Shown here piece after piece: positions 1 to 64,000 of a DNA stretch of 64,000 nt. This DNA comes from Streptomyces sp. NBC_00461 (GTDB lineage: Bacteria; Actinomycetota; Actinomycetes; Streptomycetales; Streptomycetaceae). The notes under the pieces were generated by a model. It did not search any database. It had not been told where the DNA came from and saw only the letters and a list, made by a program, of their open reading frames with translations. The stretch's first letter is position 1. The number at the start of each line of letters is the position of its first letter. The stretch spans positions 1,893,001-1,957,000 of the forward strand of contig NZ_CP107902.1 in assembly GCF_036013935.1 (NCBI RefSeq), written 5' to 3'. The translations under genes were made by a program, and so were the position numbers.

Positions 1-1329
1 GTAGTAGTGCTCGTCGACCATGTCGACCTTGGCGTCCTTGTTCAGCTTCCAGGCCGTGTCGAAGGTCGAACCGGAATCGTCCGGGCCGGAGTTGGAGATG
101 ACCCGCATGTGCGGGTACTTCGCCTGGATCGCGGCGCGGAACTGCCGGAAGCGGGCGAAGAACTCGTTCGGGAGGTTCTCCTCGTTGCCGACCTCGATGT
201 GGGTGAGGTGGAAGGGCTTGGGGTGGCCCATCCGGGCGCGCTCGCCGCCCCACTCGCTCGTCACCGGCCCGTTGGCGAACTCGATGAGGTCCAGGGTGTC
301 CTGGACGTGCCGCTTGAGCAGCGCGTCGTCGGCGACGGCCTTGTTCTGGCCGCAACCGGTGACCAGGGCAGGCACGACGGGCAGCGGCATGGCGCCGATG
401 TCCTCGGCGAAGCGGAAGTATTCGTAGTAGCCGAGGCCGTAACTCTGGTTGTAGCCCCAGAAGTTGGAGTTCGTGGCGCGCGTCTCGACCGGGCCGACGG
501 TGTCCTTCCACTGGTACGAGCGCTTGCGCTGGTATCCGGAGGCGGCGCTGTAGTCCTCCATGGAGCCGGTGTTGACCAGACAGCCGCCCGGGAAGCGCAC
601 GAAGCCGGGGTGCAGCGCGGCGACCTTCTCCGCGAGGTCCTTTCGCAGGCCGTTGGCCTCGTGCCGGTAGGTGTCGCGCGGGAACAGGGAGACCATGTCG
701 AGCGCGGCCGCGGCGGAGGAGGCCACGGTGAGGCGGCCGTCGGAACTGGTGCGGGCGGCGGTGAAGCTCACCTTGTACCGCGCCCAGCCTCCCTTGCGCA
801 CGGCAATCCGCCGGGCGGTGGCCGGCGAGCCGTCGGTGTCGCCGAGGGAGACCGTGAGCGCCGTACCGCTTTGGGCGCGGGCCCACACCGAGAAGTCGTA
901 CCTCTTTCCGCCCTCGACGCGAATGCCGGTGTTGTAACCGGAGTTCGTGACGGACGAACCGGCGCCCAGGGAGAGGTAGTTGCGGTTACGGGCGTTCAGC
1001 CGGCCGTCGTCGTTCACGACCTGCCCACTGCCTGACACTGACCACGCCGTCAGCGGCGTGTACGAGGTGTTGTCGTCGGTGGAGTACTCGAAGGACCGGT
1101 TCTGCACGAGTTCGGCGTAGAGGCCGCCGTCGGCGGCGCGGTTGATGTCCTCGAAGAAGACGCCGTACATCGTGTCGTCGATCTTCGCGCCCTTGGTGGC
1201 GGGGTCGACGGTGATCGCGTAGTCGGTGACGTCCTCGGCGTGGGCCGGGGACGGGACGAGACCGGCAGCGAGCAGGAAAGCGCTTGCTCCGAGGCCGAGT
1301 CTCAGCCGCTTGCGGGTGGTGCGTGACAT
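1..1329 (-). CDS. Secreted alpha-L-arabinofuranosidase (GH51-like), 3' end cut off
   Basis: Removes terminal alpha-L-arabinofuranosyl residues from plant hemicellulose outside the cell. 443 codons are visible from ATG at 1329; the C-terminus lies beyond the left edge. The N-terminus has an Arg-rich start, a hydrophobic stretch and an AHA cleavage site near residues 28-31, so it is exported. Next come a GH51-type segment (YGVFFEDIN near residue 55, NRSFEY), a beta-rich insert resembling a carbohydrate-binding module (about 90-220) and the catalytic barrel with VRFPGG and EVGNEE; Glu383 of GNE is the expected acid/base. The nucleophile is outside the window. Upstream (1370-1385) lies TTCGAACGATCGA on the minus strand, a possible repressor site. 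Family assignment is firm; substrate preference is inferred. Confidence 0.88.
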   Translation of the reverse strand, partial: MSRTTRKRLRLGLGASAFLLAAGLVPSPAHAEDVTDYAITVDPATKGAKIDDTMYGVFFEDINRAADGGLYAELVQNRSFEYSTDDNTSYTPLTAWSVSGSGQVVNDDGRLNARNRNYLSLGAGSSVTNSGYNTGIRVEGGKRYDFSVWARAQSGTALTVSLGDTDGSPATARRIAVRKGGWARYKVSFTAARTSSDGRLTVASSAAAALDMVSLFPRDTYRHEANGLRKDLAEKVAALHPGFVRFPGGCLVNTGSMEDYSAASGYQRKRSYQWKDTVGPVETRATNSNFWGYNQSYGLGYYEYFRFAEDIGAMPLPVVPALVTGCGQNKAVADDALLKRHVQDTLDLIEFANGPVTSEWGGERARMGHPKPFHLTHIEVGNEENLPNEFFARFRQFRAAIQAKYPHMRVISNSGPDDSGSTFDTAWKLNKDAKVDMVDEHYY

Positions 1330-1451
1330 GGATACTCCGCGGCTCTTGGGGGTCGTTCTCGACGGCTCGATCGTTCGAAATATCAGGCAGCGGTCAGCAC
1401 TTCGGACGGCAAGGTAAGGGAGGGGCGTGAGCACGTCAATGGGGCCCGCGA

Positions 1452-1490
1452 GGGACGACGTAGGGTCGCGCGGGGGACGACGTAGGGTCG
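1452..1490. repeat. 17-bp direct repeat carrying two TAGGGT hexamers
   Basis: GGGACGACGTAGGGTCG occurs at 1452-1468 and exactly again at 1474-1490, 22 bp apart. Each copy holds TAGGGT, a good actinobacterial -10 hexamer. The second (1483-1488) ends 7 nt before ATG 1496, so it may be the promoter of the leader ORF and the DUF6314 gene. No convincing -35 is seen. Confidence 0.5.
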
Positions 1491-1495
1491 ACGGC

Positions 1496-1537
1496 ATGGA
1501 CGCACCGCTGCCGGACCTCACCGAGAAGGGCCGATGA
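1496..1537 (+). CDS. Possible 13-residue leader peptide coupled to the DUF6314 gene
   Basis: ATG at 1496 opens a 13-codon frame that stops at TGA 1535-1537, overlapping the next ATG (1534) as ATGA. It lies 7 nt downstream of a TAGGGT hexamer and has no Shine-Dalgarno, as expected for a leaderless message. The peptide begins MDAPLPDL. It could be a real coupled leader, or chance. No function can be assigned. Confidence 0.3.
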   Translation: MDAPLPDLTEKGR

Positions 1538-1980
1538 CGGGCGAGCCGTGGCCCGTGCCCGACGTGCTGGCCCATCTGGCCGGGCGCTGGCGCGTGCGGC
1601 GCACGGTGCGCGATCTGGCGAGCGGGGACGAGGGGCACTTCGAGGGCACCACGGTCTTCAGCCCGCTGCCGGAGGGCGGCCTGCTGCACGAGGAGACCGG
1701 CACCTTCACCTGGCTGGGCGTCGCGCGGCCCGCCGAGCGAACCCTGCGCTTCCTGCGGGGGAGTTCACCGGGCAGGGCGGACGTACGTTTCGCCGACGGC
1801 CGCCCCTTCCACGGCCTGGACCTGACCACCGGGCACCATGTCGCCGACCACCCCTGCGCGGCGGACCTCTACCGCGGCGAGTTCACCGTCCGGGACGCGG
1901 ACCGCTGGCGGTCGGTGTGGCGGGTGGGCGGACCCGCCAAGGACCTCGTGCTCACGACCGACTACGCGCGTGAGGGCTGA
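1534..1980 (+). CDS. DUF6314 family protein
   Basis: 148 residues, cytosolic, no signal peptide. The sequence reads as a single small beta-rich domain: an N-terminal LAGRWRVRRTVRD segment, EGTTVF, then DVRFADGRPFHGLDL and a C-terminal RWRSVWRVGGPAKD motif. This matches the DUF6314 pattern known in actinomycetes; no reaction is established. ATG 1534 overlaps the stop of a 13-codon leader frame, so translation may be coupled. The 3' end overlaps the convergent histidine-phosphatase-like gene by 19 bp. Function unknown. Confidence 0.8.
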   Translation: MTGEPWPVPDVLAHLAGRWRVRRTVRDLASGDEGHFEGTTVFSPLPEGGLLHEETGTFTWLGVARPAERTLRFLRGSSPGRADVRFADGRPFHGLDLTTGHHVADHPCAADLYRGEFTVRDADRWRSVWRVGGPAKDLVLTTDYAREG

Positions 1981-2555
1981 ACCGGGACCCCGTCGAAGCG
2001 GAGGTTCCAGCGGCCGGCGTGGCCCGTGACGGTGGTCGTCGACAGGGGGCGCACATCGATGTTCCAGTACGTCGACGGCGGCGCCTTCAGAGCGTAGACG
2101 AGGGCCGCGCGGATGACGGACGGCTCGGCGACGGCGACGATTCGGCCGCCGTCCTCGGCCGGCCTGGTGTCGAGCCAGCCCCCGACCCGGGAGACGAAGG
2201 CGAGCAGCGACTCACCGCCGTGCGGGGTGGCCCGCGGATCGCCCAGCCAGGTGTCCACGGCGGCCGGCTCGCGGGCCATCGCCTCGCCGAGCGTCAGCCC
2301 GCGCCAGCGGCCCATGTCGCAGTCCCGCAGGGCGAGTTGGACGAGTGGCGCGTAGCCGAGGGCGTCACCGGTGGCGCGACTGCGGGGCGTGGGCGAGCAG
2401 TAGCGCAGCTCGGCCGCCGCGAGCGGGATGAGGTCGTGCGCGACACGCTGCACCTCGTCCCAGCCGGCCTGGTCGAGCGGACGGTCGTCCTCGAAGCGCT
2501 CGGCGAGCAGCGGGGAGCTGCGCGCGGCGGCGACGAAAGTGACCCGTAGTTGCAT
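1962..2555 (-). CDS. Histidine phosphatase superfamily protein with degenerate RHG motif
   Basis: 197 residues from ATG 2555 (MQLRVTF); an ATG 16 codons upstream is possible but the homologous region begins here. The fold is recognisable from the N-terminal strand, the SRATGDAL helix, DMGRWRGLTLGEA and HGGES. In active members the first strand ends in R-H-G; here it reads AAARSSP, so Arg is kept and the catalytic His is replaced by Ser. The protein is therefore probably a non-catalytic or altered member. Convergent with DUF6314; the next gene upstream is a GNAT on the same strand about 130 bp away. Confidence 0.75.
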   Translation of the reverse strand: MQLRVTFVAAARSSPLLAERFEDDRPLDQAGWDEVQRVAHDLIPLAAAELRYCSPTPRSRATGDALGYAPLVQLALRDCDMGRWRGLTLGEAMAREPAAVDTWLGDPRATPHGGESLLAFVSRVGGWLDTRPAEDGGRIVAVAEPSVIRAALVYALKAPPSTYWNIDVRPLSTTTVTGHAGRWNLRFDGVPVQPSRA

Positions 2556-2683
2556 GCGGCGATCGTCAGTCGGGAAAGTGCGCAGGTCAAGGGGCGTTAC
2601 CAAGGAGTCACCCAGGGTGCCCGAAACCTTACTTCCAGGTCAGGACCTGGCGGACAACTCACCTGAAACACCTCACCCACGCG

Positions 2684-3121
2684 TCACTCGGAGACGAGCG
2701 CCATCCACTGGTCGGGCCTCGCCAGCTCCCGGAAACCGAGCTTCTCGTACACCCCGTGGGCGTCGTGGGTGGCGAGCAGGATGCGGCGCAGCCCGTACGG
2801 GCGCAGGTGGTCGCGGACCGCCGCGACCATCGCCGTACCGACACCCTTGCCGCGCACGGAAGGGTCGACGTACACGTCGCAGAGCCAGGCGAAGGTGGCC
2901 CGGTCGGTGATGATCCGTGCATACGCCACCTGATCCCCGGAAACCAAGTCGTACACCCCGAAGTTCAGCGAACCCGCCATCGCCGATGCATGCTTCTCCC
3001 GGGTCCGCCCGATCGCCCAGTACGCGTCGGTGGACAGCCAGCGGTGCACGCGCTCGGTGTCGATGCGATCGGGGTCGGCGGAGATCTCGTAGCCGTCGGG
3101 GAGGCCGGGGGTGTCGGTCAT
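2684..3121 (-). CDS. GNAT family N-acetyltransferase
   Basis: 145 residues, single GNAT domain. The acetyl-CoA pyrophosphate loop is visible as VRGKGVGTAM near residues 90-99, preceded by the beta4 strand DVYVDPS and followed by YEKLGF near the C-terminus. It transfers acetyl from acetyl-CoA to an amine of an unknown substrate in the cytosol. ATG 3121 is used; no strong Shine-Dalgarno. It stands alone between the phosphatase-like gene and the MocR regulator. Confidence 0.85.
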   Translation of the reverse strand: MTDTPGLPDGYEISADPDRIDTERVHRWLSTDAYWAIGRTREKHASAMAGSLNFGVYDLVSGDQVAYARIITDRATFAWLCDVYVDPSVRGKGVGTAMVAAVRDHLRPYGLRRILLATHDAHGVYEKLGFRELARPDQWMALVSE

Positions 3122-3206
3122 GGCGGGAGACTCGCAGGTCGTCAGGCGGGGAGTCGACTGGTTTTCCTGGTTCTCCCCGAGCCGGCCCGGCTCCGCCGCC
3201 CCGCGG

Positions 3207-4640
3207 CTAGAGCACCTCGTCGCAGGCCGTGCGCAGCCGCCGTACCCCCTCCGTGATCTCCTGTGTCCCTGCCACCGCCGCGAAGCTCAACCGCACGTGC
3301 GGTGCCGGGGATTCCGCGCTGAAGTACGGGCGGCCGGGCGTGAGGGCGACCCCCGCGCGCAGGGCCGCCGCCGTCAGAGCGGTTTCGTCCGTGCCGTCGG
3401 GCAGGCGCAGCCACAGGTGGTAGCCGCCGGACGGGATGTGCGGGAGGGAGAGTTCGGGGAGGCCGAGGCGCAGGGCTGCCGTCATCGTGTCGCGGCGGGT
3501 CTTCAACTCCGTGGAGATGGCCCGGAGATGGCGCGGCCAGGCGGGCGAGCCGACGAGTTCGAGGGCCGCTTCCTGAAGCGGCCGGGGGACGAAGAAGGTG
3601 TCGACGACCTGGATGGCGCGCAGCCGTTCCAGAACCGGGCCGTGGGCGGCCAGCGCGCTCACCCGGAAGCTGGGCGAGGTCGCCTTGGTGAGCGAGCAGA
3701 CGTGGACGACGACTCCGTCGGGATCGTCCGCCGCGAGGGGGCTCGGCAGCGGTCCCGCGTCCTCGTGCACGAGCCGTCGTACGAAGTCGTCCTCGACGAC
3801 GAAGGCGCCGGCCTCGCGCGCGATACGGAGCACCTCGCCGCGGCGTTCGGGGGCGAGCACGGCGCCGGTCGGGTTCTGGAACAGGGGCTGGCAGACGAAG
3901 ACGCGCGCGCCGGTCGCCCGGAACGCGTCGGCGAGCAGGGCCGGTTTCACGCCGTCCGCGTCCACCGGGACCGGGACGGGCCGCAGACCCGCCGCCCGTG
4001 CGATCGCCAGCATACCCGGATACGTGGGCGATTCGACGAGCACCGGCGCTCCGGGCGGAGCGAGCGCGCGCAGCGCGGTCGTGAGTGCGGACTGGCCACC
4101 CGCGCTGATGAGCACCCCGGCGGCGGTCACCCCTCCCCCGATGCTGCGCGCGAACCACTCCCGCAGCTCCGGCAGCCCCTCCATCGGCGGCCGCCCCCAG
4201 GCGCCGGGGCGCCGTCCGGCCCGGGAAAGGGCCGCCGCCATCGCCCGCTCGGGCTGCAACGACGGGTGCAGATAGCCGCCGTTGAACTCGACGACTCCTG
4301 GCGGCGGTGCGGCGAGCGACACCGTGACTCCGGACGCGTCGACGGAACGCGGTACGAGGTCGGCGGCGCCGTCCGCGCTGAGAGCGACCTCCTGCCACGA
4401 GGTGTCGCCGACCGGAGCGGCCGTGCCGCGCGGCTGCGCACGGAAGGCGCCGGCTCCCGGCCTGGTCACCACCAGGCCCTCGGCGGACAGCTGGGCCAGG
4501 GCCCGCGAGACGGTCACCGGGCTGACCCGGAACCGTTCGACGAGGGACCGGCTCGACGGGAGCTTTCCACCAGGAGAGTAGCGGTTGATTTCCCGTCGCA
4601 GCTGGTTCGCCAGTTCACCCACACTGCTACGCTCTTGCAT
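3207..4640 (-). CDS. MocR-type GntR/aminotransferase transcriptional regulator
   Basis: 477 residues. An N-terminal winged helix of GntR type (about 1-75; GKLPSSRSL, SPVTVSRALAQL, GLVVTRPGAG) is fused to a fold-type I aminotransferase domain (about 130-475) with GGQSALTT, SPTYPG, QNPTGAVL, EDDF and the PLP-lysine region SLTKATSPSFR. MocR proteins use the aminotransferase domain to sense PLP or an amine and control a divergent gene, here an EamA transporter. ATG 4640 overlaps the transporter's ATG (4639) in one CATG. Upstream on its strand TATCCT (4654-4649) sits 8 nt from ATG, so the mRNA is probably leaderless. The effector is unknown. Confidence 0.9.
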   Translation of the reverse strand: MQERSSVGELANQLRREINRYSPGGKLPSSRSLVERFRVSPVTVSRALAQLSAEGLVVTRPGAGAFRAQPRGTAAPVGDTSWQEVALSADGAADLVPRSVDASGVTVSLAAPPPGVVEFNGGYLHPSLQPERAMAAALSRAGRRPGAWGRPPMEGLPELREWFARSIGGGVTAAGVLISAGGQSALTTALRALAPPGAPVLVESPTYPGMLAIARAAGLRPVPVPVDADGVKPALLADAFRATGARVFVCQPLFQNPTGAVLAPERRGEVLRIAREAGAFVVEDDFVRRLVHEDAGPLPSPLAADDPDGVVVHVCSLTKATSPSFRVSALAAHGPVLERLRAIQVVDTFFVPRPLQEAALELVGSPAWPRHLRAISTELKTRRDTMTAALRLGLPELSLPHIPSGGYHLWLRLPDGTDETALTAAALRAGVALTPGRPYFSAESPAPHVRLSFAAVAGTQEITEGVRRLRTACDEVL

Positions 4641-4680
4641 GACAGCACAGGATAGCGCTACTGCCTCACAGCGGATAGCG
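4628..4680. promoter_or_regulatory. Overlapping divergent leaderless promoters with GGATAGCG repeats
   Basis: For the plus gene TACGCT (4628-4633) lies 5 nt before ATG 4639. For the minus gene TATCCT (4654-4649) lies 8 nt before ATG 4640. GGATAGCG occurs at 4650-4657 and 4673-4680, 23 bp apart (about two helical turns) in the same orientation. The first copy contains the MocR -10. Direct repeats are the usual MocR operator layout, so this is a candidate autoregulatory site inside the first codons of the EamA gene. Confidence 0.5.
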
Positions 4681-5559
4681 GTCGCCACCCCGCCCGGGAC
4701 GACAGCCGGCACCGGCACGCTCCAGGCCGCCCTCGGCGTCACCGCCTTCTCCCTCACCTTCCCCGCCACCGCCTGGGGCCTGGAGGGCTTCGGACCCTGG
4801 TCCCTGGTGGCCGTGCGCAGTGTTCTGGCGGCCCTGATCGCGGGCACGTGTCTGCTGGCCCTGCGCGTTTCGCCGCCGGACCGACGGCACGTGGCGGGAC
4901 TCGCGGTCGTCGGCGCGGGTGTCGTCGTCGGCTTCCCGCTGCTCACCACCCTCGCCCTGCAGACCTCGACCACCGCGCACGCGGCCGTCGTGGTGGGCCT
5001 GCTCCCGCTCACGACCGCGCTGTTCTCCGCCCTGCGCATGGGCACCCGCCCCTCCCGCACCTTCTGGACGGCGGCCCTCGCGGGTGCGGCGGCCGTCGTC
5101 GCCTTCACGGTGCAGCAGAGCGGCGGTGCGCTGACGACCGCCGACCTCTATCTGTTCGCCGCGCTGCTGGTATGCGCGGCCGGCTACACCGAGGGCGGCC
5201 GGCTCGCCCGGGTCATGCCGGGCTGGCAGGTCATCGGCTGGGCGCTGGTGCTGTGCCTGCCGCTGAGCGTGCCGGCCGCCGCGCTGGCGCTGTCGTACGA
5301 ACCCGTGCGGTTGACCGCGCACAGCGTGGCCGGGCTGCTGTGGGTCGCGGCGGGCTCGCAGTTCCTCGGCCTGGTCGTCTGGTACCGGGGCATGGCGGCC
5401 ATCGGCATCCCGAAGGCCAGCCAGTTGCAGTTGGCCCAGCCCCTGCTCACACTGGTGTGGTCGGTGCTGCTGCTGGGCGAGCACCTGACGGTGGCCGCGC
5501 CGCTGACGGCCGCGGCGGTACTCGTGTGCATCGCCGTCACCCAGCGGGCGCGAGGCTGA
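4639..5559 (+). CDS. EamA/DMT family transporter
   Basis: 306 residues with about ten hydrophobic helices and two EamA repeats (about 20-145 and 160-300), the layout of drug/metabolite transporters that export amino acids or small metabolites across the cell membrane. The second repeat ends with LLGEHLTVAAPLTAAA, a typical EamA signature. ATG 4639 is chosen because homology begins after it and it overlaps the MocR start codon; a start 54 bp upstream would run into the regulator gene. Control by the divergent MocR is inferred from position. The substrate is unknown. Confidence 0.88.
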   Translation: MTAQDSATASQRIAVATPPGTTAGTGTLQAALGVTAFSLTFPATAWGLEGFGPWSLVAVRSVLAALIAGTCLLALRVSPPDRRHVAGLAVVGAGVVVGFPLLTTLALQTSTTAHAAVVVGLLPLTTALFSALRMGTRPSRTFWTAALAGAAAVVAFTVQQSGGALTTADLYLFAALLVCAAGYTEGGRLARVMPGWQVIGWALVLCLPLSVPAAALALSYEPVRLTAHSVAGLLWVAAGSQFLGLVVWYRGMAAIGIPKASQLQLAQPLLTLVWSVLLLGEHLTVAAPLTAAAVLVCIAVTQRARG

Positions 5560-5652
5560 GCGGCGTGCACGCGCCGGTCCCAACCAAGGCCCCGCGCCGT
5601 AGACTCAAGGCCACGGACCGCTGCTCCCGCACTTGGTGAGGAGGCCCTACAC

Positions 5653-5847
5653 ATGCACGCAATCGTGGGCGACCAGCTTGTCCAGCACGGCAGGGTGGTC
5701 GGACAACAGGACAAGGTCGGCGAGATCGTCGAAGTACTGGGCCAGGAGGGCAACCCTCCCTTCCGCGTCCGCTTCGAGGACGGGCATGTGGGCGTCTGCT
5801 CACCCGGCCCCGACACCGAGATCCGGCACAAGGAAACACAGAAGTAG
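5653..5847 (+). CDS. DUF1918 domain protein
   Basis: 64 residues, close to the usual length of this small actinobacterial family (MHAIVGDQLV start, GEIVEVLG, PFRVRFEDGH). The fold is a short SH3-like beta barrel; no function is established. A good AGGAGG lies 8 nt before ATG 5653, and TAGACT at 5600-5605 may be the -10. It ends 1 bp from the stop of the convergent GHL10 gene. Confidence 0.88.
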   Translation: MHAIVGDQLVQHGRVVGQQDKVGEIVEVLGQEGNPPFRVRFEDGHVGVCSPGPDTEIRHKETQK

Positions 5848-5848
5848 A

Positions 5849-7072
5849 TCAGCGCGGGGGCCTCGCCGGCTGCCGGTAGTGGTCGGCGACGACCCGTGCC
5901 ATCGCCCCGATGCGGTCCGCCGCCACGTCCTTGGCGGCGAAGAAGACATGACCGCGCACCTGCGGGTGCTCCTCGGCCAGGGTGAGGTGCCGGGAGAGTT
6001 CGGCCGGATCCTGCCAGGCCGCGGGCTGTGCCGGGTCGCCGGCCTTGTAGAGCGCCTCCCCCACGTACAACCGCGTCCCGGTGCCCCGTGCGACCTCCGC
6101 CCACCAGGGCAGCAGCTTGGCGTAGTCGGCGGCGGCGAAGCCGAGGTTCCAGTAGATCTGCGGCGCGACGTAGTCGATCCAGTTCTTGCGCACCCACTTG
6201 CGGGTGTCCGCGTGCAGGTCGTCGTACGTCTGCACGCCCGCCCGGGTGTCGGAGCCGAGCGGGTCGGTGGCGGCGTTGCGCCACACTCCGAACGGGCTGA
6301 TGCCGAAGCGCGTGCCCGGCCGGGTCCGCCGGATGCAGGCGGCCGTCTCGCGCACCAGCTTGTCGATGTTGTCCCGGCGCCAGGCGGCCCGGTCCGGGAA
6401 ACCCGCGCCGTGGCGGGCGTAGGCCTCGTCGTCGTCGAAGGTCTGGCCGGCCACGGGATACGGGTAGAAGTAGTCGTCGAAGTGCACGGCGTCCACGGGG
6501 TACTTCTTCACCGCGTCGAGGATCGCCCGCTGGACGAAGGCGCGGACCTCGGGCAGCCCCGGGTTGTAGTAGAGCTTCCCGCCGTACGCCACCACCCAGT
6601 CCGGATGCCTGCGCGCGGGGTGCGAGGCGACCAGCTTCGTCAGGTCCGTGTGGACGGCGATCCGGTACGGGTTGAACCAGGCGTGCAGTTCCAGGCCGCG
6701 GGCGTGGGCCTCCTCGACCGCCGTCTCCAGTGGGTTCCAGCCGGGGTCCTTGCCCTGGGTCCCGGTGAGGTACTCCGACCAGGGCTCGTACGGCGAGGGC
6801 CACAGCGCGTCGGCCGTGGGACGCACCTGGAAGATCACGGTGTTGAGGCGGTTCCTGACGGCCACATCGAGGTGGCTGATGAGTTCCCTGCGCTGCTCGG
6901 CCGCGGTCATGCCCGGCCGGGAGGGCCAGTCCCGGTTGGCCACGGTCGCCAGCCACACGCCCCGCATCCCGGTGATCGCGCGCCGGCGACCCGGCACCGC
7001 GCCCGCGTCCGGCGCGGTCGCCAGAGTCGCCAGCGCGGCCAGCGCGAACGCCCTGCGTGACAGTCGCCCCAT
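5849..7072 (-). CDS. Tat-exported GHL10 (family 10-like) glycosyl hydrolase
   Basis: 407 residues. The N-terminus MGRLSRRAFALAALATLATA is a twin-arginine type signal with cleavage near residue 25. The mature part is a DUF187/GHL10 barrel: MRGVWLATVANRDWP, DAVHFDDYFYPYPV, GISPFGVWRN and DYVAPQIYWNLGF are typical. Members hydrolyse extracellular or cell-wall glycans; the exact linkage is not deducible. A 14-bp perfect palindrome lies 21 bp upstream of the ATG. Divergent from the acyl-CoA dehydrogenase gene, convergent with DUF1918. Confidence 0.85.
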   Translation of the reverse strand: MGRLSRRAFALAALATLATAPDAGAVPGRRRAITGMRGVWLATVANRDWPSRPGMTAAEQRRELISHLDVAVRNRLNTVIFQVRPTADALWPSPYEPWSEYLTGTQGKDPGWNPLETAVEEAHARGLELHAWFNPYRIAVHTDLTKLVASHPARRHPDWVVAYGGKLYYNPGLPEVRAFVQRAILDAVKKYPVDAVHFDDYFYPYPVAGQTFDDDEAYARHGAGFPDRAAWRRDNIDKLVRETAACIRRTRPGTRFGISPFGVWRNAATDPLGSDTRAGVQTYDDLHADTRKWVRKNWIDYVAPQIYWNLGFAAADYAKLLPWWAEVARGTGTRLYVGEALYKAGDPAQPAAWQDPAELSRHLTLAEEHPQVRGHVFFAAKDVAADRIGAMARVVADHYRQPARPPR

Positions 7073-7092
7073 GGTGACAACACCCCCATACT

Positions 7093-7106
7093 GTGCGGAT
7101 CCGCAC
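7093..7106. promoter_or_regulatory. 14-bp perfect palindrome upstream of the GHL10 gene
   Basis: GTGCGGATCCGCAC reads the same on both strands and lies 21-34 bp upstream of the GHL10 ATG, where a repressor would block initiation. GCACGATCG is additionally repeated at 7146-7154 and 7179-7187 in the same intergenic space. No cognate regulator gene is adjacent. Confidence 0.4.
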
Positions 7107-7247
7107 GGTCACGGATCGTCTCCGCCGCCCAGGATGCCCGTACCCGCACGATCGATCATCGATACTTGGGGGTAACGTGCACGATCGGAGCAGGCGCCGA
7201 ACCAGAGGGGTCCTGCCGCACACCCGTAGACCAGCGAAGGGGACGAT

Positions 7248-8123
7248 GTGACAGACATCGCGGCGGGAGACATCGCGCGCGTCGGAGTCGTGGGCTGCGG
7301 CCAGATGGGAGCCGGCATCGCCGAGGTGTGCGCCCGTTCCGGGCTGGACGTGAAGGTCGCCGAGACCACCGGCGAGGCCCTGGAGATCGGCCGCACCCGG
7401 CTGTTCAACTCCCTGTCCAAGGCGGCCGAGCGCGGCAAGATCAGCGCGGCGGAGCTCGACGCGACGCAGGCGCGGCTCAGCTTCACCACCGACCTCGGCG
7501 AGCTCGCCGACCGCGACCTGGTCATCGAGGCCGTCGTGGAGAACGAGCAGGTCAAGACCGAGATCTTCCAGGTGCTCGACCAGGTCGTGACCCGGCCGGA
7601 CGCGATCCTCGCGTCCAACACCTCCTCCATTCCGCTGGTGAGGCTGGCGGTCGCCACCTCGCGGCCGGACCAGGTCGTAGGCATCCACTTCTTCAACCCG
7701 GCCCCGGTGCAGCAGCTCGTCGAGCTGATCCCGGCGCTCACCACCTCCGAGGGCACGCTGGCCCGCGCCCAGCAGTTCGCGGAGAAGACGGTCGGCAAGC
7801 ACGCCATCCGTGCCCAGGACCGCTCCGGCTTCGTGGTCAACGCGCTGCTGATCCCGTATCTCCTCTCCGCCATCCGGATGTTCGAGTCCGGCATAGCCAG
7901 CCGCGAGGACATCGACAACGGCATGGAGCTGGGCTGCGCCCACCCGATGGGCCCGCTGAAGCTGTCCGACCTGATCGGCCTGGACACGGTCGCCTCGGTG
8001 GCCTTCTCGATGTACGAGGAGTACAAGGAGCCGCTGTACGCCGCTCCCCCGCTGCTGCAGCGGATGGTGGACGCGGGCCGGCTCGGCCGGAAGACCGGCT
8101 CGGGCTTCTACAGCTACAGCTGA
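7248..8123 (+). CDS. 3-hydroxybutyryl-CoA dehydrogenase
   Basis: 291 residues. Oxidises 3-hydroxyacyl-CoA to 3-oxoacyl-CoA with NAD(P), in fatty-acid, butyryl-CoA or aromatic degradation. An N-terminal Rossmann domain begins with GVVGCGQMGAGIAEV (residues 11-25); IEAVVENEQVK and ASNTSSIP follow, then GIHFFNPAPV with the catalytic His and GFVVNALLIPYLLSA opening the C-terminal helical domain. Length is normal for single-domain HBDH. GTG 7248 is preceded by GAAGGGGA; the ATG two bases earlier is immediately followed by a stop. A strong hairpin terminator follows the gene. Confidence 0.92.
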   Translation: MTDIAAGDIARVGVVGCGQMGAGIAEVCARSGLDVKVAETTGEALEIGRTRLFNSLSKAAERGKISAAELDATQARLSFTTDLGELADRDLVIEAVVENEQVKTEIFQVLDQVVTRPDAILASNTSSIPLVRLAVATSRPDQVVGIHFFNPAPVQQLVELIPALTTSEGTLARAQQFAEKTVGKHAIRAQDRSGFVVNALLIPYLLSAIRMFESGIASREDIDNGMELGCAHPMGPLKLSDLIGLDTVASVAFSMYEEYKEPLYAAPPLLQRMVDAGRLGRKTGSGFYSYS

Positions 8124-8200
8124 CACCGACGCCTCGGCTGACACCAACGGCCGGTTGCACAGTGCCCGTTCCAGGGTGCTGACTACACAGTGCGACGAAC

Positions 8201-8234
8201 GCGGGCCCGGCACCTTTGATGGTGCCGGGCCCGC
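8201..8234 (+). terminator. 14-bp stem terminator after the dehydrogenase gene
   Basis: GCGGGCCCGGCACC (8201-8214) pairs perfectly with 8221-8234 across a 6-nt loop. There is no U-tract, which is usual for Streptomyces. Confidence 0.75.
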
Positions 8235-8363
8235 GTCATTCACACACCGTGTGCGCGCCGGGCACGCATATGCCCCTCGCACACTCTCCCCACGTGTCCA
8301 CCAGGCGAGTTGACTCACCATGCGCATGCAAGGGATGTGACGACTACGGAAAGGAGCGGACTT

Positions 8364-8621
8364 GTGACCGCCGACCCGGAGCATCCCGTGGTCCATGGAG
8401 AACTCGCAGAGTTACGCCGCCGCCTCGATGTCGCGTACGCGCGCGTCGAGGGAGGGCTGGCTCTGCTCAACCATCGCACTGAGGAGACGGACAAGGGACT
8501 CGACGACCTGAGCGCACGGATCGTGGCACTGGAGCACGCCCGCTGGCCACTGCCCGCGATCGCGGCCCTGGCAGCCGTGGGCGCGCTCGTCGTGACGGTG
8601 TGGCAGACCCTGGGCCGCTGA
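8364..8621 (+). CDS. Small coiled-coil protein with C-terminal membrane helix
   Basis: 85 residues from GTG 8364, chosen because AAGGAG lies 7 nt upstream; an upstream in-frame ATG lacks such a site. Residues about 10-60 are charged and heptad-like (ELRRRLDVAYARVEGGLALL, then ETDKGLDDLSARIVAL), followed by one hydrophobic segment (about 64-80) and a two-residue tail. This suggests a tail-anchored membrane protein with its coiled coil in the cytosol. Such small proteins are common in Streptomyces; no function is known. It is convergent with NUDIX. Confidence 0.7.
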   Translation: MTADPEHPVVHGELAELRRRLDVAYARVEGGLALLNHRTEETDKGLDDLSARIVALEHARWPLPAIAALAAVGALVVTVWQTLGR

Positions 8622-8625
8622 CGGA

Positions 8626-8690
8626 CAAGGGCGCGGGGCGCTGCCGGTACGCGGCTCCGCCGCATGGGCGCGACCGGCCACGACGGGGCC
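8626..8690. repeat. Streptomyces-type GC-rich intergenic repeat, copy A
   Basis: AAGGGCGCGGGGC, then GCGGCTCCGCCGC and GGGCGCGACCGGCCACGAC, in the order of the dispersed repeat family that I recall from many Streptomyces intergenic regions. Two further diverged copies lie at 12265-12372 and 18261-18310. It leads directly into the terminator hairpin at 8676-8717. Confidence 0.5.
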
Positions 8691-8717
8691 GCACAGGATC
8701 GGCGGCCCGTCGTGGCC
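8676..8717. terminator. Bidirectional hairpin between convergent genes
   Basis: GGCCACGACGGG (8676-8687) pairs with CCCGTCGTGGCC (8706-8717), a 12-bp perfect stem, with further CCGC/GCGG pairing inside. It lies between the stops of the coiled-coil gene and the NUDIX gene and can serve both. Confidence 0.7.
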
Positions 8718-8732
8718 CGCCCGGCACAGCGC

Positions 8733-9272
8733 CTACGCGTCCTGCCCGAGCCTGAGGTGGTGCAGCAGAAGTAACGCGGCCGCCATGTTGGCGGCCGGGA
8801 CCTCGCCGCGGGCGACCATGTCGGGGACGAGCTTGAGGGGGACCCACTCCCGGCGGTCCGACTCGAAGTCGTCCACGGGATGCCCGATGTACTCGCCCTC
8901 GTCGGTCCAGTAGATGTGGTGCCGTGCGTCGGTGAGGCCGTTGGACGGCTCCACGCTCATGAGGTGCTGCAGAGGTCCCGGTCGCCAGCCGGTCTCCTCC
9001 TCGAGTTCCCTGGCGGCCGCGACGGCGATGTCCTCACCGTCCTCGACCACACCCGCGGCGAGTTCCCACCCCCAGCTGTCGGTGATGAAGCGGTGGCGCC
9101 ACAACAGGAGGACCTCGTTGGCCTCGTTGACCACCGTCGCCACGGCCACCGGCCGCAGCCGTATCAGAAAGTGGTCGAGATGCCGGCCGTCCGGCAGCTC
9201 GACATCCGCGAGGTTGACGCTGAACCAGCGGTTTGAGTACACAGTTTGTTCGTTCTGTTTCGTCCACTGCAC
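8733..9272 (-). CDS. NUDIX hydrolase (ADP-ribose pyrophosphatase-like)
   Basis: 179 residues. Hydrolyses a nucleoside diphosphate linked to another moiety. The Nudix box is complete (GVVEDGEDIAVAAARELEEETG), with both catalytic Glu-rich elements. GWELAAG before it and the following segments resemble the ADP-ribose/NDP-sugar branch. GTG 9272 is preferred: GAAGGTGG stands 7 nt before it, whereas ATG 9290, six codons upstream, has no Shine-Dalgarno. It is probably transcribed separately from the regulator gene upstream. Confidence 0.87.
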   Translation of the reverse strand: MQWTKQNEQTVYSNRWFSVNLADVELPDGRHLDHFLIRLRPVAVATVVNEANEVLLLWRHRFITDSWGWELAAGVVEDGEDIAVAAARELEEETGWRPGPLQHLMSVEPSNGLTDARHHIYWTDEGEYIGHPVDDFESDRREWVPLKLVPDMVARGEVPAANMAAALLLLHHLRLGQDA

Positions 9273-9347
9273 GGTTCTGCCACCTTCCATCGAGTAAGTG
9301 GCAATATCGCAGCAGGGACTGTGGAGCGGCGGCGCTCAGGAACCCGT

Positions 9348-10688
9348 CTACAGCGGTACGCGCAGTGCTCCGTCGATCAGTTCGGCGGCTTCGGCGGTGC
9401 CCGCGCAGCCGCTGCGCACCAGATGGTCGCGTACCGCCCTGAGTCTGTCGCGCAGCCGCTGGGACTCCATTCCACGGGCCTGTTCGGCCATCTGCACGGC
9501 CGTGGCCACGGCTTTGTCGGCATTGCCCTGGCGCAGTTCGATCGTGCTGAGCATGGCGAGCCGGTGCACCCGGCCGCGGTCGTGCGCCGGATTGTCGACG
9601 GCGGCGGCCGCGTGCTCCGCCGCCGCCACGAGTTCGCCGAGACTGAGCAGGGCCTCCGCCACCTGGACGTTGACCAACCCTGGCTGGACATAGCCGGTTT
9701 CGTCGGGTTCGTACCCGCGCCGGATGCGTTCGGCGGCCTGCTCCGCCCGCCGGATGCAGGACAGCGCGGTCGTACCGTCGCCCAGGTGTGCGTACGCCTT
9801 CGCCTGCATCGCGTAGAGGTCGCAGGCGAGCGCCGGCGTGATGTGTCTGCCGGCGGCCCGCAGTGCGGCCTCCGCGAAGGCGACGGCCTGCCGGTACTCC
9901 CGCATGAACAGGGCCTGGTTGACCAGCAGGGCGATCACGTACGCGCCCAGGCCCCGGTCCCCGCTGGCCTTCGCCAGCCTGAGGGCCTGGTGGAAGTAGC
10001 GCTGGGCGAGACCGTGCGCGTCGGAGTCGTAGGCGCAGATGCCGGCGATCGCCACCAACCCGCCCGTCGCCCGGTGCAGTTGACGGCCGGTGGCGTCGGT
10101 GTAGCTGCCGCGCAGCAGCGGGGCGGCCTCGGCGTTGAGGAAGCCGACGATCCGGGCGCGGGTCGCTATGCCGCCGGCCTTGCGGTACATCTGCTCGTAG
10201 TGGGTGCGGGCGGCGCGCAGCATCTCGATGTCGCTCGCGGTGACCCGGTGCCGGCCGCCGCGCGAGACGTCCACGTCCTCGGGCGGGTTCTCCCACTCCC
10301 ACACGGGCATGACGGCGGGCGTGCCGGTGACCGCGGGCGCGCCCAGGATGTGCGGGCGCTGCTGCTCGTCGGAGCGCCACAGGGCGGTGGCACGCTCGAC
10401 GAAGCCGGAGAGGGTGGTGCCGTGCGGAGTGGACGGCTCGCCGGGCACGCCGAGGCCGATGTCGTCCAGCGTGACCGGCCGGTGCAGCCGGCCCGCGAGC
10501 ACCTCACAGATCAGGTCCGGCACCTGACCGCGCGGCCGCTGCCCCTTCAACCACCGTGCTACGGCGGTGTGTTCGTACCGGAGCGCGAGGCCGCGCGCCC
10601 GCCCCGCCTGATTGACGTGTGCTGCCAGCCCCGCATGCGAGATCCCCGCCTCGTCCAGGATCGCGTCGAGCAGAGTGTTGGGCTGCAT
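9348..10688 (-). CDS. HTH/TPR regulatory protein of Streptomyces type
   Basis: 446 residues. The N-terminal 65 residues form a helix-turn-helix-like unit (AGLAAHVNQAG, EHTAVARWLKGQRPRGQVPDL). The rest is helical, with tetratricopeptide-like repeats (AQRYFHQALRLAKASGD, AYAHLGDGTTALSCIRRAEQAAE, AEALLSLGELVAAAEHAAAA). This is the architecture of Streptomyces differentiation regulators such as NsdA, but I cannot equate it with a named one. It is likely a DNA-binding protein controlled by peptide or protein contacts of the TPR part. A perfect 7-3-7 inverted repeat lies 47 bp upstream. Confidence 0.7.
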   Translation of the reverse strand: MQPNTLLDAILDEAGISHAGLAAHVNQAGRARGLALRYEHTAVARWLKGQRPRGQVPDLICEVLAGRLHRPVTLDDIGLGVPGEPSTPHGTTLSGFVERATALWRSDEQQRPHILGAPAVTGTPAVMPVWEWENPPEDVDVSRGGRHRVTASDIEMLRAARTHYEQMYRKAGGIATRARIVGFLNAEAAPLLRGSYTDATGRQLHRATGGLVAIAGICAYDSDAHGLAQRYFHQALRLAKASGDRGLGAYVIALLVNQALFMREYRQAVAFAEAALRAAGRHITPALACDLYAMQAKAYAHLGDGTTALSCIRRAEQAAERIRRGYEPDETGYVQPGLVNVQVAEALLSLGELVAAAEHAAAAVDNPAHDRGRVHRLAMLSTIELRQGNADKAVATAVQMAEQARGMESQRLRDRLRAVRDHLVRSGCAGTAEAAELIDGALRVPL

Positions 10689-11027
10689 GGGTGCCCCCCG
10701 GGTGGCTCGGTGCCGTCAGAGTAGTGCGAACGCCTTCACACGGGGTGTGAACGGAGTGCTCGAATCCGCAGCGTGCGCGCACTGTCGCGGAGAGTTTCCA
10801 GCCGGTTGACTGAAATGCCTCGCAAGAGGCCGGCCGGGCCGCCGGCTCCCCCTCGTACAGTGCGGCGGCCCGCTTCCGCGCCGTCCGCCCAGCTGCCTGC
10901 CCGACACTCCGTGGCGGGGCGGACGGCGTGCCGCGCAGGCACGACGCACCATCGATGAGGCCCCGCCCAGACCACGCGGGAGCGCCGGGCGCACCGTGGG
11001 GGAGCGTGGCGATTCGCGGCCTCGACG
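10689..11027. other. 339-bp non-coding stretch with a 7-3-7 inverted repeat
   Basis: No credible gene: the reading frames here are Arg/Pro-rich and lack start context. It holds the perfect inverted repeat TTCACAC-GGG-GTGTGAA (10735-10751), placed as an operator for the HTH/TPR gene, and TACTCT (10724-10719 on the minus strand) as a possible -10 for that gene. The remainder is the 3' flank of the PP2C gene; I see nothing else in it. Confidence 0.5.
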
Positions 11028-12080
11028 TCACGTGAGGCGGTGCGCCCGGTGTCCGACCGGCTCATCGGGTGTGCGTACGACATGATGCCGGTCGTTGCGC
11101 AGCACGAGCAGCGCGACGTCGTCGGCGGGCCGTCCCCCGGCGTGCCGCAGCAGCCCGGCGAGGACGGCGCGCAGCACCGACTGCGGTGAGACCGGCCCGG
11201 CGGCGACGGCCTCGGCGAGCGCGGCGGCCAGCGGAAAGAACCGGCCACGACCGTCACGGGCGTCCTCGACACCGTCCGTGTGCAGGAAGAGCGCCTCGCC
11301 GGGCAGGAGTTGACCGCAGCGTACGGCGGGCAGCTCGGCGGGCAACGGGAACGGCCCGAGCGGGGGCAGCGGTTCGGCCCGGGTCAGCGGTTCTGCTCGG
11401 GCCGGCCCGAGCAGATACGGCCAGGGGTGCCCGCAGTTGAGGACGTGCACCGCGCCGTCCGTCCCGATCTCCAGCAGCAGTACGGTGACGAACTCCTCGG
11501 CGACCGGACTGTCCGACTCCGGCCCGGCCGAGGGATGCCCGGCGCGGGCCCGCTCCCGCAGATGCCGGGCCAGTGCCCGCTCCAACCGCCGCAGCACACA
11601 GCCAAGTTCGGCCTCGTCGTGCGCTGCCTCGCGGAAGCTGCCGAGCACGGCGGCGACCGTGCTGATGGCGGCGAGCCCGTGCCCGCGCACATCACCCATC
11701 ACGATCCGCACGCCGTGCTCCGTGGCGATGACCTCGTACAGATCACCGCCGATGGCCGCACCGCGGTCCGCGGACAGCTGGGCGGCGGCGACGTTCAGCC
11801 CGTCGATCCACGGCGGCAGCGGCCGCAGCAACGCGCTCTGTGCGGCACCCGCGACCTGCCGGACCTCTGTGAGCTCACGCACCAGCGCATGCCGGACGTT
11901 GAGGACCAGCCCGGTCCCCACGGCGAAGAAGACGGCGCTGGTGACGATGCGCGCGCCCAGCCCGTTCTGCTGGGCGAGCGGACAGGCCAGCTTGTACGAG
12001 ATCGCCATGGCGCCCCACACGATGGGCAGCCCCAGCGCCGGCAAGCGCCTGCGGAAGACCCCAGCCCTGCTGCGAATCAT
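11028..12080 (-). CDS. Membrane PP2C-family serine/threonine phosphatase (RsbU/SpoIIE-like)
   Basis: 350 residues. Two hydrophobic segments (about 13-33 and 43-63) anchor the protein, followed by a PPM/SpoIIE catalytic domain: GGDLYEVI, MGDVRGHGLAA, LHTDGVEDARD and DDVALLVLR carry the metal-binding Asp residues. Such enzymes dephosphorylate anti-anti-sigma factors or other Ser/Thr targets. ATG 12080 is chosen over the ATG 34 codons upstream because a 14-bp stem hairpin fills the space between them and would otherwise be coding; GGGG precedes the ATG. It lies downstream of pheT in the same direction. Confidence 0.82.
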   Translation of the reverse strand: MIRSRAGVFRRRLPALGLPIVWGAMAISYKLACPLAQQNGLGARIVTSAVFFAVGTGLVLNVRHALVRELTEVRQVAGAAQSALLRPLPPWIDGLNVAAAQLSADRGAAIGGDLYEVIATEHGVRIVMGDVRGHGLAAISTVAAVLGSFREAAHDEAELGCVLRRLERALARHLRERARAGHPSAGPESDSPVAEEFVTVLLLEIGTDGAVHVLNCGHPWPYLLGPARAEPLTRAEPLPPLGPFPLPAELPAVRCGQLLPGEALFLHTDGVEDARDGRGRFFPLAAALAEAVAAGPVSPQSVLRAVLAGLLRHAGGRPADDVALLVLRNDRHHVVRTPDEPVGHRAHRLT

Positions 12081-12112
12081 GCCGATGGCCCCCCATACAG
12101 GCCCCGAAAGCA

Positions 12113-12150
12113 CAGAATCGGACCGGCCTCGAAAGACCGGTCCGATTCTG
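12113..12150 (-). terminator. 14-bp stem hairpin between pheT and the phosphatase gene
   Basis: On the minus strand CAGAATCGGACCGG (12150-12137) pairs perfectly with 12126-12113 across a 10-nt loop. It lies 229 bp past the pheT stop and 33 bp before the phosphatase ATG, so it is a pheST terminator or a leader structure of the next gene. Confidence 0.55.
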
Positions 12151-12264
12151 TCGACCCGCATGGCCGTAATGGGCCAGATCACCCAGACATGCCACCCGAA
12201 TGAGTGACAACTCCCCGGCCACCCGCATTTATGCAGATGAGGGCAATTCGCATCCCGATGTGCA

Positions 12265-12372
12265 GCGCCCCGTCAGGGGCGCGGGGCTGAGTTGCATGTG
12301 CGGCTACCGCCACGTGGGCGCGAGCCACGACAAACCCGCAGCCGCCAACGAACCCCAGCTCCCCGCCCCTTG
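12265..12372. repeat. Streptomyces-type GC-rich intergenic repeat, copy B
   Basis: Begins with the hairpin GCGCCCC-GTCA-GGGGCGC (12265-12282) and continues with GCGGGGCTG, GCGGCTACCGCC, CGTGGGCGCGA, GCCACGAC and ACCCGCAGCC, the same element order as at 8626-8690. It occupies most of the space after pheT. Confidence 0.5.
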
Positions 12373-12378
12373 GGCGAC

Positions 12379-14901
12379 CTAACCCCGAAGCACCGCACCC
12401 GTCCGCTCGCCCGCGAGGGCAACCGCCGCATCCCGGGCGGCAGATGCCTCGTCCACGGTCAGCGTCCGATCCGCCGCGCGGAACCGCAGCGCATACGCCA
12501 GCGACTTCCGTCCCTCACCGAGCTGGTCGTCGTTCTCGTACACGTCGAACAGCCGGATGTCCTCCAGAAGCGCACCCGCGCCCTCACGCAGCGCCGCCTC
12601 GACATCCGTGTGCGGCACGAACGCATCGACGACCAGCGCGACATCCTGCGTGGCCACCGGGAAGGTGGAGATGCTCGGCGCCTGCGGAGTGTCGTTGCCG
12701 ACCTCCTCCAGCACGTCCAGGTCGATCTCCATCGCACTGGTGCGCTCGGGCAGCGCGAGGGCCTTGACCACACGCGGGTGCAGCTCACCCGCGTGGCCGA
12801 CCACCGTCTCGGTGCCGTCCACGACGACCACGAACTCGGCGCAGCGGCCGGGGTGCCAGGGCCCGTACTGCCCCTTGCGGACGATCAGTTCGGCGCCGGC
12901 TTCCCGCGCGACGATCCGCCCCGCCTCGACCGCGTCGGCCCAGTCCGCCGGCCGGCCCTTGCCCCACCAGCCGGCCTGCTCGCGGGCGCCCGAGAGGACG
13001 ACGGCGACATGGCGCGGCTGCTCGGGCAGCACGGCGTCCAGTTCGGCGATCTCCTCGTCGGTGGGACGCCGGTCGACGGGCAGGGCGGCGGCGGTCCTCT
13101 GCTCCTCGCGCGGCAGGAAGACCAGCCCGGTCTCGAAGAGCGCCAGGTCGTGCGAGCCCCGGCCGTTGTTGCGGCGCAGCGCACCGAGCAGGCCCGGCAG
13201 CAGCGAGGTGCGGAGCGCGGGCTCCTCGTCGTTCAGCGGGTTGGTCAGCTTCACCACGCGGCGCGCCGGGTCGTCGGCCTCGATCAGCAGCTGGTCGAAG
13301 ACCTGCTCGCCGATGAAGGGGTAGTTCGGCGCCTCGACGTACCCGGCGCCGGACAGCGCCCGGCCGACGCGGCGGTGCAGCCGCTGACGGTGGGTCAGTC
13401 CGCGGCCCGAGGGGAGCTTGGGCAGCGTGGAGGGAAGGTTCTCGTAGCCCTCCAGGCGGATGACCTCTTCGGCCAGGTCGTTGACCTCCAGGAGGTCGGG
13501 CCGCCAGGACGGGACGGTGACGATCAGCTCGTCCTGCCCGTACACGTCGCAGCCGATCTCCTGCAGTCGCCGTACGACGATCTCGCGGCCGTAGTCGACG
13601 CCCGCCACCTTGTCCGGGTGGTTGGCCGAAACGGTGATGGTGTGCGGTGCGGACGGCGCGATGACCTCGGTGACGCCGGCCTCGGCGCTGCCGCCCGCGA
13701 GGAGCACCAGCAGATCGACCGTGCGCTGGGCCGCGGCGGACGCGGCCTGCGGGTCGACGCCGCGCTCGAAGCGGCGGGAGGCCTCGGAGGAGAGCCTGTG
13801 CCGGCGGGCGGTGCGGGCGATGGAGACAGCGTTGAAGTGCGCGGCCTCGATCACCACGTCGCTCGTCGCGTTCGCCGTGTTCTCGGGGTTCTCGTGGTCG
13901 GCGATCTCGGTGTTGGCGCCGCCCATGACGCCCGCGAGCCCGATGGGACCGCGGTCATCCGTGATCACCAGGTCCTCGGTGTCGAGCTTGCGCTCGACGC
14001 CGTCCAGCGTGACGAGCTTCTCGCCCGCCTCCGCCCGGCGCACGCCGATGGTGCCCTGGACCAGGGAGCGGTCGTAGGCGTGCAGCGGCTGGCCGAGCTC
14101 CATCATCACGTAGTTGGTGACGTCGACGGCGAGCGAGATCGGACGCATGCCGACCTTCTGCAGCCGGCGCCGGAGCCAGATCGGGGAGCGCGCCTCGGGG
14201 CTGAGGCCGGTCACCGTGCGGGCGGTGAAGCGGTCGCAGCCGGCGGGCTCGGAGACCTGGACCGGGTAGCCGTACGCGTTCGGGCCGGGTACGTCGAGCA
14301 GCGCCGGGTCACGCAGCGGCAGGCCGTAGGCGATGGCGGTCTCGCGGGCGACGCCGCGGATGGACAGGCAGTCGCCGCGGTTGGCGGTGACGGCGATGTC
14401 CAGGACCTCGTCGACCAGTTCGAGGAGCTCGATGGCGTCCTTGCCGACCTCGATCTCGGGCGGCAGCACGATGATGCCGTGGCTGCCGTCGTCGCCCATG
14501 CCCAACTCGTCGCCGGAGCAGATCATGCCGTGGGACGTCTTGCCGTACGTCTTGCGCGCGGAGATGGAGAAACCGCCGGGCAGCGTGGCGCCGGGCAGGA
14601 CCACGACGACCTTGTCGCCGACGGCGAAGTTGCGGGCGCCGCAGACGATCTCCTGGGGCTCACCGGTGCCGTTGGCCTGGCCGACGTCCACGGTGCAGAA
14701 GCGGATCGGCTTCTTGAAGCCCTCCAGCTCCTCGATCGTCAGCACCCGGCCGACGACGAGGGGGCCCTTGAGGTCGGCGCCGAGGTGCTCGACGGTCTCG
14801 ACCTCCAGCCCGGCCGAGACGAGCTTCTCCTGGACGTCGCGGCCGGTTTCCGTCGCCGGCAGGTCGACGTACTCCCGCAGCCAAGAAAGCGGGACCCGCA
14901 T
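12379..14901 (-). CDS. pheT: Phenylalanyl-tRNA synthetase beta subunit
   Basis: 840 residues, normal for bacterial PheT. With PheS it forms the (alpha-beta)2 enzyme that charges tRNA-Phe. It begins [15 protein letters not shown], followed by a tRNA-binding OB domain (about 40-155; [17 protein letters not shown]), the B3/B4 editing domain (about 220-380, [22 protein letters not shown]), B5, a synthetase-like core ([12 protein letters not shown]) and the C-terminal anticodon-binding domain ([15 protein letters not shown]). The start ATG (14901-14899) shares one base with the pheS stop, so translation is coupled. Confidence 0.97.
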
Positions 14902-16022
14902 CAGATCTCCATCCCGAACGGCCGGGTGAACCGGACGTCACCCTCGACCATGTCTCGCATGTCCTCGACGTTGTGGCGGAACATCAGCATCCGCTCGATG
15001 CCGAACCCGAAGGCGAACCCGCTGTACTTCTCCGGGTCGACGCCACAGGCCGTCAGCACCTTGGGGTTGACCATGCCGCAGCCGCCGAGCTCGATCCAGC
15101 CCTCGCTGGAGCAGGTGCGGCAGGGCCGGTCGGGGTTGCCGACGGACTCGCCGCGGCAGACGTAACACACCATGTCCATCTCGGCGGACGGCTCGGTGAA
15201 GGGGAAGAAGTTCGGCCGCAGCCGGGTCTTCATGCCCTCGCCGAACAGCGACTGGACCATGTGGTCCAGGGTGCCCTTGAGGTCGGCCATGGTCAGACCC
15301 TCGTCCACGGCGAGCAGTTCGACCTGGTGGAAGACGGGCGTGTGCGTGGCGTCCAGCTCGTCGGTGCGGTACACGCGGCCGGGGCAGATCACGTAGACCG
15401 GCAGCTCACGGCTGAGCAGCGAGCGGATCTGGACCGGTGAGGTGTGGGTGCGCAGCACGACACCGGACTCGGTGCCGCCCTGCGGGCCCTCGACGAAGAA
15501 CGTGTCGTGCTCGCCGCGGGCCGGGTGGTCCGGGCCGATGTTCAGGGCGTCGAAGTTGAACCACTCGGCCTCCAGCTCGGGGCCCTCGGCGACCTCGTAG
15601 CCCATGGCGACGAAGACGTCCTCGATGCGCTCCGAGAGCGTGGTCAGCGGGTGGCGGGCGCCGGCCGGCACGCGGTCGTAGGGCAGCGTGACGTCCACCG
15701 CCTCCTCGACCAGCACGCGCGTGTCGCGCTCGGCCTCCAGTTCCGTCTGGCGGGCGGCGAGGGCCTTGTTGACGGCGCCTCGGGCCTGGCCGACCAGCTT
15801 GCCGGCGGCCGCCTTGGCGTGCGGGGGCAGGGCGCCGATCTCGCGGTTGGCGAGGGCCAGCGGTGAGGTGCCCCCGGTGTGGGCGACCTTGGCCTCCTGG
15901 AGCGCGTCGAGGGAGTCCGCGGCGACGAAGGCGGCGAGCGCCTCGTCCCGCATGCGCTCGATCTCTTCCGGTTTCAACGCCTCGACCTCGACAGGGTCGT
16001 ACGACTTATTCGGTGCCGACAT
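14901..16022 (-). CDS. pheS: Phenylalanyl-tRNA synthetase alpha subunit
   Basis: 373 residues, the catalytic class II subunit. An N-terminal coiled coil (about 15-105) is followed by the aminoacylation core with [20 protein letters not shown] (motif 1 region), [31 protein letters not shown] (motif 2) and [12 protein letters not shown] (motif 3). GGAAGAG stands before ATG 16022. TAGACT (16126-16121) is a possible -10, giving a leader of about 90 nt. That leader contains an 8-codon frame without Phe codons, so I see no classical peptide attenuator. Confidence 0.97.
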
Positions 16023-16161
16023 CTCTTCCCGTGCTTCCGATTGGCTGGCTGAAGGTCCCCGTCACCGACTCACGCAGAGGTCAGAGGGCCGTCCATGGGA
16101 CACAAAGGTGCCAAAGGCCGAGTCTAACGGGGTGGAGGTGTACGAATGCGCCCGTGGGCCG

Positions 16162-17316
16162 CTAGGCGAGATACGCCGGGGCTGCCACGGGCAACGTAAA
16201 TCGGAACTCGGCGCCGCCCTGGGGGGCGCGGCCGACCGCGATGGTGCCGCCGTGGGCTTCGACGATGCCCTTGACGATGTACAGCCCGAGGCCCGTGCCG
16301 CCGCGCTTGCTGCCCCGCCAGAAGCGGGTGAAGACGCGGTTCATGGACTCCTCCGGGATGCCGGGCCCCTCGTCGCTCACCGTGACCGACGTGGCTGCGT
16401 TCTCATGGCCTTCCCCCTCGCGAGGGGACGCCGTGGCCGTGACATCGATCGTGACGGTTCCCTCGCCGTGGCGCACGGCATTTTCCAGCAGGTTGCTCAG
16501 CACCTGGTCGACCTTGTCGGGGTCGGCCCACAGATCGGGCAGGGGCTGCTCGATGCGCAGCAGGAACCGGTCGGCGGGCTGCCCCGCGGCGACGTACGCC
16601 TGGATGTGCCGTCCCACGGCCGCGCCCATGTCGACGGGCTGGCGCCTGACCTCCAGCCGCCCGCTGTCGATCCGCGAGATGTCGAGCAGCTCGGCGATGA
16701 GCCGGGTGACGCGGTCGGCGTCGGCGTCGACGGTCTCCAGCATGAGCCGCTTCTGGTCGTCGGTGAAGCGCTCCCACTTGGCGAGGAGGGTGGCGGTGAA
16801 GCCCTTCACGGAGGTGAGGGGCGAGCGCAGTTCGTGGGCGACCGTGGCTATCAGCTCGGCGTGGCTGCGCTCGGTGCGGCGGCGGGCCTCGGTGTCGCGC
16901 AGGGAGACGACGAGGCGGCGGACGGGGCCGGTGGGTTCACCACGGACGTACCGGGCCGATACGAGGACCTCCCGCCCGCCGGGGAGCAGCAGGTTCCGCT
17001 CGGGTTGGCGGACCCGGGTGGCGAGACCGCCGTAGGGGTCGGTCAGCTGCCACCAGCGGCGCCCCTCCAGGTCCTCTAACGGCAGTGCCTTCTCCAGCCG
17101 CTGGCCGAGTGCCTCCTCGGCGGGAACGGCGGTGATGCGCTCGGCGGCTGCGTTGAAGCAGATGACGTGGCCGTGTTCGTCGGCGACGACGAGGCCGTCG
17201 GGCAGTTCGTCGGGGTCGATGCCGAGTTCGGCGAGGTCGCCGTGCCGGGGCGCGGGCGCACGTCGCACGTCCTGTGCCCGCAGTGCCTTTTCCGCACCGC
17301 TCGTGCCGACACTCAT
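16162..17316 (-). CDS. Orphan PAS-domain sensor histidine kinase
   Basis: 384 residues, no transmembrane segments, so cytosolic. A PAS fold (about 38-150; DGLVVADEHGHVICFNAAAE) is followed by HisKA with ATVAHELRSPLTSVKG (phospho-acceptor His161) and a HATPase with N box NLLENAVRHGEG, G1 DEGPGIPEE, F box RFWRGSKRGG and G2 GTGLGLYI. All elements needed for kinase activity are present. No response regulator gene is adjacent, so its partner is elsewhere. It lies between pheS and a TrmH gene on the same strand. Confidence 0.9.
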   Translation of the reverse strand: MSVGTSGAEKALRAQDVRRAPAPRHGDLAELGIDPDELPDGLVVADEHGHVICFNAAAERITAVPAEEALGQRLEKALPLEDLEGRRWWQLTDPYGGLATRVRQPERNLLLPGGREVLVSARYVRGEPTGPVRRLVVSLRDTEARRRTERSHAELIATVAHELRSPLTSVKGFTATLLAKWERFTDDQKRLMLETVDADADRVTRLIAELLDISRIDSGRLEVRRQPVDMGAAVGRHIQAYVAAGQPADRFLLRIEQPLPDLWADPDKVDQVLSNLLENAVRHGEGTVTIDVTATASPREGEGHENAATSVTVSDEGPGIPEESMNRVFTRFWRGSKRGGTGLGLYIVKGIVEAHGGTIAVGRAPQGGAEFRFTLPVAAPAYLA

Positions 17317-17369
17317 CCCCGTACCCCACCTCTCAGACGGCGCAGGTGGCCCCCGAGCTGGTCACCCTA

Positions 17370-18218
17370 CTAGCTCTCGGTGACGGAGCGGCACCCTCCG
17401 GAGGCGCGCTGTGCACGGGCCGACGCATAGAGACATACGGCGGCCGCGGTGGCGAGGTTCAGGCTTTCGGCCTTCCCGTGGATCGGAACGCGCACCACGG
17501 CGTCGGCGAGTGCGCGGGTCTCCTCCGGGAGCCCCCACGCCTCGTTCCCGAACACCCAGGCGGTGGGGCCGCCCATGGTGCCCTTGTCCAGCTCGTCGTC
17601 GAGGTCGTCGCTCCCGGCGCCGTCCGCGGCGAGGATGCGCACACCGATGTCCTTGAGCCCGGCCACGGCCTGCTCGACGGGCACCCCGACGGCGACGGGC
17701 AGGTGGAACAGGGAGCCCACAGACGCGCGTACGGCCTTGGGGTTGTAGAGATCGACGGACGCGTCGGTCAGTACGACGGCCTCGGCACCGGCGGCGTCGG
17801 CGCACCGCAGGACGGTCCCGGCGTTCCCGGGGTCGCGGACGTTCGCCAGTACGGCGACGAGCTTCGGGCGGGCCCGGAGGATCTCCTCGAAGGGGGTGTC
17901 GAGGAATCGGCAGATCCCGACCAGCCCCTGCGGGGTCACGGTCGTGGAGATGTCGGCAATCACCTGCTCGTCGGCAAGGTGCACCCGGGCGCCGGCGTCA
18001 CGGGCCTCGCCGATGATGTCGACGTACCGCTCGGCGGCCTCGACGGTGGCGAACAGTTCGACGAGCGTGTCCTTGTACCCCGCCGCCTCGCGCACGGCCT
18101 GCGGCCCCTCGGCCAGAAACAGCCGCTCCTTGCCCCGAAAGTTCCGCCGCGCAAGCCGCCGAGCTGCAGCCACACGAGGCGAACGGGGAGAAATGAGTTC
18201 GGGACCGGCAGGGGACAT
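17370..18218 (-). CDS. TrmH/SpoU family RNA 2'-O-methyltransferase
   Basis: 282 residues from ATG 18218 (MSPAGPEL), with GAAGGTGA 7 nt upstream; an ATG 24 codons earlier is less likely. An N-terminal RNA-binding segment (RLARRNFRGKERLFLAEGPQ) precedes a SPOUT domain with motif 1 NVRDPGNAGTVLRCADA, motif 2 WVFGNEAWGL and motif 3 SLNLATAAAVCLY. It methylates a ribose in rRNA or tRNA with S-adenosylmethionine. Its place next to rplT-rpmI-infC is common in actinobacteria and suggests an rRNA target. Confidence 0.9.
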   Translation of the reverse strand: MSPAGPELISPRSPRVAAARRLARRNFRGKERLFLAEGPQAVREAAGYKDTLVELFATVEAAERYVDIIGEARDAGARVHLADEQVIADISTTVTPQGLVGICRFLDTPFEEILRARPKLVAVLANVRDPGNAGTVLRCADAAGAEAVVLTDASVDLYNPKAVRASVGSLFHLPVAVGVPVEQAVAGLKDIGVRILAADGAGSDDLDDELDKGTMGGPTAWVFGNEAWGLPEETRALADAVVRVPIHGKAESLNLATAAAVCLYASARAQRASGGCRSVTES

Positions 18219-18260
18219 GTTCTGCTTCACCTTCAAGATCTCAGGACAACCACATCCCCC

Positions 18261-18310
18261 AGGAGCGAGGGGAACTGCGCGACCAGCCACAAACGACCCG
18301 CCCCCGAACT
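18261..18310. repeat. Streptomyces-type GC-rich intergenic repeat, copy C
   Basis: AGGAGCGAGGGGAACTGCGC, then GACCAGCCAC and ACGACCCGC follow the order of copies A and B. It lies upstream of the methyltransferase start and downstream of rplT. Confidence 0.45.
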
Positions 18311-18338
18311 ACTACCGGACCGGGGCTGACAGCAAAGA

Positions 18339-18363
18339 ACCCGCAGGCCTGAAACCTGCGGGT
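18339..18363 (-). terminator. Hairpin after rplT
   Basis: ACCCGCAGG (18339-18347) pairs with CCTGCGGGT (18355-18363) across a 7-nt loop, 32 bp beyond the rplT stop. It likely ends the infC-rpmI-rplT transcript. Confidence 0.65.
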
Positions 18364-18394
18364 CCCTCACATCACGGCTCGAGCCGGTGCAGCG

Positions 18395-18778
18395 TCACGC
18401 GGCCTTCGGCGCGTTGACGTCGGCCGGCAGCGCCTTCTGGGCGACCTCGACCAGCGCGGCGAACGCGGTGGCGTCGTTGACGGCCAGCTCGGCGAGGATC
18501 TTGCGGTCGACCTCGATGTTCGCGGCGTTCAGACCCTGGATGAAGCGGTTGTACGTGATGCCGTTGGCGCGGGCAGCGGCGTTGATGCGCTGGATCCACA
18601 GCCGACGGAAGTCGCCCTTGCGCTTCTTGCGGTCGTTGTAGTTGTAGACCAGCGAGTGGGTGACCTGCTCCTTGGCCTTGCGGTACAGGCGCGAACGCTG
18701 ACCGCGGTAGCCGGAGGCCGCCTCGAGGATCGCCCGGCGCTTCTTGTGGGCGTTGACTGCCCGCTTGACGCGTGCCAC
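18395..18778 (-). CDS. rplT: Ribosomal protein bL20
   Basis: 127 residues, the usual length. An early assembly protein of the 50S subunit that binds 23S rRNA. The N-terminus [18 protein letters not shown] and the segments [37 protein letters not shown] and [16 protein letters not shown] are diagnostic. The GTG start at 18778 is preceded by AAGGAG. It is the last gene of infC-rpmI-rplT. L20 represses this operon in other bacteria, which is relevant to the leader structures noted upstream of infC. Confidence 0.97.
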
Positions 18779-18889
18779 TTGTTAACTCCTTGTAGCGGGG
18801 CCGTGGTTGGACTCACACGGCCCGGAAACGATTGGGTCCCGGTCCAGACGTACGGCGCTCGGCGATCGGACGATCAGGCGCCGCTCACG

Positions 18890-19084
18890 TCACTTGCCGA
18901 GAAGCTTCTTGATCTTCTTGGCGTCGCCCGGAGCCATCTCGGCGGTGCCGGTGAGGCGGCGCGTCAGGCGCGACGTCTTGTGCTCGAGGTAGTGGCGCTT
19001 GCCGGCGCGCTCGCGGAGCACCTTGCCGGAGCCGGTGATCTTGAAGCGCTTGCTGGAACCGCTGTGCGACTTGTTCTTCGGCAT
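18890..19084 (-). CDS. rpmI: Ribosomal protein bL35
   Basis: 64 residues from ATG 19084, the normal size ([31 protein letters not shown]). It is a small basic protein of the 50S subunit. GAGGAG stands upstream. It lies 110 nt after infC and 111 nt before rplT, in the conserved order. Confidence 0.97.
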
Positions 19085-19194
19085 AGCGCCGTTCTCTCCT
19101 CGTCGGTGGCGCTCCGGTGCCCGGTCGTCAAACCGGGCACGGTGGAGCGTCGCTCTTGTTTCGGTTACGTCCTGGGGACTGCTGCCCCCCGGGA

Positions 19195-19884
19195 TCACGC
19201 CTCGGCGGAAGCCTCGGCAGGAGCCTCGGTCTCCACGGCGTCCTCGGAAGCCTCGACGTGCTCGGCGTCCTCGTGCTCGGACTCCGCGACGTTCTGCGAC
19301 TTGCCGGGGTTGGCCTTGGCGTCGGCCTTGCGGGCTTCCTGCGCCTGGCGGGCCTCGGCCATCGCCTCGGTCTTCTTCTTGTGCGGACCGAGAACCATGA
19401 TCATGTTTCGGCCGTCCTGCTTCGGGTTCGACTCGATGAACCCGAGGTCCTCGACGTCCGTAGCGAGACGCTGCAGCAGTCGGTAGCCCAACTCGGGCCG
19501 GGACTGCTCGCGACCACGGAACATGATCGTGATCTTGACCTTGTCGCCCTGCTTGAGGAACCGGACGACGTGACCCTTTTTGGTGTCATAGTCGTGCGGG
19601 TCGATCTTCGGCCGGAGCTTCATCTCCTTGATGACCGTGTGCGCCTGGTTCTTGCGCGCCTCACGGGCCTTCATGGCCGACTCGTACTTGAACTTCCCGT
19701 AGTCCATGAGCTTGCACACAGGCGGACGGGCGGTTGCCGCCACCTCGACCAGGTCCAGGTCGTACTCCTGCGCAAGCTCCAGTGCCTTGGCCAGCGGGAC
19801 AATGCCCACCTGCTCGCCACTGGGACCGACAAGTCGCACCTCTGGAACGCGAATCCGGTCGTTGATGCGGGGCTCGGCGCTGAT
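19195..19884 (-). CDS. infC: Translation initiation factor IF-3, probable AUC start
   Basis: 229 residues if started at ATC 19884-19882. IF-3 binds the 30S subunit, prevents 50S docking and proofreads the start codon. An N-terminal domain ([37 protein letters not shown]), a lysine-rich linker and a C-terminal domain ([31 protein letters not shown]) are followed by an acidic Ala/Glu tail. A perfect GAGGAGG lies 4 nt before ATC. No in-frame ATG, GTG or TTG lies nearby; the first upstream ATG (20013) sits before a terminator-like hairpin. E. coli infC uses AUU for autoregulation, so a rare start fits the family. Confidence 0.93.
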
Positions 19885-20200
19885 GGATCCTCCTCGGTTA
19901 GCACCACACGGCGGTCTGGCGGACAGCCGCGTTTTGTCTCTTTCGACAGACCTAACCGCGCCGAAGCACAAAAAATGCCCCGGACGACGATCACAGGCGG
20001 GGCTCCAAAGCACTACCGGAGCACCGCCGCGACAAGTCGCGGGGCGCGCTTTCGGGCGACTCCATCGTCCGTACGGAACGATGGTGGCCGCCTGACCGGG
20101 GTGACCCGCCGTCCCGGAGGACGGTCAGGTGGGAGATCGGAGCCTCCACTTGTGGGCCGGTCACGCGATCTTTCTCAGGGCGTGTCCGGCCGGTCGTCAC
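19885..20200 (-). promoter_or_regulatory. Long structured infC leader
   Basis: From the predicted transcription start near 20197 to the ATC codon there are about 310 nt with no gene. In transcript order: hairpin CCGTCC-loop-GGACGG (20124-20109), an imperfect hairpin with arms CCATCGT/ACGATGG (20084-20062), hairpin CCGCGA-CTTG-TCGCGG (20042-20027) and the GC hairpin plus U-tract at 20003-19970. GCCCCG occurs twice (20046-20041 and 20003-19998) but its complement CGGGGC only once (19982-19977), so alternative pairing is possible. This is the layout of an attenuation leader. Confidence 0.55.
19970..20003 (-). terminator. Intrinsic terminator-like hairpin in the infC leader
   Basis: On the minus strand GCCCCG (20003-19998) pairs with CGGGGC (19982-19977); the next bases are A and six T (19975-19970). 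U-tracts are rare in Streptomyces. It lies about 85 nt before the infC start codon. Confidence 0.6.
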
Positions 20201-20203
20201 ACA

Positions 20204-20233
20204 AGGTTAGCAGCTGCCCGGGGGTGGTGCGAA
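20204..20233 (-). promoter_or_regulatory. Candidate infC promoter
   Basis: On the minus strand TTCGCA (20233-20228) and TAACCT (20209-20204) are separated by 18 bp, a fair match to the housekeeping sigma factor. Start of transcription expected near 20197. Confidence 0.45.
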
Positions 20234-20264
20234 CCGTCGTGCACCGGGGCCTACGCTGTGGGGC

Positions 20265-20624
20265 ATGAGTGACACCCCTCCTGAGTCCCCCACCGACTTC
20301 GACGCCATGACCCGCGACATCGCCGAGGTCCCCGCCGTCGAGGTGATCGTGACCGTCGCCGTGAACCTGATGAGCGCCGCCGCGGTGAAGCTCGGTCTGA
20401 CCGAGGAGGGCGACAAGTACAAGGACCTGGACGAGGCGCGCAAGCTGGTGACCGCGCTGGCCGGCCTGCTGGACGCGAGCGCGACCGAGATCAGCTCGTT
20501 CCACGCGGCGCCGCTGCGCGACGGCCTGAAGTCGCTGCAGCTGGCCTTCCGCGAGGCGTCCCTCGTCCCGGACGAGCCGGGCCAGGGCCCGGGCGAGAAG
20601 TACACCGGCCCGATCTACGGCTAG
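20265..20624 (+). CDS. DUF1844 family protein
   Basis: 119 residues, helical, cytosolic. VEVIVTVAVNLMSAAAVKLGL and LDEARKLVTALAGLL match DUF1844, a conserved actinobacterial protein found next to infC and of unknown function. TACGCT (20252-20257) ends 7 nt before ATG 20265 with no ribosome-binding site, so the message is probably leaderless. It diverges from infC with the two promoters about 45 bp apart. Confidence 0.88.
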   Translation: MSDTPPESPTDFDAMTRDIAEVPAVEVIVTVAVNLMSAAAVKLGLTEEGDKYKDLDEARKLVTALAGLLDASATEISSFHAAPLRDGLKSLQLAFREASLVPDEPGQGPGEKYTGPIYG

Positions 20625-20634
20625 TCCGCCGGCG

Positions 20635-21423
20635 TCACGACGAATCCGAGCGTACGTACAAGGGCTCGCCCGGTGGCGTCGCCCCGGCCGGCAGCAGTGC
20701 CAGGTCGAGGCCGCGCACCAGGCGGGCCCTCAGCGTTTCGTCGGCGGCGAGGCGTTCGGCGACGGCGCGGGCGGCCTCGGCGGGTGCGGCGGCCTGATCG
20801 AGTACGAGGGCGAGGGTGCCGTCGGCCTGTCCGGGCCCGAGGTGGGCGCGCAGGACGGCGGGTTCGGCGGCGACCGCGCTCCGCACGGCTTCCTGTACGG
20901 CGGGGTCGGCGAGGGGGTCGGTCGTTGTACGCCCCTCGGCGAGGGCCAGCAGCGCGGGCCCGGTCAGCTCGAACGGCACCGGCCCCGACAGGTCCAGCAC
21001 CACCGTGTCCGCCTTCTCGTGCGCGGCGGCCTGCAGCGCCTGGTGCAGGGGCACGGCGACAGGGCGGGCCGCCGGGTCCCAGCGGGCCAGCGAGTCGGTG
21101 GAGGTGAAGGCCGGCAGGGCGGTGCGGGATCCGGCCTTGAGGGTCGGCACGGCCATGTCGCTGGTCTTCTCGCGGCGCAGCCCGCCCCCCCGTCTCCCAC
21201 CACCACCCTTCCAAGGAGCTTCGCCCCCCTCCTCACTGTCCTCCTCGACCTCGCCGAGGACGGCCACGACCGGGACGAGCAGTCGGGCGCCCTTGAGGGC
21301 CTCCAGGACGGGGCCCACGGCGGTGCGGTCCTCGGCCCAGGCGGTGAGCGCGGCGCTCAGCCGGGGGTCGGCGGTGCCGTCGTCGTCGGAGAAGCCGGAG
21401 TCGGGAATGTTCTTGTTCGCCAC
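20635..21423 (-). CDS. SseB family protein with a glycine/acid-rich insert
   Basis: 262 residues from GTG 21423. TAGGGT (21437-21432) is 8 nt upstream of it, fitting a leaderless message; GTG 21429 is only 2 nt from that hexamer. SseB N-terminal domain (AALTAWAEDRTAVGPVLEALKGARLLVPVV), then TSDMAVPTLKAGSRTALPAFTS typical of the family, and a C-terminal SseB-like domain. Between them a stretch of about 20 residues (EEDSEEGGEAPWKGGGGRRG) looks inserted and low-complexity. SseB proteins accompany secretion systems in some bacteria; the role here is unknown. Convergent with DUF1844 (10-bp gap). Confidence 0.8.
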   Translation of the reverse strand: MANKNIPDSGFSDDDGTADPRLSAALTAWAEDRTAVGPVLEALKGARLLVPVVAVLGEVEEDSEEGGEAPWKGGGGRRGGGLRREKTSDMAVPTLKAGSRTALPAFTSTDSLARWDPAARPVAVPLHQALQAAAHEKADTVVLDLSGPVPFELTGPALLALAEGRTTTDPLADPAVQEAVRSAVAAEPAVLRAHLGPGQADGTLALVLDQAAAPAEAARAVAERLAADETLRARLVRGLDLALLPAGATPPGEPLYVRSDSS

Positions 21424-21583
21424 GGTCACTGACCCTATCGGGCGGATATCGGCAGGATGCTGCTGGGCTTGTGCGGCTCCGGAAACCGTTGGTTCACAGC
21501 CTTCACGGCTTTCTCAGCATCTCCTGACACACATCTAACTTTCGCCTAACGGCGCGCACAGTCCACGCCCCGAGCATCGCGGC

Positions 21584-22558
21584 ATGGAGTCCTCCAGAGC
21601 CCGCCGAATCCGCCGCGCTCGTCCGTCCAGGACGCGCCCCCTGCTCTGCACGGCGCTCGCCGTCGTGGCCGTCGTGGGCGGTACGGCCGCCGGGACCGTC
21701 TACGTGAAGGCTCAGGCGCACTCCGGTGCGGGCCCCGTATCGTCGTCGGCCACGGCGGACAGGGAGGAATCGGTGGAACCTGTGGCTCAGCCGACGGTGG
21801 ACCACGCGGCGGTGCTGGCCGGGGCGATGCGGTCGATGTCCGTCGAGAGCCACGCCGAGGTGTCGGTGGCGGTGCTGGACCTGGACTCGGGGGCGAGCGC
21901 CTCGTACGGGGACGGTGCCTTCGACACGGCGAGCATCGTCAAGGTCGACATCCTGGCGACGCTGCTGCTGCAGGCGCAGGACGCGGGCCGGCACCTGACG
22001 GCGAGCGAGATGTCGTACGCCACCACGATGATCGAGAACAGCGACAACGACTCCGCGTCCGCCCTGTGGCGGATCATCGGCGAGGCGGACGGGCTCGACG
22101 CCGCGAACGAGCGTCTCGGTCTCACGGACACGGAGGGCGGCGACGGCATGCTGTGGGGTCTGACGCAGACCACGGCCGCCGATCAACTCACCTTGCTGAA
22201 GCAGGTGTTCGGGGACGACTCCCAGCTGGGTGAGGCCTCGCGGACGTATCTGCAGGGGCTGATGGGGCAGGTGGCAGCCGACCAGCACTGGGGCGTGTCG
22301 GCCGCGGCCGACGGTTCCGCGTGGGCGCTGAAGAACGGCTGGCTGGCCCGCAGCACGACCGGGCTGTGGGACATCAACAGCATCGGGCGGGTGACGGTGG
22401 ACGGCCGCGACTGTCTGGTGACGGTGCTGTCGAAGGGCAACTCGACCAAGGAGAAGGGGATTTCACTGGTCGAGACGGCGGCGAAGGCGGCGGTCGACAC
22501 GCTGGCCGGGACCCGCGCGACCTCGACCGCCTCCGCGTCCCCCTCCGCCGCCCGATAG
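21584..22558 (+). CDS. Class A beta-lactamase-like serine hydrolase, membrane-anchored
   Basis: 324 residues. A basic N-terminus and one hydrophobic segment (about 22-42) export or anchor it. The extracytoplasmic domain has the SxxK motif in SIVK (active Ser followed by Lys), SDN in NSDND, and KNG in place of the usual KTG. Length and order fit class A beta-lactamases and DD-peptidases. KNG and the absence of a clear omega-loop ExxxN make a true beta-lactamase uncertain; a cell-wall hydrolase is equally possible. It diverges from sseB. Confidence 0.82.
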   Translation: MESSRARRIRRARPSRTRPLLCTALAVVAVVGGTAAGTVYVKAQAHSGAGPVSSSATADREESVEPVAQPTVDHAAVLAGAMRSMSVESHAEVSVAVLDLDSGASASYGDGAFDTASIVKVDILATLLLQAQDAGRHLTASEMSYATTMIENSDNDSASALWRIIGEADGLDAANERLGLTDTEGGDGMLWGLTQTTAADQLTLLKQVFGDDSQLGEASRTYLQGLMGQVAADQHWGVSAAADGSAWALKNGWLARSTTGLWDINSIGRVTVDGRDCLVTVLSKGNSTKEKGISLVETAAKAAVDTLAGTRATSTASASPSAAR

Positions 22559-22602
22559 CGGGCCGGTGGCGGGTCGGTGGCGGGTCGGTGGCGGGTTGGC
22601 GG

Positions 22603-23805
22603 CTAGAAGTCCTCGAAGCGTCTGCGGCGGCCGCGCCACAGGACGACCGCCGCGACGAGCAGGACCCCGCCGAGGCTGCCCGCGAGTGGGGCGGCCCAGC
22701 CGCTGGTGTCGTCGCCGGACTCGGCGGCGTCCGGGCCGGAGCCGAAGTACCTGTCGCCGTACGACGCCGCCTGCAGGCCCTCCGGCTTGAGGCGGCCGGC
22801 CGCCTTGATGGCGGCGGCCGGGTCGATGAGGCCGAAGCCGCGCGAGTCGTCGCGGCCGCCGGCGGGGGCGTTGCGCGCGGTGTCCTCGAGGAGCTGCTTG
22901 ATCTGGGCGGGGGTCAGCCCAGGGTGGGCGGCCTTGATGAGCGCCACCGCGCCCGAGACGAACGCCGAGGCTGCACTGGTCCCCCACCCCTCGTAGTACT
23001 TGTGGTCGGGGTCGGCGATGACGATGTCGACGCCTGGGGCGCTGACGGTGGCGTACCAGCGGCGGGTGGAGAACGAGGCGCGGGTGCCGAAGCGGTCGAC
23101 GGCGGTCGCGGCGATGACACCCGGGTAGGCGGCCGGATAGGAGACGTGGTCGCCCTTGTCGCCGCCGTTGCCCGCCGAGGCGACGATGGTCACGCCCTTC
23201 TTGAGCGCGTACTGGACCGCCTCGTCCTCGGCGGGTTCGGGGTGCGCGGAGGCGGAGTCGTCGCCGAGGGAGAGGTTGATGACGTCGACGCCGTGGTCGG
23301 CGGCCCAGCGGATGCCTTCGGCGAGGGCGTTGCCGCGGGTGGAGCGGGCCTTGCTGCGGGCCGAGTCGCCGTCCTCCAGGATCACGCGGACGGGGAGGAC
23401 CTTGGCCTCCGGGGCGATGCCCATCACGCCCTCGTCGTCGCCGGGGCCGTGTCCGTGCCCGGCGATGATCCCGGCCATGGCGGTCCCGTGCCGGGCCCAC
23501 GCCCGGTCTCCCTGCTTCGCCCCGAAGCCGATCATGTCCTTGGTGGGCAGGACGTTCCCGACGAGGTCGGGATGGTCGGCCTCGACGCCGGTGTCGAGGA
23601 CGGCGACGGTGATGCCCTTGCCCTTGGTGGTCTGCCAGGCCCGCTGGGTGTGCATGGCGTCGAGGGCCCACTGCTGGGCCCGTATGCCGTCGGCGTGCGC
23701 GACGGCGGGCGGGACGAGGGCCAGAGAGGCGGCGAGGAGGACACTCACCGCTCCGACACGGTGCCTGGCTCCGCTGCTGCTCTTCGCTCGGATACGGCGC
23801 TTCAC
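22603..23805 (-). CDS. Mycosin-type subtilisin protease (type VII secretion-associated)
   Basis: 400 residues. A signal peptide (about 1-40, cut after AHA) is followed by a subtilase domain with the complete triad: Asp71 in VLDTG, His106 in RHGTAM, Ser277 in GTSAASAF. Near the C-terminus, a linker (DAAESGDDTSG) precedes one membrane helix (about 370-390) and a cytosolic RGRRRRFEDF tail. This is the MycP layout: the protease faces the outside, anchored by its tail. GTG 23805 overlaps the stop of the upstream gene as GTGA, with GGAG before it. No esx/ecc genes lie nearby, so it is an orphan copy. Confidence 0.9.
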   Translation of the reverse strand: MKRRIRAKSSSGARHRVGAVSVLLAASLALVPPAVAHADGIRAQQWALDAMHTQRAWQTTKGKGITVAVLDTGVEADHPDLVGNVLPTKDMIGFGAKQGDRAWARHGTAMAGIIAGHGHGPGDDEGVMGIAPEAKVLPVRVILEDGDSARSKARSTRGNALAEGIRWAADHGVDVINLSLGDDSASAHPEPAEDEAVQYALKKGVTIVASAGNGGDKGDHVSYPAAYPGVIAATAVDRFGTRASFSTRRWYATVSAPGVDIVIADPDHKYYEGWGTSAASAFVSGAVALIKAAHPGLTPAQIKQLLEDTARNAPAGGRDDSRGFGLIDPAAAIKAAGRLKPEGLQAASYGDRYFGSGPDAAESGDDTSGWAAPLAGSLGGVLLVAAVVLWRGRRRRFEDF

Positions 23806-26147
23806 GAGGGCTTCTCCGTGGGCGAGGTGACGTCTTTGCGCAGGGCCCGTTCGATGCGGTCTGCGAGGCCCTGGGCCTCGTTGCCGAGGCCGGCCTGGGC
23901 GGGGGCCGAGGTGGCGCCGGACTGGATGGCCTGCTCGGCGGAGAGCGGCGTGTCGACACTGCGGCCGTCGGCCCAGCCGGAGACGGCGTAGACGACGACC
24001 GGGGCGTCGGTGAGCACGGAGATGGTCCACGAGGCGCGCTGCTTGGTGCCGAAGCGGGCGGCGGCGGTGTCCTTCGCCGCGTAGGGGCGGGGCATGAGGT
24101 CGGTGCGGCTGCCGAGGCCCTCCTTCTGGAAGCGCTTGGCGAGGGCGTCCATGGATGCGGCGTCGGCGTCGGTGAACAGGAGGCCGACGGTGGTGACGAA
24201 GCTCTGGGTGGCGTCGGTGTAGGTGGCGCGGAGGAGACGTTGGCAGCCGGCGGGTGCGAGGGCCTTCTTCAGCAGCGGGTCGAAGGCGTCCTTGCATCCG
24301 CTGTCCGGTGCGACGGCGACGCGTGTCCAGGTCCGGTCGGCGCCGCCGGGCCCGGCGCCGGTGCCCTCCACGGTCGGCGGGAACAAACGGTCCACGGGCA
24401 CGCTGTGCCACAGACTTCCGGCCGATGCGAACGTGTCCCGCGCGCCGCCGTCCCCCGAGTCCCCCACCAGCCAACTGCCGGTCGCGGCACCGCCGATGAG
24501 CCCGACGCCGAGCACGAGACAGGCGGCGACGGCGGCGGTACGCGGCCGCACCCGCCGAGCGAGCGGCCGCGGCCGGGCGTGCTCGTCGTACCCCTCGGGC
24601 TCCGCGAACGACACCACGGGCCGCCCGACCCCCAGCGTCCCACCGGGCACCATCGGAGCACTCCAGGAGAGAGCGGGATCGGGCCCTGCGCCCACACCGG
24701 GACCCGGAGGCCGTGGCGCGTCGGTCGGGTTGAGAGTGGGGCCGGGGGTGGAGTTCGGGCGGGCGGTCGGCATGGGCGGTACGGCCGGGTCGGGCCGGGT
24801 GCTCGTTGCCGACGGCGCAGTGGCGCCGGGGCGCCGAAGAGGAGCGGTGGCCGCCGAGCCGGACTCGGACCTGGGCGGCGTGGCCGAACCGGGCCCATGG
24901 CCGGGATCGGCGGGCGCGGAGGCGGGGCGGGCGCCCGGCATCGGCGGCGCCGCCGAGTCAGCGTGCCGAACTGGATCGGTGGGGGCGGGAGTTGGCGTCC
25001 CCTGGGCTGTGGCCGAGGGGGCGGAGGCATCCGGTCTCGCCGAGGCGGCCGAGCCGGTCGAACCGGAGCGGAAACCCGGACGGGATTCCGGCACGGGTGG
25101 GGCGGCCGTACCCGGGCGGCGGAGCGGGTGGGCCGACGTAGGAACGCGGCCGGTGTCCGGCATGGCGGGCGGGGCGGCCGGACGGGCAGGTACCTCGGGC
25201 GGGGTCTCCGGGCGGATGGGCCGCAAGCGCCTGGTGGTCTCCTGGGCCGTTTCCGCGGGGGCGCTCGTGGGGCGGGGCGGCGGCGTGGGGCGGTGGCTCG
25301 GACGTGGCGGTACGACGCTGCCCGGCGCGCTCGTACCGGCGGCGCCGCGCGCGGTCCTACCGGCCGTGGCCTGTGGATTCGTACCGTCGGCGCCCCGCAC
25401 CGTGGTGCCGGCGGCGGCCTGCGCGGGCGTGGCGTCGGCGGTCCGCCCAGTGGTCGCGGCGCCGTCGCTGCGTGTCTCGCGGCCGGTCGCCGGAGGTGCG
25501 TCCGGGAAACGGGCCGAGGCCTGCGGCGGGGGCGCGGGCAGCGGACCGGCGTCTCGCGCGGAGGGCACACGGAGGTTCGGGAAGTGGGGACGGGTGTCCG
25601 GGGAGCCGACCGGGATGCCGTCCGGATCGGCCGCCGGGCTGGGGCGGCGCGACGAGTCCGCGGGGGCGTCGGAACGCAGTTCAGCCTCACCATCGAACCG
25701 AGACGGCCGGCCGGCATCACCGTCGCCGTCGTCGGCCGGCCCGGCGGTGTCGGCCTCGGTGATCGGACGGGACGGCGAGACGCCGTCCGAGTTGCTGCCC
25801 GCTCGGGACGTCGGGCCGCCGTCGGCTGCGCCGCCGCCCCATGGCCAGGGCTCCCCATCGCTTCCGCGGCCGCTCCACGGCGACCAGCCCTCGTCCGCGG
25901 CCTCACGCTCGTTGCGAGGCGGGGAGGGGGTGGGCGTGGGGCGGCGGGGGGCGAACGCGTTGAAGGGTTCCGAGCCGCGCCAGGGGGACCACACGCCGGT
26001 GGACTCGGCGGTCGAGTCCAGCGTGGGGTCGGTGTCGGGCGGGGGCGCGGTGGTCTCCTGTGGTTGCCGGTCCGCCGGGCCCTGGCCGACCGGCGGGGGC
26101 TGGGGCGGGCGCGGTGGGATGGAGGCGTGCTGCGCGTCCGTGCTCAT
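23802..26147 (-). CDS. Single-pass membrane protein with very long Pro/Ala/Thr-rich cytoplasmic arm
   Basis: 781 residues. Residues 1 to about 535 are low-complexity, rich in P, A, T, S, R and G, with repeated PRP, RRPG and TAPP patterns and two WSPW motifs (about 52 and 92). One membrane helix follows (about 536-557, AAVAACLVLGVGLIGGAATG), then an extracytoplasmic domain of about 220 residues with two Cys (SGCKDAF, PAGCQRL) that could form a disulfide. The C-terminus is charged. It is translationally coupled to the mycosin gene (GTGA), so the two products probably act together at the membrane. I recognise no family for the outer domain. Confidence 0.75.
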   Translation of the reverse strand: MSTDAQHASIPPRPPQPPPVGQGPADRQPQETTAPPPDTDPTLDSTAESTGVWSPWRGSEPFNAFAPRRPTPTPSPPRNEREAADEGWSPWSGRGSDGEPWPWGGGAADGGPTSRAGSNSDGVSPSRPITEADTAGPADDGDGDAGRPSRFDGEAELRSDAPADSSRRPSPAADPDGIPVGSPDTRPHFPNLRVPSARDAGPLPAPPPQASARFPDAPPATGRETRSDGAATTGRTADATPAQAAAGTTVRGADGTNPQATAGRTARGAAGTSAPGSVVPPRPSHRPTPPPRPTSAPAETAQETTRRLRPIRPETPPEVPARPAAPPAMPDTGRVPTSAHPLRRPGTAAPPVPESRPGFRSGSTGSAASARPDASAPSATAQGTPTPAPTDPVRHADSAAPPMPGARPASAPADPGHGPGSATPPRSESGSAATAPLRRPGATAPSATSTRPDPAVPPMPTARPNSTPGPTLNPTDAPRPPGPGVGAGPDPALSWSAPMVPGGTLGVGRPVVSFAEPEGYDEHARPRPLARRVRPRTAAVAACLVLGVGLIGGAATGSWLVGDSGDGGARDTFASAGSLWHSVPVDRLFPPTVEGTGAGPGGADRTWTRVAVAPDSGCKDAFDPLLKKALAPAGCQRLLRATYTDATQSFVTTVGLLFTDADAASMDALAKRFQKEGLGSRTDLMPRPYAAKDTAAARFGTKQRASWTISVLTDAPVVVYAVSGWADGRSVDTPLSAEQAIQSGATSAPAQAGLGNEAQGLADRIERALRKDVTSPTEKPS

Positions 26148-26424
26148 GCACCCCCCGTTTCCTCGCGCCCGGGCCGACTACCTGTACGCGGGCCGTCGTC
26201 CTTGCGCTCAACCGCTCGGCGCCGGATCTGTCCGTCCCGGACACGCATACCCGTACGGATGGACCGGCATCCAGGTGCGGGATGTGCAGCCGTGGTCGTT
26301 CCGCCGTACGTGCGCGTCACTCTACGGGTTGCCCCCGCCGGAACGGGAACCAGTCCACGAGCCCGGGGCATCTGCCCGGAACGTCCCCCTACCCTGCGGT
26401 AATCCTGTCTGGCAGGCTTCATTC
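26148..26424. other. 277-bp divergent intergenic region
   Basis: Separates the mycosin operon (minus) from the aldolase gene (plus). TACCCT (26390-26395) could be a -10 for the plus gene. No gene, terminator or clear operator is seen. Confidence 0.4.
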
Positions 26425-27627
26425 ATGACTGCTCGCGCCGCCGACCGAGTCCGTTACGACCGGGCCACCGCCCATCTCGACGCCCCTCTCGCCATCGTGG
26501 ACCTGGACGCCTTCGACGCCAACGCGGACGATCTCGTGCGCCGCGCCGGTGGCAAGCCGATCCGCGTCGCCAGCAAGTCCGTCCGCTGCCGGGCCCTGCT
26601 GGAGCGGGTGCTCGCCAAGGACGGCTTCGCGGGGATCATGTCGTTCACCCTCGCCGAGTCCCTGTGGTTGGCGCGGAGCGGGTTCGACGACGTCCTTCTC
26701 GCCTATCCGTCCGCGGACCGCGGCGGGTTCGCCGAGCTGGCCGGTGACCCCAAGCTCGCCGCCGCCGTGACCGTCATGATCGACGATCCCGCGCAGCTCG
26801 GGTTCATCGACGAGGCGCGCGCCGGCGGACGTGAAGTCATCCGCGTCTGCCTGGAGTTGGACACCTCGCTGAAGCTGCTGGGAGGGCGCGTACGCGTCGG
26901 GGCGCGACGCTCCCCGCTGCACTCCCCCGCCCAGGTCGCCGACCTGGCCCGCGCCGTGGCACGGCGGCCCGGGTTCAAGGTCGTGGGGATCATGGCGTAC
27001 GAGGGGCACATCGCGGGCGTCGGTGACTCCGTCGCCGGGCGGCCGCTGCGGTCGCGTGCCGTACGGCTCATGCAGGCCACGGCCCGCCGGGAGCTCGCGG
27101 AGCGGCGCGGAGCGGTGGTGCGCGCGGTGCGGGCCGTCGTACCGGATCTGGAGTTCGTCAACGGCGGCGGCACCGGCAGTGTGCAGCACACCGCCGCGGA
27201 GGACGCCGTCACGGAGATCGGCGCCGGGTCGGGCCTGTACGTGCCGCGGCTGTTCGACAACTACACCTCCTTCAGCGGGCGTCCGGCCGCGCTGTTCGCC
27301 CAGCCCGTCGTGCGGCGGCCGGGAGTCGGGGTCGTGACGGTGCTGGGCGGCGGTTACCCGGCCTCCGGTGCGCCCGGGCCCGACCGGCTGCCCGTCCCCC
27401 ACCTGCCCGAGGGGCTGCGCTACGACCCCCAGGAGGGGCCCGGCGAGGTGCAGACGCCACTGCTCGGCTCGCCCGCCGACGACCTGCTGATCGGCGACAA
27501 GGTGTGGTTCCGGCACGCCAAGGCCGGCGAGTTGTGCGAGCGGTTCGACGTGCTGCACCTGATCGAGGGCGACGCCGTGACGGCGACCGCGCCGACGTAC
27601 CGCGGGGAAGGCCACACCTTCCTGTAG
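26425..27627 (+). CDS. PLP-dependent amino acid deaminase/aldolase (alanine racemase fold)
   Basis: 400 residues from ATG 26425. An N-terminal fold-type III barrel: PLAIVDLDAFDANA, KPIRVASKSVRC with the PLP lysine, LAYPSAD, KVVGIMAYEGHIAG and EFVNGGGTGSV. A C-terminal beta domain ends with GDKVWFRHAKAGELCERFDVLHLIEG, where metal-binding His and Cys are expected in D-threonine aldolases. It cleaves or deaminates a beta-hydroxy or D-amino acid in the cytosol. The true substrate cannot be read from sequence. Confidence 0.87.
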   Translation: MTARAADRVRYDRATAHLDAPLAIVDLDAFDANADDLVRRAGGKPIRVASKSVRCRALLERVLAKDGFAGIMSFTLAESLWLARSGFDDVLLAYPSADRGGFAELAGDPKLAAAVTVMIDDPAQLGFIDEARAGGREVIRVCLELDTSLKLLGGRVRVGARRSPLHSPAQVADLARAVARRPGFKVVGIMAYEGHIAGVGDSVAGRPLRSRAVRLMQATARRELAERRGAVVRAVRAVVPDLEFVNGGGTGSVQHTAAEDAVTEIGAGSGLYVPRLFDNYTSFSGRPAALFAQPVVRRPGVGVVTVLGGGYPASGAPGPDRLPVPHLPEGLRYDPQEGPGEVQTPLLGSPADDLLIGDKVWFRHAKAGELCERFDVLHLIEGDAVTATAPTYRGEGHTFL

Positions 27628-27678
27628 GTAGCCGTCCGGCCGGCCGAACGGGTCGGGCCTTCGGGTCAGGCCTTCGGG

Positions 27679-28593
27679 TCAGGTCCTCGGGCCGATGCTG
27701 CTGCCGACTCCGCCGCTGGTCGAGGCGTCGTCGAGCGGCCGGATGCCCTTGGTGATGCGGTCCATGTCGGCGAGCGGCGGGCCGTCCGCGCCCGCGTCGA
27801 AGACGAACCGGACGATCACCGGCGCCTCGGTGCCGACGCTGGAGGGGAAGACGAGCGACTCGACGTAGCCGCCGGGCCCCTTGGCCGTCGTGACGCGCCA
27901 GCGCACGAAGTACCCGGCGCGGCCCGCCACCGCGATCTGGCCGGACTTGACCTGCCGGTGGGACTCGATGCCGCCGAAGGGCCGCCCGCCGATGAGGTCG
28001 CGGTCGTAGGCGGCGTCGGCCGCATCCGGGATGTCCTGCTCGGCGAGTGCCTTGGGGGAGCTCTCGTCGGTATCGGTCGCCGTACGGGAGATGACGAGGC
28101 CGTGCCGGCACACGCCGGAGTCGCCCGGGCAGCCGTAAGTGCCGTGCGTGGTCATGACGACGTCGTCCTCGGCGACGTACTGCGGCCTGACCCAGCCGTC
28201 GGGTAACGGCAGCGTGATGCCGTTGAGTTGGTCGACGACGGCGGCCGGGTCGTCGGCGGAGGGCTCCGAGGCGGATACCGAGGGCGAGGGGCCGCCGGTG
28301 GTCGGCGGGGCGGACGACTCGACGGAGTTCGGCACGGTCTGCACGTCCGCGCCGCCCGCGTCGTCGTCGTTGCGGAGGTAGACCGCTCCCGTGACGATCG
28401 CCGCGACGAGCACGACCCCGGCCGTGGCGAGCGCGACGACCTTCGCCCGGCCGGAACCGCCGCCCCCGGCCGGCGTCTGCACGGGCACGGTGGGCGTGCT
28501 CCGGTGCTCCGTCCAGGCCGTGCCGTCCCACCAGCGCTGCAGGTGGGGGGCCGACGGGTCGGGATACCAGCCGGGCGGGGGCGACATGCTCAT
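27679..28593 (-). CDS. DUF2510 membrane protein
   Basis: 304 residues. The N-terminal DUF2510 motif PPGWYPDPSAPHLQRWWDGTAWTEH (about 5-30) is followed by a linker, one membrane helix (about 50-73, VVALATAGVVLVAAIVTGAVYL) and an extracytoplasmic part of about 230 residues, acidic and Ser/Thr-rich at first and then folded, with Cys in GCPGDSGVCRHG likely disulfide-bonded. Start may be ATG 28593 or the in-frame ATG two codons later. DUF2510 is typical of actinobacterial membrane proteins and has no assigned role. Confidence 0.82.
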   Translation of the reverse strand: MSMSPPPGWYPDPSAPHLQRWWDGTAWTEHRSTPTVPVQTPAGGGGSGRAKVVALATAGVVLVAAIVTGAVYLRNDDDAGGADVQTVPNSVESSAPPTTGGPSPSVSASEPSADDPAAVVDQLNGITLPLPDGWVRPQYVAEDDVVMTTHGTYGCPGDSGVCRHGLVISRTATDTDESSPKALAEQDIPDAADAAYDRDLIGGRPFGGIESHRQVKSGQIAVAGRAGYFVRWRVTTAKGPGGYVESLVFPSSVGTEAPVIVRFVFDAGADGPPLADMDRITKGIRPLDDASTSGGVGSSIGPRT

Positions 28594-28628
28594 TCCGGCA
28601 CTCTAGGACGGGCGCCGAAGATCAGTAC

Positions 28629-28664
28629 TCGGTTGTCTTGGTTATCTCGGTTGTCTCGGTTATC
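28629..28664. repeat. Four tandem copies of a 9-bp repeat
   Basis: TCGGTTGTC, TTGGTTATC, TCGGTTGTC, TCGGTTATC run head to tail from 28629 to 28664, ending on the SDR stop codon. Short AT-richer tandem repeats stand out against the GC-rich background; they could be a protein-binding array or slippage products. Confidence 0.7.
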
Positions 28665-29455
28665 TAGAGAGGCGTGACGTATGCGCCCGCGATGCCGCCG
28701 TCCACCAGGAAGTCGGTGGCGTTGACGAAGGACGAGTCGTCGCTGGCGAGGAAGGCGACGGCGGCCGCGATCTCGTCGGCCTCGGCGAACCGGCCGACCG
28801 GGATGTGGACCAGGCGGCGTGCGGCCCGCTCCGGGTCCTTGGCGAACAGCTCCTGCAGGAGCGGGGTGTTGACCGGGCCCGGGCACAGGGCGTTCACGCG
28901 GATGCCCTCGCGGGCGAACTGCACGCCCAGTTCGCGGGACATGGCGAGGACGCCGCCCTTGGAGGCCGTGTACGAGATCTGGGAGGTCGCCGCGCCCATC
29001 CTCGCGACGAAGGACGCCGTGTTGATGATGGAGCCCCTGCCCTGCCGGCGCATGTAGGGAATGGCGGCCTTGCAGCACAGGTAGACGGAGGTCAGGTTGA
29101 CCTCCTGGACCCGCTTCCAGGCCTCCAGGCCGGTCTCCAGGATGGAGTCGTCGTCGGGCGGGGAGATACCGGCGTTGTTGAAGGCGATGTCGACACTGCC
29201 GTAGGTGTCGTACGCCGTCTTGAAGAGGGCCTCGACCTGCTCGGCGTCGGTGACGTCGACCTTCACGAAGGTTCCGCCGACCTCGTCGGCGGCGGCCTTG
29301 CCGCGGACCTCGTCGACGTCGCCGCAGACTACGTGCGCGCCCTCGGAGGCGAGCCGGCGTGCGGTGGCGAGGCCGATGCCGCTGCCGGCTCCGGTGATGA
29401 CGGCGGTGCGGCCGACGAGCCGCCGGCAAATGTTCTCTGCGGACGATGCGGTCAC
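28664..29455 (-). CDS. SDR family oxidoreductase
   Basis: 263 residues. A classical short-chain dehydrogenase with NAD(P)-binding TGAGSGIG (residues 21-28), NNAG, the catalytic YTASK and Ser in NTAS, and PGPVNTPL. Asp at the end of beta2 (CGDVDE) favours NAD. It is the third gene of the glutamine-synthetase-like/aldehyde dehydrogenase operon; GTG 29455 overlaps the dehydrogenase stop as GTGA. In this context it may oxidise an alcohol intermediate, but the substrate is inferred only. Confidence 0.88.
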   Translation of the reverse strand: MTASSAENICRRLVGRTAVITGAGSGIGLATARRLASEGAHVVCGDVDEVRGKAAADEVGGTFVKVDVTDAEQVEALFKTAYDTYGSVDIAFNNAGISPPDDDSILETGLEAWKRVQEVNLTSVYLCCKAAIPYMRRQGRGSIINTASFVARMGAATSQISYTASKGGVLAMSRELGVQFAREGIRVNALCPGPVNTPLLQELFAKDPERAARRLVHIPVGRFAEADEIAAAVAFLASDDSSFVNATDFLVDGGIAGAYVTPL

Positions 29456-30837
29456 TGTGCGGGGCCTTCCGTGCTGATGAAGACGTTCTTGGTTTCGGTG
29501 AAGGCGGCCAGGGCGTCCGGGCCGAGCTCACGGCCGAGCCCGGACTGCTTGAAGCCGCCGAAGGGGGTCCAGTAGCGGACGCTGGAGTGGGAGTTGACGG
29601 AGAGGTTGCCTGCCCGGACGCCCTGCGAGACGCGCAGGGCGCGGCCGACGTCGCGGGTCCAGATGGAGCCGGAGAGGCCGTACGGCGTCTCGTTGGCGAG
29701 GCGGATCGCGTCCTGCTCGTCGGTGAAGGGGAGGAGGACGGCGACGGGGCCGAAGATCTCCTCGCGGGCCGCGGCGGAGTCGGACCGCTCGCCGGTGAGG
29801 ACGGTCGGCGGGAACCAGAAGCCGGGGCCGTCGGGGGCGCTGCCCCGCAGGGCCTGGGCGCCGTCGGGAACGAACGACCGTACGCGGTCCAGCTGCCGGC
29901 GGCTGATCAGCGGGCCCATCTGGGTCTTCTCGTCGGCCGGGTCGCCCACCACCACGGCGGACAGCGTGTCGGCGAGCAGTTCGCGGACCTCGTCGTAGAC
30001 CGGCTCCTGGACCAGGATCCGGGTGCGGGCGCAGCAGTCCTGGCCTGAGTTGTCCAGGAACGAGAAGGGATCGACGGCGGTCTTGAGGTCGGCGTCGGCG
30101 AAGACGATGTTGGGGCTCTTGCCGCCGAGTTCGAGGGTGACGCGTTTGAGGAGCGCCGAGCCCTTCGCCAGCACCTGCTTGCCCACGGCCGTCGATCCGG
30201 TGAAGACGATCTTCGCCACGCCCGGGTGTTCGACCAGGGCGTTACCCGTGACGGGCCCGTGCCCGGGCAGCACCTGGAACACGCCCTCGGGAAGGCCTGC
30301 CTCCAGGGCGAGTTCGGCGAGGCGCAGGGCGGTCAGCGGGGTCGTCTCGGCGGGCTTGAGGAGGACGGCGTTGCCGGCCGCGAGCGCCGGGGCGGTGCCC
30401 CAGGCGGCGATCGGCATGGGGAAGTTCCACGGTGCGATGACGCCGACGACGCCCAGTGGCTCCAGGATCGTCACGTTCAGGCCGCCCGCGACCGGGATCT
30501 GGTGGCCCGTCAGGCGCTCCACTCCCCCGGCCGCGTAGTCGAGCAGGTCGCGGACGTTGCCCGCTTCCCAACGGGCGTTGCCGATGGTGTGGCCCGCCTC
30601 GCGGACCTCCAACCCGGCGAGTTCCTCGAGGTGTTCGTCGACGGCGACCGCGAACCGGCGCAGCAGCCGGGCCCGGTCGGCGGGCGGGAGTGCGGCCCAC
30701 CGTGCCTGCGCGGCGGTGGCCCGTACGACGGCCGCGTCCACGTCGGCCGCGGTGGCGCCCGGGACGGTGGCGACGACCTCCTCGGTCGCGGGGTTCAGTA
30801 CTTCGAGTGCGTACTCGGCAGACAAGAAGGGCCTCAC
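29452..30837 (-). CDS. Aldehyde dehydrogenase of the gamma-glutamyl-amine pathway
   Basis: 461 residues from GTG 30837, which overlaps the upstream stop as GTGA; TTG 30825 with GAGG upstream is an alternative. NAD(P)-dependent oxidation of an aldehyde to the acid. Visible motifs are APWNFPMPI, FTGSTAVGK, catalytic Glu in LELGGKSPN, catalytic Cys in NSGQDCCAR and EEIFGPV. Length is slightly short but complete. Coupled to the glutamine-synthetase-like enzyme, it probably oxidises a gamma-glutamylated amino aldehyde. Confidence 0.92.
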   Translation of the reverse strand: MRPFLSAEYALEVLNPATEEVVATVPGATAADVDAAVVRATAAQARWAALPPADRARLLRRFAVAVDEHLEELAGLEVREAGHTIGNARWEAGNVRDLLDYAAGGVERLTGHQIPVAGGLNVTILEPLGVVGVIAPWNFPMPIAAWGTAPALAAGNAVLLKPAETTPLTALRLAELALEAGLPEGVFQVLPGHGPVTGNALVEHPGVAKIVFTGSTAVGKQVLAKGSALLKRVTLELGGKSPNIVFADADLKTAVDPFSFLDNSGQDCCARTRILVQEPVYDEVRELLADTLSAVVVGDPADEKTQMGPLISRRQLDRVRSFVPDGAQALRGSAPDGPGFWFPPTVLTGERSDSAAAREEIFGPVAVLLPFTDEQDAIRLANETPYGLSGSIWTRDVGRALRVSQGVRAGNLSVNSHSSVRYWTPFGGFKQSGLGRELGPDALAAFTETKNVFISTEGPAQ

Positions 30838-32204
30838 ATGCGTTCGAAGGAGCGGCGCAGCTCCCAGTCGGTGACCGCGGCGTCGTAGGCGTCGAGCTCG
30901 ACGCGCGCCATGTTGCGGTAGTGCGCGACGACCTCGTCGCCGAAGGCGGCCTTGGCGATCGGGCTGTTCTCCCACAGCTCGGCGGCCTCGCGCAGGGTCG
31001 TCGGGACGTGCGCGTACTCGGCCGTGTACGCGTTCCCCGCACAGGCCTCGGGCAGCTCCAGCTTCTGTTCGATGCCGTACAGGCCCGCCGCCACCAGCCC
31101 GGCCACCGCGAGGTGCGGGTTGACGTCGCCGCCGGGCAGCCGGTTCTCGAAGCGCATCGAGCGGCCGTGGCCGACGACCCGCAGGGCGCAGGTGCGGTTG
31201 TCGTGGCCCCAGGCGACGGCGGTCGGGGCGAAGGAGCCCGGCTGGAACCGCTTGTAGGAGTTGATGTTGGGGGCGTAGAGCAGTGAGAAGTCCCGCAGGG
31301 CGGCGAGCTGTCCGGCGAGGAAGTACCGCATGACGTCCGACATGCCGTCGGGGTCGCCGGGGGATCCCGCCATGGCGTTGTTGCCGGCCGCGTCCGCGAG
31401 GGAGAGGTGGATGTGGCAGGAGTTGCCCTCGCGCTCGTTGTACTTGGCCATGAAGGTGATCGACACGCCCTCCTGGGCGGCGATCTCCTTGGTGCCGGTC
31501 TTGTAGATCGCGTGCTGGTCGCAGGTGACCACGGCCTCGTCGTACTTGAACACGATCTCGTGCTGGCCCGTGTTGCACTCACCCTTGGCGGACTCGACGG
31601 TGAGGCCGGCTCCGGTCATGTCGTTGCGGATACGGCGGAGCAGGGGCTCGATGCGGCCCGTGCCGAGCACCGAGTAGTCGATGTTGTACTGGTTCGCCGG
31701 GGTCAGCCCCTGGTAGCCGGCGTCCCAGGCCTGCTCGTAGGTGTCCTTGAAGACGATGAACTCCAGCTCGGTGCCCACCTGGGCGGTGAAGCCGTGTTCG
31801 GCGAGGCGGTCCAGCTGGCGGCGCAGGATCTGCCGCGGGGCGGCGACCACGGGCGAGCCGTCGTTCCAGGCGAGGTCGGCGATGAGCATGGCCGTGCCTG
31901 CGTTCCAGGGCACGCGGCGCAGGGTGCTGAGGTCGGGGTGCATGGCGAAGTCGCCGTAGCCCCGGTCCCAGGAGGACATGGCGTATCCGTCGACCGTGTT
32001 CATCTCGGTGTCGACGGCGAGGAGGTAGTTGCAGCCCTCGGTGCCGTGGTGCAGGACCTCGTCGAGGAAGAAGCGTGCGGCGAACCGCTTGCCCTGGAGG
32101 CGCCCTTGCATGTCGGGGAACGCCAGGACGACAGTGTCGATCTCACCACTCGCGACGAGGGCATGCAGCTCCTCGACGCCGAGCGGGGGTGTGCGGTCTG
32201 CCAC
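30834..32204 (-). CDS. glnA4: Glutamine synthetase-like gamma-glutamylamide synthetase
   Basis: 456 residues. Joins glutamate to an amine with ATP. The catalytic core is recognisable (GTELEFIVF, GECNTGQHEIVF, NSCHIHLSL, RFQPGSFAPTAVAWGHDNRTC, RFENRLPGGDVNPH), but substrate-binding residues differ from true GlnA, and the adenylylation Tyr region of GlnA is absent. Neighbours (aldehyde dehydrogenase, SDR, FadR-type regulator, C26 hydrolase) match the S. coelicolor glnA4 locus, described as gamma-glutamylethanolamide synthetase. GTG 32204 has AAGGAGG 7 nt upstream. Ethanolamine as the substrate is inferred from that synteny. Confidence 0.88.
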   Translation of the reverse strand: MADRTPPLGVEELHALVASGEIDTVVLAFPDMQGRLQGKRFAARFFLDEVLHHGTEGCNYLLAVDTEMNTVDGYAMSSWDRGYGDFAMHPDLSTLRRVPWNAGTAMLIADLAWNDGSPVVAAPRQILRRQLDRLAEHGFTAQVGTELEFIVFKDTYEQAWDAGYQGLTPANQYNIDYSVLGTGRIEPLLRRIRNDMTGAGLTVESAKGECNTGQHEIVFKYDEAVVTCDQHAIYKTGTKEIAAQEGVSITFMAKYNEREGNSCHIHLSLADAAGNNAMAGSPGDPDGMSDVMRYFLAGQLAALRDFSLLYAPNINSYKRFQPGSFAPTAVAWGHDNRTCALRVVGHGRSMRFENRLPGGDVNPHLAVAGLVAAGLYGIEQKLELPEACAGNAYTAEYAHVPTTLREAAELWENSPIAKAAFGDEVVAHYRNMARVELDAYDAAVTDWELRRSFERM

Positions 32205-32289
32205 GGGAAAGCCTCCTTCGGCTTCTTTGGTCAGCCGGAAGCCATAAGGTATTGCCGAGAACCATTGCTTGGGAAGGGGGTGCGGCGGG
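32205..32289. promoter_or_regulatory. Divergent promoter region of the glnA4 operon and its regulator
   Basis: Only 85 bp separate the two starts. AAGGT (32249-32253) and ACCAT (32264-32268) form an imperfect inverted pair separated by 10 bp in the centre, a candidate FadR-type operator covering both promoters. TAAGGT (32247-32252) could be a -10 for the regulator. Confidence 0.35.
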
Positions 32290-33024
32290 ATGTCGCTGGA
32301 TCCGGACAGCAGCCTGGAGGACCGGCTGACACCTGTGCTGCGGCCGGTGCGGGCGGGCAACGGCTTCGAGGAGGCGCTGGAGCAGATCCTTCAGGTCGTC
32401 CGGCTCGGCCTGGTGCCGGGGGGCGAGCGGCTGCCGGCCGAGCGGGAGCTGGCCGAGCGGCTCGGGATCAGCCGGGTGACGCTGCGCGAGGTGCTCAAGG
32501 TGCTGCAGGACCAGGGCCTGGTGGAGTCGCGGCGCGGGCGGTACGGCGGGACGTTCGTGCTGCCGAGGCCGGACGCGGGGGGCGAGGACGAGCTGCGGCG
32601 CCGGGTCGCCGAGGGCGACATCGAGGACGTGCTGCGCTTCCGGGAGGTGCTGGAGGTGGGCGCGGCGGGCCTGTGCGCGGCGCACGGCCTCACGGACGAG
32701 CAGGCGGACCGGCTGCGCGAGGCGCTGGCCCGCACGGGCGACGCACCGCTCGCCGAGTACCGCCGGCTGGACACGCTGCTCCACCTCACCCTGGCCGAAC
32801 TGTGCGGATCGCCGACGCTGACCGCGCAGTACGCGGCGGTGCGGGCGACGGTGAACGACCTGCTCGACTGCATCCCTCTCCTGGTGCGCAACCTGGAGCA
32901 CTCGCAACGCCAGCACGTCGCCCTGGTGGAAGCGGTCCTGGACGGGGACTCGGACGGGGCGCGGGAGATGATGCGGGAGCACTGCGCGGGGACCGCGGCA
33001 CTGCTCAGGGGGTTCCTGGCGTGA
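32290..33024 (+). CDS. FadR-subfamily GntR transcriptional regulator
   Basis: 244 residues. An N-terminal winged helix (about 25-95: LPAERELAERLGISRVTLREVLKVLQDQGLVESRRGRYGG) and a C-terminal all-helical FCD domain (about 105-240; RFREVLEVGAA, LDTLLHLTLAELCGSPTL, HVALVEAVLDGD) with the Asp/His residues that often bind a metal. It is the likely repressor of the divergent glnA4 operon and perhaps of the C26 hydrolase downstream. ATG 32290 is preferred; a GGGAAGGGGG run lies upstream. Effector unknown. Confidence 0.88.
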   Translation: MSLDPDSSLEDRLTPVLRPVRAGNGFEEALEQILQVVRLGLVPGGERLPAERELAERLGISRVTLREVLKVLQDQGLVESRRGRYGGTFVLPRPDAGGEDELRRRVAEGDIEDVLRFREVLEVGAAGLCAAHGLTDEQADRLREALARTGDAPLAEYRRLDTLLHLTLAELCGSPTLTAQYAAVRATVNDLLDCIPLLVRNLEHSQRQHVALVEAVLDGDSDGAREMMREHCAGTAALLRGFLA

Positions 33025-33091
33025 CCTTGCCCTGCGGGGGTCACGTCGGCAAAGGTATGGAAGGGATCCATTGCCTCGGGCAGGAGGACGT

Positions 33092-33829
33092 ATGGCGGAC
33101 AGGCCGCTGATCGGTGTCAGTACGTACCTGGAGTCCGGCGCGCGCTGGGGTGTGTGGGAGCTGGAGGCGGCGCTGCTGCCGGCCGGCTATCCGCGGCTCG
33201 TGCAGCGGGCGGGCGGACTGGCCGCGATGCTGCCGCCGGACGATCCGGAGCGGGCGGCGGCGACCGTCGCCCGGCTCGACGGGCTGGTGATCGCGGGCGG
33301 TCCGGACGTGGAGCCGGTCCGCTACGGCGCCGAGCCGCACCCCCGGACCGGCCCGCCGGCGCGCGCCCGGGACGCCTGGGAGCTGGCCCTGATCGAGGCG
33401 GCCCTGGCCGCGCGCGTCCCCCTGCTGGGTATCTGCCGGGGCATGCAGCTCCTGAACGTCGCTCTCGGCGGCACCCTCGTCCAGCACCTCGACGGCCATG
33501 CGGAGGTCGTCGGCGTCTTCGGCCGGCATCCCGTCAAGCCGGTGCCGGGGACGCTGTACGCCGAGGCCGTCCCCGAGGAGACAGCGGTGCCCGCCTACCA
33601 TCACCAGGCCGTCGACCGCCTCGGCGCGGGCCTGGTTCCGACGGCGTACGCGCAGGACGGGACGGTGGAGGCGGTGGAACTGCCGTCCGCGGAGAGCTGG
33701 GTACTGGGCGTGCAGTGGCACCCGGAGATGGGGGACGACGTGCGGGTCATGCAGGCACTGGTCGAGGCCGCCGCAACCGACTCACCGATCAAGACCCGGT
33801 CGACAAGAACCAGCCCCTCCGACGCTTGA
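33092..33829 (+). CDS. Gamma-glutamyl-amide hydrolase (peptidase C26, PuuD-like)
   Basis: 245 residues. Class I amidotransferase fold with nucleophile Cys in GICRGMQLLN, catalytic HPE in GVQWHPEMG, and AGGPDVEPVRYG. In polyamine pathways the homologue PuuD releases the product acid from its gamma-glutamyl tag; with the adjacent glnA4 operon the same step is inferred here. AGGAGG stands 5 nt before ATG 33092. The last 16 residues (SPIKTRSTRTSPSDA) are encoded by the first copy of a tandem intergenic repeat and are probably not functional. Confidence 0.87.
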   Translation: MADRPLIGVSTYLESGARWGVWELEAALLPAGYPRLVQRAGGLAAMLPPDDPERAAATVARLDGLVIAGGPDVEPVRYGAEPHPRTGPPARARDAWELALIEAALAARVPLLGICRGMQLLNVALGGTLVQHLDGHAEVVGVFGRHPVKPVPGTLYAEAVPEETAVPAYHHQAVDRLGAGLVPTAYAQDGTVEAVELPSAESWVLGVQWHPEMGDDVRVMQALVEAAATDSPIKTRSTRTSPSDA

Positions 33830-33895
33830 CAAGCGGGGCTCACCGATCAAGGCCCAGCCGACAAAACCAGCCCCTCCGGCGTTTGAGGAGCGGGG
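33781..33895. repeat. Tandem imperfect repeat of about 58 bp
   Basis: Copy 1 (33781-33838) and copy 2 (33839-33895) both begin CTCACCGATCAAG and share CCAGCCCCTCCG, then CG, TTGA and AGCGGGG. CCTCCGGCGTTTGAGGAGCGG in copy 2 belongs to a dispersed Streptomyces intergenic repeat I recognise. Copy 1 overlaps the end of the C26 hydrolase gene. GGGGG-CTGG-CCCCC follows (33900-33914). Confidence 0.7.
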
Positions 33896-33970
33896 GTCCG
33901 GGGGCTGGCCCCCGTGACGGGACGTGACGGGACCGGTAGGGGCCGGGGCAGCGGGGGGGCTGAACCCCTC

Positions 33971-34966
33971 CTACCCCCGCGTCAACGACAACAGCTCCCG
34001 TGCCGGCCCCACCGGCCGATGCCCCGTCGGCCACACCGCACGTAGGTCCCGGGCCAGGGCCACCCCCTCCACCGGCACCCGCACCAGTCGCCGCATCGCC
34101 AGCTCCTCCCCCACCGCCAGTTCGCTCAGGACCGCCGGGCCCGCCCCGCTGACCACCGCCGCCTTCACCGCCGTCGTCGACGACAGCTCGATCAGGGGGC
34201 GCGCCAGGCCGCCCAGCGCCGCGTCCAGGACCTGCCGGGTTCCCGAACCCTTCTCGCGGAGGATCAGCGGTGTCGCGGCGAGTTCCGAGGCCTCCAGTGG
34301 ACGTCGGCGGCGGGCCCACGGATGCACCGGGGCCGTCACCACGATCAGGCGGTCGTGGGCGATGACCGCGGAGTCCAGACCGGGCGGCACGCTCACGCCC
34401 TCCACGAAGCCCAGGTCCGCCTCGCCGGACAGCAGCCGCTCCGCCACCACCGCCGAGTTGCCCGCGAGCAGGGACACCGCCGTGTCGGGGCGCTGGGCGC
34501 GCAGCGCGAGCAGCCAGCCGGGGAGCAGGTACTCGGCGATCGTCATGCTCGCCGCCACCCGCAGCCGGGAGTCGCGCCGGTCCCGCAGTGCCTGCGCCCC
34601 GGCGTCGAAGGCCTCGGCCGCCTCCACGATCCGCCGCGCCCAGTCCGTGACCAGCGCCCCGGCGTCCGTGAGACGGGAGCCGCGCGGTGAACGGTCGACG
34701 AGCGCCACCCCCAACTGGCGCTCCATCGACCGGATCCGGCTGCTGGCCGCCGGCTGGCTGATGCCCATCTCCCGCGCCGCCCCGCCCAGACTGCCGAGCC
34801 GCGCCACCGCAAGGAGCAGCTCCAGCGCCCCGAGATCCGGCACCCGATGCGCCAGCGGACCCCCACCGCCGTGACCGGTACCGGCACCAGGACCGGTACC
34901 GGGCCCGAGCCGGGGGGTGCCCTGGCCGTTTGCCTCCGTCTCCGCCTTCGACTTTGCCTCGCTCAT
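33971..34966 (-). CDS. LysR-type transcriptional regulator
   Basis: 331 residues. A Gly/Pro-rich N-terminal extension of about 40 residues precedes the winged helix (LELLLAVARLGSLGGAAREMGISQPAASSRIRSMERQLG) and the effector domain (about 130-320; RLRVAASMTIAEYLLPGWL, EADLGFVEG). The effector part resembles CysB/CysL-like members, which sense small anions. It is divergent from a TDT transporter, so it probably controls it. TAAGCT (34978-34973) lies 6 nt before ATG 34966, suggesting a leaderless message. Confidence 0.88.
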   Translation of the reverse strand: MSEAKSKAETEANGQGTPRLGPGTGPGAGTGHGGGGPLAHRVPDLGALELLLAVARLGSLGGAAREMGISQPAASSRIRSMERQLGVALVDRSPRGSRLTDAGALVTDWARRIVEAAEAFDAGAQALRDRRDSRLRVAASMTIAEYLLPGWLLALRAQRPDTAVSLLAGNSAVVAERLLSGEADLGFVEGVSVPPGLDSAVIAHDRLIVVTAPVHPWARRRRPLEASELAATPLILREKGSGTRQVLDAALGGLARPLIELSSTTAVKAAVVSGAGPAVLSELAVGEELAMRRLVRVPVEGVALARDLRAVWPTGHRPVGPARELLSLTRG

Positions 34967-34980
34967 AACTCCAGCTTATG
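34964..34980. promoter_or_regulatory. LysR-type T-N11-A operator overlapping the lysR start
   Basis: CATAA-CTCCAGC-TTATG is a perfect 5-7-5 inverted repeat containing TAACTCCAGCTTA (T-N11-A). It covers both the -10 and the ATG of the LysR gene, so binding would repress it. Confidence 0.55.
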
Positions 34981-35036
34981 CCCCCATAGAGACGTACTCC
35001 CTGGTCGCGGAGGTCCGGCGGCGAGACCGTGAAGGC

Positions 35037-36209
35037 ATGGTCACCGCAGCCCAGCCCCTTCCGCGTGTCACCGCACGCGTTCCGCGCGCCGCCGCCGTCC
35101 GTCACCTCGGACCCAACTGGTACGCGTCCGTCATGGGCACCGCCATCGTCGGCACCGCAGGCGCCACGCTCCCCCTCCACGTCCCCGGCCTGCGCACCGT
35201 CTGCACGGCCGCGTGGGCTCTCTCCCTCGGCCTGCTCGTCGTGCTGCTCGCCGCCCGTGCCCTGCACTGGACGCACCATCGCGACCAGGCCCGCGCCCAC
35301 CTCCTCGACCCGGCCACGGCGCCGTTCTACGGGTGTCTGTCCATGGCCCTGCTCGCCGTCGGCGGCGGTGCCGTCGTCGTCGGCCGGGACTGGATCGGGC
35401 CGCACAACGCGCTCGTTCTCGACGCCGTGCTGTTCACCGCCGGGACGCTGGTGGGGCTCGTGGCCGCCGTAGCGGTGCCGTACCTCATGGCCGTACGGCA
35501 CAGGGTCGAGCCGGAGCAGGCCACGCCCGTGTGGCTGCTGCCCGTCGTGGCGCCCATGGTGTCCGCGGCACTCGGGCCGCTCCTCGTGCCGCACCTGCCG
35601 CCGGGCCAGCCCCGCGCGACCCTTCTGCTGGCCTGCTTCGCGATGTTCGGGCTCAGCCTCCTCGCGACCCTGCTGATGCTGCCCGTGGTCTTCGCCCGGC
35701 TGATCACGGGCGGGCCGCTGCCCCTCGCCCTGACCCCGACGCTGTTCCTGGTGCTCGGCCCGCTCGGCCAGTCCACCACCGCGGTCGGCAAGTTCGCGGA
35801 CTTCGCCCCCGGTGTCGTACCGGCGCCGTACAGCGAGGGATTCGTCGTCCTCGCCGTGCTGTACGGCGTGCCCGTCATGGGCTTCGCGCTGCTGTGGCTG
35901 GTGTTCGCCACCGCCCATGTGCTGCGGGCGCGCCGGCACGGCATGGGCTTCGCGATGACGTGGTGGGCGTTCACCTTCCCCGTCGGGACGTGTGTCACGG
36001 GTGCCGAGGCGCTCGCCCGGCACACCGGGCTCGTCGTGTACGACTGGCTCGCGGTCGGGCTGTACGTCCTGCTCGTCGCCGCCTGGGGCACCGCCGCCCT
36101 GCGCACGGCCCGCGGTCTGCTCAGCGGAACGCTGCCCGCAGCGCCTCGCCCAGCGCTTGCGGCGCCTCGGCCAACGACGGTCCGTACCAGGTCAGGTGAC
36201 GTCCGCTGA
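35037..36209 (+). CDS. TDT family transporter (tellurite/sulfite/C4-dicarboxylate type)
   Basis: 390 residues, about ten membrane helices, of the tellurite-resistance/dicarboxylate family that includes SLAC1, TehA and the sulfite exporter Ssu1. LGPNWYASVMGTAIVG near residue 25, TPTLFLVLGPLGQST and WWAFTFPVGTC are typical. It carries anions across the cell membrane; sulfite efflux is plausible given the CysL-like regulator, but unproved. ATG 35037 follows GTGAAGG. The last 89 bp overlap the convergent metal-receptor gene. Confidence 0.85.
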   Translation: MVTAAQPLPRVTARVPRAAAVRHLGPNWYASVMGTAIVGTAGATLPLHVPGLRTVCTAAWALSLGLLVVLLAARALHWTHHRDQARAHLLDPATAPFYGCLSMALLAVGGGAVVVGRDWIGPHNALVLDAVLFTAGTLVGLVAAVAVPYLMAVRHRVEPEQATPVWLLPVVAPMVSAALGPLLVPHLPPGQPRATLLLACFAMFGLSLLATLLMLPVVFARLITGGPLPLALTPTLFLVLGPLGQSTTAVGKFADFAPGVVPAPYSEGFVVLAVLYGVPVMGFALLWLVFATAHVLRARRHGMGFAMTWWAFTFPVGTCVTGAEALARHTGLVVYDWLAVGLYVLLVAAWGTAALRTARGLLSGTLPAAPRPALAAPRPTTVRTRSGDVR

Positions 36210-36846
36210 CGAGGGCGCAGGGCAGGCCCGGGAAGGCCTCGGGGCCGTCGTCGGCCGTGAAGCGGTAGGGCTCGTCGGGCAGGACGACGACGTCCGGGGC
36301 GGCCGCCCGCAGTTCTTCGACCGGGACGCGGGGGTAGCGGTCGGGGTGGGTCGCGTGGAGGTAGTCGACGCCCAGGCGGGACAGCACGTCGCCGGCGAAG
36401 GTGTCGCGTCCGAGCACCATCCAGGGCCGCCGCCAGATCGGCACCACGGCCGTCGTACGGCGCTCGGGCGGCGGCAGGCTCGACCAGGCCGCCTCCGCCT
36501 CGTCCAGCCAGCGCGGCCGGGACGCCGCCCCGCACGCCCCGAGCACCCGGGCCAGTTCCCCGAACGCCTGCGGCACGTTCCGTACCTCGGTGACGAGGAC
36601 CTCGACGCCCGCCTCACGCAGGGCCGTCAGGTCGGGTTCGCGGTTCTCCTCCTCGTTGGCGACCACCAGGTCGGGAGCGAGGGCGAGGATCTCGTCGAGC
36701 TTGGGGTTCTTGGTGCCGCCGATGCGGGGGACGTCGAGGTCCGCGGGGTGGCTGCACCAGTCCGTCACCCCGACCAGGACGCCCGGCACCGAGACGGCCA
36801 CCGCTTCCGTGAGCGACGGGACGAGGGAGACGACGCGCGTGCGCAC
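36121..36846 (-). CDS. BtuF-like helical-backbone metal receptor without signal peptide
   Basis: 241 residues from GTG 36846, which shares one base with the upstream stop (TAGTG). Fold of class III periplasmic binding proteins (VVSLVPSLTEAV, GVTDWCSHP, GGTKNPKLDEILALAPDLVVANEEEN, PEAFPGLPCALV). BtuF homologues bind cobalamin outside the membrane, but here there is no signal peptide or lipobox, so it is cytosolic. It may bind a corrinoid or haem-like ligand inside, or be a non-transport relative. It is coupled to the cupin regulator and overlaps the TDT gene by 89 bp. Confidence 0.8.
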   Translation of the reverse strand: MRTRVVSLVPSLTEAVAVSVPGVLVGVTDWCSHPADLDVPRIGGTKNPKLDEILALAPDLVVANEEENREPDLTALREAGVEVLVTEVRNVPQAFGELARVLGACGAASRPRWLDEAEAAWSSLPPPERRTTAVVPIWRRPWMVLGRDTFAGDVLSRLGVDYLHATHPDRYPRVPVEELRAAAPDVVVLPDEPYRFTADDGPEAFPGLPCALVSGRHLTWYGPSLAEAPQALGEALRAAFR

Positions 36847-37424
36847 TACCGCGTCCGGTTCTGGACCGCCTCGACGTGTTCGGCCACCGCGACGACGACC
36901 ACGCGCGTGTCCGACACCGTCGCCCGCCACCGGTGGCGCACGCCGCCCGTCAGGTACAGGGTGTCCCCGCGGCCGAGCCGGTAGGCGCGCCCTTCCGCCT
37001 CGATCTCCACCGCTCCGTCGGCGACGTACATCAACTGGTCGTTGCGGTACTGGAATTCGCGGCCCGCGTCATGGTCGCCGGTGAACTCCGAAGCGTGCAT
37101 CTGGTGATGACCCCGCACCAGGGAACGCACCCGCGGCTCGGGGGCCGGTTCGGCCGCCTCCGCCCGCACCACGTCCACGCTGCACGCCGGGTCGGCCGCC
37201 GCGAGGAGTTCCACGGCTGTCGTACGCAGGGCGTCGGCGACCTTTTCGAGGGACGTTCTGCTGGGCCGCGCCCGGTCGTTCTCGATCTGGCTCAGGAACG
37301 GGACCGACAGGCCGCTGCGCTCGGCCACGACGGCGAGGGTGAGCTGCAGCGCCCGGCGCCGGCGGCGCACCGCCGCGCCCACTCGCAGGGGCTGATCCTT
37401 GTGGTCGTCTTTGTGGTCGCCCAT
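36846..37424 (-). CDS. XRE-cupin transcriptional regulator
   Basis: 192 residues. An N-terminal helix-turn-helix (about 13-70: VGAAVRRRRRALQLTLAVVAERSGLSVPFLSQIENDRARPS) and a C-terminal cupin (about 120-185: DQLMYVADGAVEIEAEGRAYRLGRGDTLYLTGGVRHRW) with His/Glu suited to metal binding. This family often controls amine, sugar-acid or polyamine catabolism. It is coupled to the metal-receptor gene downstream. AGAGAACTC repeats lie 44-66 bp upstream. Regulatory target unknown. Confidence 0.87.
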   Translation of the reverse strand: MGDHKDDHKDQPLRVGAAVRRRRRALQLTLAVVAERSGLSVPFLSQIENDRARPSRTSLEKVADALRTTAVELLAAADPACSVDVVRAEAAEPAPEPRVRSLVRGHHQMHASEFTGDHDAGREFQYRNDQLMYVADGAVEIEAEGRAYRLGRGDTLYLTGGVRHRWRATVSDTRVVVVAVAEHVEAVQNRTR

Positions 37425-38207
37425 CGCTCCGGCTCCCTCCCTCGCTCGTGGTCGCGGTCCGTCGGACGAGTTCTCTCTGATGAGTTCTCTGCACCTTACG
37501 CAGGTTCGGCAAACTGTTTCATGCGCCCGTCACATCCCCGTAAACACCGCCTGCGGTCAATTCGCCAACTGTCGCGAGTGGTTGGCCTCTTCCGACTCGC
37601 GGGGCGCGGATTCCTCCTTCGGGACGAAGACGCTGACCAGGAGGGCCAAAAGGCCGTCCGCAGCCACGACGGGGGCCGGCCGGGGGCGCGGGCCCCCGGG
37701 CACGCGTACCGGTGGCCGGCCGCCCCGCCCGGTGCGGGAATCGTAGGCGTGCGGGCACCCGCTGCCACGGACCCCGCGGCATCGCCGTTCCTCGCTCCGC
37801 GCGACTTCCCGCTCTTACTTTCAATGCGCCTGCGGTCCCCTGTGTTCCCCTTGCGTTCCCGCCCGCTCCCCGTGCCCGCCCGCCGCGATCAGGCCTGTGA
37901 TCAGGCGTTGCCCGCCGGGTCATGAACTCCGTTCGTACGGCGCCCAGTTGGCGGCCAAAGTCGCGGTCGGCCCGGGGGCGCCGGCCGGGCCGGGTCGTCG
38001 CCCCACGTCGGCGTGATCTTCGGGGCGGCGAGTCGGAGTGCGCCGCGGGCCGCATGTGCGGTCGGCAAGTCCGCTCGGGAGGGCGGTGAGGCGTGGGCGG
38101 GGGCGTAGCTCTATGTGGTTGGCCGGATCCTTTTCGTACGCCCTTCACGCGCGTGTGGGCGGCCCGTCGCGAAACGGACCGCCCACGCGCGTGCTTCTCG
38201 GTGGCTT
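37425..38207. other. 783-bp non-coding region
   Basis: No frame here has a credible start or composition; the longest is Arg/Pro-rich. TAAGGT (37498-37493 on the minus strand) with TGAAAC 17 bp upstream is a fair promoter for the cupin regulator. GAGTTCTCT is repeated at 37468-37476 and 37482-37490. GCCAAC and GTTGGC (37564-37569 and 37581-37586) form an inverted repeat, GGCC-AAAA-GGCC lies near 37650, and several GC hairpins lie at 37670-37720. A strong terminator for the glycine-betaine operon is at 38146-38193. Confidence 0.5.
38146..38193 (-). terminator. Strong hairpin after the glycine-betaine operon
   Basis: CACGCGCGTG then GGGCGG and CCCGT (38147-38167) pair with ACGGACCGCCC and ACGCGCGTG (38174-38193), a stem of about 19 bp with one small bulge, 15 bp beyond the stop codon. 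Confidence 0.8.
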
Positions 38208-40823
38208 CTACTGAGGTGTCATCCGGGCCGCCGTGTCCGGGTGCTCCTTCAGCCAGGCGCCGACGGCCTCCTCCTCGTGGCCCTGACCTCGCTTGTTGAT
38301 CTCGGCCTCCAGACTGCCGAGCTCGCCCTCACTCATATGGAAGCCCTTGATCCACTTGGTGAGCTGCGGGTACTGCTCCGGGAACTTCTCGTTGGTGATG
38401 GTGCGGATCGTGTTTCCTTCGCCGAAGAGCTTCTTGTCGTCCTTCAGCTTGGTGAGGCCGTACTGGCTGTACGCCCAGTGCGGCGACCACAGCACGACGG
38501 CGACGGGCTCCTTCTTGGCGTACGCGCGCTTGAGCTCGGCCAGCATCGCCGGTGTGGAGCCGTCGACGACCTTGTACTCCTTGTCCAGGCCGTAGCCGGG
38601 CAGGACCTTCGTCTTGAGGAGGTTCATCTCACCGGTGCCCGGCTCGATGCCGATGATCTTCCCGTCGAAGGTGCTCGCCTTGCCCTTGAGGTCCTCCAGG
38701 GAGTTGACGCCCTTCACGTACGAGGGCACGGCGACCTCCAGCGAGGTCGGCTGATACCAGGTGCCCAGGTCCTTGAGTCTGTCCTTGCTCTTGTCCCAGT
38801 AGTTCTTCTGCGCGTACGGCAGCCACGCGTCGAAGTTGACGTCGAGGTCGCCGGAGGCGAGGCCGGTGTAGACCGGGCCGACGTCCATCTGCTTGAGGTT
38901 GAGCTTGTAGCCGCGCCGCTCCAGGACGTTCTTCCAGAGGTAGCTGACGGCGATGTCCTCGTCCCAGGGGAACCAGGCCACGTTCACGGGCCGCTTGGCC
39001 TCGGTGGGGGTCGCGCCGGAGCCGCCGGGGACGGGGGCCAGCTTGTCGACGAGGCCCGGGTTGCCCTTCAGCCAGGTGCGCACGGCGTCCTGCTGCCTGC
39101 CCTTGCCCGCCTTGTTGATCTCGGCTTCGAGGCTGGTGAGCTGCTTCTCGTTCAGCTTGAAGTTCTTCAGCCACTTGCCGACGACCGGGTTGTCGCCCGC
39201 GAAGCCCTTGCGGGCCAGCGTGTGCACACCGTCGCCCTTGCCCCAGGCGCCCCTGGGGTCCTTCAGCTTCTTCAGCTTGTAGTCGTTGTACGCCCAGTGC
39301 GGCGACCAGAGCGTGACGACGACGGGGTCCTTCTGGGAGTAGGCCCGCTTCAGCTCGGCCAGCATCGCGGGCGTGGAGCTGTCGACGACCTTGTACTCCT
39401 TGTCGAGGCCGTAGGCCTTGAGAACCTTGCTCTTGAGCAGGGCCATCTCGCCGGCGCTGGACTCGATCCCGGTGATCTTCCCGCCGAACGTGGCGGCCTT
39501 GCCCTTGAGGTCGTCGAGGGAGTCGACGCCCTTCATGTACGAGGGGACGCTCAGCTCCAGCGAGGTCTTGCCGTACCAGGCGCCGAGGTCGTCGAGTTTG
39601 CTGCCGTACTTCTTCCAGTACTGCGCGTGGGTGGTCGGCAGCCAGGCGTCGGTCTGGAAGTCGACGCTGCCCTGCGCGAGGGAGGTGTAGAGCGGGCCGG
39701 CGTCGAACTGCTTGGCGTCCACCTGGTAGCCGCGCTGTTCGAGGATCTCCTTCCAGAGGAAGGTGGAGGCGACGCCTTCGTCCCACGGGATGTAGCCGAT
39801 GCTGATCTTCTTGCCCTGGCCGACGTCCTGGCCTGCGGCGACGTCGGCGGAGTCGCCGCTGCCGCCGAAGATCCCCATGCCGCCCGCGACGAGTCCGAGG
39901 ATCACGACGCCGACCACGGCGACCTGCGGGCGCGGTCGGTAGGACCAGATCTTCAGGCCCTGGGCGGCACGGGCCTTCGCGGCGGCGCGGCGGCCGAGTG
40001 GGGAGACGTGGGTGCCCAGGGCGCCGGTCATGCGGTCCAGGTAGATCGCGAGGATCACGATGGCGACACCGGCCTCGGAGCCGAGGCCGACGTTCAGCTG
40101 GCCGATGGCCTCGTTGACGTCGCCGCCGAGGCCGCCGGTGCCAACCATGCCGGCGATCGCGGCCATGGACAGGCCGAGCATGATGACCTGGTTGACGCCG
40201 GCCATCACGGTCGGCAGGGCCAGCGGCAACTGGACGCGCAGGAGCGTGTCGCGGGGCGTGGTGCCGAACGCCTCCGCTGCCTCGACCAGTTCCTTGTCGA
40301 CCTGGCGGATGCCCAGCTCGGTCATGCGCACGCCGGGGGCGAGCGCGAAGATCAGGGTCGCGACGATGCCCGCGGAGGCACCGGTGCCGAAGAACAGGAT
40401 GGCCGGGATGAGGTAGATCATCGCGGGCAGCGTCTGCATGAAGTCCAGGACCGGCCGGACGACTCCGCTGACCCGGTTGGAGCGCGCGGCCCAGATGCCC
40501 ACCGGCACCGAGATCACCAGCGCGATGATCGTGGCGACCAGGACGAGCGACAGGGTCACCATCGCATCGCCCCACAGTTCGAGGGAGTCGATGAAGGCGA
40601 AGCCCACGAAGGTGAGGACACCGGCGAGCGTGCCGCGCAGCCAGAAGGCGAGCACGGCGAAGATGCCCGCCAGCACAAGGGGTTCAGGGGCCTGGAGGAC
40701 GGCGTTGATGCCGTCGTAGGTGCCCGTGAAGACGGCCTTGAAGAAGTCGAAGAGCCAGGACACATGGGCGAGCAGCCAGTCGACGGTGTCGTTGACCCAG
40801 TCGCCGAGCGGGATCCTAGGCAT
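38208..40823 (-). CDS. Glycine betaine ABC transporter: permease fused to two substrate-binding domains
   Basis: 871 residues. An OpuAB/ProW-like permease (about 1-300; six or more helices, EAA loop near EAAEAFGTTPRDTLLRVQLP) is followed by another membrane helix (about 305-327) and two OpuAC-type binding domains exposed outside: first about 334-595 (ISIGYIPWDEGVAST, DAWLPTTHAQYW), second about 608-871 (VNVAWFPWDEDIAVS, DAWLPYAQKNYW). The two domains are clear duplicates; Trp residues for quaternary amine binding are kept in both. Imports osmoprotectants. ATG 40823 overlaps the ATPase stop by 8 nt. Confidence 0.92.
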   Translation of the reverse strand: MPRIPLGDWVNDTVDWLLAHVSWLFDFFKAVFTGTYDGINAVLQAPEPLVLAGIFAVLAFWLRGTLAGVLTFVGFAFIDSLELWGDAMVTLSLVLVATIIALVISVPVGIWAARSNRVSGVVRPVLDFMQTLPAMIYLIPAILFFGTGASAGIVATLIFALAPGVRMTELGIRQVDKELVEAAEAFGTTPRDTLLRVQLPLALPTVMAGVNQVIMLGLSMAAIAGMVGTGGLGGDVNEAIGQLNVGLGSEAGVAIVILAIYLDRMTGALGTHVSPLGRRAAAKARAAQGLKIWSYRPRPQVAVVGVVILGLVAGGMGIFGGSGDSADVAAGQDVGQGKKISIGYIPWDEGVASTFLWKEILEQRGYQVDAKQFDAGPLYTSLAQGSVDFQTDAWLPTTHAQYWKKYGSKLDDLGAWYGKTSLELSVPSYMKGVDSLDDLKGKAATFGGKITGIESSAGEMALLKSKVLKAYGLDKEYKVVDSSTPAMLAELKRAYSQKDPVVVTLWSPHWAYNDYKLKKLKDPRGAWGKGDGVHTLARKGFAGDNPVVGKWLKNFKLNEKQLTSLEAEINKAGKGRQQDAVRTWLKGNPGLVDKLAPVPGGSGATPTEAKRPVNVAWFPWDEDIAVSYLWKNVLERRGYKLNLKQMDVGPVYTGLASGDLDVNFDAWLPYAQKNYWDKSKDRLKDLGTWYQPTSLEVAVPSYVKGVNSLEDLKGKASTFDGKIIGIEPGTGEMNLLKTKVLPGYGLDKEYKVVDGSTPAMLAELKRAYAKKEPVAVVLWSPHWAYSQYGLTKLKDDKKLFGEGNTIRTITNEKFPEQYPQLTKWIKGFHMSEGELGSLEAEINKRGQGHEEEAVGAWLKEHPDTAARMTPQ

Positions 40824-41868
40824 GGGTCACCGCCTTCACGTCGCCGAGGAAGCCGACCAGGCGCTGCTGCGGGACCACTCCGACGAGCGTGCGTTCGCCG
40901 TCCAGTACGGCCACCGGATGCGTCGACCGGGCACTCATCGCGCAGAGTTCGGTGAACGGCGTGTCGGGCGTCGCCGTGTCGCAGTCGCTCTCGCAGCCGC
41001 AGTCGGCCTCGTCGCCCCGTACGTCCCTGTCCATGACGGCGGACGCGGTCAGGACCCGGGAGCGGTCGACGTCCTGGATGAAGGAGGCCACGTAGTCGTT
41101 GGCCGGCCGGATGAGGATGTCCTCCGCCGTACCGGTCTGGACGATGCGGCCGTCGCGCATGACGGCGATGCGGTCGCCCAGGCGCATGGCCTCGTTGAGG
41201 TCGTGGGTGATGAAGACGATCGTCTTCTTCAGGGTCTGCTGCAGCTGGAGCAGCTGGTCCTGCATGTCACGGCGGATCAGCGGGTCGAGGGCGCTGAACG
41301 ACTCGTCCATCAGAAGCAGGTCGGCGTCGGTGGCGAGGGCGCGGGCGAGGCCGACGCGCTGCTGCATACCGCCGGAGAGCTCGTCCGGCCAGGACTTCTC
41401 CCACCCGGCCAGACCGCACAGGGCCAGCGCCTCGCCGGCGCGCTGCTCGCGCTCGGCGCGGGGCACGCCCTGCACGGCCAGGCCGTAGGCGGCGTTCTCC
41501 AGAACGTTGCGGTGCGGGAACAGCGCGAAGTGCTGGAACACCATGCTGATCTTCTTCGCGCGGACCGCCCGCAGCTCGCGGTCGCCGAGCGCGGTCAGGT
41601 CGTCGCCTTCGAAGCGGACGTGTCCGGCGGTCGGCTCCAGCAGGCCGTTGAGCATGCGCAGCAGCGTGGACTTGCCGGAACCGGACAGGCCCATGACGAC
41701 GAAGATCTGGCCCGGTTCCACGATGAAGGAGGCGTCGATCACTGCGGCGGTGGTGCCGTCCGCGCGCAGCTCCTCCCGGTCGGCTCCCTTCCGGAGCCGC
41801 TCGACTGCGTCGTCTGGTCGTCTGCCGAACACCTTGTACAGATGTTCGGCCTCAAGCCTGGATGACAC
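40816..41868 (-). CDS. Glycine betaine ABC transporter ATP-binding subunit (OpuAA/ProV)
   Basis: 350 residues from GTG 41868, with GAAGG upstream. Walker A GLSGSGKST, Q loop FQHFALFPH, signature ELSGGMQQRVGLARAL, Walker B LLLMDESFSALD and H loop ITHD are all intact. A C-terminal regulatory region with CBS-like segments (about 255-350) senses ionic strength in OpuA homologues; here it is interrupted by an acidic Cys-rich loop, DEADCGCESDCDT (about 285-297). Couples ATP hydrolysis to osmoprotectant uptake with the fused permease/binding protein downstream. Confidence 0.93.
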   Translation of the reverse strand: MSSRLEAEHLYKVFGRRPDDAVERLRKGADREELRADGTTAAVIDASFIVEPGQIFVVMGLSGSGKSTLLRMLNGLLEPTAGHVRFEGDDLTALGDRELRAVRAKKISMVFQHFALFPHRNVLENAAYGLAVQGVPRAEREQRAGEALALCGLAGWEKSWPDELSGGMQQRVGLARALATDADLLLMDESFSALDPLIRRDMQDQLLQLQQTLKKTIVFITHDLNEAMRLGDRIAVMRDGRIVQTGTAEDILIRPANDYVASFIQDVDRSRVLTASAVMDRDVRGDEADCGCESDCDTATPDTPFTELCAMSARSTHPVAVLDGERTLVGVVPQQRLVGFLGDVKAVTHA

Positions 41869-41997
41869 GCGTACCTTCTCGTCTCGGCGGCGGGGAGAGG
41901 GAGACGACAGGCCGTAACCGGTTGAAGATGCAATCGCCGTCGCTCCGGGGCGGCGCCTGCCCCGGGCGGTCCAGGCCAAACGCGCCAGTGGTCCAGC

Positions 41998-42015
41998 TCA
42001 CAAGGCATTCACAAG
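41998..42015. promoter_or_regulatory. TCACAAG direct repeat upstream of the osmoprotectant genes
   Basis: TCACAAG at 41998-42004 and 42009-42015, 11 bp apart, so both copies face the same side of the helix. It lies between the ATPase gene (minus) and the exonuclease gene (plus). No regulator is adjacent. Confidence 0.4.
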
Positions 42016-42072
42016 TGCCACGCGTCGGCGGTCGCACGGTGACTGTCAGTGCCGTACGGCATGATGCGAGGC

Positions 42073-42993
42073 GTGACCGGACGACTGATGCTCCTCGACA
42101 CCGCCTCGCTCTACTTCCGCGCCTACTTCGGCGTGCCGGAGTCCGTGAAGGCCCCGGACGGCACTCCGGTGAACGCCGTGCGCGGGCTCCTCGAATTCAT
42201 CGACCGCCTCGTCAAGGATCACCGCCCGGACCATCTGGTGGCGTGCATGGACGCCGACTGGCGTCCCCAGTGGCGGGTCGATCTCATCCCCTCCTACAAG
42301 GCGCACCGCGTCGCCGAGGAGCGCGCGGCGGGGCCGGACGAGGAGGAGGTGCCGGACACGCTGTCCCCGCAGGTGCCCGTCATCGAGGCGGTCCTCGACG
42401 CGCTCGGCATCGCACGCGTGGGCGTCGCGGAGTACGAGGCGGACGACGTGATCGGCACGTTCACCGCCCGGGCGAAGGGCCCGGTCGACATCGTCACCGG
42501 CGACCGCGACCTGTACCAACTGGTGGACGACAAGCGGGGGGTGCGCGTGCTGTACCCGCTCAAGGGCGTCGGCACGCTGCAGCTCACCGACGAGGCGTGG
42601 CTGCGCGAGAAGTACGGGGTCGACGGCAGGGGGTACGCGGGTCTGGCGCTGCTGCGCGGCGACCCGAGCGACGGACTGCCGGGCGTGCCCGGCATCGGCG
42701 AGAAGACGGCCTCGAAGCTGCTCGCCGAGTTCGGGGACGTGGCCGGGATCATGGCCGCGGTCGAGGACCCGAAGGCCAAGCTCACGCCGTCGCAGCGCAG
42801 GCGGCTCGACGAGTCGCGGCCGTATGTCGCGGTGGCGCCGAAGGTGGTCAAGGTCGCCGACGACGTCCCGCTGCCGGACGTCGACACGGCCCTGCCGCAC
42901 GCACCGCGCGACCCGGCGGCACTGGAGGAGCTGGCGGCGCGCTGGGGGCTGGGCGGGTCGCTGCAGCGGCTGCTCACCACCCTCGGCGCGTAG
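42073..42993 (+). CDS. 5'-3' exonuclease (flap/Pol I-type nuclease)
   Basis: 306 residues from GTG 42073 (VTGRLMLLDTASLYFRAYFG); ATGs 12 and 9 bases and 24 bases upstream are alternatives. No polymerase domain, so it is the stand-alone nuclease. Acidic metal ligands are visible in LLDTASLYFRA, CMDADWRPQWR, EYEADDVIGT and VTGDRDLYQLVDD, and the helix-hairpin-helix in LPGVPGIGEKTASKLL. It removes RNA or flap strands in replication and repair. CATGAT 7 nt before GTG may be a -10, giving a leaderless mRNA. Confidence 0.9.
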   Translation: MTGRLMLLDTASLYFRAYFGVPESVKAPDGTPVNAVRGLLEFIDRLVKDHRPDHLVACMDADWRPQWRVDLIPSYKAHRVAEERAAGPDEEEVPDTLSPQVPVIEAVLDALGIARVGVAEYEADDVIGTFTARAKGPVDIVTGDRDLYQLVDDKRGVRVLYPLKGVGTLQLTDEAWLREKYGVDGRGYAGLALLRGDPSDGLPGVPGIGEKTASKLLAEFGDVAGIMAAVEDPKAKLTPSQRRRLDESRPYVAVAPKVVKVADDVPLPDVDTALPHAPRDPAALEELAARWGLGGSLQRLLTTLGA

Positions 42994-43073
42994 AGCAGCG
43001 CATAACCCGGCACGTAGGCAATGTTTCGTGAATACGGCTGTCTGTAAGGCGTTGTCCGAGGGTGAGGTGATAA

Positions 43074-43089
43074 CTTAGGTAAGCCTAAG
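43074..43089. promoter_or_regulatory. Iron box (DmdR1/IdeR-type operator)
   Basis: CTTAGG-TAAG-CCTAAG is an inverted repeat matching the core of the TTAGGTTAG/CTAACCTAA iron-box consensus. It overlaps TTAGGT (43075-43080), a possible -10 lying 17 bp from TTGTCC (43052-43057), so iron-loaded DmdR1 would block transcription of the gene downstream. Confidence 0.75.
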
Positions 43090-43111
43090 CAGGGAAGTAT
43101 GGGAGGCCGTC

Positions 43112-43960
43112 ATGGCAGAACGTCCGGCTCGGAGGCCGCGGAAGCCCCATTCCGCGCAGGTCGTCCGCACAGAACGGCTGACCCCGCACATGCAGCGTGT
43201 GGTTCTCGGCGGCGAGGGACTGGCCGGTTTCACGGCCGACACCTGCACCGATCACTATGTGAAGCTGCTGTTCCCCCCGGCCGAGGGCGTGACCTATCCG
43301 GAGCCCTTCGACGTGGAGCGCATCCGCGAGGAACTCCCGCGCGAGCAGTGGCCGGTGACGCGGACGTACACCGTGCGGGCCTTCGACCCGGAGTCCCGTG
43401 AGCTGACGCTGGACTTCGTGATCCACGGCGACGAGGGGCTGGCCGGGCCGTGGGCGAAGCGTGTCCAGCCGGGCGAGACCGTGCATTTCATGGGCCCCGG
43501 CGGTGCCTACGCCCCCGATGTGAGCGCGGACTGGCATCTGCTCGTCGGCGACGAGAGCGCCCTGCCCGCGATCGCCCGCTCCCTGGAGGCCCTGCCCGAG
43601 GGCGTCACCGCGTACGCCTTCGTGGAGGTCCATGGGCCCGAGGAGGAGCAGAAGGTCGACTCCGACGTGGAGGTCGTCTGGCTGCACCGCGGCGACCGGC
43701 CCGTGGGCGAGATGCTGTGCGAGGCCGTACGGACGCTGCAGTTCCCCGAGGGCCGCCCGCACGCGTTCGTGCACGGCGAGGCGCACTTCGTGAAGGAGCT
43801 GCGCCAACTGCTGCGCGTCGAGCTGCAGATCCCGCGCGAGGACCTGTCGATCTCCGGCTACTGGCGGCTCGGCCACGACGAGGACGGCTGGCAGGCCTCC
43901 AAGCGCGACTGGAACGCACGGATCGAGACGGAGCAGGAGGGCGCCGCCCCCGCCGCCTGA
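43112..43960 (+). CDS. Siderophore-interacting protein (ferric-siderophore reductase)
   Basis: 282 residues. Two-domain FAD/NAD(P)H reductase of the ViuB/YqjH family: an N-terminal FAD barrel with RTYTVRAFDPESRELTLDFVIHGDEGLAGPWA (RxYTxR and DFVxHG) and a C-terminal SIP domain with HLLVGDESALPAI and GYWRLGHDED. It reduces ferric siderophores in the cytosol and releases iron. The iron box in the promoter means it is repressed when iron is sufficient. GGGAAG lies upstream of ATG 43112. A bidirectional hairpin follows. Confidence 0.93.
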   Translation: MAERPARRPRKPHSAQVVRTERLTPHMQRVVLGGEGLAGFTADTCTDHYVKLLFPPAEGVTYPEPFDVERIREELPREQWPVTRTYTVRAFDPESRELTLDFVIHGDEGLAGPWAKRVQPGETVHFMGPGGAYAPDVSADWHLLVGDESALPAIARSLEALPEGVTAYAFVEVHGPEEEQKVDSDVEVVWLHRGDRPVGEMLCEAVRTLQFPEGRPHAFVHGEAHFVKELRQLLRVELQIPREDLSISGYWRLGHDEDGWQASKRDWNARIETEQEGAAPAA

Positions 43961-43980
43961 GACACCCGACGACATGCCCG

Positions 43981-44013
43981 AAGCGGCGGCACCTCACCGA
44001 GGCGCCGCCGCTT
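43981..44013. terminator. Bidirectional terminator between convergent genes
   Basis: AAGCGGCGGC (43981-43990) pairs with GCCGCCGCTT (44004-44013) across a 13-nt loop that can itself fold (CTC/GAG). It serves the siderophore gene and the ABC permease gene. Confidence 0.75.
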
Positions 44014-44023
44014 CACGCTTGGC

Positions 44024-44800
44024 TCACACCGACCGCTGGTACGACCTGAACGTCCGGATCGACAGCCACACCGCCGCCACCGCCAGCACCACCAGCGCCC
44101 CGCCGCGGCTGAGCACGTCACCCCAGTCGGGGTGCTCGGACAGCGCCGAACGGCCCGCGACCATCGCCCAGTTGAGCGGGTTGAAGTCGGCGATGTGCCG
44201 CATCCAGGAGGGCATCTGGGACGGCGCCATGAAGGCGGAGGACAGGAAGGTCAGCGGCAGCAGCAGGAAGGTGTTGATGCCGATGATCGACTCCCGCTCC
44301 TGCACCAGCATGCCCAGCGCGTTGGACAGCGCCCCGAAGACCGTGCCGAGCAGCACGGCGGCCAGGACCAGGATCGCGATGCCGCCGATGCCACCCGGGT
44401 AGTCGGCGCCGCCCGCCAGCGCGAGCAGCACGATGACGACCGACTGGAAGGCGGTGATCAGGCCGTTGTTGACGACGTTGCCGTTCATCAGCGCGGCCCG
44501 GCTGACCGGGGTGGTCAGGAAGCGGTTGAGCGTGCCCCGCTGGATCTCCTCCAACGTGCCCATGCCGGCCCACATGTTGGAGCTGAGCGCACTCATCACT
44601 ACGACGCCCGGGACCAGGTAGTCGAGGTACGTGGTCGTCCCGAAGCCGCCCAGCTCCACGACCTTCTTGAAGAGGTTGCCGAACAGGAACAGCCAGATCA
44701 CCGGCTGGATCAGGGTGATGATCGCGTAGGCGGGCTGCCGGGTGAACACCATGAGTTGACGCTGCGTCATGTACCAGGTCTGGGAGACGGCCGTGCTCAT
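44024..44800 (-). CDS. ABC-2 type exporter permease (DrrB-like)
   Basis: 258 residues with six membrane helices. ABC-2 signatures include an N-terminal TQRQLMVFTRQPAYAI segment, GVVVMSALSSNMWAG and LPLTFLSSAFMAPSQMPSWMRHIADFNPLNW near the C-terminus, as in daunorubicin-resistance permeases. Forms the membrane channel for the adjacent ATPase. ATG 44800 overlaps the ATPase stop as ATGA. The exported compound is unknown; control by the PadR gene upstream suggests a toxic or signalling molecule. Confidence 0.92.
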   Translation of the reverse strand: MSTAVSQTWYMTQRQLMVFTRQPAYAIITLIQPVIWLFLFGNLFKKVVELGGFGTTTYLDYLVPGVVVMSALSSNMWAGMGTLEEIQRGTLNRFLTTPVSRAALMNGNVVNNGLITAFQSVVIVLLALAGGADYPGGIGGIAILVLAAVLLGTVFGALSNALGMLVQERESIIGINTFLLLPLTFLSSAFMAPSQMPSWMRHIADFNPLNWAMVAGRSALSEHPDWGDVLSRGGALVVLAVAAVWLSIRTFRSYQRSV

Positions 44801-45816
44801 CGCGCACCTCCGGCGAGGACGAGGTTCTCGGTGCCGGCTTCGGTGTCGGCCTCGGAGTAACGGCGGCCCGCATAGCGGAGGTAGACGTCGTCGAGGGAGG
44901 GCCGGGCCACGGTCGCGGCGGCCACGGCGACCCCGGCCCGCTCCAGCGCCCCGAGCAGCGCGGGTACGGCGGCTGCCCCGTCGTCGGCGCGGACGCTGAC
45001 GCGGCGCCCGTCGACCAGCACCTCGTGCATGCCGGGCAGGGCATCGAGGGCGCCCATGAGCAGGGTGCGGCCGCCCTCGCCGACCGCCTCCCGCAGCTCC
45101 AGGTGCACGGCGTCGCCGCGGAGTTCACCCTTGAGCGCGTCCGGTGTGCCCTGGACGACCACCCGGCCGCGGTCGACGATGGCGATGCGCTCGGCGAGCC
45201 GGTCGGCCTCTTCGAGGTAGTGGGTGGTAAGCAGGATCGTCAGCCCCTCCTCCCCCGCCAGCCGGTCGATCTCGTCCCACATCGCGGTGCGCGCCTCGGG
45301 GTCCAGCCCGGTGGTGGGTTCGTCGAGGAAGAGCACCTCGGGCCGGTGCACCAGGCCGAGGGCGACGTCGAGACGGCGTCGCATCCCGCCGGAGTAGCCC
45401 TTCACCTGCCGGCCCGCGGCGTCGGCGAGGCTGAAGCGGTCGAGCAGCTCGGTCACACGGGTGTTGAGCGCGGCGCCCTTCAACCCGTAGAGCCTGCCCT
45501 GCAGTTGGAGGTTCTCGCGGCCCGTGGCGACAGGGTCGGCGCCGGAGCTCTGGGCGACCACGCCGATCGCGCGGCGCACCCGGCCGGGGTGGCGCAGCAC
45601 GTCGTGTCCGGCGACGGTCGCCGAGCCCGAGTCGGGGCGGGCCAGAGTGGTGAGGATCTTGACGGTGGTGGACTTGCCGGCGCCATTGGGCCCGAGGAGC
45701 CCGAAGACGGTGCCGGGTTCGACGGTGACGTCCATGCCGCACAGGGCGGTGACATCACCGGAGTAGGTCTTGATCAGCTGGCGCGCCTCCACTGCGGGCG
45801 CACGGGTAGTACTCAT
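44797..45816 (-). CDS. ABC exporter ATP-binding protein (DrrA-like)
   Basis: 339 residues from ATG 45816 (MSTTRAPAVEARQL). Walker A GPNGAGKST, Q loop VAQSSG, signature YSGGMRRRLDVALGL, Walker B VLFLDEPTTGLDP and H loop TTHYLEEADRLAERI. The C-terminal 100 residues form the DrrA-type accessory domain (RPSLDDVYLRY). Energises efflux by the coupled permease. The upstream 171 bp hold a plus-strand hairpin plus T-tract discussed separately. Confidence 0.93.
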   Translation of the reverse strand: MSTTRAPAVEARQLIKTYSGDVTALCGMDVTVEPGTVFGLLGPNGAGKSTTVKILTTLARPDSGSATVAGHDVLRHPGRVRRAIGVVAQSSGADPVATGRENLQLQGRLYGLKGAALNTRVTELLDRFSLADAAGRQVKGYSGGMRRRLDVALGLVHRPEVLFLDEPTTGLDPEARTAMWDEIDRLAGEEGLTILLTTHYLEEADRLAERIAIVDRGRVVVQGTPDALKGELRGDAVHLELREAVGEGGRTLLMGALDALPGMHEVLVDGRRVSVRADDGAAAVPALLGALERAGVAVAAATVARPSLDDVYLRYAGRRYSEADTEAGTENLVLAGGAR

Positions 45817-45888
45817 GACGACTGCTCTCCTGATGAGCGGATGACAGCTGATCCGTCCGTGCAAGGAGCGCCGGGCTATCCTGGGTGT

Positions 45889-45987
45889 GCCGCACCTCGA
45901 TCGCCTGGACTGCCTCACGGCGGATTCAGCTCGGGGTTCGAGACCCTGGCAGGGCTGCTGCAACAGCCCGGCCGGGGTCTTTTTCTT
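45889..45987 (+). ncRNA. Candidate small RNA with intrinsic terminator
   Basis: TATCCT (45877-45882) predicts a start near 45889; transcription rightward would end at the hairpin GGGCTG-CTGCAA-CAGCCC (45952-45969), followed by CCGGCCGG and TTTTTCTT. About 95 nt. An internal arm CGGGG-TTCGAGA-CCCTG (45932-45950) looks like a tRNA T-arm, but no cloverleaf forms. It is antisense to the space before drrA and ends at the PadR stop codon. No -35 is evident. Confidence 0.35.
45952..45987 (+). terminator. Hairpin with T-tract, plus strand
   Basis: A six-bp stem with 6-nt loop (45952-45969) is followed by a second GC inverted element and five T (45980-45984). It is a canonical intrinsic terminator on the plus strand, although no annotated plus-strand gene precedes it. 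Confidence 0.55.
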
Positions 45988-46608
45988 CTATCTGAACTCG
46001 GGTGGCAGCTCCCCGGTCTCGTGGAACCGCCGCCACCCCTCGACGCCGGGCAGCGAGCCCTTCCTGATCTCCTCCAGGAAGCCACGGACCCATTCCGCCT
46101 GCGCCTCGATCATGTGCAACTGGTACTCGGTCTCGATCAGGAAGAGCCTCGGCAGCGTCTCGTAGAGCTTCGCCAGCGCTCCACGTGCGCTCGCCGCCTG
46201 CACCTCCAGGGAGTTCAGCCGCTCCTCCAGCAGCCGCACCACCTCGTCGGGGGGCAGTGCGCCCACCAGGGAGAGGGCGGTCTCGAAGATCGGGTACTCC
46301 TTCGCGGGGACGGCCACCAGGTCCGACAACCACTCGGTCATCTCCTCGCGGCCGGCCTCGGTGAGCCCGTACACCGTGCGCTCGGGCCGGTTGCCCTGCC
46401 GCTCCACGTCGGTGACCTCGACGAATCCATGCTTTTCGAGGCTCTGGACGACCGTGTAGAGCGAGCCGTAGTTGATCTTCGTGCTGGTGTCCTTGCCCTG
46501 ACGGCGCAGCGTCTGGGCGATCTCGTACGGATGCATCGGCTTCTGCCAGAGAGTCACCAGCACGGCGAGCGCCAGGGGGTTGCTGAGCTTGCGGCGCTTC
46601 ATCACCAT
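45988..46608 (-). CDS. PadR family transcriptional regulator
   Basis: 206 residues from ATG 46608. A PadR winged helix (about 8-90: LSNPLALAVLVTLWQKPMHPYEIAQTLRRQG, YGSLYTVVQSLEKHGFVEVTDVERQGNRPERTVYGLTEAG) and a C-terminal helical dimerisation region (about 100-190). It probably represses the DrrAB exporter genes downstream and its own promoter, releasing on binding the exported compound. The gene has a near-consensus promoter (46683-46655) with an inverted repeat. GAGGTG precedes the ATG. Confidence 0.92.
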   Translation of the reverse strand: MVMKRRKLSNPLALAVLVTLWQKPMHPYEIAQTLRRQGKDTSTKINYGSLYTVVQSLEKHGFVEVTDVERQGNRPERTVYGLTEAGREEMTEWLSDLVAVPAKEYPIFETALSLVGALPPDEVVRLLEERLNSLEVQAASARGALAKLYETLPRLFLIETEYQLHMIEAQAEWVRGFLEEIRKGSLPGVEGWRRFHETGELPPEFR

Positions 46609-46654
46609 GGCCGGCACCTCACTCTCGTACCTCGCTACCGAATATCCGTGCACG

Positions 46655-46697
46655 AACATATCGCGAGCGTGCGCAGGCGTCAATACACACGATGTAT
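46655..46697 (-). promoter_or_regulatory. PadR promoter with inverted-repeat operator
   Basis: On the minus strand TTGACG (46683-46678) and TATGTT (46660-46655) are 17 bp apart, the best promoter match in the window. ATACA-CACGA-TGTAT (46683-46697) overlaps the -35, the spacing PadR proteins prefer, and CGTGCACG (46648-46655) sits at the start site. Confidence 0.65.
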
Positions 46698-46784
46698 CGC
46701 GATTGAGCGAGGGTGCAAGGACGTGAGGACTTGGGCCCGTCGCGGATACGCCTGCGTGACGCGCACGAAACAGGCCGCCCCTAA

Positions 46785-46804
46785 TTTCTGTCGCCCGACA
46801 GGAA
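46785..46804. promoter_or_regulatory. TTTCTGTCG palindrome upstream of the APC permease
   Basis: TTTCTGTCG-CC-CGACAGGAA, 44 bp before the permease GTG, preceded by CTAA. The same element, perfect, stands before the guanidine operon at 55865-55884. TAATTT (46782-46787) would be the -10 it covers. Confidence 0.7.
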
Positions 46805-46847
46805 TTCCGCGCCACACTCCGCTCCCGCGCCGAAGGCAGGTGCCGCC

Positions 46848-48407
46848 GTGACGACAACAGCCCCCTCCGACGTACGCCCCGATCCGCCCCACTCCCCCGA
46901 CGACCACTCCCTCGCCGAGTTCGGCTACCGCCAGGAACTGCACCGCAGCCTGGGCCGGTACGCCTCCTTCGCGGCCGGGTTCTCCTTCATCTCGGTCCTG
47001 ACGACCGTCTTCCAGTTCTTCGCCTTCGGGTACGCGTTCGGCGGCCCCGTCTTCTTCTGGGCCTGGCCGGCGGTGCTGGTCGGGCAACTGCTGGTGGCCG
47101 CGTGCTTCGCGGAACTGGCCGCCCGCTATCCGATCTCGGGCGCGATCTACCAGTGGTCCTCGCGCCTTTCGAACCCCACCTTCGGCTGGTTCGCCGGCTG
47201 GATCATGGTGATCGGGCAGATCGTGGTGGTCGCGGCGGCGGCGCTGGCGCTGCAGATGGTGCTGCCGGCCATCTGGTCCGGCTTCCAACTGGTGGGCACC
47301 GACTCCGCGCCGACGTCGGCGGACGGCGCGGCGAACGCGGCGGTCCTGGGCGTGATCCTGCTGGTGCTCACCACGCTGGTGAACATCATGGACAACCGCG
47401 TGCTGTCCGTGATCAACCGCGTCGGCGTCACCGCGGAGATCATCGGCGCCGTCCTGATCGTCGTCCTCCTGCTCACCCACTCCAAGCGCTCTCCCGGCAT
47501 CACCTTCCACACCGAAGGGGCGGCGGGGTCCGGCCTGTTGGGGGCGCTGCTCGTCGGCTCGTTCACGGCGGCGTACGTGATGATCGGCTTCGACAGCGCG
47601 GGCGAGATGAGCGAGGAGACGCGCGATCCGCGGCGGACGGCGCCCCGCACGATCCTCACCGCGCTCGGCGCCGCCGGCCTGCTCGGCGGCCTGGTCATCC
47701 TCGGCGGGCTGCTCGCGGCGCCCAGCCTGACCGACGGCCACCTGGGCGTCGACGGCCTCAGCTACGTCCTGACCAGCAGCCTGGGTGACGGGGTCGGCAG
47801 GGTGCTGCTGGCCGACGTGGTGGTGGCGATCGCGGTGGCGACCCTCGCGATCCAGACGGCGGCCAGCCGGATGCTGTTCTCCATGGCCCGCGACGGCGGG
47901 CTCCCGTTCTCCGGGCGCCTGGCGCACGTCAACCCGCGCACCGGCATGCCCAGCGCCCCCGCTCTGGTCGTCGGCGTCCTCTCGGCGGCCCTCCTGCTGC
48001 TCAACTTCGCCTCGCCGGACGCCTTCCTGGCCATCGGCACCACCTGCATCGTGATGCTGTACCTGGCCTACGCGATGGTCACCGGCCCGCTCCTGATCCG
48101 GCGCCTGCGCGGCGAGTTCGCCGCCGGCGGCACCGACGAGAAGGGCGCGAAGCTCTTCTCCCTCGGCCGCTGGGGCATCCCCGTCAACGCCCTCGGACTC
48201 CTCTACGGCCTCCTCATGACCGTCAACCTGGCCTGGCCACGGGCGGCGGTGTACGACCCGACGGGCGGGCACTGGTACTTCCAGTGGTTCACGGTGCTGT
48301 TCCTCGCCGTCACGCTGCTGGCCGGCGGTGCCTACCGGGCGTGCCGGAAGCGGACCACCGCCCGAAGTGCCGTACCGGAGACGGCCGTCACGGAGGCCGC
48401 GGCGTAG
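46848..48407 (+). CDS. APC family permease, urea/guanidine-associated type
   Basis: 519 residues, twelve predicted helices. APC superfamily features include FAAGFSFISVLTTVFQFFAFG near the first helix, GAIYQWSSRL and FDSAGEMSEETRDPRRTAPRTI. GTG 46848 follows AGGTG. Permeases of this branch usually adjoin the carboxylase/DUF1989 operon; here that operon is 7.5 kb away but shares the palindromic operator, so guanidine or a related nitrogen compound is the likely substrate. It diverges from padR and ends 1 bp from the stop of the convergent acetyltransferase. Confidence 0.85.
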   Translation: MTTTAPSDVRPDPPHSPDDHSLAEFGYRQELHRSLGRYASFAAGFSFISVLTTVFQFFAFGYAFGGPVFFWAWPAVLVGQLLVAACFAELAARYPISGAIYQWSSRLSNPTFGWFAGWIMVIGQIVVVAAAALALQMVLPAIWSGFQLVGTDSAPTSADGAANAAVLGVILLVLTTLVNIMDNRVLSVINRVGVTAEIIGAVLIVVLLLTHSKRSPGITFHTEGAAGSGLLGALLVGSFTAAYVMIGFDSAGEMSEETRDPRRTAPRTILTALGAAGLLGGLVILGGLLAAPSLTDGHLGVDGLSYVLTSSLGDGVGRVLLADVVVAIAVATLAIQTAASRMLFSMARDGGLPFSGRLAHVNPRTGMPSAPALVVGVLSAALLLLNFASPDAFLAIGTTCIVMLYLAYAMVTGPLLIRRLRGEFAAGGTDEKGAKLFSLGRWGIPVNALGLLYGLLMTVNLAWPRAAVYDPTGGHWYFQWFTVLFLAVTLLAGGAYRACRKRTTARSAVPETAVTEAAA

Positions 48408-48408
48408 G

Positions 48409-48990
48409 TCAGTCGCCTTGTAGGCGCGCGTGCAGGTGCATGTCGTGCCAGCCGTCCGGGTGGAGGAGGGCGCTGCGCTTGGTGCCCTCCAGGACGAAGC
48501 CCGCCTTGGCGGCGACCCGGCAGGAGGCCCGGTTGGCGGTGGCGTGCATCAGTTCCAGGCGGTGGAAGCCGATCCCCTCGAAGGCCCAGCGGGACAGGGC
48601 GGTCGTCGCGCGGGCGGCTGTGCCCTGGCCGCGGGCCGCCGCCGTGGTCCAGTACGCGACCTCGGCCACGCCGTCGCCGAGCGCGATCTCGCGCAGCGCC
48701 ACCCGCCCCAGCAACCGGTCGCCGTCCGCGTCGGTGACGGCCCACTGCGCGGTCCGCTCGCCCTCCCACGCCTTCCGCCACTCCTCGATCCAGCCGGCGG
48801 CCTCCGCCTCGGAGTCGCTGCGCCGGATGTGCCACTGGTGCATGAGCGGGTCCTGGAAAGCCTCGTGGACGGCGGGCGCGTCCTCGGCCCGCCAGGGGCG
48901 CAGCAGCAGTCCGTCGCCGGTGGGGAGCAGGGGCTGCGGGATACGGGAGAGGGTTCCGGCGGGCAGGACGGGGCTGGTGACGTAGGGCAT
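48409..48990 (-). CDS. GNAT family acetyltransferase (RimJ/RimL type)
   Basis: 193 residues from ATG 48990 (MPYVTSPVL); ATG 48999 is possible. LLLRPWRAEDAPAV at the N-terminus, the acetyl-CoA loop ARGQGTAARATTALSRWAFEGIGFHRLELMHATANRASCRVAAKAGFVLEG, and a C-terminal Asp/Met-rich strand are typical of the branch that acetylates ribosomal protein N-termini or small amines. Substrate unknown. Confidence 0.87.
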   Translation of the reverse strand: MPYVTSPVLPAGTLSRIPQPLLPTGDGLLLRPWRAEDAPAVHEAFQDPLMHQWHIRRSDSEAEAAGWIEEWRKAWEGERTAQWAVTDADGDRLLGRVALREIALGDGVAEVAYWTTAAARGQGTAARATTALSRWAFEGIGFHRLELMHATANRASCRVAAKAGFVLEGTKRSALLHPDGWHDMHLHARLQGD

Positions 48991-49058
48991 GACCGGCATC
49001 CTGCCCGTGGGCGGTGGCCGGTCCAACGGCTTTTCCGGGCGCCGTAGGCTTGATCGTG

Positions 49059-50009
49059 ATGAGTCGCAAGCCACGGATCCCGCCCGCCCCGCTGCCCCAA
49101 CGGCAGGGGGTCGACCCCGTGCGGGTGCGGCTGCCCGTCGAGGGGCCGTGGGCCACCGTTCGCGAGCACCTCGTCGAGCGGCTCAGCGGGGCGGGCGCCG
49201 GAGTCGTCGACGGGATGCTCGACGCGGGGAAGATCGTCGGCGCCGACGGGCGGGCCGTCGCGCCGGACGCCGCCTACGAACCCGGCATGTTCGTGTGGTT
49301 CCACCGCGAGCTGCCCGCCGAGACGCCGGTGCCGTTCCCGCTGGAGGTGGTGTACCGCGACGAGCACATCGTCGTCGTCGACAAGCCGCACTTCCTGGCC
49401 ACCACCCCGCGCGGCAGCCATGTCACCGAGACCGCGCTCGCGCGTCTGCGGCGGGAGCTGGGCCTGCCCGCGCTGGGCGCCGCGCACCGGCTGGACCGGC
49501 TCACGGCCGGGCTCGTGCTGTTCACGGTGCGGCCCGAGGAGCGCGGCGCGTACCAGTCGCTGTTCCGCGACCGGCGGGTGAGCAAGGAGTACGAGGCGAT
49601 CGCCCCGTACGATCCCGGGCTCGTCCTGCCCCGGACCGTGCGCAGCCGCATCGTGAAGGAGCGTGGTGTGCTCGCCGCGTACGAGGTGGCGGGCGAGCCG
49701 AACGCCGTCAGCGGCATCGAGATGGTCGGGCACCGCGGCGACGGCCTGGGGCGGTATCGGCTGCTGCCCAGCACCGGGCAGACCCACCAGCTCCGCGTCC
49801 ACATGAACGCGCTCGGCACGCCTGTTCTCGGCGATCCGCTCTACCCGGTGGTGGCCGACCCCGTGCCGGCCGGCGACTTCCGGCGTCCGCTCCAACTGCT
49901 GGCGCGGGCACTGGAGTTCACCGATCCGGTCACGGGGGTGGAGCACCGCTTCCTGAGCACGCGAGCGCTCCTGGCCTGGTCCTCCTACGGCGACTGGGCC
50001 GGTCAGTAA
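49059..50009 (+). CDS. RluA family pseudouridine synthase
   Basis: 316 residues from ATG 49059 (GTG 49056 also possible). Converts uridine to pseudouridine in rRNA or tRNA. The catalytic Asp is in AAHRLDRLTAGLVLFT; GRYRLLPSTGQTHQLRVHM and GDPLYP are family marks. An S4-like N-terminal segment (VREHLVERLSGAGAGVV) is present. TAGGCT (49045-49050) ends 5 nt before GTG and no Shine-Dalgarno is seen, so the message is probably leaderless. It overlaps the convergent P450 gene by 7 bp. Confidence 0.9.
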   Translation: MSRKPRIPPAPLPQRQGVDPVRVRLPVEGPWATVREHLVERLSGAGAGVVDGMLDAGKIVGADGRAVAPDAAYEPGMFVWFHRELPAETPVPFPLEVVYRDEHIVVVDKPHFLATTPRGSHVTETALARLRRELGLPALGAAHRLDRLTAGLVLFTVRPEERGAYQSLFRDRRVSKEYEAIAPYDPGLVLPRTVRSRIVKERGVLAAYEVAGEPNAVSGIEMVGHRGDGLGRYRLLPSTGQTHQLRVHMNALGTPVLGDPLYPVVADPVPAGDFRRPLQLLARALEFTDPVTGVEHRFLSTRALLAWSSYGDWAGQ

Positions 50010-51487
50010 CCGCGCCACCAGAGCAGGAAGCGGCGCCAGGCGCCCTTGGGGCGGGCCGGTTCCACGGGCGCCGGAGCCGGCTGCTGGGACGGTGCGGCCG
50101 GCTGGGGCGCCGCGGCGGCAGCGGCGGGCGGCTCGGGCTGCGCGGAGCCGACCTGCCAGTTGCCGCGCTGCGGCGGGACGGGGGCGTGGCCCGGCTTGGC
50201 CTTCACGTCCTGCTCCGGCTTCGGCTCGAAGCGGACCGGAAGCTCCACCAGATGCCGTGAGGAGATCGACTGCCGCCAATCCAACTCGTCCTCGTCGCAG
50301 TCGAGTTGGACATCGGGCAGCCGCATGAGCAGCGCGTCGACACCGGTGTCGGCGATGGCACGGCCGATGTCCTGACCGGGGCACTCGTGCGGACCGCCGC
50401 CGAAGGCGAGGTGCGAGCGGTTGCCCTGCATGTTCGCGGCGAGGTCGGGACGGATCCGCGGGTCGACGTTGCCCGGCGCGATCCCGAGCAGCAGCCCGTC
50501 GCCCCTGCGGACGTGCTGGCCGCCCAACTCCGTGTCCTGCTTGGCGAAGTAGGCGAAGACCGAGCTGAAGGGCGGTTCGTCCCACAGGGACTGCTCGACC
50601 GCTTCCGGCACCGTCATCTGGCCGCCGTTGAGCTGGGCCCTGAAGCGCGGGTCGGTGAGGATCATGCGCAGTACGTTGGACAGGAGGTTGACCGTGGCCT
50701 CGTAGGCGGCGAAGAGCACGAGGCGCAGATGCTCGCGGACCTCGTCGTCGGTCAGCCTCGCCGGGTGGGCGATGAGGTGGCTGGTGAAGTCCTCCTCGGG
50801 CCGGGCGCGCCGCTTGGCGGTGAGCCGGCTCAGCGCGTCCATCACGTAGGTGTGGCTGGCGATCGCGGTCTCGGTGCCCTTGAGCGCGTCACGGGCCGCC
50901 TGCACGAGCCGGTCGTTGTACTCGTCGGGCATGCCGAGGATCTCGCACATCACGCCCATCGGCAGGTGCTCGGCGAACTGTCCGACCAGGTCGGCCGACC
51001 CCTCCTTGCAGAAGCGGTTGACGAGGCGCTGGGTGTGGCGGTTGATGTGACGGCGGACGCCGCGGTGGTCGATGGTCGACATGGCGCCGGTGACCGCGGC
51101 CCGCAGGCGCAGGTGTTCGTCGCCCTCGGCGTGGGAGCAGATCGGCTGCCAGGCGATGTGCGGCATCAGCGGGTGGTCGGGCTTGACCGTGCCCTCGCCC
51201 AGCGGGTTCCAGATGCGGCTGTCCCGGCAGAACTGCGAGGGCGAGCGCACCATGTGCAGGTTCTCGGTGTGGCCGAGCACGACCCACATGGGCACGTCGT
51301 CGTGGAGCAGCACGGGCGCCACCGGGCCGTGCTCCTCGCGGAGTTGCTCGTACAGGGAGGCCAGGTCCTCCGCCTCGGGACCGTAGAGCCGGTGCAGCCC
51401 GCCGGGGCCACGGCCGTGGGCCGGGCAGCCGGGCGGCGGGACGAGCGTGGGGTCCATGCCGGTCAGGGATTGGTGTTCAGGCGTCAC
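50003..51487 (-). CDS. cvnE9: CYP157-type cytochrome P450 of a conservon, lacking ExxR
   Basis: 494 residues from GTG 51487 (GGAG upstream). Haem-binding FGGGPHECPGQ with Cys369 is intact; the I helix reads FAAYEATVNLL. At the K helix the universal ExxR is replaced by EQSLW (298-302), the motif reported for CYP157C1 of S. coelicolor cvn9. A C-terminal extension of about 65 residues, Pro/Ala-rich, ends in RPKGAWRRFLLWWRGY, a basic aromatic tail that could touch the membrane. It is the last cvn gene. Catalysis is uncertain; a structural or signalling role in the conservon complex is possible. Confidence 0.9.
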   Translation of the reverse strand: MTPEHQSLTGMDPTLVPPPGCPAHGRGPGGLHRLYGPEAEDLASLYEQLREEHGPVAPVLLHDDVPMWVVLGHTENLHMVRSPSQFCRDSRIWNPLGEGTVKPDHPLMPHIAWQPICSHAEGDEHLRLRAAVTGAMSTIDHRGVRRHINRHTQRLVNRFCKEGSADLVGQFAEHLPMGVMCEILGMPDEYNDRLVQAARDALKGTETAIASHTYVMDALSRLTAKRRARPEEDFTSHLIAHPARLTDDEVREHLRLVLFAAYEATVNLLSNVLRMILTDPRFRAQLNGGQMTVPEAVEQSLWDEPPFSSVFAYFAKQDTELGGQHVRRGDGLLLGIAPGNVDPRIRPDLAANMQGNRSHLAFGGGPHECPGQDIGRAIADTGVDALLMRLPDVQLDCDEDELDWRQSISSRHLVELPVRFEPKPEQDVKAKPGHAPVPPQRGNWQVGSAQPEPPAAAAAAPQPAAPSQQPAPAPVEPARPKGAWRRFLLWWRGY

Positions 51488-51777
51488 GGTGGTCGCTCCG
51501 AAGTGGATCCGGTGTCTGGGGAGTTGGACGAATGCGGGTGCCGGGTGCGGGTGCCAGTGCCCCGGCGGGCGACGTTTACCCGTAAAGGAGTGGCGTCCGG
51601 CGCATGCTCTGGGGGTCCCCCCGGCCGGAGGCTGGGGGCGCAGGCGCCCTCGTACTGGAGTACTTGGGTCTGTGCCCGGTGCGGCGAGTGGGGGCACCTC
51701 CCACGCCCTCAAGGCGGTCGGGGAGCGTGCCGGGCGTCGCGACGGGGCGAACGTTGCCTGTCGGGGCACTAGGGGCC
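51488..51777. other. 290-bp gap inside the conservon with repeat-like hairpins
   Basis: Separates cvnD from the P450. GGGGGTCCCCCC (about 51611-51622), a GTACTGGAGTAC palindrome (51652-51663) and GTGGGGGCACCTCCCAC (51690-51706) form hairpins of the kind seen in dispersed Streptomyces repeats. No gene. It may lower P450 expression relative to the first four genes or hold a separate promoter. Confidence 0.4.
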
Positions 51778-52398
51778 TCAGGTGAGCGCGCCGGTCAGGG
51801 CGAGCGAGTGCAGGAAGCGCATCAGGGTCATCAGGACGTCCCGGCTGGAGGCCCGGCGGCGTGCGTCGCACTCGATGATCGGGATCTCGTCCGCCAGATC
51901 GAGCGCGCTGCGGAGGTCGTCGATGGGGTAACGCGGCCCGTCCGGGAAGGAGTTGACGGCGACCACGAAGGGCACGCCGCGCTCCTCCAGCCGCCCTATG
52001 ACGTCGAAGCTGACTTCGAGCCGACGGGTGTCGATCAGGACCACGGCCCCGAGCGCGCCCTCGAACAGCCCGTTCCACAGGAACCAGAAGCGTTCCTGGC
52101 CGGGCGTGCCGAAGAGATAGAGCACCAGCTGTTCGGTGATGCTGATGCGGCCGAAGTCCATGGCCACGGTGGTGGCCGTCTTGGTGTCGGAGCCGTAGTT
52201 GTCGTCGACGCCGACGCCGGCCTGCGTCATGGTCTCCTCGGTGGTCAGCGGCCTGATCTCGCTGACCGAGCCGACCATCGTCGTCTTGCCGACTCCGAAG
52301 CCGCCCACGATCACGATCTTCACCGCGGCCTGCGCCGAGTGCGGCAGATGATCTTCCGAACGTGGTCCGGGGATGGTGTCAGAGCCTTTGAAGTCCAT
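51778..52398 (-). CDS. cvnD9: Conservon GTP-binding protein CvnD
   Basis: 206 residues. Ras-like P-loop protein: G1 GGFGVGKTT, G3-like FGTPGQERF, and VVAVNSFPDG where NKxD would be, the usual conservon variant. In S. coelicolor CvnD9 binds GTP and, with CvnA, B and C, forms a membrane-associated complex compared to eukaryotic G-protein signalling. The start overlaps the cvnC stop by 20 nt. An N-terminal extension of about 25 residues precedes the domain. Confidence 0.92.
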   Translation of the reverse strand: MDFKGSDTIPGPRSEDHLPHSAQAAVKIVIVGGFGVGKTTMVGSVSEIRPLTTEETMTQAGVGVDDNYGSDTKTATTVAMDFGRISITEQLVLYLFGTPGQERFWFLWNGLFEGALGAVVLIDTRRLEVSFDVIGRLEERGVPFVVAVNSFPDGPRYPIDDLRSALDLADEIPIIECDARRRASSRDVLMTLMRFLHSLALTGALT

Positions 52399-52774
52399 GC
52401 ATCACCGCTTCGAGGAGGGAACGGTCGGGGAGCGCCTGACGGACGATCGGGGCGCGCGCCTGTACCAGTTCTGCCGTCAGCATCTCGGTGAGCAGCACGG
52501 TCACCACGCTGAACGGCAGGCTCAGATAGGCCGAGAGTTCGGCCACCGAGAGGGGTGCCGTGCAGAGCCGGAGCATCGCCGTCTGCTCCGGAGTGGCCGA
52601 GGGCGGAGGGTCGGCGCGCGCCACGATTAACGTGACGAGGTCGATGTCGGCGCGCTCCCCGTCGGGCCCGGCGACGACATAGAGCCGCTCCGGGGCCTTG
52701 CCCTCTTTGGCCGGCAGTGGGGGTGGTGGTGTTTCTTCCTTGGGATGTCGCCGCCGGCGTTGCGGAGGAGTCAT
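52379..52774 (-). CDS. cvnC9: Conservon DUF742 protein CvnC
   Basis: 131 residues. DUF742 winged-helix fold (RLYVVAGPDGERADIDLVTLIVAR, EQTAMLRLCTAPLSVAELSAYLSLPFSVVTVLLTEML) after a Pro/Lys-rich N-terminus. ATG 52774 overlaps the cvnB stop as ATGA. Acts as a component of the Cvn complex between the roadblock protein and the GTPase; no DNA binding has been shown for this family to my knowledge. Confidence 0.92.
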   Translation of the reverse strand: MTPPQRRRRHPKEETPPPPLPAKEGKAPERLYVVAGPDGERADIDLVTLIVARADPPPSATPEQTAMLRLCTAPLSVAELSAYLSLPFSVVTVLLTEMLTAELVQARAPIVRQALPDRSLLEAVMHGLQRL

Positions 52775-53178
52775 ACGGTCTGCCCGTTGCGCCGGGGCGG
52801 GCTGGTGAGATGGGCCCCGATGCGCACGACGAGGTCGCGCATGCGGTTGCTCATCAGTCCGGGTTCGGCGACCACGTCGGAGAGCACCGCGAGGTAGGCG
52901 TTGGCTCCCGCGGCCATCAGATAGAAGTAGCCGCCGTTGATCTCGATGATGACCAGCTTCATCCGGCCGTCGCTGCCCGGGATCTCGTGGGCGACGGCGC
53001 CCGCGAGGCTCTGCAGTCCCGCGCAGGCCGCGGCGACACGGTCGGCGGCGTCCGGATCGCCCCCGTAGCGAGCGATGCGCAGGCCGTCGGCGGAGAGCAC
53101 CACGATCATCTCGATGCCCGGTACTCCGTCGGCGAGATCCTTGAGCATCCAGTCGAAGTTGGCTCGCTGCTGGATCAC
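52771..53178 (-). CDS. cvnB9: Conservon roadblock/LC7 protein CvnB
   Basis: 135 residues, one roadblock/LC7 domain (NFDWMLKDLADGVPGIEMIVVLSADGLRIA, VAHEIPG, GGYFYLMAAG). In bacteria these proteins are partners of small GTPases, like MglB. The GTG start (53178) overlaps the cvnA stop as GTGA. It forms part of the Cvn9 complex. Confidence 0.93.
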   Translation of the reverse strand: MIQQRANFDWMLKDLADGVPGIEMIVVLSADGLRIARYGGDPDAADRVAAACAGLQSLAGAVAHEIPGSDGRMKLVIIEINGGYFYLMAAGANAYLAVLSDVVAEPGLMSNRMRDLVVRIGAHLTSPPRRNGQTV

Positions 53179-54767
53179 TTGTGGTCCCTCTCGTCGTCGG
53201 CCTCGATACGGGCCGGCTCGGTGGTCGGCTGGCTGAGTGCGGTCGGGTCCATGTCGCCCTTGAGTCCCTCCCAGAACGCCTCGACCCAGAGCCCCGGTTC
53301 GGGCTCCTTCGTCTCGGGCTCCGGGTCGCGCACCGGCGTCGCCCAGGCGGGCCGGGTCTCACGGGCCTCCCGCTCGGCCCGTTCGGCGGCGGCCTGTTCG
53401 GCGAGCCGCTGGCTGAGCGGGATCTTGACGCGGCTGCGCCGCTGCGGCAGCCCGCCGGCGGTCCACTCGGTGACCTCGGGGACCTCGTCCTCCATGGACA
53501 CGCCGGCCGGGATGCGCGGGCTGGTGGGACGACGCCGCTTCGGGGCGCGCTTGGGACCTTCGATGTCGCCGAGGTCGAGCTTGGGCGCCGCGGTGGCGCC
53601 GACGCCGTGGGCGAGGCCGGGCGCAGGGTCGTTCGTCATCATCACGCGCGGCACGACCAGGACGGCGCGGACACCGCCGTACGCCGAGGAGCGCAGCGAG
53701 ATCTGCATGTCGTACGTCTTGCACAGGCGGCCGACGACGGCGAGGCCAAGGCGCGGGGACTCGCCGAGGTCCTGGAGGTCGACACCGGCCTTGGCGCGCT
53801 CCAGCATGTTCTCGGTCTTGGCGCGGGCCTCCTCGCTGAGGCTGACGCCGGCGTCCTCGATCTCGATGGCGATGCCGGTCTGCACCTCGGTCGCGGTGAC
53901 ATGGACCTTGGTCTGCGGGGGCGAGTAGCGCGTGGCGTTGTCGAGGAGTTCGGCGCAGGCGTGGATGATCGGCTCGACGGAGGTGCCACCGATGTTGACC
54001 TTGGCGATCGAGTCCAGTGAGATGCGCCGGTATTCGAGGATGCGGGACATGGCGCCGCGCAGCACGCTGTACAGCGGGACGGGCGCCGGCCACTGACGGC
54101 CCGGACGTCCGCCGCCGAGCACGGAGATCGAGTCGGCCAGGCGGCCGATCAGCGCGGTGCCGTGGTCGATGCGCAGCAGGTCGTCGAAGACCTCGGGGTT
54201 ACGGCCGTGGTCCTCCTCCATCTCGCGGAGTTCGTTGGCCTGTTGGTGCACGATCGCCTGGACTCGGCGGGCGATGCTGACGAAGGAGCGCTGCGAGGAG
54301 TCCCGCATGGCGTCCTCGGTGTCGACGATGTCGAGCATCCGCTTGAGCAACGCCACCTGGGCTTCGGACAGTTCGCCGTAGGAGGGGTCGATGTTGCCGA
54401 GTTGGCGAATCACCTCCGTGGGGGAGTTGCCGCCGCGCAGGTAGTAGATGGCGGTCGGCGTGATCTCGTGCCCCAGGCGGTGCAACTCCTGCTCGTGTCC
54501 GGCGAGGCGCCGTTCCAGATACGCACTGTGACGGGCGCTCGTCTCGCGCAGGATCCGCAGGGCGCGGCCTCGTCGTACCGCTTCGGCCGCCGTGACGATC
54601 ACCAGGAGCGTGGCGACGGCGCCGCACCAGACGACGGCCGCCCGGGCCGGCACGGCCACCATGGCGACCGCTGCTCCGGTGGCCCCGGCCATCAGTATGG
54701 CGGGCAGCAACAGCACGCGCGCGTAAGGAAGTTCACGGCGCTGGGGAGGGGATTGAACACTCACCAT
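53175..54767 (-). CDS. cvnA9: Conservon sensor kinase-like membrane protein CvnA
   Basis: 530 residues from ATG 54767, with GAGGG 5 nt upstream; a GTG 34 codons earlier is less likely. Two membrane helices (about 15-36 and 42-60), a helical segment, and a HATPase domain (about 250-395) with N box ELLDNATRYSPP, DAGVSLSEE and GLAVVGRL. No clear phospho-acceptor His box, as usual for CvnA. The C-terminal 150 residues are Pro/Glu-rich and probably disordered. S. coelicolor cvnA9 (rarA) influences aerial mycelium formation. First gene of the operon. Confidence 0.93.
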   Translation of the reverse strand: MVSVQSPPQRRELPYARVLLLPAILMAGATGAAVAMVAVPARAAVVWCGAVATLLVIVTAAEAVRRGRALRILRETSARHSAYLERRLAGHEQELHRLGHEITPTAIYYLRGGNSPTEVIRQLGNIDPSYGELSEAQVALLKRMLDIVDTEDAMRDSSQRSFVSIARRVQAIVHQQANELREMEEDHGRNPEVFDDLLRIDHGTALIGRLADSISVLGGGRPGRQWPAPVPLYSVLRGAMSRILEYRRISLDSIAKVNIGGTSVEPIIHACAELLDNATRYSPPQTKVHVTATEVQTGIAIEIEDAGVSLSEEARAKTENMLERAKAGVDLQDLGESPRLGLAVVGRLCKTYDMQISLRSSAYGGVRAVLVVPRVMMTNDPAPGLAHGVGATAAPKLDLGDIEGPKRAPKRRRPTSPRIPAGVSMEDEVPEVTEWTAGGLPQRRSRVKIPLSQRLAEQAAAERAEREARETRPAWATPVRDPEPETKEPEPGLWVEAFWEGLKGDMDPTALSQPTTEPARIEADDERDHK

Positions 54768-55095
54768 GTAGGCCCTCTGAAAGAGATCGGCTGGGTGTCT
54801 GGGGAGCTTGCAAGTGGGGTACGTATAGGACTGCACTGAATCTTCGGTATTTTTTGGGAACAAGCGCACGAATAAGCCTCAACTCGGTGCGCTGCGGGCG
54901 AGCTTAGTCCGACCGGATCATCGCCGTGTCATATTCAGCAAGCACCTGAAACGGGGCGGGTCCAAGGAGTACCCTCGGCTCCATTTACACGCCTCGGATT
55001 CATTCGAACACGGCGCGTCACGACGTACGGGCATACGAAAACACTCACCGTGACGAGTGAAGAGGCGGGCGGGGACCGGCTTCAGCCCCGGTCGG
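54768..55095. other. 328-bp region upstream of the conservon
   Basis: Carries the cvnA leader and the end of the TetR transcript. GACCGG (55074-55079) and CCGGTC (55088-55093) form a hairpin just beyond the TetR stop. CACTC/GAGTG (55042-55059) forms another. The stretch 54835-54990 is unusually AT-rich for this window, with a TTTTTTG run at 54850. TAAGCT (54906-54901, minus) may be a -10 for cvnA. No gene is seen. Confidence 0.45.
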
Positions 55096-55731
55096 TCAGA
55101 CGCCCGCGATCCGCAGGGCCGCGTCCGCCGTGGCCTCCGCGAAGACCGACACCGGGCGCTCGGGGTCGGAGCGGTGCACCAGGATCACACCCTCGATCAA
55201 GCCGAACAACAGGTCCGTACGGAGATCGAGCCCACTCTTGGCGAGCGCACCCCCGGCAGTCGTGGCGGCGAGCAACTGCCGGTAGGCGTCCTTGAGTTCG
55301 GCGCGCACGGCATGGAAGCCGGCGAACCGCTCGGCGCGCACCTCGGGCAGCAGATACAGCCCGCCGAGATTGTGCGGGCCGCCGCACAGCAGCTCCACGT
55401 CGGTCCGGCACAGGTCCCACAGCCGGTCCTCGGGCGGGGTCGCGTCGTCGGCGAGGAGCTGCCTGGCGTACGTCAGCGAGGGCGTGACCGTGGACTCCAG
55501 GAGCTCGGCGAGCAGCTCCTCCTTGCCGGAGACGTAGTGGTACATCGAGGCCTGCCGCATGCCCGCGCGCTCGGCGACCGCACGGGTGGTGGTGGCCGCG
55601 TAGCCATGGGTGGTGAACAACTCGGCAGCTGCCGCGAGCAGTTCCTCGCGCGGCTGCAGACCGCTGTCCGGCCGCTGCGCGGCCCGCGGCCTGCCGACCC
55701 GGCGGCCGACTCCTCCACCCGGCGTTCCCAT
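55096..55731 (-). CDS. TetR family regulator, probable regulator of the guanidine/urea operon
   Basis: 211 residues from ATG 55731 (MGTPGGGVGRR); the frame extends upstream but lacks a plausible start. The TetR helix-turn-helix is clear (REELLAAAAELFTTHGYAATTTRAVAERAGMRQASMYHYVSGKEELLAELL), followed by a helical ligand domain. It is divergent from the carboxylase operon and has the TTTCTGTCG palindrome in the shared intergenic space, so it is the likely repressor for that site and for the same site before the APC permease. Confidence 0.88.
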   Translation of the reverse strand: MGTPGGGVGRRVGRPRAAQRPDSGLQPREELLAAAAELFTTHGYAATTTRAVAERAGMRQASMYHYVSGKEELLAELLESTVTPSLTYARQLLADDATPPEDRLWDLCRTDVELLCGGPHNLGGLYLLPEVRAERFAGFHAVRAELKDAYRQLLAATTAGGALAKSGLDLRTDLLFGLIEGVILVHRSDPERPVSVFAEATADAALRIAGV

Positions 55732-55864
55732 GCGCTCGATCCTCGCACACGGCCGGCCGGGCGACCGCCAGGCGACCGCCGGGCGACCACGACGCGACCT
55801 CCGTGAGGGCTCGGTAACCGAGCGGCAACACACGGGCAATGCCCGCGACCCGCCCGCCTCCTAA

Positions 55865-55884
55865 TTTCTGTCGGGCGACAGAAA
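55865..55884. promoter_or_regulatory. Perfect TTTCTGTCG palindrome before the guanidine operon
   Basis: TTTCTGTCG-GG-CGACAGAAA, preceded by CTAA; 65 bp upstream of the first operon gene and 134 bp from the tetR start. TAATTT (55862-55867) may be the -10. An almost identical element lies at 46785-46804. Confidence 0.75.
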
Positions 55885-55890
55885 TACCGC

Positions 55891-55912
55891 AGCCGATCAA
55901 CAGCCGATCAAC
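55891..55912 (+). repeat. Tandem 11-bp repeat in the operon leader
   Basis: AGCCGATCAAC occurs twice in a row, 55891-55901 and 55902-55912, between the palindrome and the first gene. An 11-bp period puts both copies on one face of the helix. Confidence 0.55.
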
Positions 55913-55948
55913 GCCGGAACAGAAAACCCCGGAGCCGGAGGTCCCGCC

Positions 55949-56773
55949 ATGGCGACAGCGACCACATACGGAGCCCGCGACCACGCCCGCGCCCAGGAGG
56001 GCGCACGCGCCGAGGCCATGCCCGTCGTGCCGTCCGCCGACTGGCCCGACCCGCCCTGCGAGGCGGGCCACCTGGTCTGGGCCGAGACGGTGGCGGGCGG
56101 CAACTACACCCACCGGGTGCTGGCCCGCGGTACGGAGCTGCGCCTGACCGACCTGCGCGGCGACGCCTGCGCCCACCTCGTGCTGCTCGTGGCCGACCGG
56201 CCCTGGGAGCGGCTGAACGTCGCCGACACGGTGAAGGTCCAGTGGAACGCCTACCTCGGTGAGGGCCGGCTGCTGCTGTCCGACCAGGGCCGGGTCCTGG
56301 CGTCGGTCGTAGCCGACACCTCCGGGCGGCACGACGCGCTGTGCGGCACCTCCAGCCTCGTACGCAACACCGAGCGGTACGGCGACGGCACCCCCCAGTC
56401 CGCCTCCCCTGCGGGCCGCGAGCTGCTGAAGCTGGCTGCCGCGAAGAACGGCCTGCAGCCGCGCGACCTGCCGCCGTCGCTGTCCTTCTTCCAGGGCGTC
56501 GAGGTGCGCGAGGACGGCACCCTGGACTTCACCGGCTCCGTCGGCCCCGGCGGCACCGTCACGCTCCGCGCCGAGCAGGACCTCACCGTCCTGATCGTCA
56601 ACGTGCCGCACCCGGCCGACCCGCGCCCCGACTACGTCAGCACCCCGCTGGAGGTCCTCGCCTGGCGCGCCGCGCCGACCGCACCGGGCGACGCGCTGTG
56701 GGAGGCCACGCCCGAGGGCCGCCGCGCCTTCCTGAACACCGCCGAATTCCTTGCCGCGAGGGGGCTCTCATGA
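55949..56773 (+). CDS. cgdA: DUF1989 protein, urea-amidolyase-associated 1 (carboxyguanidine deiminase subunit)
   Basis: 274 residues, cytosolic. DUF1989 domain (LTDLRGDACAHLVLLVADRPWERLNVADTVKVQWNAYL, CGTSSLVRNTERYGDG). Historically called urea carboxylase-associated protein 1; work on other bacteria showed that the two DUF1989 proteins form a deiminase that converts carboxyguanidine to allophanate. Position as first of four coupled genes matches that pathway. GGAGG stands upstream of ATG 55949. Which subunit is A or B is assigned by order only. Confidence 0.85.
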   Translation: MATATTYGARDHARAQEGARAEAMPVVPSADWPDPPCEAGHLVWAETVAGGNYTHRVLARGTELRLTDLRGDACAHLVLLVADRPWERLNVADTVKVQWNAYLGEGRLLLSDQGRVLASVVADTSGRHDALCGTSSLVRNTERYGDGTPQSASPAGRELLKLAAAKNGLQPRDLPPSLSFFQGVEVREDGTLDFTGSVGPGGTVTLRAEQDLTVLIVNVPHPADPRPDYVSTPLEVLAWRAAPTAPGDALWEATPEGRRAFLNTAEFLAARGLS

Positions 56774-57408
56774 GCACGCCGACGACCGTGTCCTCGACCG
56801 TCATTCCGGCACGCGCCGCCTGGTCGTCCGTCATCCGCACGGGCGAGACGCTGACCATCACCGACCTGCACGGCAACCAGGCCGTCGACTTCCTCGTGTA
56901 CGACGCCCACGACACATCGGTCCGCTACAGCGCCCCCGACACCATCCACGCGCAGGGCACCATCTTCCTGACCACGGGCAGCGTGCTGATGTCCAACGAG
57001 CACACCCCGCTGATGACCGTGGCCGCCGACGAGGTGGGCCGCCACGACACGGTCGGCGGGGCCTGCTCCAAGGAGTCGAACACCCTCCGGTACGGGCACC
57101 ACACCTGGTCCCAGCACGCGTGCGTGGACAACTTCCTCGCCGAGGGCGCGCGGCACGGCCTCGGCAAGCGCGACCTCGTCTCCAACATCAACTGGTACAT
57201 GAACGTGCCCGTCGAGAAGGACGGCACCCTCGGGATCGTCGACGGCCTCTCGGCACCGGGCCGGAAGGTCGCCCTGCGCGCCGAGCGCGACGTTCTCGTG
57301 CTGGTCTCCAACTGCCCCCAGATCAACAACCCCTGCAACGGCTTCGAACCGACGGCCGTGGAGATGACGATCACCGCTGCGGACGCCGTCGAAGGGGAAG
57401 GCGCATGA
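56770..57408 (+). CDS. cgdB: DUF1989 protein, urea-amidolyase-associated 2 (carboxyguanidine deiminase subunit)
   Basis: 212 residues. The second DUF1989 protein, related to the first (ITDLHGNQAVDFLVYDAHD, GGACSKESNTLRYGHHTWSQHACVDNF). His, Asp and Cys residues here are candidates for the metal site of the deiminase. ATG 56770 overlaps the upstream stop as ATGA, and its own stop overlaps the carboxylase ATG in the same way, so the proteins are made in fixed ratio. Works with the preceding gene product on carboxyguanidine. Confidence 0.85.
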   Translation: MSTPTTVSSTVIPARAAWSSVIRTGETLTITDLHGNQAVDFLVYDAHDTSVRYSAPDTIHAQGTIFLTTGSVLMSNEHTPLMTVAADEVGRHDTVGGACSKESNTLRYGHHTWSQHACVDNFLAEGARHGLGKRDLVSNINWYMNVPVEKDGTLGIVDGLSAPGRKVALRAERDVLVLVSNCPQINNPCNGFEPTAVEMTITAADAVEGEGA

Positions 57409-60400
57409 CCTTCGACACGCTGCTCGTCGCCAACCGGGGCGAGATCGCGGTCCGGATCATCCGCACGGCCCGCGAACTGGGCCTGCGCACGGTCGCCGTG
57501 TACGCCGACCCGGACCGCTCAGCTCCCCATGTCCGGCTCGCCGACGAGGCGGTGCGGCTCGGCCCGGCGCCCGCGAAGGAGTCGTATCTCGACGCCGACC
57601 TGGTGCTGAAGGCCGCCAAGGACGCCGGTGCGGGCGCGATCCACCCCGGTTACGGCTTCCTGTCGGAGGACGCGGCGTTCGCGCGTCGCTGCGAGGACGC
57701 CGGAATCGTGTTCGTCGGCCCGACGCCGCAGCAGCTGGAGCTGTTCGGGGCCAAGCACACGGCGCGGGCGGCGGCCGAGGCGGCGGGGGTGTCGCTGGCG
57801 CCGGGCACCGGGCTGCTGGGGTCGCCGGCCGAGGCCCTCGCGCAGGCCGCGGTGATCGGCTACCCGGTCATGCTCAAGGCGACCGGGGGTGGCGGCGGTA
57901 TCGGCATGTCGGCATGTCGCTCCGCCGGTGAACTGACCGACGCGTGGGAGCGGGTGCAGCGCGTGGCCGCCGCCTCCTTCTCCTCGGCAGGGGTCTTCCT
58001 GGAGCGGCTCGTCGAGGACGCCCGCCATGTGGAGGTGCAGGTCTTCGGCGACGGGGCGGGCAGGGTCGTCACCTTCGGCGACCGCGACTGCTCCCTCCAG
58101 CGCCGCAACCAGAAGGTCGTGGAAGAGGCCCCGGCGCCGGGCCTGCCGGCCCACGTCCGGGAACAACTCGCCGTGTCCGCACGCGACTTGTGTGCGTCCG
58201 TCGGCTACCGCTCCGCCGGCACCGTCGAGTTCGTCTACGACGCCGCCCGCGAGGAGGCGTACTTCCTGGAGGTCAACACCCGTCTCCAGGTGGAGCATCC
58301 GGTCACCGAGGAGATCTACGGTGTCGACCTCGTCGCCTGGATGCTGCGCCTGGCCCGCGGCGAGACCGGCGTCGTACGCGATCCCGGCGAACCCCGAGGC
58401 CACGCCGTCGAGGCCCGCCTCTACGCCGAGGACCCCTCGCGCGAACACCGGCCCAGCGCGGGCCTGTTGACGCGGGTCGAGTTCCCGCCGGGCGTCCGGG
58501 TCGACGCCTGGGTGGAGACCGGCACCGAGGTGACGACGTCGTACGATCCCCTGCTCGCCAAGGTCATCGCGTACGGCCCCGACCGCGCCCGCGCGCTCCG
58601 CCGGCTCGACGACGCGCTGGCCCGCACCCGCGTCGACGGCATCGAGACCAACCTCGGCCTGGTGCGCGCGGCACTCGCCGACCAGGACTTCGCCGGCGCC
58701 TCGCACTCCACGGCGACGCTGGCCCGCGTGAGCGACCCGACGCCCCGTATCGAGGTCGTCGCCGGCGGCACCCTCACCACCGTGCAGGACTGGCCGGGCC
58801 GCACCGGCCACTGGCAGGTCGGCGTGCCCCCGTGCGGCCCGATGGACGACCTGTCCTTCCGGCTCGGCAACCGCGCGCTCGGCAACGGCGAGGGCGCCCC
58901 CGGCCTCGAATGCACCCTCCAGGGACCGGCGTTGAGGTTCACGCACCCCACCACCGTGTGCGTGACGGGCGCTCCGGCCGAGGTCACCCTCGACGGCACG
59001 CCCGTCGCGCAGTGGGAGCCGGTGACGGTGCCCGCGGGCGCCGTACTGGAGATCGGCGCGCCGACCCGGCACGGTCTGCGCACCTATGTGCTCTTCGCGG
59101 GCGGTCTCGACGTGCCGGCCTTCCTGGGCAGCGCGAGCACCTTCACGCTGGGCCGGTTCGGCGGACACGGCGGCCGGGCGCTGCGCACGGGCGACGTACT
59201 GCACGGCGGTACGGCAACCGAAGGCGTCCCCGTGCCCGAGGAGAACCGCCCCGCCTTCACCGCCGTATGGCAGGTGGGCGCCGTCGAAGGCCCGCACGCC
59301 GCACCGGAGTTCTTCACCGAGGACGACATCCGCGACTTCTACGCCGCCGACTGGAAGGTCCACTTCAACTCGGCCCGCACCGGCGTACGGCTGGTCGGAC
59401 CCAAGCCGCGCTGGGCGCGCACCGACGGTGGCGAGGCGGGTCTGCACCCGTCCAACATCCACGACACCCCGTACTCCGTCGGCGCCGTCGACTACACGGG
59501 CGACATGCCGGTGCTGCTCGGCCCGGACGGTCCCTCGCTGGGCGGGTTCGTCTGCCCGGCGACGGTGCTGAGCGGCGAGCGGTGGAAGCTGGGCCAGCTG
59601 CGCCCGGGCGACACGGTGCGCTTCGCGCCGGTGGCCGTCGACGGTTCGCCTCGCGCGGACATCGTGGACGGCGGTGTGCTGGCCCGGGACGGCGACATCA
59701 CCTACCGCCGCAGCGGCGACGACAACCTGCTCGTCGAATTCGGGCCCATGCAGCTCGACCTGGCCCTGCGCATGCGCGTGCACGCCCTCATGGAAGCGGT
59801 CGCCGAACAGGGGCCCGCCGGCATCACGGACCTCACACCCGGCATCCGCTCCCTGCAGATCCGGACGGACCCCGGCCGCCTGGCGCAACACGAACTCCTC
59901 GCCGCGGTACGGGAGATCACGGCCGCGCTCCCGCCCACCGACGCACTCGTGGTGCCCTCCCGCACCGTCCATCTCCCCCTCTCCTGGGACGACCCGGCGA
60001 CCCGCGAGGCGATCGCCCGCTATATGGCCGGCGTCCGCGACGACGCGCCCTGGTGTCCGTGGAACATCGAGTTCATCCGCCGGGTCAACGGCCTGGAGTC
60101 GGTGAACGACGTGTACGACACGGTCTTCGACGCCGAATACCTCGTGCTGGGCCTGGGCGACGTGTACCTGGGCGCCCCGGTGGCCACCCCGCTCGATCCC
60201 CGCCACCGCCTGGTGACCACGAAGTACAACCCGGCACGCACCTGGACGGCCGAGAACTCGGTCGGCATCGGCGGGGCGTACCTGTGCGTCTACGGCATGG
60301 AGGGCCCGGGCGGCTACCAGTTCGTGGGCCGTACGACGCAGGTGTGGTCGGGGTGGCAGCAGCGCGGCGCGTTCGAGCCGGGCTCGCCCTGGCTGCTCCG

Positions 60401-60917
60401 GTTCTTCGACCGCATCAAGTGGTATCCGGTCGATGCGGACGAACTCCTGGAGCTGCGGGCCGACATCACCTCCGGCCGCTTCGTGCCGCGGATCGAGGAG
60501 GGCACGTTCTCGCTGGCCGAGTACCAGGGCTTCCTCGCCGAAAACGCCGTGTCCATCGGGGAGTTCAGGGCCCGGCAGCAGGCGGCGTTCTCAGCGGAGC
60601 GGGACGCCTGGGAGGCCGCGGGCGAGTTCGCGCGGGCCGAGGCGGCGACCGCGCCGCCGGCTCCCCCGGCCGAGGTGACGATCCCGCCGGGCGGCCGTCT
60701 GGTCGAGGCCGAATTCGCCGCCTCCGTATGGCAGTTGAACGTCGAGCCCGGCGACCTGGTCTCGGCCGGGCAGCCCCTCCTCGCCCTGGAGGCGATGAAG
60801 ATGGAGTCCAGGGTGCACGCGCCGATGGACGGCGTGGTGGCGGAGATCCTGACCAGGGCGGGCGACCAGGTGGAGGCCGGGACGGCGCTGATCGTCCTGG
60901 CCCCGGCGGCGCACTGA
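57405..60917 (+). CDS. Biotin-dependent guanidine/urea carboxylase
   Basis: 1170 residues. A biotin carboxylase (1 to about 450: [44 protein letters not shown]), a carboxyltransferase domain (about 470-1000; [28 protein letters not shown]) and a biotin carrier with EAMKME (biotin Lys1132). It carboxylates urea or guanidine with bicarbonate and ATP. In GAVDYTGD, Asp696 appears to be the position where urea carboxylases carry Asn and guanidine carboxylases Asp; I judge this from memory, so it needs alignment. Adjacent DUF1989 genes favour guanidine. Unlike fungal urea amidolyase, the hydrolase is separate. Confidence 0.9.
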   Translation: [1170 protein letters not shown]

Positions 60918-60937
60918 CACACACCGAGGAGTATGAG

Positions 60938-62635
60938 ATGTCCGTTGTAACCCGTGTCCGCGCCGCCTACGCCCGTATCGAGGCCGTGGACCGCCCCGAG
61001 ATCTGGATCGACCTGCGCCCGCGGGCCGAGGTCGAGGCGGAGGCCCGGGAGATCGAGGCACGCGTGGCGGCGGGTGAGCGACTCCCGCTCGCCGGGCGCC
61101 TGTTCGCGGCGAAGGGCAACATCGACGTGGCCGGCCTGCCCACCACCGCGGGCTGCCCGGCGTACGCCTACCGGCCCGAGACCGACGCACCGGTGGTCGC
61201 CCGCCTCCGCGCCGCGGGTGCGATCGTGCTGGGCACCACGAACCTGGACCAGTTCGCGACGGGCCTGGTGGGCACGCGCTCGCCGCACGGCGCGGTGCGC
61301 AACGCCCACGACCCCGCGCGGATCAGCGGCGGCTCCAGCTCCGGTTCGGCGGTCGCCGTGGCGCTCGGCATCGTAGACCTCGCCCTGGGCACGGACACCG
61401 CGGGCTCGGGCCGGGTCCCGGCCGCCTTCAACGGCATCGTCGGCCTCAAGCCGACCCGCGGCCTGGTCCCGACGGCGGGAGTGGTCCCGGCCTGCGCCTC
61501 CCTCGACTGCGTGACGGTGTTCGCCCGCACCCTCCCGGAGGCCGAACAGGCACTGTCCTTCATGACGTCCCCGCCGGACCGCGCCCTGCCACCCCTCCCC
61601 CAGCGCACCCCGGGCCCCTGGCGCGTCGCCGTCCCGGCACCCGGCCGGCTCGGCGAACTCGACGAGCACTGGGCCGAGGCTTACGAGGCGGCGGTGCGGC
61701 AGCTCGAAGCGGCCGGCGCCGACATCCGCCCTCTGGACCTCGCCCCCTTCACCGAGGCAGCCGCGATGCTCTACGAGGGCGCGTTCGTCGCCGAGCGCTA
61801 CACGGCGGTGGGGAGTTTTGTCGACAAGGCGATGGCCGACGGGGTGGCGGGCCTGGACCCGACGGTCGCCGGCATCATCGCCCGCGCCCGCGACATCCCG
61901 GCCCACCGGCTCTACGCCGACACCGAGCGCCTGGCCGCCCTCCGCAGCCGCGCCCTGGCCGAGCTGTCCGACGCGGACGCGCTGCTGCTGCCCACCACTC
62001 CCGGCCATCCGACCCTCGCCGAGGTGGCCGCCGACCCTCTGGGCGCCAACGCCCGCCTGGGCCGCTTCACCAACTCCACCAACCTCTTCGACCTGGCGGC
62101 GGTCGCCGTCCCGGCCGGCGAGGTGAACGGCCTCCCGTTCGGCGTGATGCTGATCGGCCCGGCGTTCACGGACGACCGGCTCGCCCGGATCGCGGGCCTG
62201 CTCCAGCCGGAGACCCGGCTGGCGGTGATGGGCGCCCACCTGACCGGCCAGCCCCTCAACGCCCAGCTCCTCGCCCTGGGAGCGCGCCTGGACCGGACGA
62301 CCACGACGGCGCCGGTTTACCGCCTGCACGCCCTGCGCACAGCCCCTCCCAAGCCGGGGCTGGTCCACGTCGGCGAGGGAGGCGCGGAGATCGAGGCGGA
62401 GGTGTGGCGCCTTCCGGCGGAGGGCCTGGGCCGTCTCCTGGCCACCCTCCCCCGCCCGATGACGCTGGGGAGCGTCGAACTCGCGGACGGCAGCCACGTC
62501 CCCGGCTTCCTGTGCGAGCCATCAGCCCTCGCGGACGCCGAGGACATCACGTCGTACGGCGGCTGGCGTTCGTACCGTGATCGCCGGGACGAGCAGCTCC
62601 CCGGCGATCCGAGCCGTCACCCCACCGACGAGTAG
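60938..62635 (+). CDS. atzF: Allophanate hydrolase
   Basis: 565 residues. Hydrolyses allophanate to two ammonium and CO2, the last step of the carboxylase pathway. An amidase-signature domain (1 to about 440) holds the Ser-cisSer-Lys triad: Lys59 in AAKGN, GGSSSGSA (132-139) and nucleophile Ser157 in DTAGSGR. The C-terminal domain (about 450-565; HVPGFLCEP, DITSYGGWR) decarboxylates the product in homologues. GAGGAG precedes ATG 60938. It overlaps the convergent helicase gene by 19 bp. Confidence 0.92.
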   Translation: MSVVTRVRAAYARIEAVDRPEIWIDLRPRAEVEAEAREIEARVAAGERLPLAGRLFAAKGNIDVAGLPTTAGCPAYAYRPETDAPVVARLRAAGAIVLGTTNLDQFATGLVGTRSPHGAVRNAHDPARISGGSSSGSAVAVALGIVDLALGTDTAGSGRVPAAFNGIVGLKPTRGLVPTAGVVPACASLDCVTVFARTLPEAEQALSFMTSPPDRALPPLPQRTPGPWRVAVPAPGRLGELDEHWAEAYEAAVRQLEAAGADIRPLDLAPFTEAAAMLYEGAFVAERYTAVGSFVDKAMADGVAGLDPTVAGIIARARDIPAHRLYADTERLAALRSRALAELSDADALLLPTTPGHPTLAEVAADPLGANARLGRFTNSTNLFDLAAVAVPAGEVNGLPFGVMLIGPAFTDDRLARIAGLLQPETRLAVMGAHLTGQPLNAQLLALGARLDRTTTTAPVYRLHALRTAPPKPGLVHVGEGGAEIEAEVWRLPAEGLGRLLATLPRPMTLGSVELADGSHVPGFLCEPSALADAEDITSYGGWRSYRDRRDEQLPGDPSRHPTDE

Positions 62636-64000
62636 GCCACAACCCCCCGCAGCAACAGCTCCACGGCCTTGCGCGCGTTCTTCGCGACCGTGGACGACGC
62701 ACCACCGGAGACAGGAGCCGCCGCCGAGATCTGCCCCAGCACGTCGATCACCTGCTTGCACCACCGCACGAAGTCACCCGCGGGCATCTCGGCCTCCCGC
62801 AGGACCTCGTCGAGCCCCTTCCCACTGGCCCACATGTACGCGGCCCAGGCGAACCCGAGATCCGGCTCACGCTGGCCCACGCCCTCGGTCTGCGTGATCC
62901 GGAAGTCCTCTTCCAGGGCATCCAGCCGCCCCCAGATCCGGACCATCTCACCGAGCGCGGCCTTCGCACTGCCGGACGGCAGCTTCGGCGCCATCGCATC
63001 GTCGCCGACCCGCGACTCGTACACCAACGCCGAGACGCAGGCGGCCAGTTCGGCGGGAGAAAGCCCCTCCCAGACCCCCGCCCGCAGACATTCGCTCGCC
63101 AGCAGATCGAGCTCGCCGTACAAGCGGGCCAGCCGCTTGCCGTGCTCGGTGACCTCGTCGGCCCGCAGGTAGTCCAGCTCGGTCAGCAGCGCCACGATCC
63201 GGTCGAAGGTCCGGGCGATCGTGTTCGTCCGGCCCTCGATACGACGCTCCAGCTGCGAGGTGTCCCGCATGAGGCGGTGATACCGCTCGGCCCAACGCGC
63301 ATGGTCCTCCCGGTCGTTGCACCCATGGCAGGGATGCGCCCGGATGGCGGTCCGCAGCCGTGCGATCTCGCGGTCGTCCGCCGCCTGGGACCGCTTCTTG
63401 CGGGCCCGCTCCGGCGGGATGTGGCCGGCCTTGGTGCGCAGCGCGGAGGCGAGGTCCCGACGGGACTGCGGTGAGCGCGGGTTGAAGGACTTCGGGATGC
63501 GCATCCGCTCCATGGCCTCGACCGGCACCGGGAAGTCCATCGACGCCAGCCGCTTGACCTGACGCTCGGCGGTGAGCACCAGCGGACGCGGCCCGTCGTG
63601 GTGTTCGAAGCCGCGGTGGCCGTTGGACCGCCCGGCGGGCAGGCCCGGGTCCAGCACCAGCGCCAGACCGGCGTACTTGCCCGCGGGTACGTGGATGACG
63701 TCGCCCGGCTTGAGCTTCTCCAGCGCGACGGCCGCCTCGGCACGCCGCTCGACAGCCCCCTGCCGCGCCAGCTCGGTCTCCCGGTCCTTGAGTTCACGAC
63801 GCAGTCGCGCGTAGTCCTCGAAGTCGCCCAGGTGGCAGGTCATGGAGGCCTTGTAGCCCTCCAGTCCCTCCTCGTTGCGCTGCACCTGCCGGGAGATGCC
63901 GACGACCGACTTGTCGGCCTGGAACTGCGCGAACGACGTCTCCAGCAGCTCACGCGAGCGGTGCCGGCCGAACTGCTCGACGAGGTTGACCGCCATGTTG
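62617..64000 (-). CDS. Ski2/HelY-type RNA helicase, C-terminal part
   Basis: 460 codons in the window; the ATPase domains lie beyond the right edge. Visible parts are the end of helicase domain 2 (TYNMAVNLVEQFGRHRSREL region), a beta-barrel insert (KPGDVIHVPAGKYAGLALVLD), an arch-like helical region with HPCHGCNDRE and a C-terminal DSHCT domain (DYLRADEVTEHGKRLARLYGELDLLASECL, GDFVRWCKQVIDVLGQI). It unwinds structured RNA with ATP, probably in RNA decay or maturation. Its stop lies inside the end of the allophanate hydrolase gene. Confidence 0.92.
   Translation of the reverse strand, partial: NMAVNLVEQFGRHRSRELLETSFAQFQADKSVVGISRQVQRNEEGLEGYKASMTCHLGDFEDYARLRRELKDRETELARQGAVERRAEAAVALEKLKPGDVIHVPAGKYAGLALVLDPGLPAGRSNGHRGFEHHDGPRPLVLTAERQVKRLASMDFPVPVEAMERMRIPKSFNPRSPQSRRDLASALRTKAGHIPPERARKKRSQAADDREIARLRTAIRAHPCHGCNDREDHARWAERYHRLMRDTSQLERRIEGRTNTIARTFDRIVALLTELDYLRADEVTEHGKRLARLYGELDLLASECLRAGVWEGLSPAELAACVSALVYESRVGDDAMAPKLPSGSAKAALGEMVRIWGRLDALEEDFRITQTEGVGQREPDLGFAWAAYMWASGKGLDEVLREAEMPAGDFVRWCKQVIDVLGQISAAAPVSGGASSTVAKNARKAVELLLRGVVAYSSVG

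Follow-up and report, generated by a model that had tools for sequence, protein, structure and literature searches.

A predicted AmtR regulon, most likely for guanidine assimilation, at two loci of Streptomyces sp. NBC_00461

The analysed stretch of Streptomyces sp. NBC_00461 DNA (64,000 nucleotides, hereafter the window) probably holds, to judge from its sequence, a Streptomyces AmtR regulon that most likely serves guanidine assimilation and would also be activated by GlnR (Table 1). AmtR would bind a palindrome between amtR and a divergent cgdA-cgdB-carboxylase-allophanate hydrolase operon, as well as a copy at the permease gene, covering a TAATTT promoter element and repressing both loci; GlnR, at half-sites phased by 11 bp, would activate both under nitrogen scarcity. 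Guanidine, the presumed substrate in vivo, would be imported by the permease, converted to carboxyguanidine by the biotin enzyme, and deiminated to allophanate by CgdAB, from which the hydrolase would release ammonia and CO2; the best guess for the signal that releases AmtR is a metabolite of this pathway.

Neither the regulator nor the operator type is unknown, since the system is described in M. smegmatis and S. avermitilis. Publications already report that AmtR controls a permease and an operon of this type, and give a matching operator consensus, and the regulon as such repeats this knowledge; the split regulon with a TetR-type regulator proposed in the preliminary description is supported, but not as a novelty. 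New here are the operator conservation, the GlnR-like boxes, the Asp signature of the carboxylase, and the non-overlap of AmtR and guanidine-I riboswitches. The interest of the regulon lies in the Asp signature of its carboxylase and in its pair of deiminase subunits: by these, what has been published as a "urea" regulon probably serves guanidine.

Table 1. Positions in the window of the features assigned to the predicted regulon
Feature	Position	Strand	Basis or sequence
GlnR-box-like half-sites before permease	46723..46771	+	GTGAG 46723-46727, GATAC 46745-46749, GTGAC 46756-46760, GAAAC 46767-46771
TAATTT hexamer, possible -10 element overlapping operator (permease)	46782..46787	+	sequence, conserved in consensus; promoter role putative
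Predicted AmtR operator, permease gene	46785..46804	+	TTTCTGTCGCCCGACAGGAA; one arm mismatch
APC permease, probably importing guanidine (or urea)	46848..48407	+	NCBIfam TIGR03428 "permease, urea carboxylase system"
amtR, TetR-family repressor, 211 aa from ATG 55731	55096..55731	-	phmmer to PDB sequences; PF00440
GlnR-box-like half-sites before operon	55803..55851	+	GTGAG 55803-55807, GTAAC 55814-55818, GCAAC 55825-55829, GCAAT 55836-55840, GACCC 55847-55851
TAATTT hexamer, possible -10 element overlapping operator (operon)	55862..55867	+	sequence, conserved in consensus; promoter role putative
Predicted AmtR operator between divergent amtR and cgdA	55865..55884	+	TTTCTGTCGGGCGACAGAAA; perfect 9-bp arms, 2-bp centre
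UAAP1, taken as carboxyguanidine deiminase subunit A (cgdA)	55949..56773	+	TIGR03425, 314.6 bits, cut-off 205.95
UAAP2, taken as carboxyguanidine deiminase subunit B (cgdB)	56770..57408	+	TIGR03424, 333 bits, cut-off 284.7
Biotin-dependent carboxylase with guanidine-carboxylase signature	57405..60917	+	TIGR02712, 1822.1 bits, cut-off 1303.85
atzF-like allophanate hydrolase	60938..62635	+	565-aa frame

Operon enzymes and their substrate

The carboxylase carries Asp696 and Asp919 at the alignment equivalents of K. lactis 1330 and 1584, the two positions at which Asp separates guanidine from urea carboxylases in a classification published for enzymes from other organisms (PMC11410670). Because both residues are Asp, guanidine is a more likely substrate of this "urea" regulon than urea; the preliminary description, which had left the substrate as guanidine or urea, is narrowed by this signature towards guanidine. 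Asp occupies the 1330 position at 77 of 80 related Streptomyces loci, that is, at all 77 with coverage there, the other three having none. The rule does not capture every case: Met stands at this position in four carboxylases that have a CgdB as neighbour, and three of the four also lie near a guanidine-I riboswitch.

Two paralogous putative CgdAB subunits, each above its family cut-off, adjoin the carboxylase; equating TIGR03425 and TIGR03424 with CgdA and CgdB, the A/B order and the DUF1989 label are assignments made in this analysis. The permease scores 646.3 bits against its family, under the cut-off of 740.45. The hydrolase is presumably atzF-like, a name we take from its place in the operon as given in the papers on guanidine and on AmtR.

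It is unlikely that the same AmtR/GlnR regulon instead serves urea, or both substrates, as in the published annotation of relatives. Papers on M. smegmatis, like the names of the protein families, do speak of urea carboxylase and urea amidolyase, but the Asp at position 1330, in the window as in the covered relatives, argues against urea, as does the presence of both UAAP subunits, carboxyguanidine deiminase being the two-subunit enzyme of the guanidine carboxylase pathway in the parts of the literature drawn on here (PMC12186494, PMC11410670, PMC12508155). In M. smegmatis, moreover, binding by AmtR is reported to be unaffected by urea or amino acids at 0.5-5 mM (PMC4222082, in part); this null result fits a non-urea pathway, and equally fits a regulator with no small-molecule effector. 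Under either substrate, the claim of a regulon for the catabolism of a nitrogen compound is supported.

Between permease and operon lie genes for a DUF742 protein, a P450 and an NTPase of the ATP_bind_1/Ras-like type. The scan covered this part of the conservon previously described there, beside which stand a histidine-kinase-like and a roadblock-like frame. The accompanying remark that many relatives have the permease next to the operon agrees with 19 of 42 class-wide loci, where the two adjoin or have only amtR between them.

AmtR, GlnR and the two promoters

The TetR-family gene beside the operon is assigned by sequence as an AmtR orthologue, which strengthens its earlier designation as the likely regulator. 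Its phmmer match to PDB sequences is 5e57, "Transcription regulator AmtR" (E 7.4e-37), with 5mqq and 6gy3, both "AmtR protein", also found; the best six score 107.9-130.5 bits and the next 44.8. Three of these six are named AmtR, and 5dxz, 5dy0 and 5dy1 are labelled TetR-family regulators. We take these last three to be C. glutamicum AmtR and 5e57 to be M. smegmatis AmtR. Translation probably does not begin at the TTG of the longer frame (to 55839); close relatives align over 211 aa. A divergent amtR is present at 78 of the 80 related loci, the remaining two having no upstream DNA.

The two operators share the pattern TTTCTGTCG-N2-CGACAGRAA, 5' of the APC permease and of the UAAP1/UAAP2/carboxylase operon. 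Their positions, the single mismatch at the permease and the perfect copy at the operon were confirmed as first described, and so was the overlap of TAATTT with both palindromes, which arises because CTAA precedes each. At up to three mismatches CTAATTTCTGTCGNNCGACAG occurs at two places in the window (four rows, each place being read on both strands) and in none of 100 shuffles of it, and TTTCTGTCGNNCGACAGAAA finds the same two places only in the whole 10.37-Mb genome, where a reversed control pattern has no match at this threshold; at up to one mismatch, 0.0007 sites per genome are expected (an independent-base estimate from window composition). The genome-wide search thus returned no unrelated copies and no third place, in support of one split regulon.

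The shorter core CTGTCGNNCGACAG has six genomic places, the two operators and four others. These four differ from the 18 fixed bases at more than three positions and lack the arms; they were rejected as further targets, having the core alone. All four lie within stop-free frames of at least 100 codons, but so do both operators, and the open-frame test is therefore uninformative on whether the extra places are coding.

Among relatives, the operator is present at all 80 loci, at a distance of 32-167 bp from the cgdA gene that follows it (70 exact copies, ten with one mismatch). A second box lies 5' of the permease in 45 of the 61 loci with a permease match; in 15 of the other 16 the permease start is within 50 bp of the edge of the sampled DNA or past it, and at one locus (L023) the box is 20 bp inside the estimated permease start. 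Since relatives share ancestry, these counts express constraint and not independent events. As in an AmtRsav-type regulon, the permease gene and the UAAP/carboxylase operon are each preceded by the operator.

That the box is bound by another regulator, with AmtR a mere neighbour, is very improbable. Three class-wide loci (L124, L125 and L129) keep the box with no amtR in the sampled DNA, but their amtR may be unlinked, as it is in M. smegmatis. The box also fits the published AmtR consensus (PMC8864220, as quoted there), M. smegmatis AmtR is reported to bind the msmeg_2184 upstream region (PMC4222082, in part), and amtR accompanies 33 of the 42 class-wide loci and all 78 testable Streptomyces loci.

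Short palindromes are common in GC-rich genomes, but a chance or mobile repeat without function is scarcely credible here, the expected number being far below one and the sequence and place being conserved across 80 loci, against a mean column identity of only 0.48-0.51 in the 20 bp downstream.

For AmtR repression combined with GlnR activation, the GlnR-like half-sites at both promoters, stepped by 11 bp, are suggestive. The published GlnR consensus is gTnAc-n6-GaAAc (PMC10704036). GTGAC and GAAAC before the permease (46756-46771) form a perfect GTNAC-n6-GAAAC box (9/9 consensus bases), position -51 there being GGCCC and not GlnR-like; GTAAC-n6-GCAAC before the operon matches 8/9, with a third half-site at -29. 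Of 49 operator places, 45 have a box at -29 and the remaining four are each the second copy in a tandem pair; GTAAC at -51 occurs in 75 of 79 operon promoters. Mean column identity is 0.92 at the four half-site positions against 0.72 in the spacers of permease promoters, and 0.925 against 0.671 in operon promoters; such boxes are far more frequent than in shuffles. The preliminary description was silent on these sites. GlnR and guanidine both occur as words in PMC11162112, PMC12452182 and PMC3293853, among the matches listed.

Riboswitches in the genome and across the class

No riboswitch was found upstream of the operon or the permease, and the operon is probably not under a guanidine riboswitch: an Rfam scan of 42000-64000 (E up to 1) returned no guanidine riboswitch, its sole match being a weak snoRNA (E 0.59). 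No guanidine-I was found in the whole genome, and for guanidine-II and -IV the scope is the window scan, as far as Rfam includes them. The sole genomic guanidine-III match is a sub-threshold candidate at C1:3820765 (33.3 bits; gathering score 36), which precedes an SMR-exporter-like frame. A palindromic stretch in that frame does not belong to a family of repeats, having a single exact copy and three copies at three mismatches. The earlier view of a protein repressor in place of a riboswitch therefore holds at the locus, and genome-wide for class I, but is too simple for a genome that keeps a guanidine-III candidate and has GlnR-like sites too.

AmtR with a neighbouring guanidine-I riboswitch was found at none of the 42 class-wide loci. 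A 10-of-10 AmtR core lies near cgdA, the permease or amtR at 25 of these and a 9-of-10 core at nine more, with single-gene shuffle fractions of 0 to 0.03, so that some of the nine may be chance. All weak or box-less loci (L127, L133, L146, L147, L151, L155-L157) were kept in the 42: the core reaches only 8 at L127 and L133; at L146 and L151 carboxylase match and AmtR are both lacking, and no box scores 9 or higher; L147 and L155 have no gene start by the filters used and hence lie outside the upstream box test; CTGTCGNNCGACAG at up to one mismatch is absent from the 19 kb of L155 and likewise from L157, and its one match at L156, with a mismatch, is inside the permease frame. The probability of zero overlap between 34 and 3 loci among 42 is 0.005, a descriptive figure that ignores shared ancestry.

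The class-wide guanidine-I search used stricter filters, by which weak matches are lost. Rfam on 25 short relative loci gave one guanidine-I, at L100; with flanks of only 1.5 kb, the short loci do not reach the riboswitches of G022 and G085. By-eye comparison of positions placed no guanidine-III near cgd loci among the matches listed.

An AmtR operator or a guanidine-I riboswitch, never both, would mean two unrelated sensors for one pathway. We advance only tentatively, as a proposal that may well fail, that the AmtR regulons of GlnR-bearing actinobacteria, published as urea metabolism, are for guanidine assimilation, AmtR being the GlnR-gated protein counterpart of the guanidine riboswitch and excluding a riboswitch at the same locus. 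If so, AmtR would be released by guanidine, carboxyguanidine or allophanate, and exporters would stay under guanidine-III riboswitches. The metabolites of the guanidine pathway form an easily testable ligand class for AmtR, for which the parts of PMC8864220 drawn on here state that no small-molecule effector has been identified; for C. glutamicum, release of AmtR by GlnK, a PII protein, has been proposed (PMC8864220).

Comparison with known systems

A full-text literature search for a link between AmtR and guanidine gave only two papers, both on insects. Among the closest systems is the AmtRsav regulon of S. avermitilis, in which, as here, amtR lies opposite the operon, the permease is elsewhere, and the operator is a palindromic CTGTC-N4-GACAG; this likeness rests on a published gene table, a figure legend and a quoted consensus. 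There amtR (sav6701) is beside sav6698-6697 and the separate permease is sav6709, and AmtR co-occurs with the regulon in ten chosen actinobacteria including S. avermitilis (PMC4222082); the 22-bp consensus is TAtCTGTCa-n2-cGACAGATAT (PMC8864220, quoting Chen et al. 2013, Microbiology 159:2571).

AmtR of M. smegmatis, compared through parts of the publications, represses genes for a permease, a carboxylase and an amidase in a cluster that also holds two frames of unknown function; it binds in front of the permease gene, and nitrogen control of the repressed genes needs GlnR (PMC4222082). Permease and carboxylase genes are under AmtR there and are predicted to be so here, with GlnR dependence there and GlnR-like boxes here; in M. 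smegmatis, however, amtR is unlinked and the regulon is called urea metabolism (PMC4222082, PMC5137332, PMC4617892). C. glutamicum AmtR is likewise a nitrogen repressor of the TetR family, and its box, CTAT-N6-ATAG, is related, but it regulates more than 30 genes, against two sites only here (PMC8864220, in part).

The riboswitch-controlled guanidine carboxylase pathway, as far as the cited portions describe it, has in common with the window the two-subunit deiminase, the Asp1330/Asp1584 carboxylase and the allophanate hydrolase, and in some ammonia oxidizers an APC permease, present here too (PMC12186494, PMC11410670, PMC12508155). It differs in its control, which lies with riboswitches there and, at the operon described here, with a predicted AmtR operator and GlnR-like boxes and no riboswitch.

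Two predicted AmtR operators

The 20-bp palindrome pair proposed in the preliminary description is present at both coordinates (see table), each copy directly preceded by CTAA, which yields the overlapping TAATTT hexamer also noted there. The palindrome occurs at these two places only in the whole 10.37-Mb single-contig genome at up to three mismatches; the number expected at up to one mismatch, estimated from the base composition of the window, is 0.0007.

The product of the divergent TetR-family gene (211 aa; 55731-55096) matches six PDB sequences at 107.9-130.5 bits, the next scoring 44.8. Half of these carry the name AmtR; the remaining three, entered as TetR-family regulators, are C. glutamicum AmtR. 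The best match, 5e57, is shared by homologues from two distant loci, which have 37 and 39 percent identity to the window AmtR. In M. smegmatis, AmtR is reported to repress the corresponding permease and operon genes and to bind upstream of the permease (PMC4222082). With the AmtR-like PDB matches and the published AmtR regulons, AmtR is very likely the regulator of both predicted operators, in line with the earlier proposal of the neighbouring TetR gene as regulator.

Operators and other features (window coordinates unless another sequence is named; L158 is a stretch of the same genome)
Feature	Position	Strand	Remark
Permease operator, TTTCTGTCGCCCGACAGGAA	46785-46804		43 bp upstream of permease GTG at 46848
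Operon operator, TTTCTGTCGGGCGACAGAAA	55865-55884		64 bp upstream of cgdA ATG at 55949
P450, ATP_bind_1/Ras-like NTPase, DUF742	50003-54869	(-)	between regulon halves
Candidate guanidine-III riboswitch and SMR-family frame	L158 1117-1603; C1:3820765-3820867 and downstream		riboswitch directly 5' of frame with SMR domain

The conservon claimed to separate the regulon halves appears as a conservon-like cluster with the three tabulated gene types; a 135-aa frame and a histidine-kinase-like frame in the same stretch were seen as ORFs only.

Conservation of both promoters

Among the 80 best-matching of 441 loci with a cgdA relative (78 in Streptomyces records, two labelled 'Actinobacteria bacterium'), the box lies 32-167 bp upstream of cgdA in all 80, exact in 70 and with one mismatch in 10; a divergent amtR adjoins cgdA in 78, the upstream sequence of the other two not being covered. 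The permease was located in 61 relatives, 2.4-11.2 kb upstream and mostly at 8-10 kb (48 relatives), so the split between permease and operon is the rule here. A box stands upstream of the permease in 45 of these 61; 15 of the 16 lacking one have the permease start at most 50 bp from, or past, the edge of the available sequence, and in the relative L023 the permease box lies 20 bp inside the estimated start. The operator 3' end reads CAGGAA in 44/45 permease promoters versus CAGAAA in 78/79 operon promoters, the window included, so the asymmetry of its operators is common to its relatives. In four relatives (L025, L026, L047, and L064), the permease promoter carries two AmtR boxes in tandem at a distance of 19-20 bp.

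Immediately upstream of each operator, GlnR-box-like half-sites recur at 11-bp steps. Of the 49 permease operator places, 45 have a GTNAC-n6-GAAAC match that begins at -29 from the operator, and the remaining four are the second copies in tandem operators; at operon promoters the best match, mostly GTAAC-n6-GCAAC, begins at -51 in 75/79. When the bases of the 90-base stretch are shuffled, scores of at least 8/9 arise at rates of 0.4 and 0.7 percent. Mean identity is 0.925 at half-site positions versus 0.671 in spacers for operon promoters, and 0.92 versus 0.72 for permease promoters (excluding two operon and two permease sites with too little upstream DNA); since the relatives share ancestry, the figures for the array show constraint only. 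The -51 position of permease promoters is conserved, yet not GlnR-like. Both promoters also conserve a GTGAG at -62 (46723-46727 and 55803-55807), which keeps the phase of the GlnR-like half-sites. Nitrogen control of the permease and operon genes is reportedly lost without GlnR in M. smegmatis (PMC4222082), and by analogy with those genetics the promoter logic is likely to be GlnR on, AmtR off.

Substrate and mode of regulation

UAAP1 and UAAP2 both score above curated family cut-offs and are taken as the two carboxyguanidine deiminase subunits. PMC11410670 requires Asp at the K. lactis 1584 position and uses Asp at 1330 to tell guanidine carboxylases from urea carboxylases; PMC12186494 gives the distinction as Asp versus Asn. 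The window carboxylase has Asp at both equivalents, as do 77/77 Streptomyces loci covered at 1330 for that position. Thus the published name 'urea' is probably wrong, and a guanidine regulon is predicted instead.

In a class-wide sample of 394 genomes, CgdB exceeded the cut-off in 42 (41 fetched loci, with the window as the 42nd). AmtR is encoded within the sequence examined at 33/42 loci, and an AmtR-like core of at least 9/10 bases precedes cgdA, the permease, or amtR at 34 (10/10 at 25). A guanidine-I riboswitch adjoins the operon or permease at three (genomes G015, G022, and G085; loci L155, L156, and L157), as judged by a class-wide search whose strict filters lose weak matches. AmtR was not found in the DNA examined around each, nor was a promoter operator, L155, which has no called gene starts, being judged by a box search of its 19 kb; the one single-mismatch box at L156 lies inside the permease frame. 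The carboxylases of these loci and of L147, a short contig, share 48-50 percent identity with the window enzyme. Although encoded beside CgdB, they have Met where the guanidine type has Asp and the urea type Asn (1330 position); the published Asp filter would miss all four. Given these divergent, Met-type carboxylases at the guanidine-I loci, regulation seems to follow operon lineage. At two further loci (L146 and L151), cgdA, cgdB, and an allophanate hydrolase are present, but the 19.5 kb examined showed neither a carboxylase nor AmtR nor a box.

The proposal of a protein repressor in place of any guanidine riboswitch fits the lack of guanidine-I in the window's genome; it is weakened by the guanidine-III candidate elsewhere in that genome, which scores 33.3 bits, below the gathering score of 36. 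A palindromic stretch, which has its only exact copy in this genome here, seems to interrupt the 5' part of the SMR-family frame.

Relation to known AmtR regulons

A literature search for AmtR and guanidine together matched only insect papers, and none joining AmtR or GlnR control to guanidine use was found among titles and abstract openings, with few subscription papers covered. What is new is the conserved GlnR-like array at both promoters, the apparent non-overlap of the AmtR system and guanidine-I riboswitches at the sampled loci, and, probably, the reinterpretation as a predicted guanidine regulon.

The regulon itself is already known in kind. According to PMC4222082, such a permease and operon accompany amtR in a selection of ten actinobacteria, including S. 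avermitilis, where amtR has the opposite orientation and the permease gene is located elsewhere; the 22-bp AmtR consensus is TAtCTGTCa-n2-cGACAGATAT (Chen et al., 2013, as quoted in PMC8864220). The published regulons and the matching consensus therefore make the window regulon a further copy of a known one, sharing with S. avermitilis the split permease and divergent amtR.
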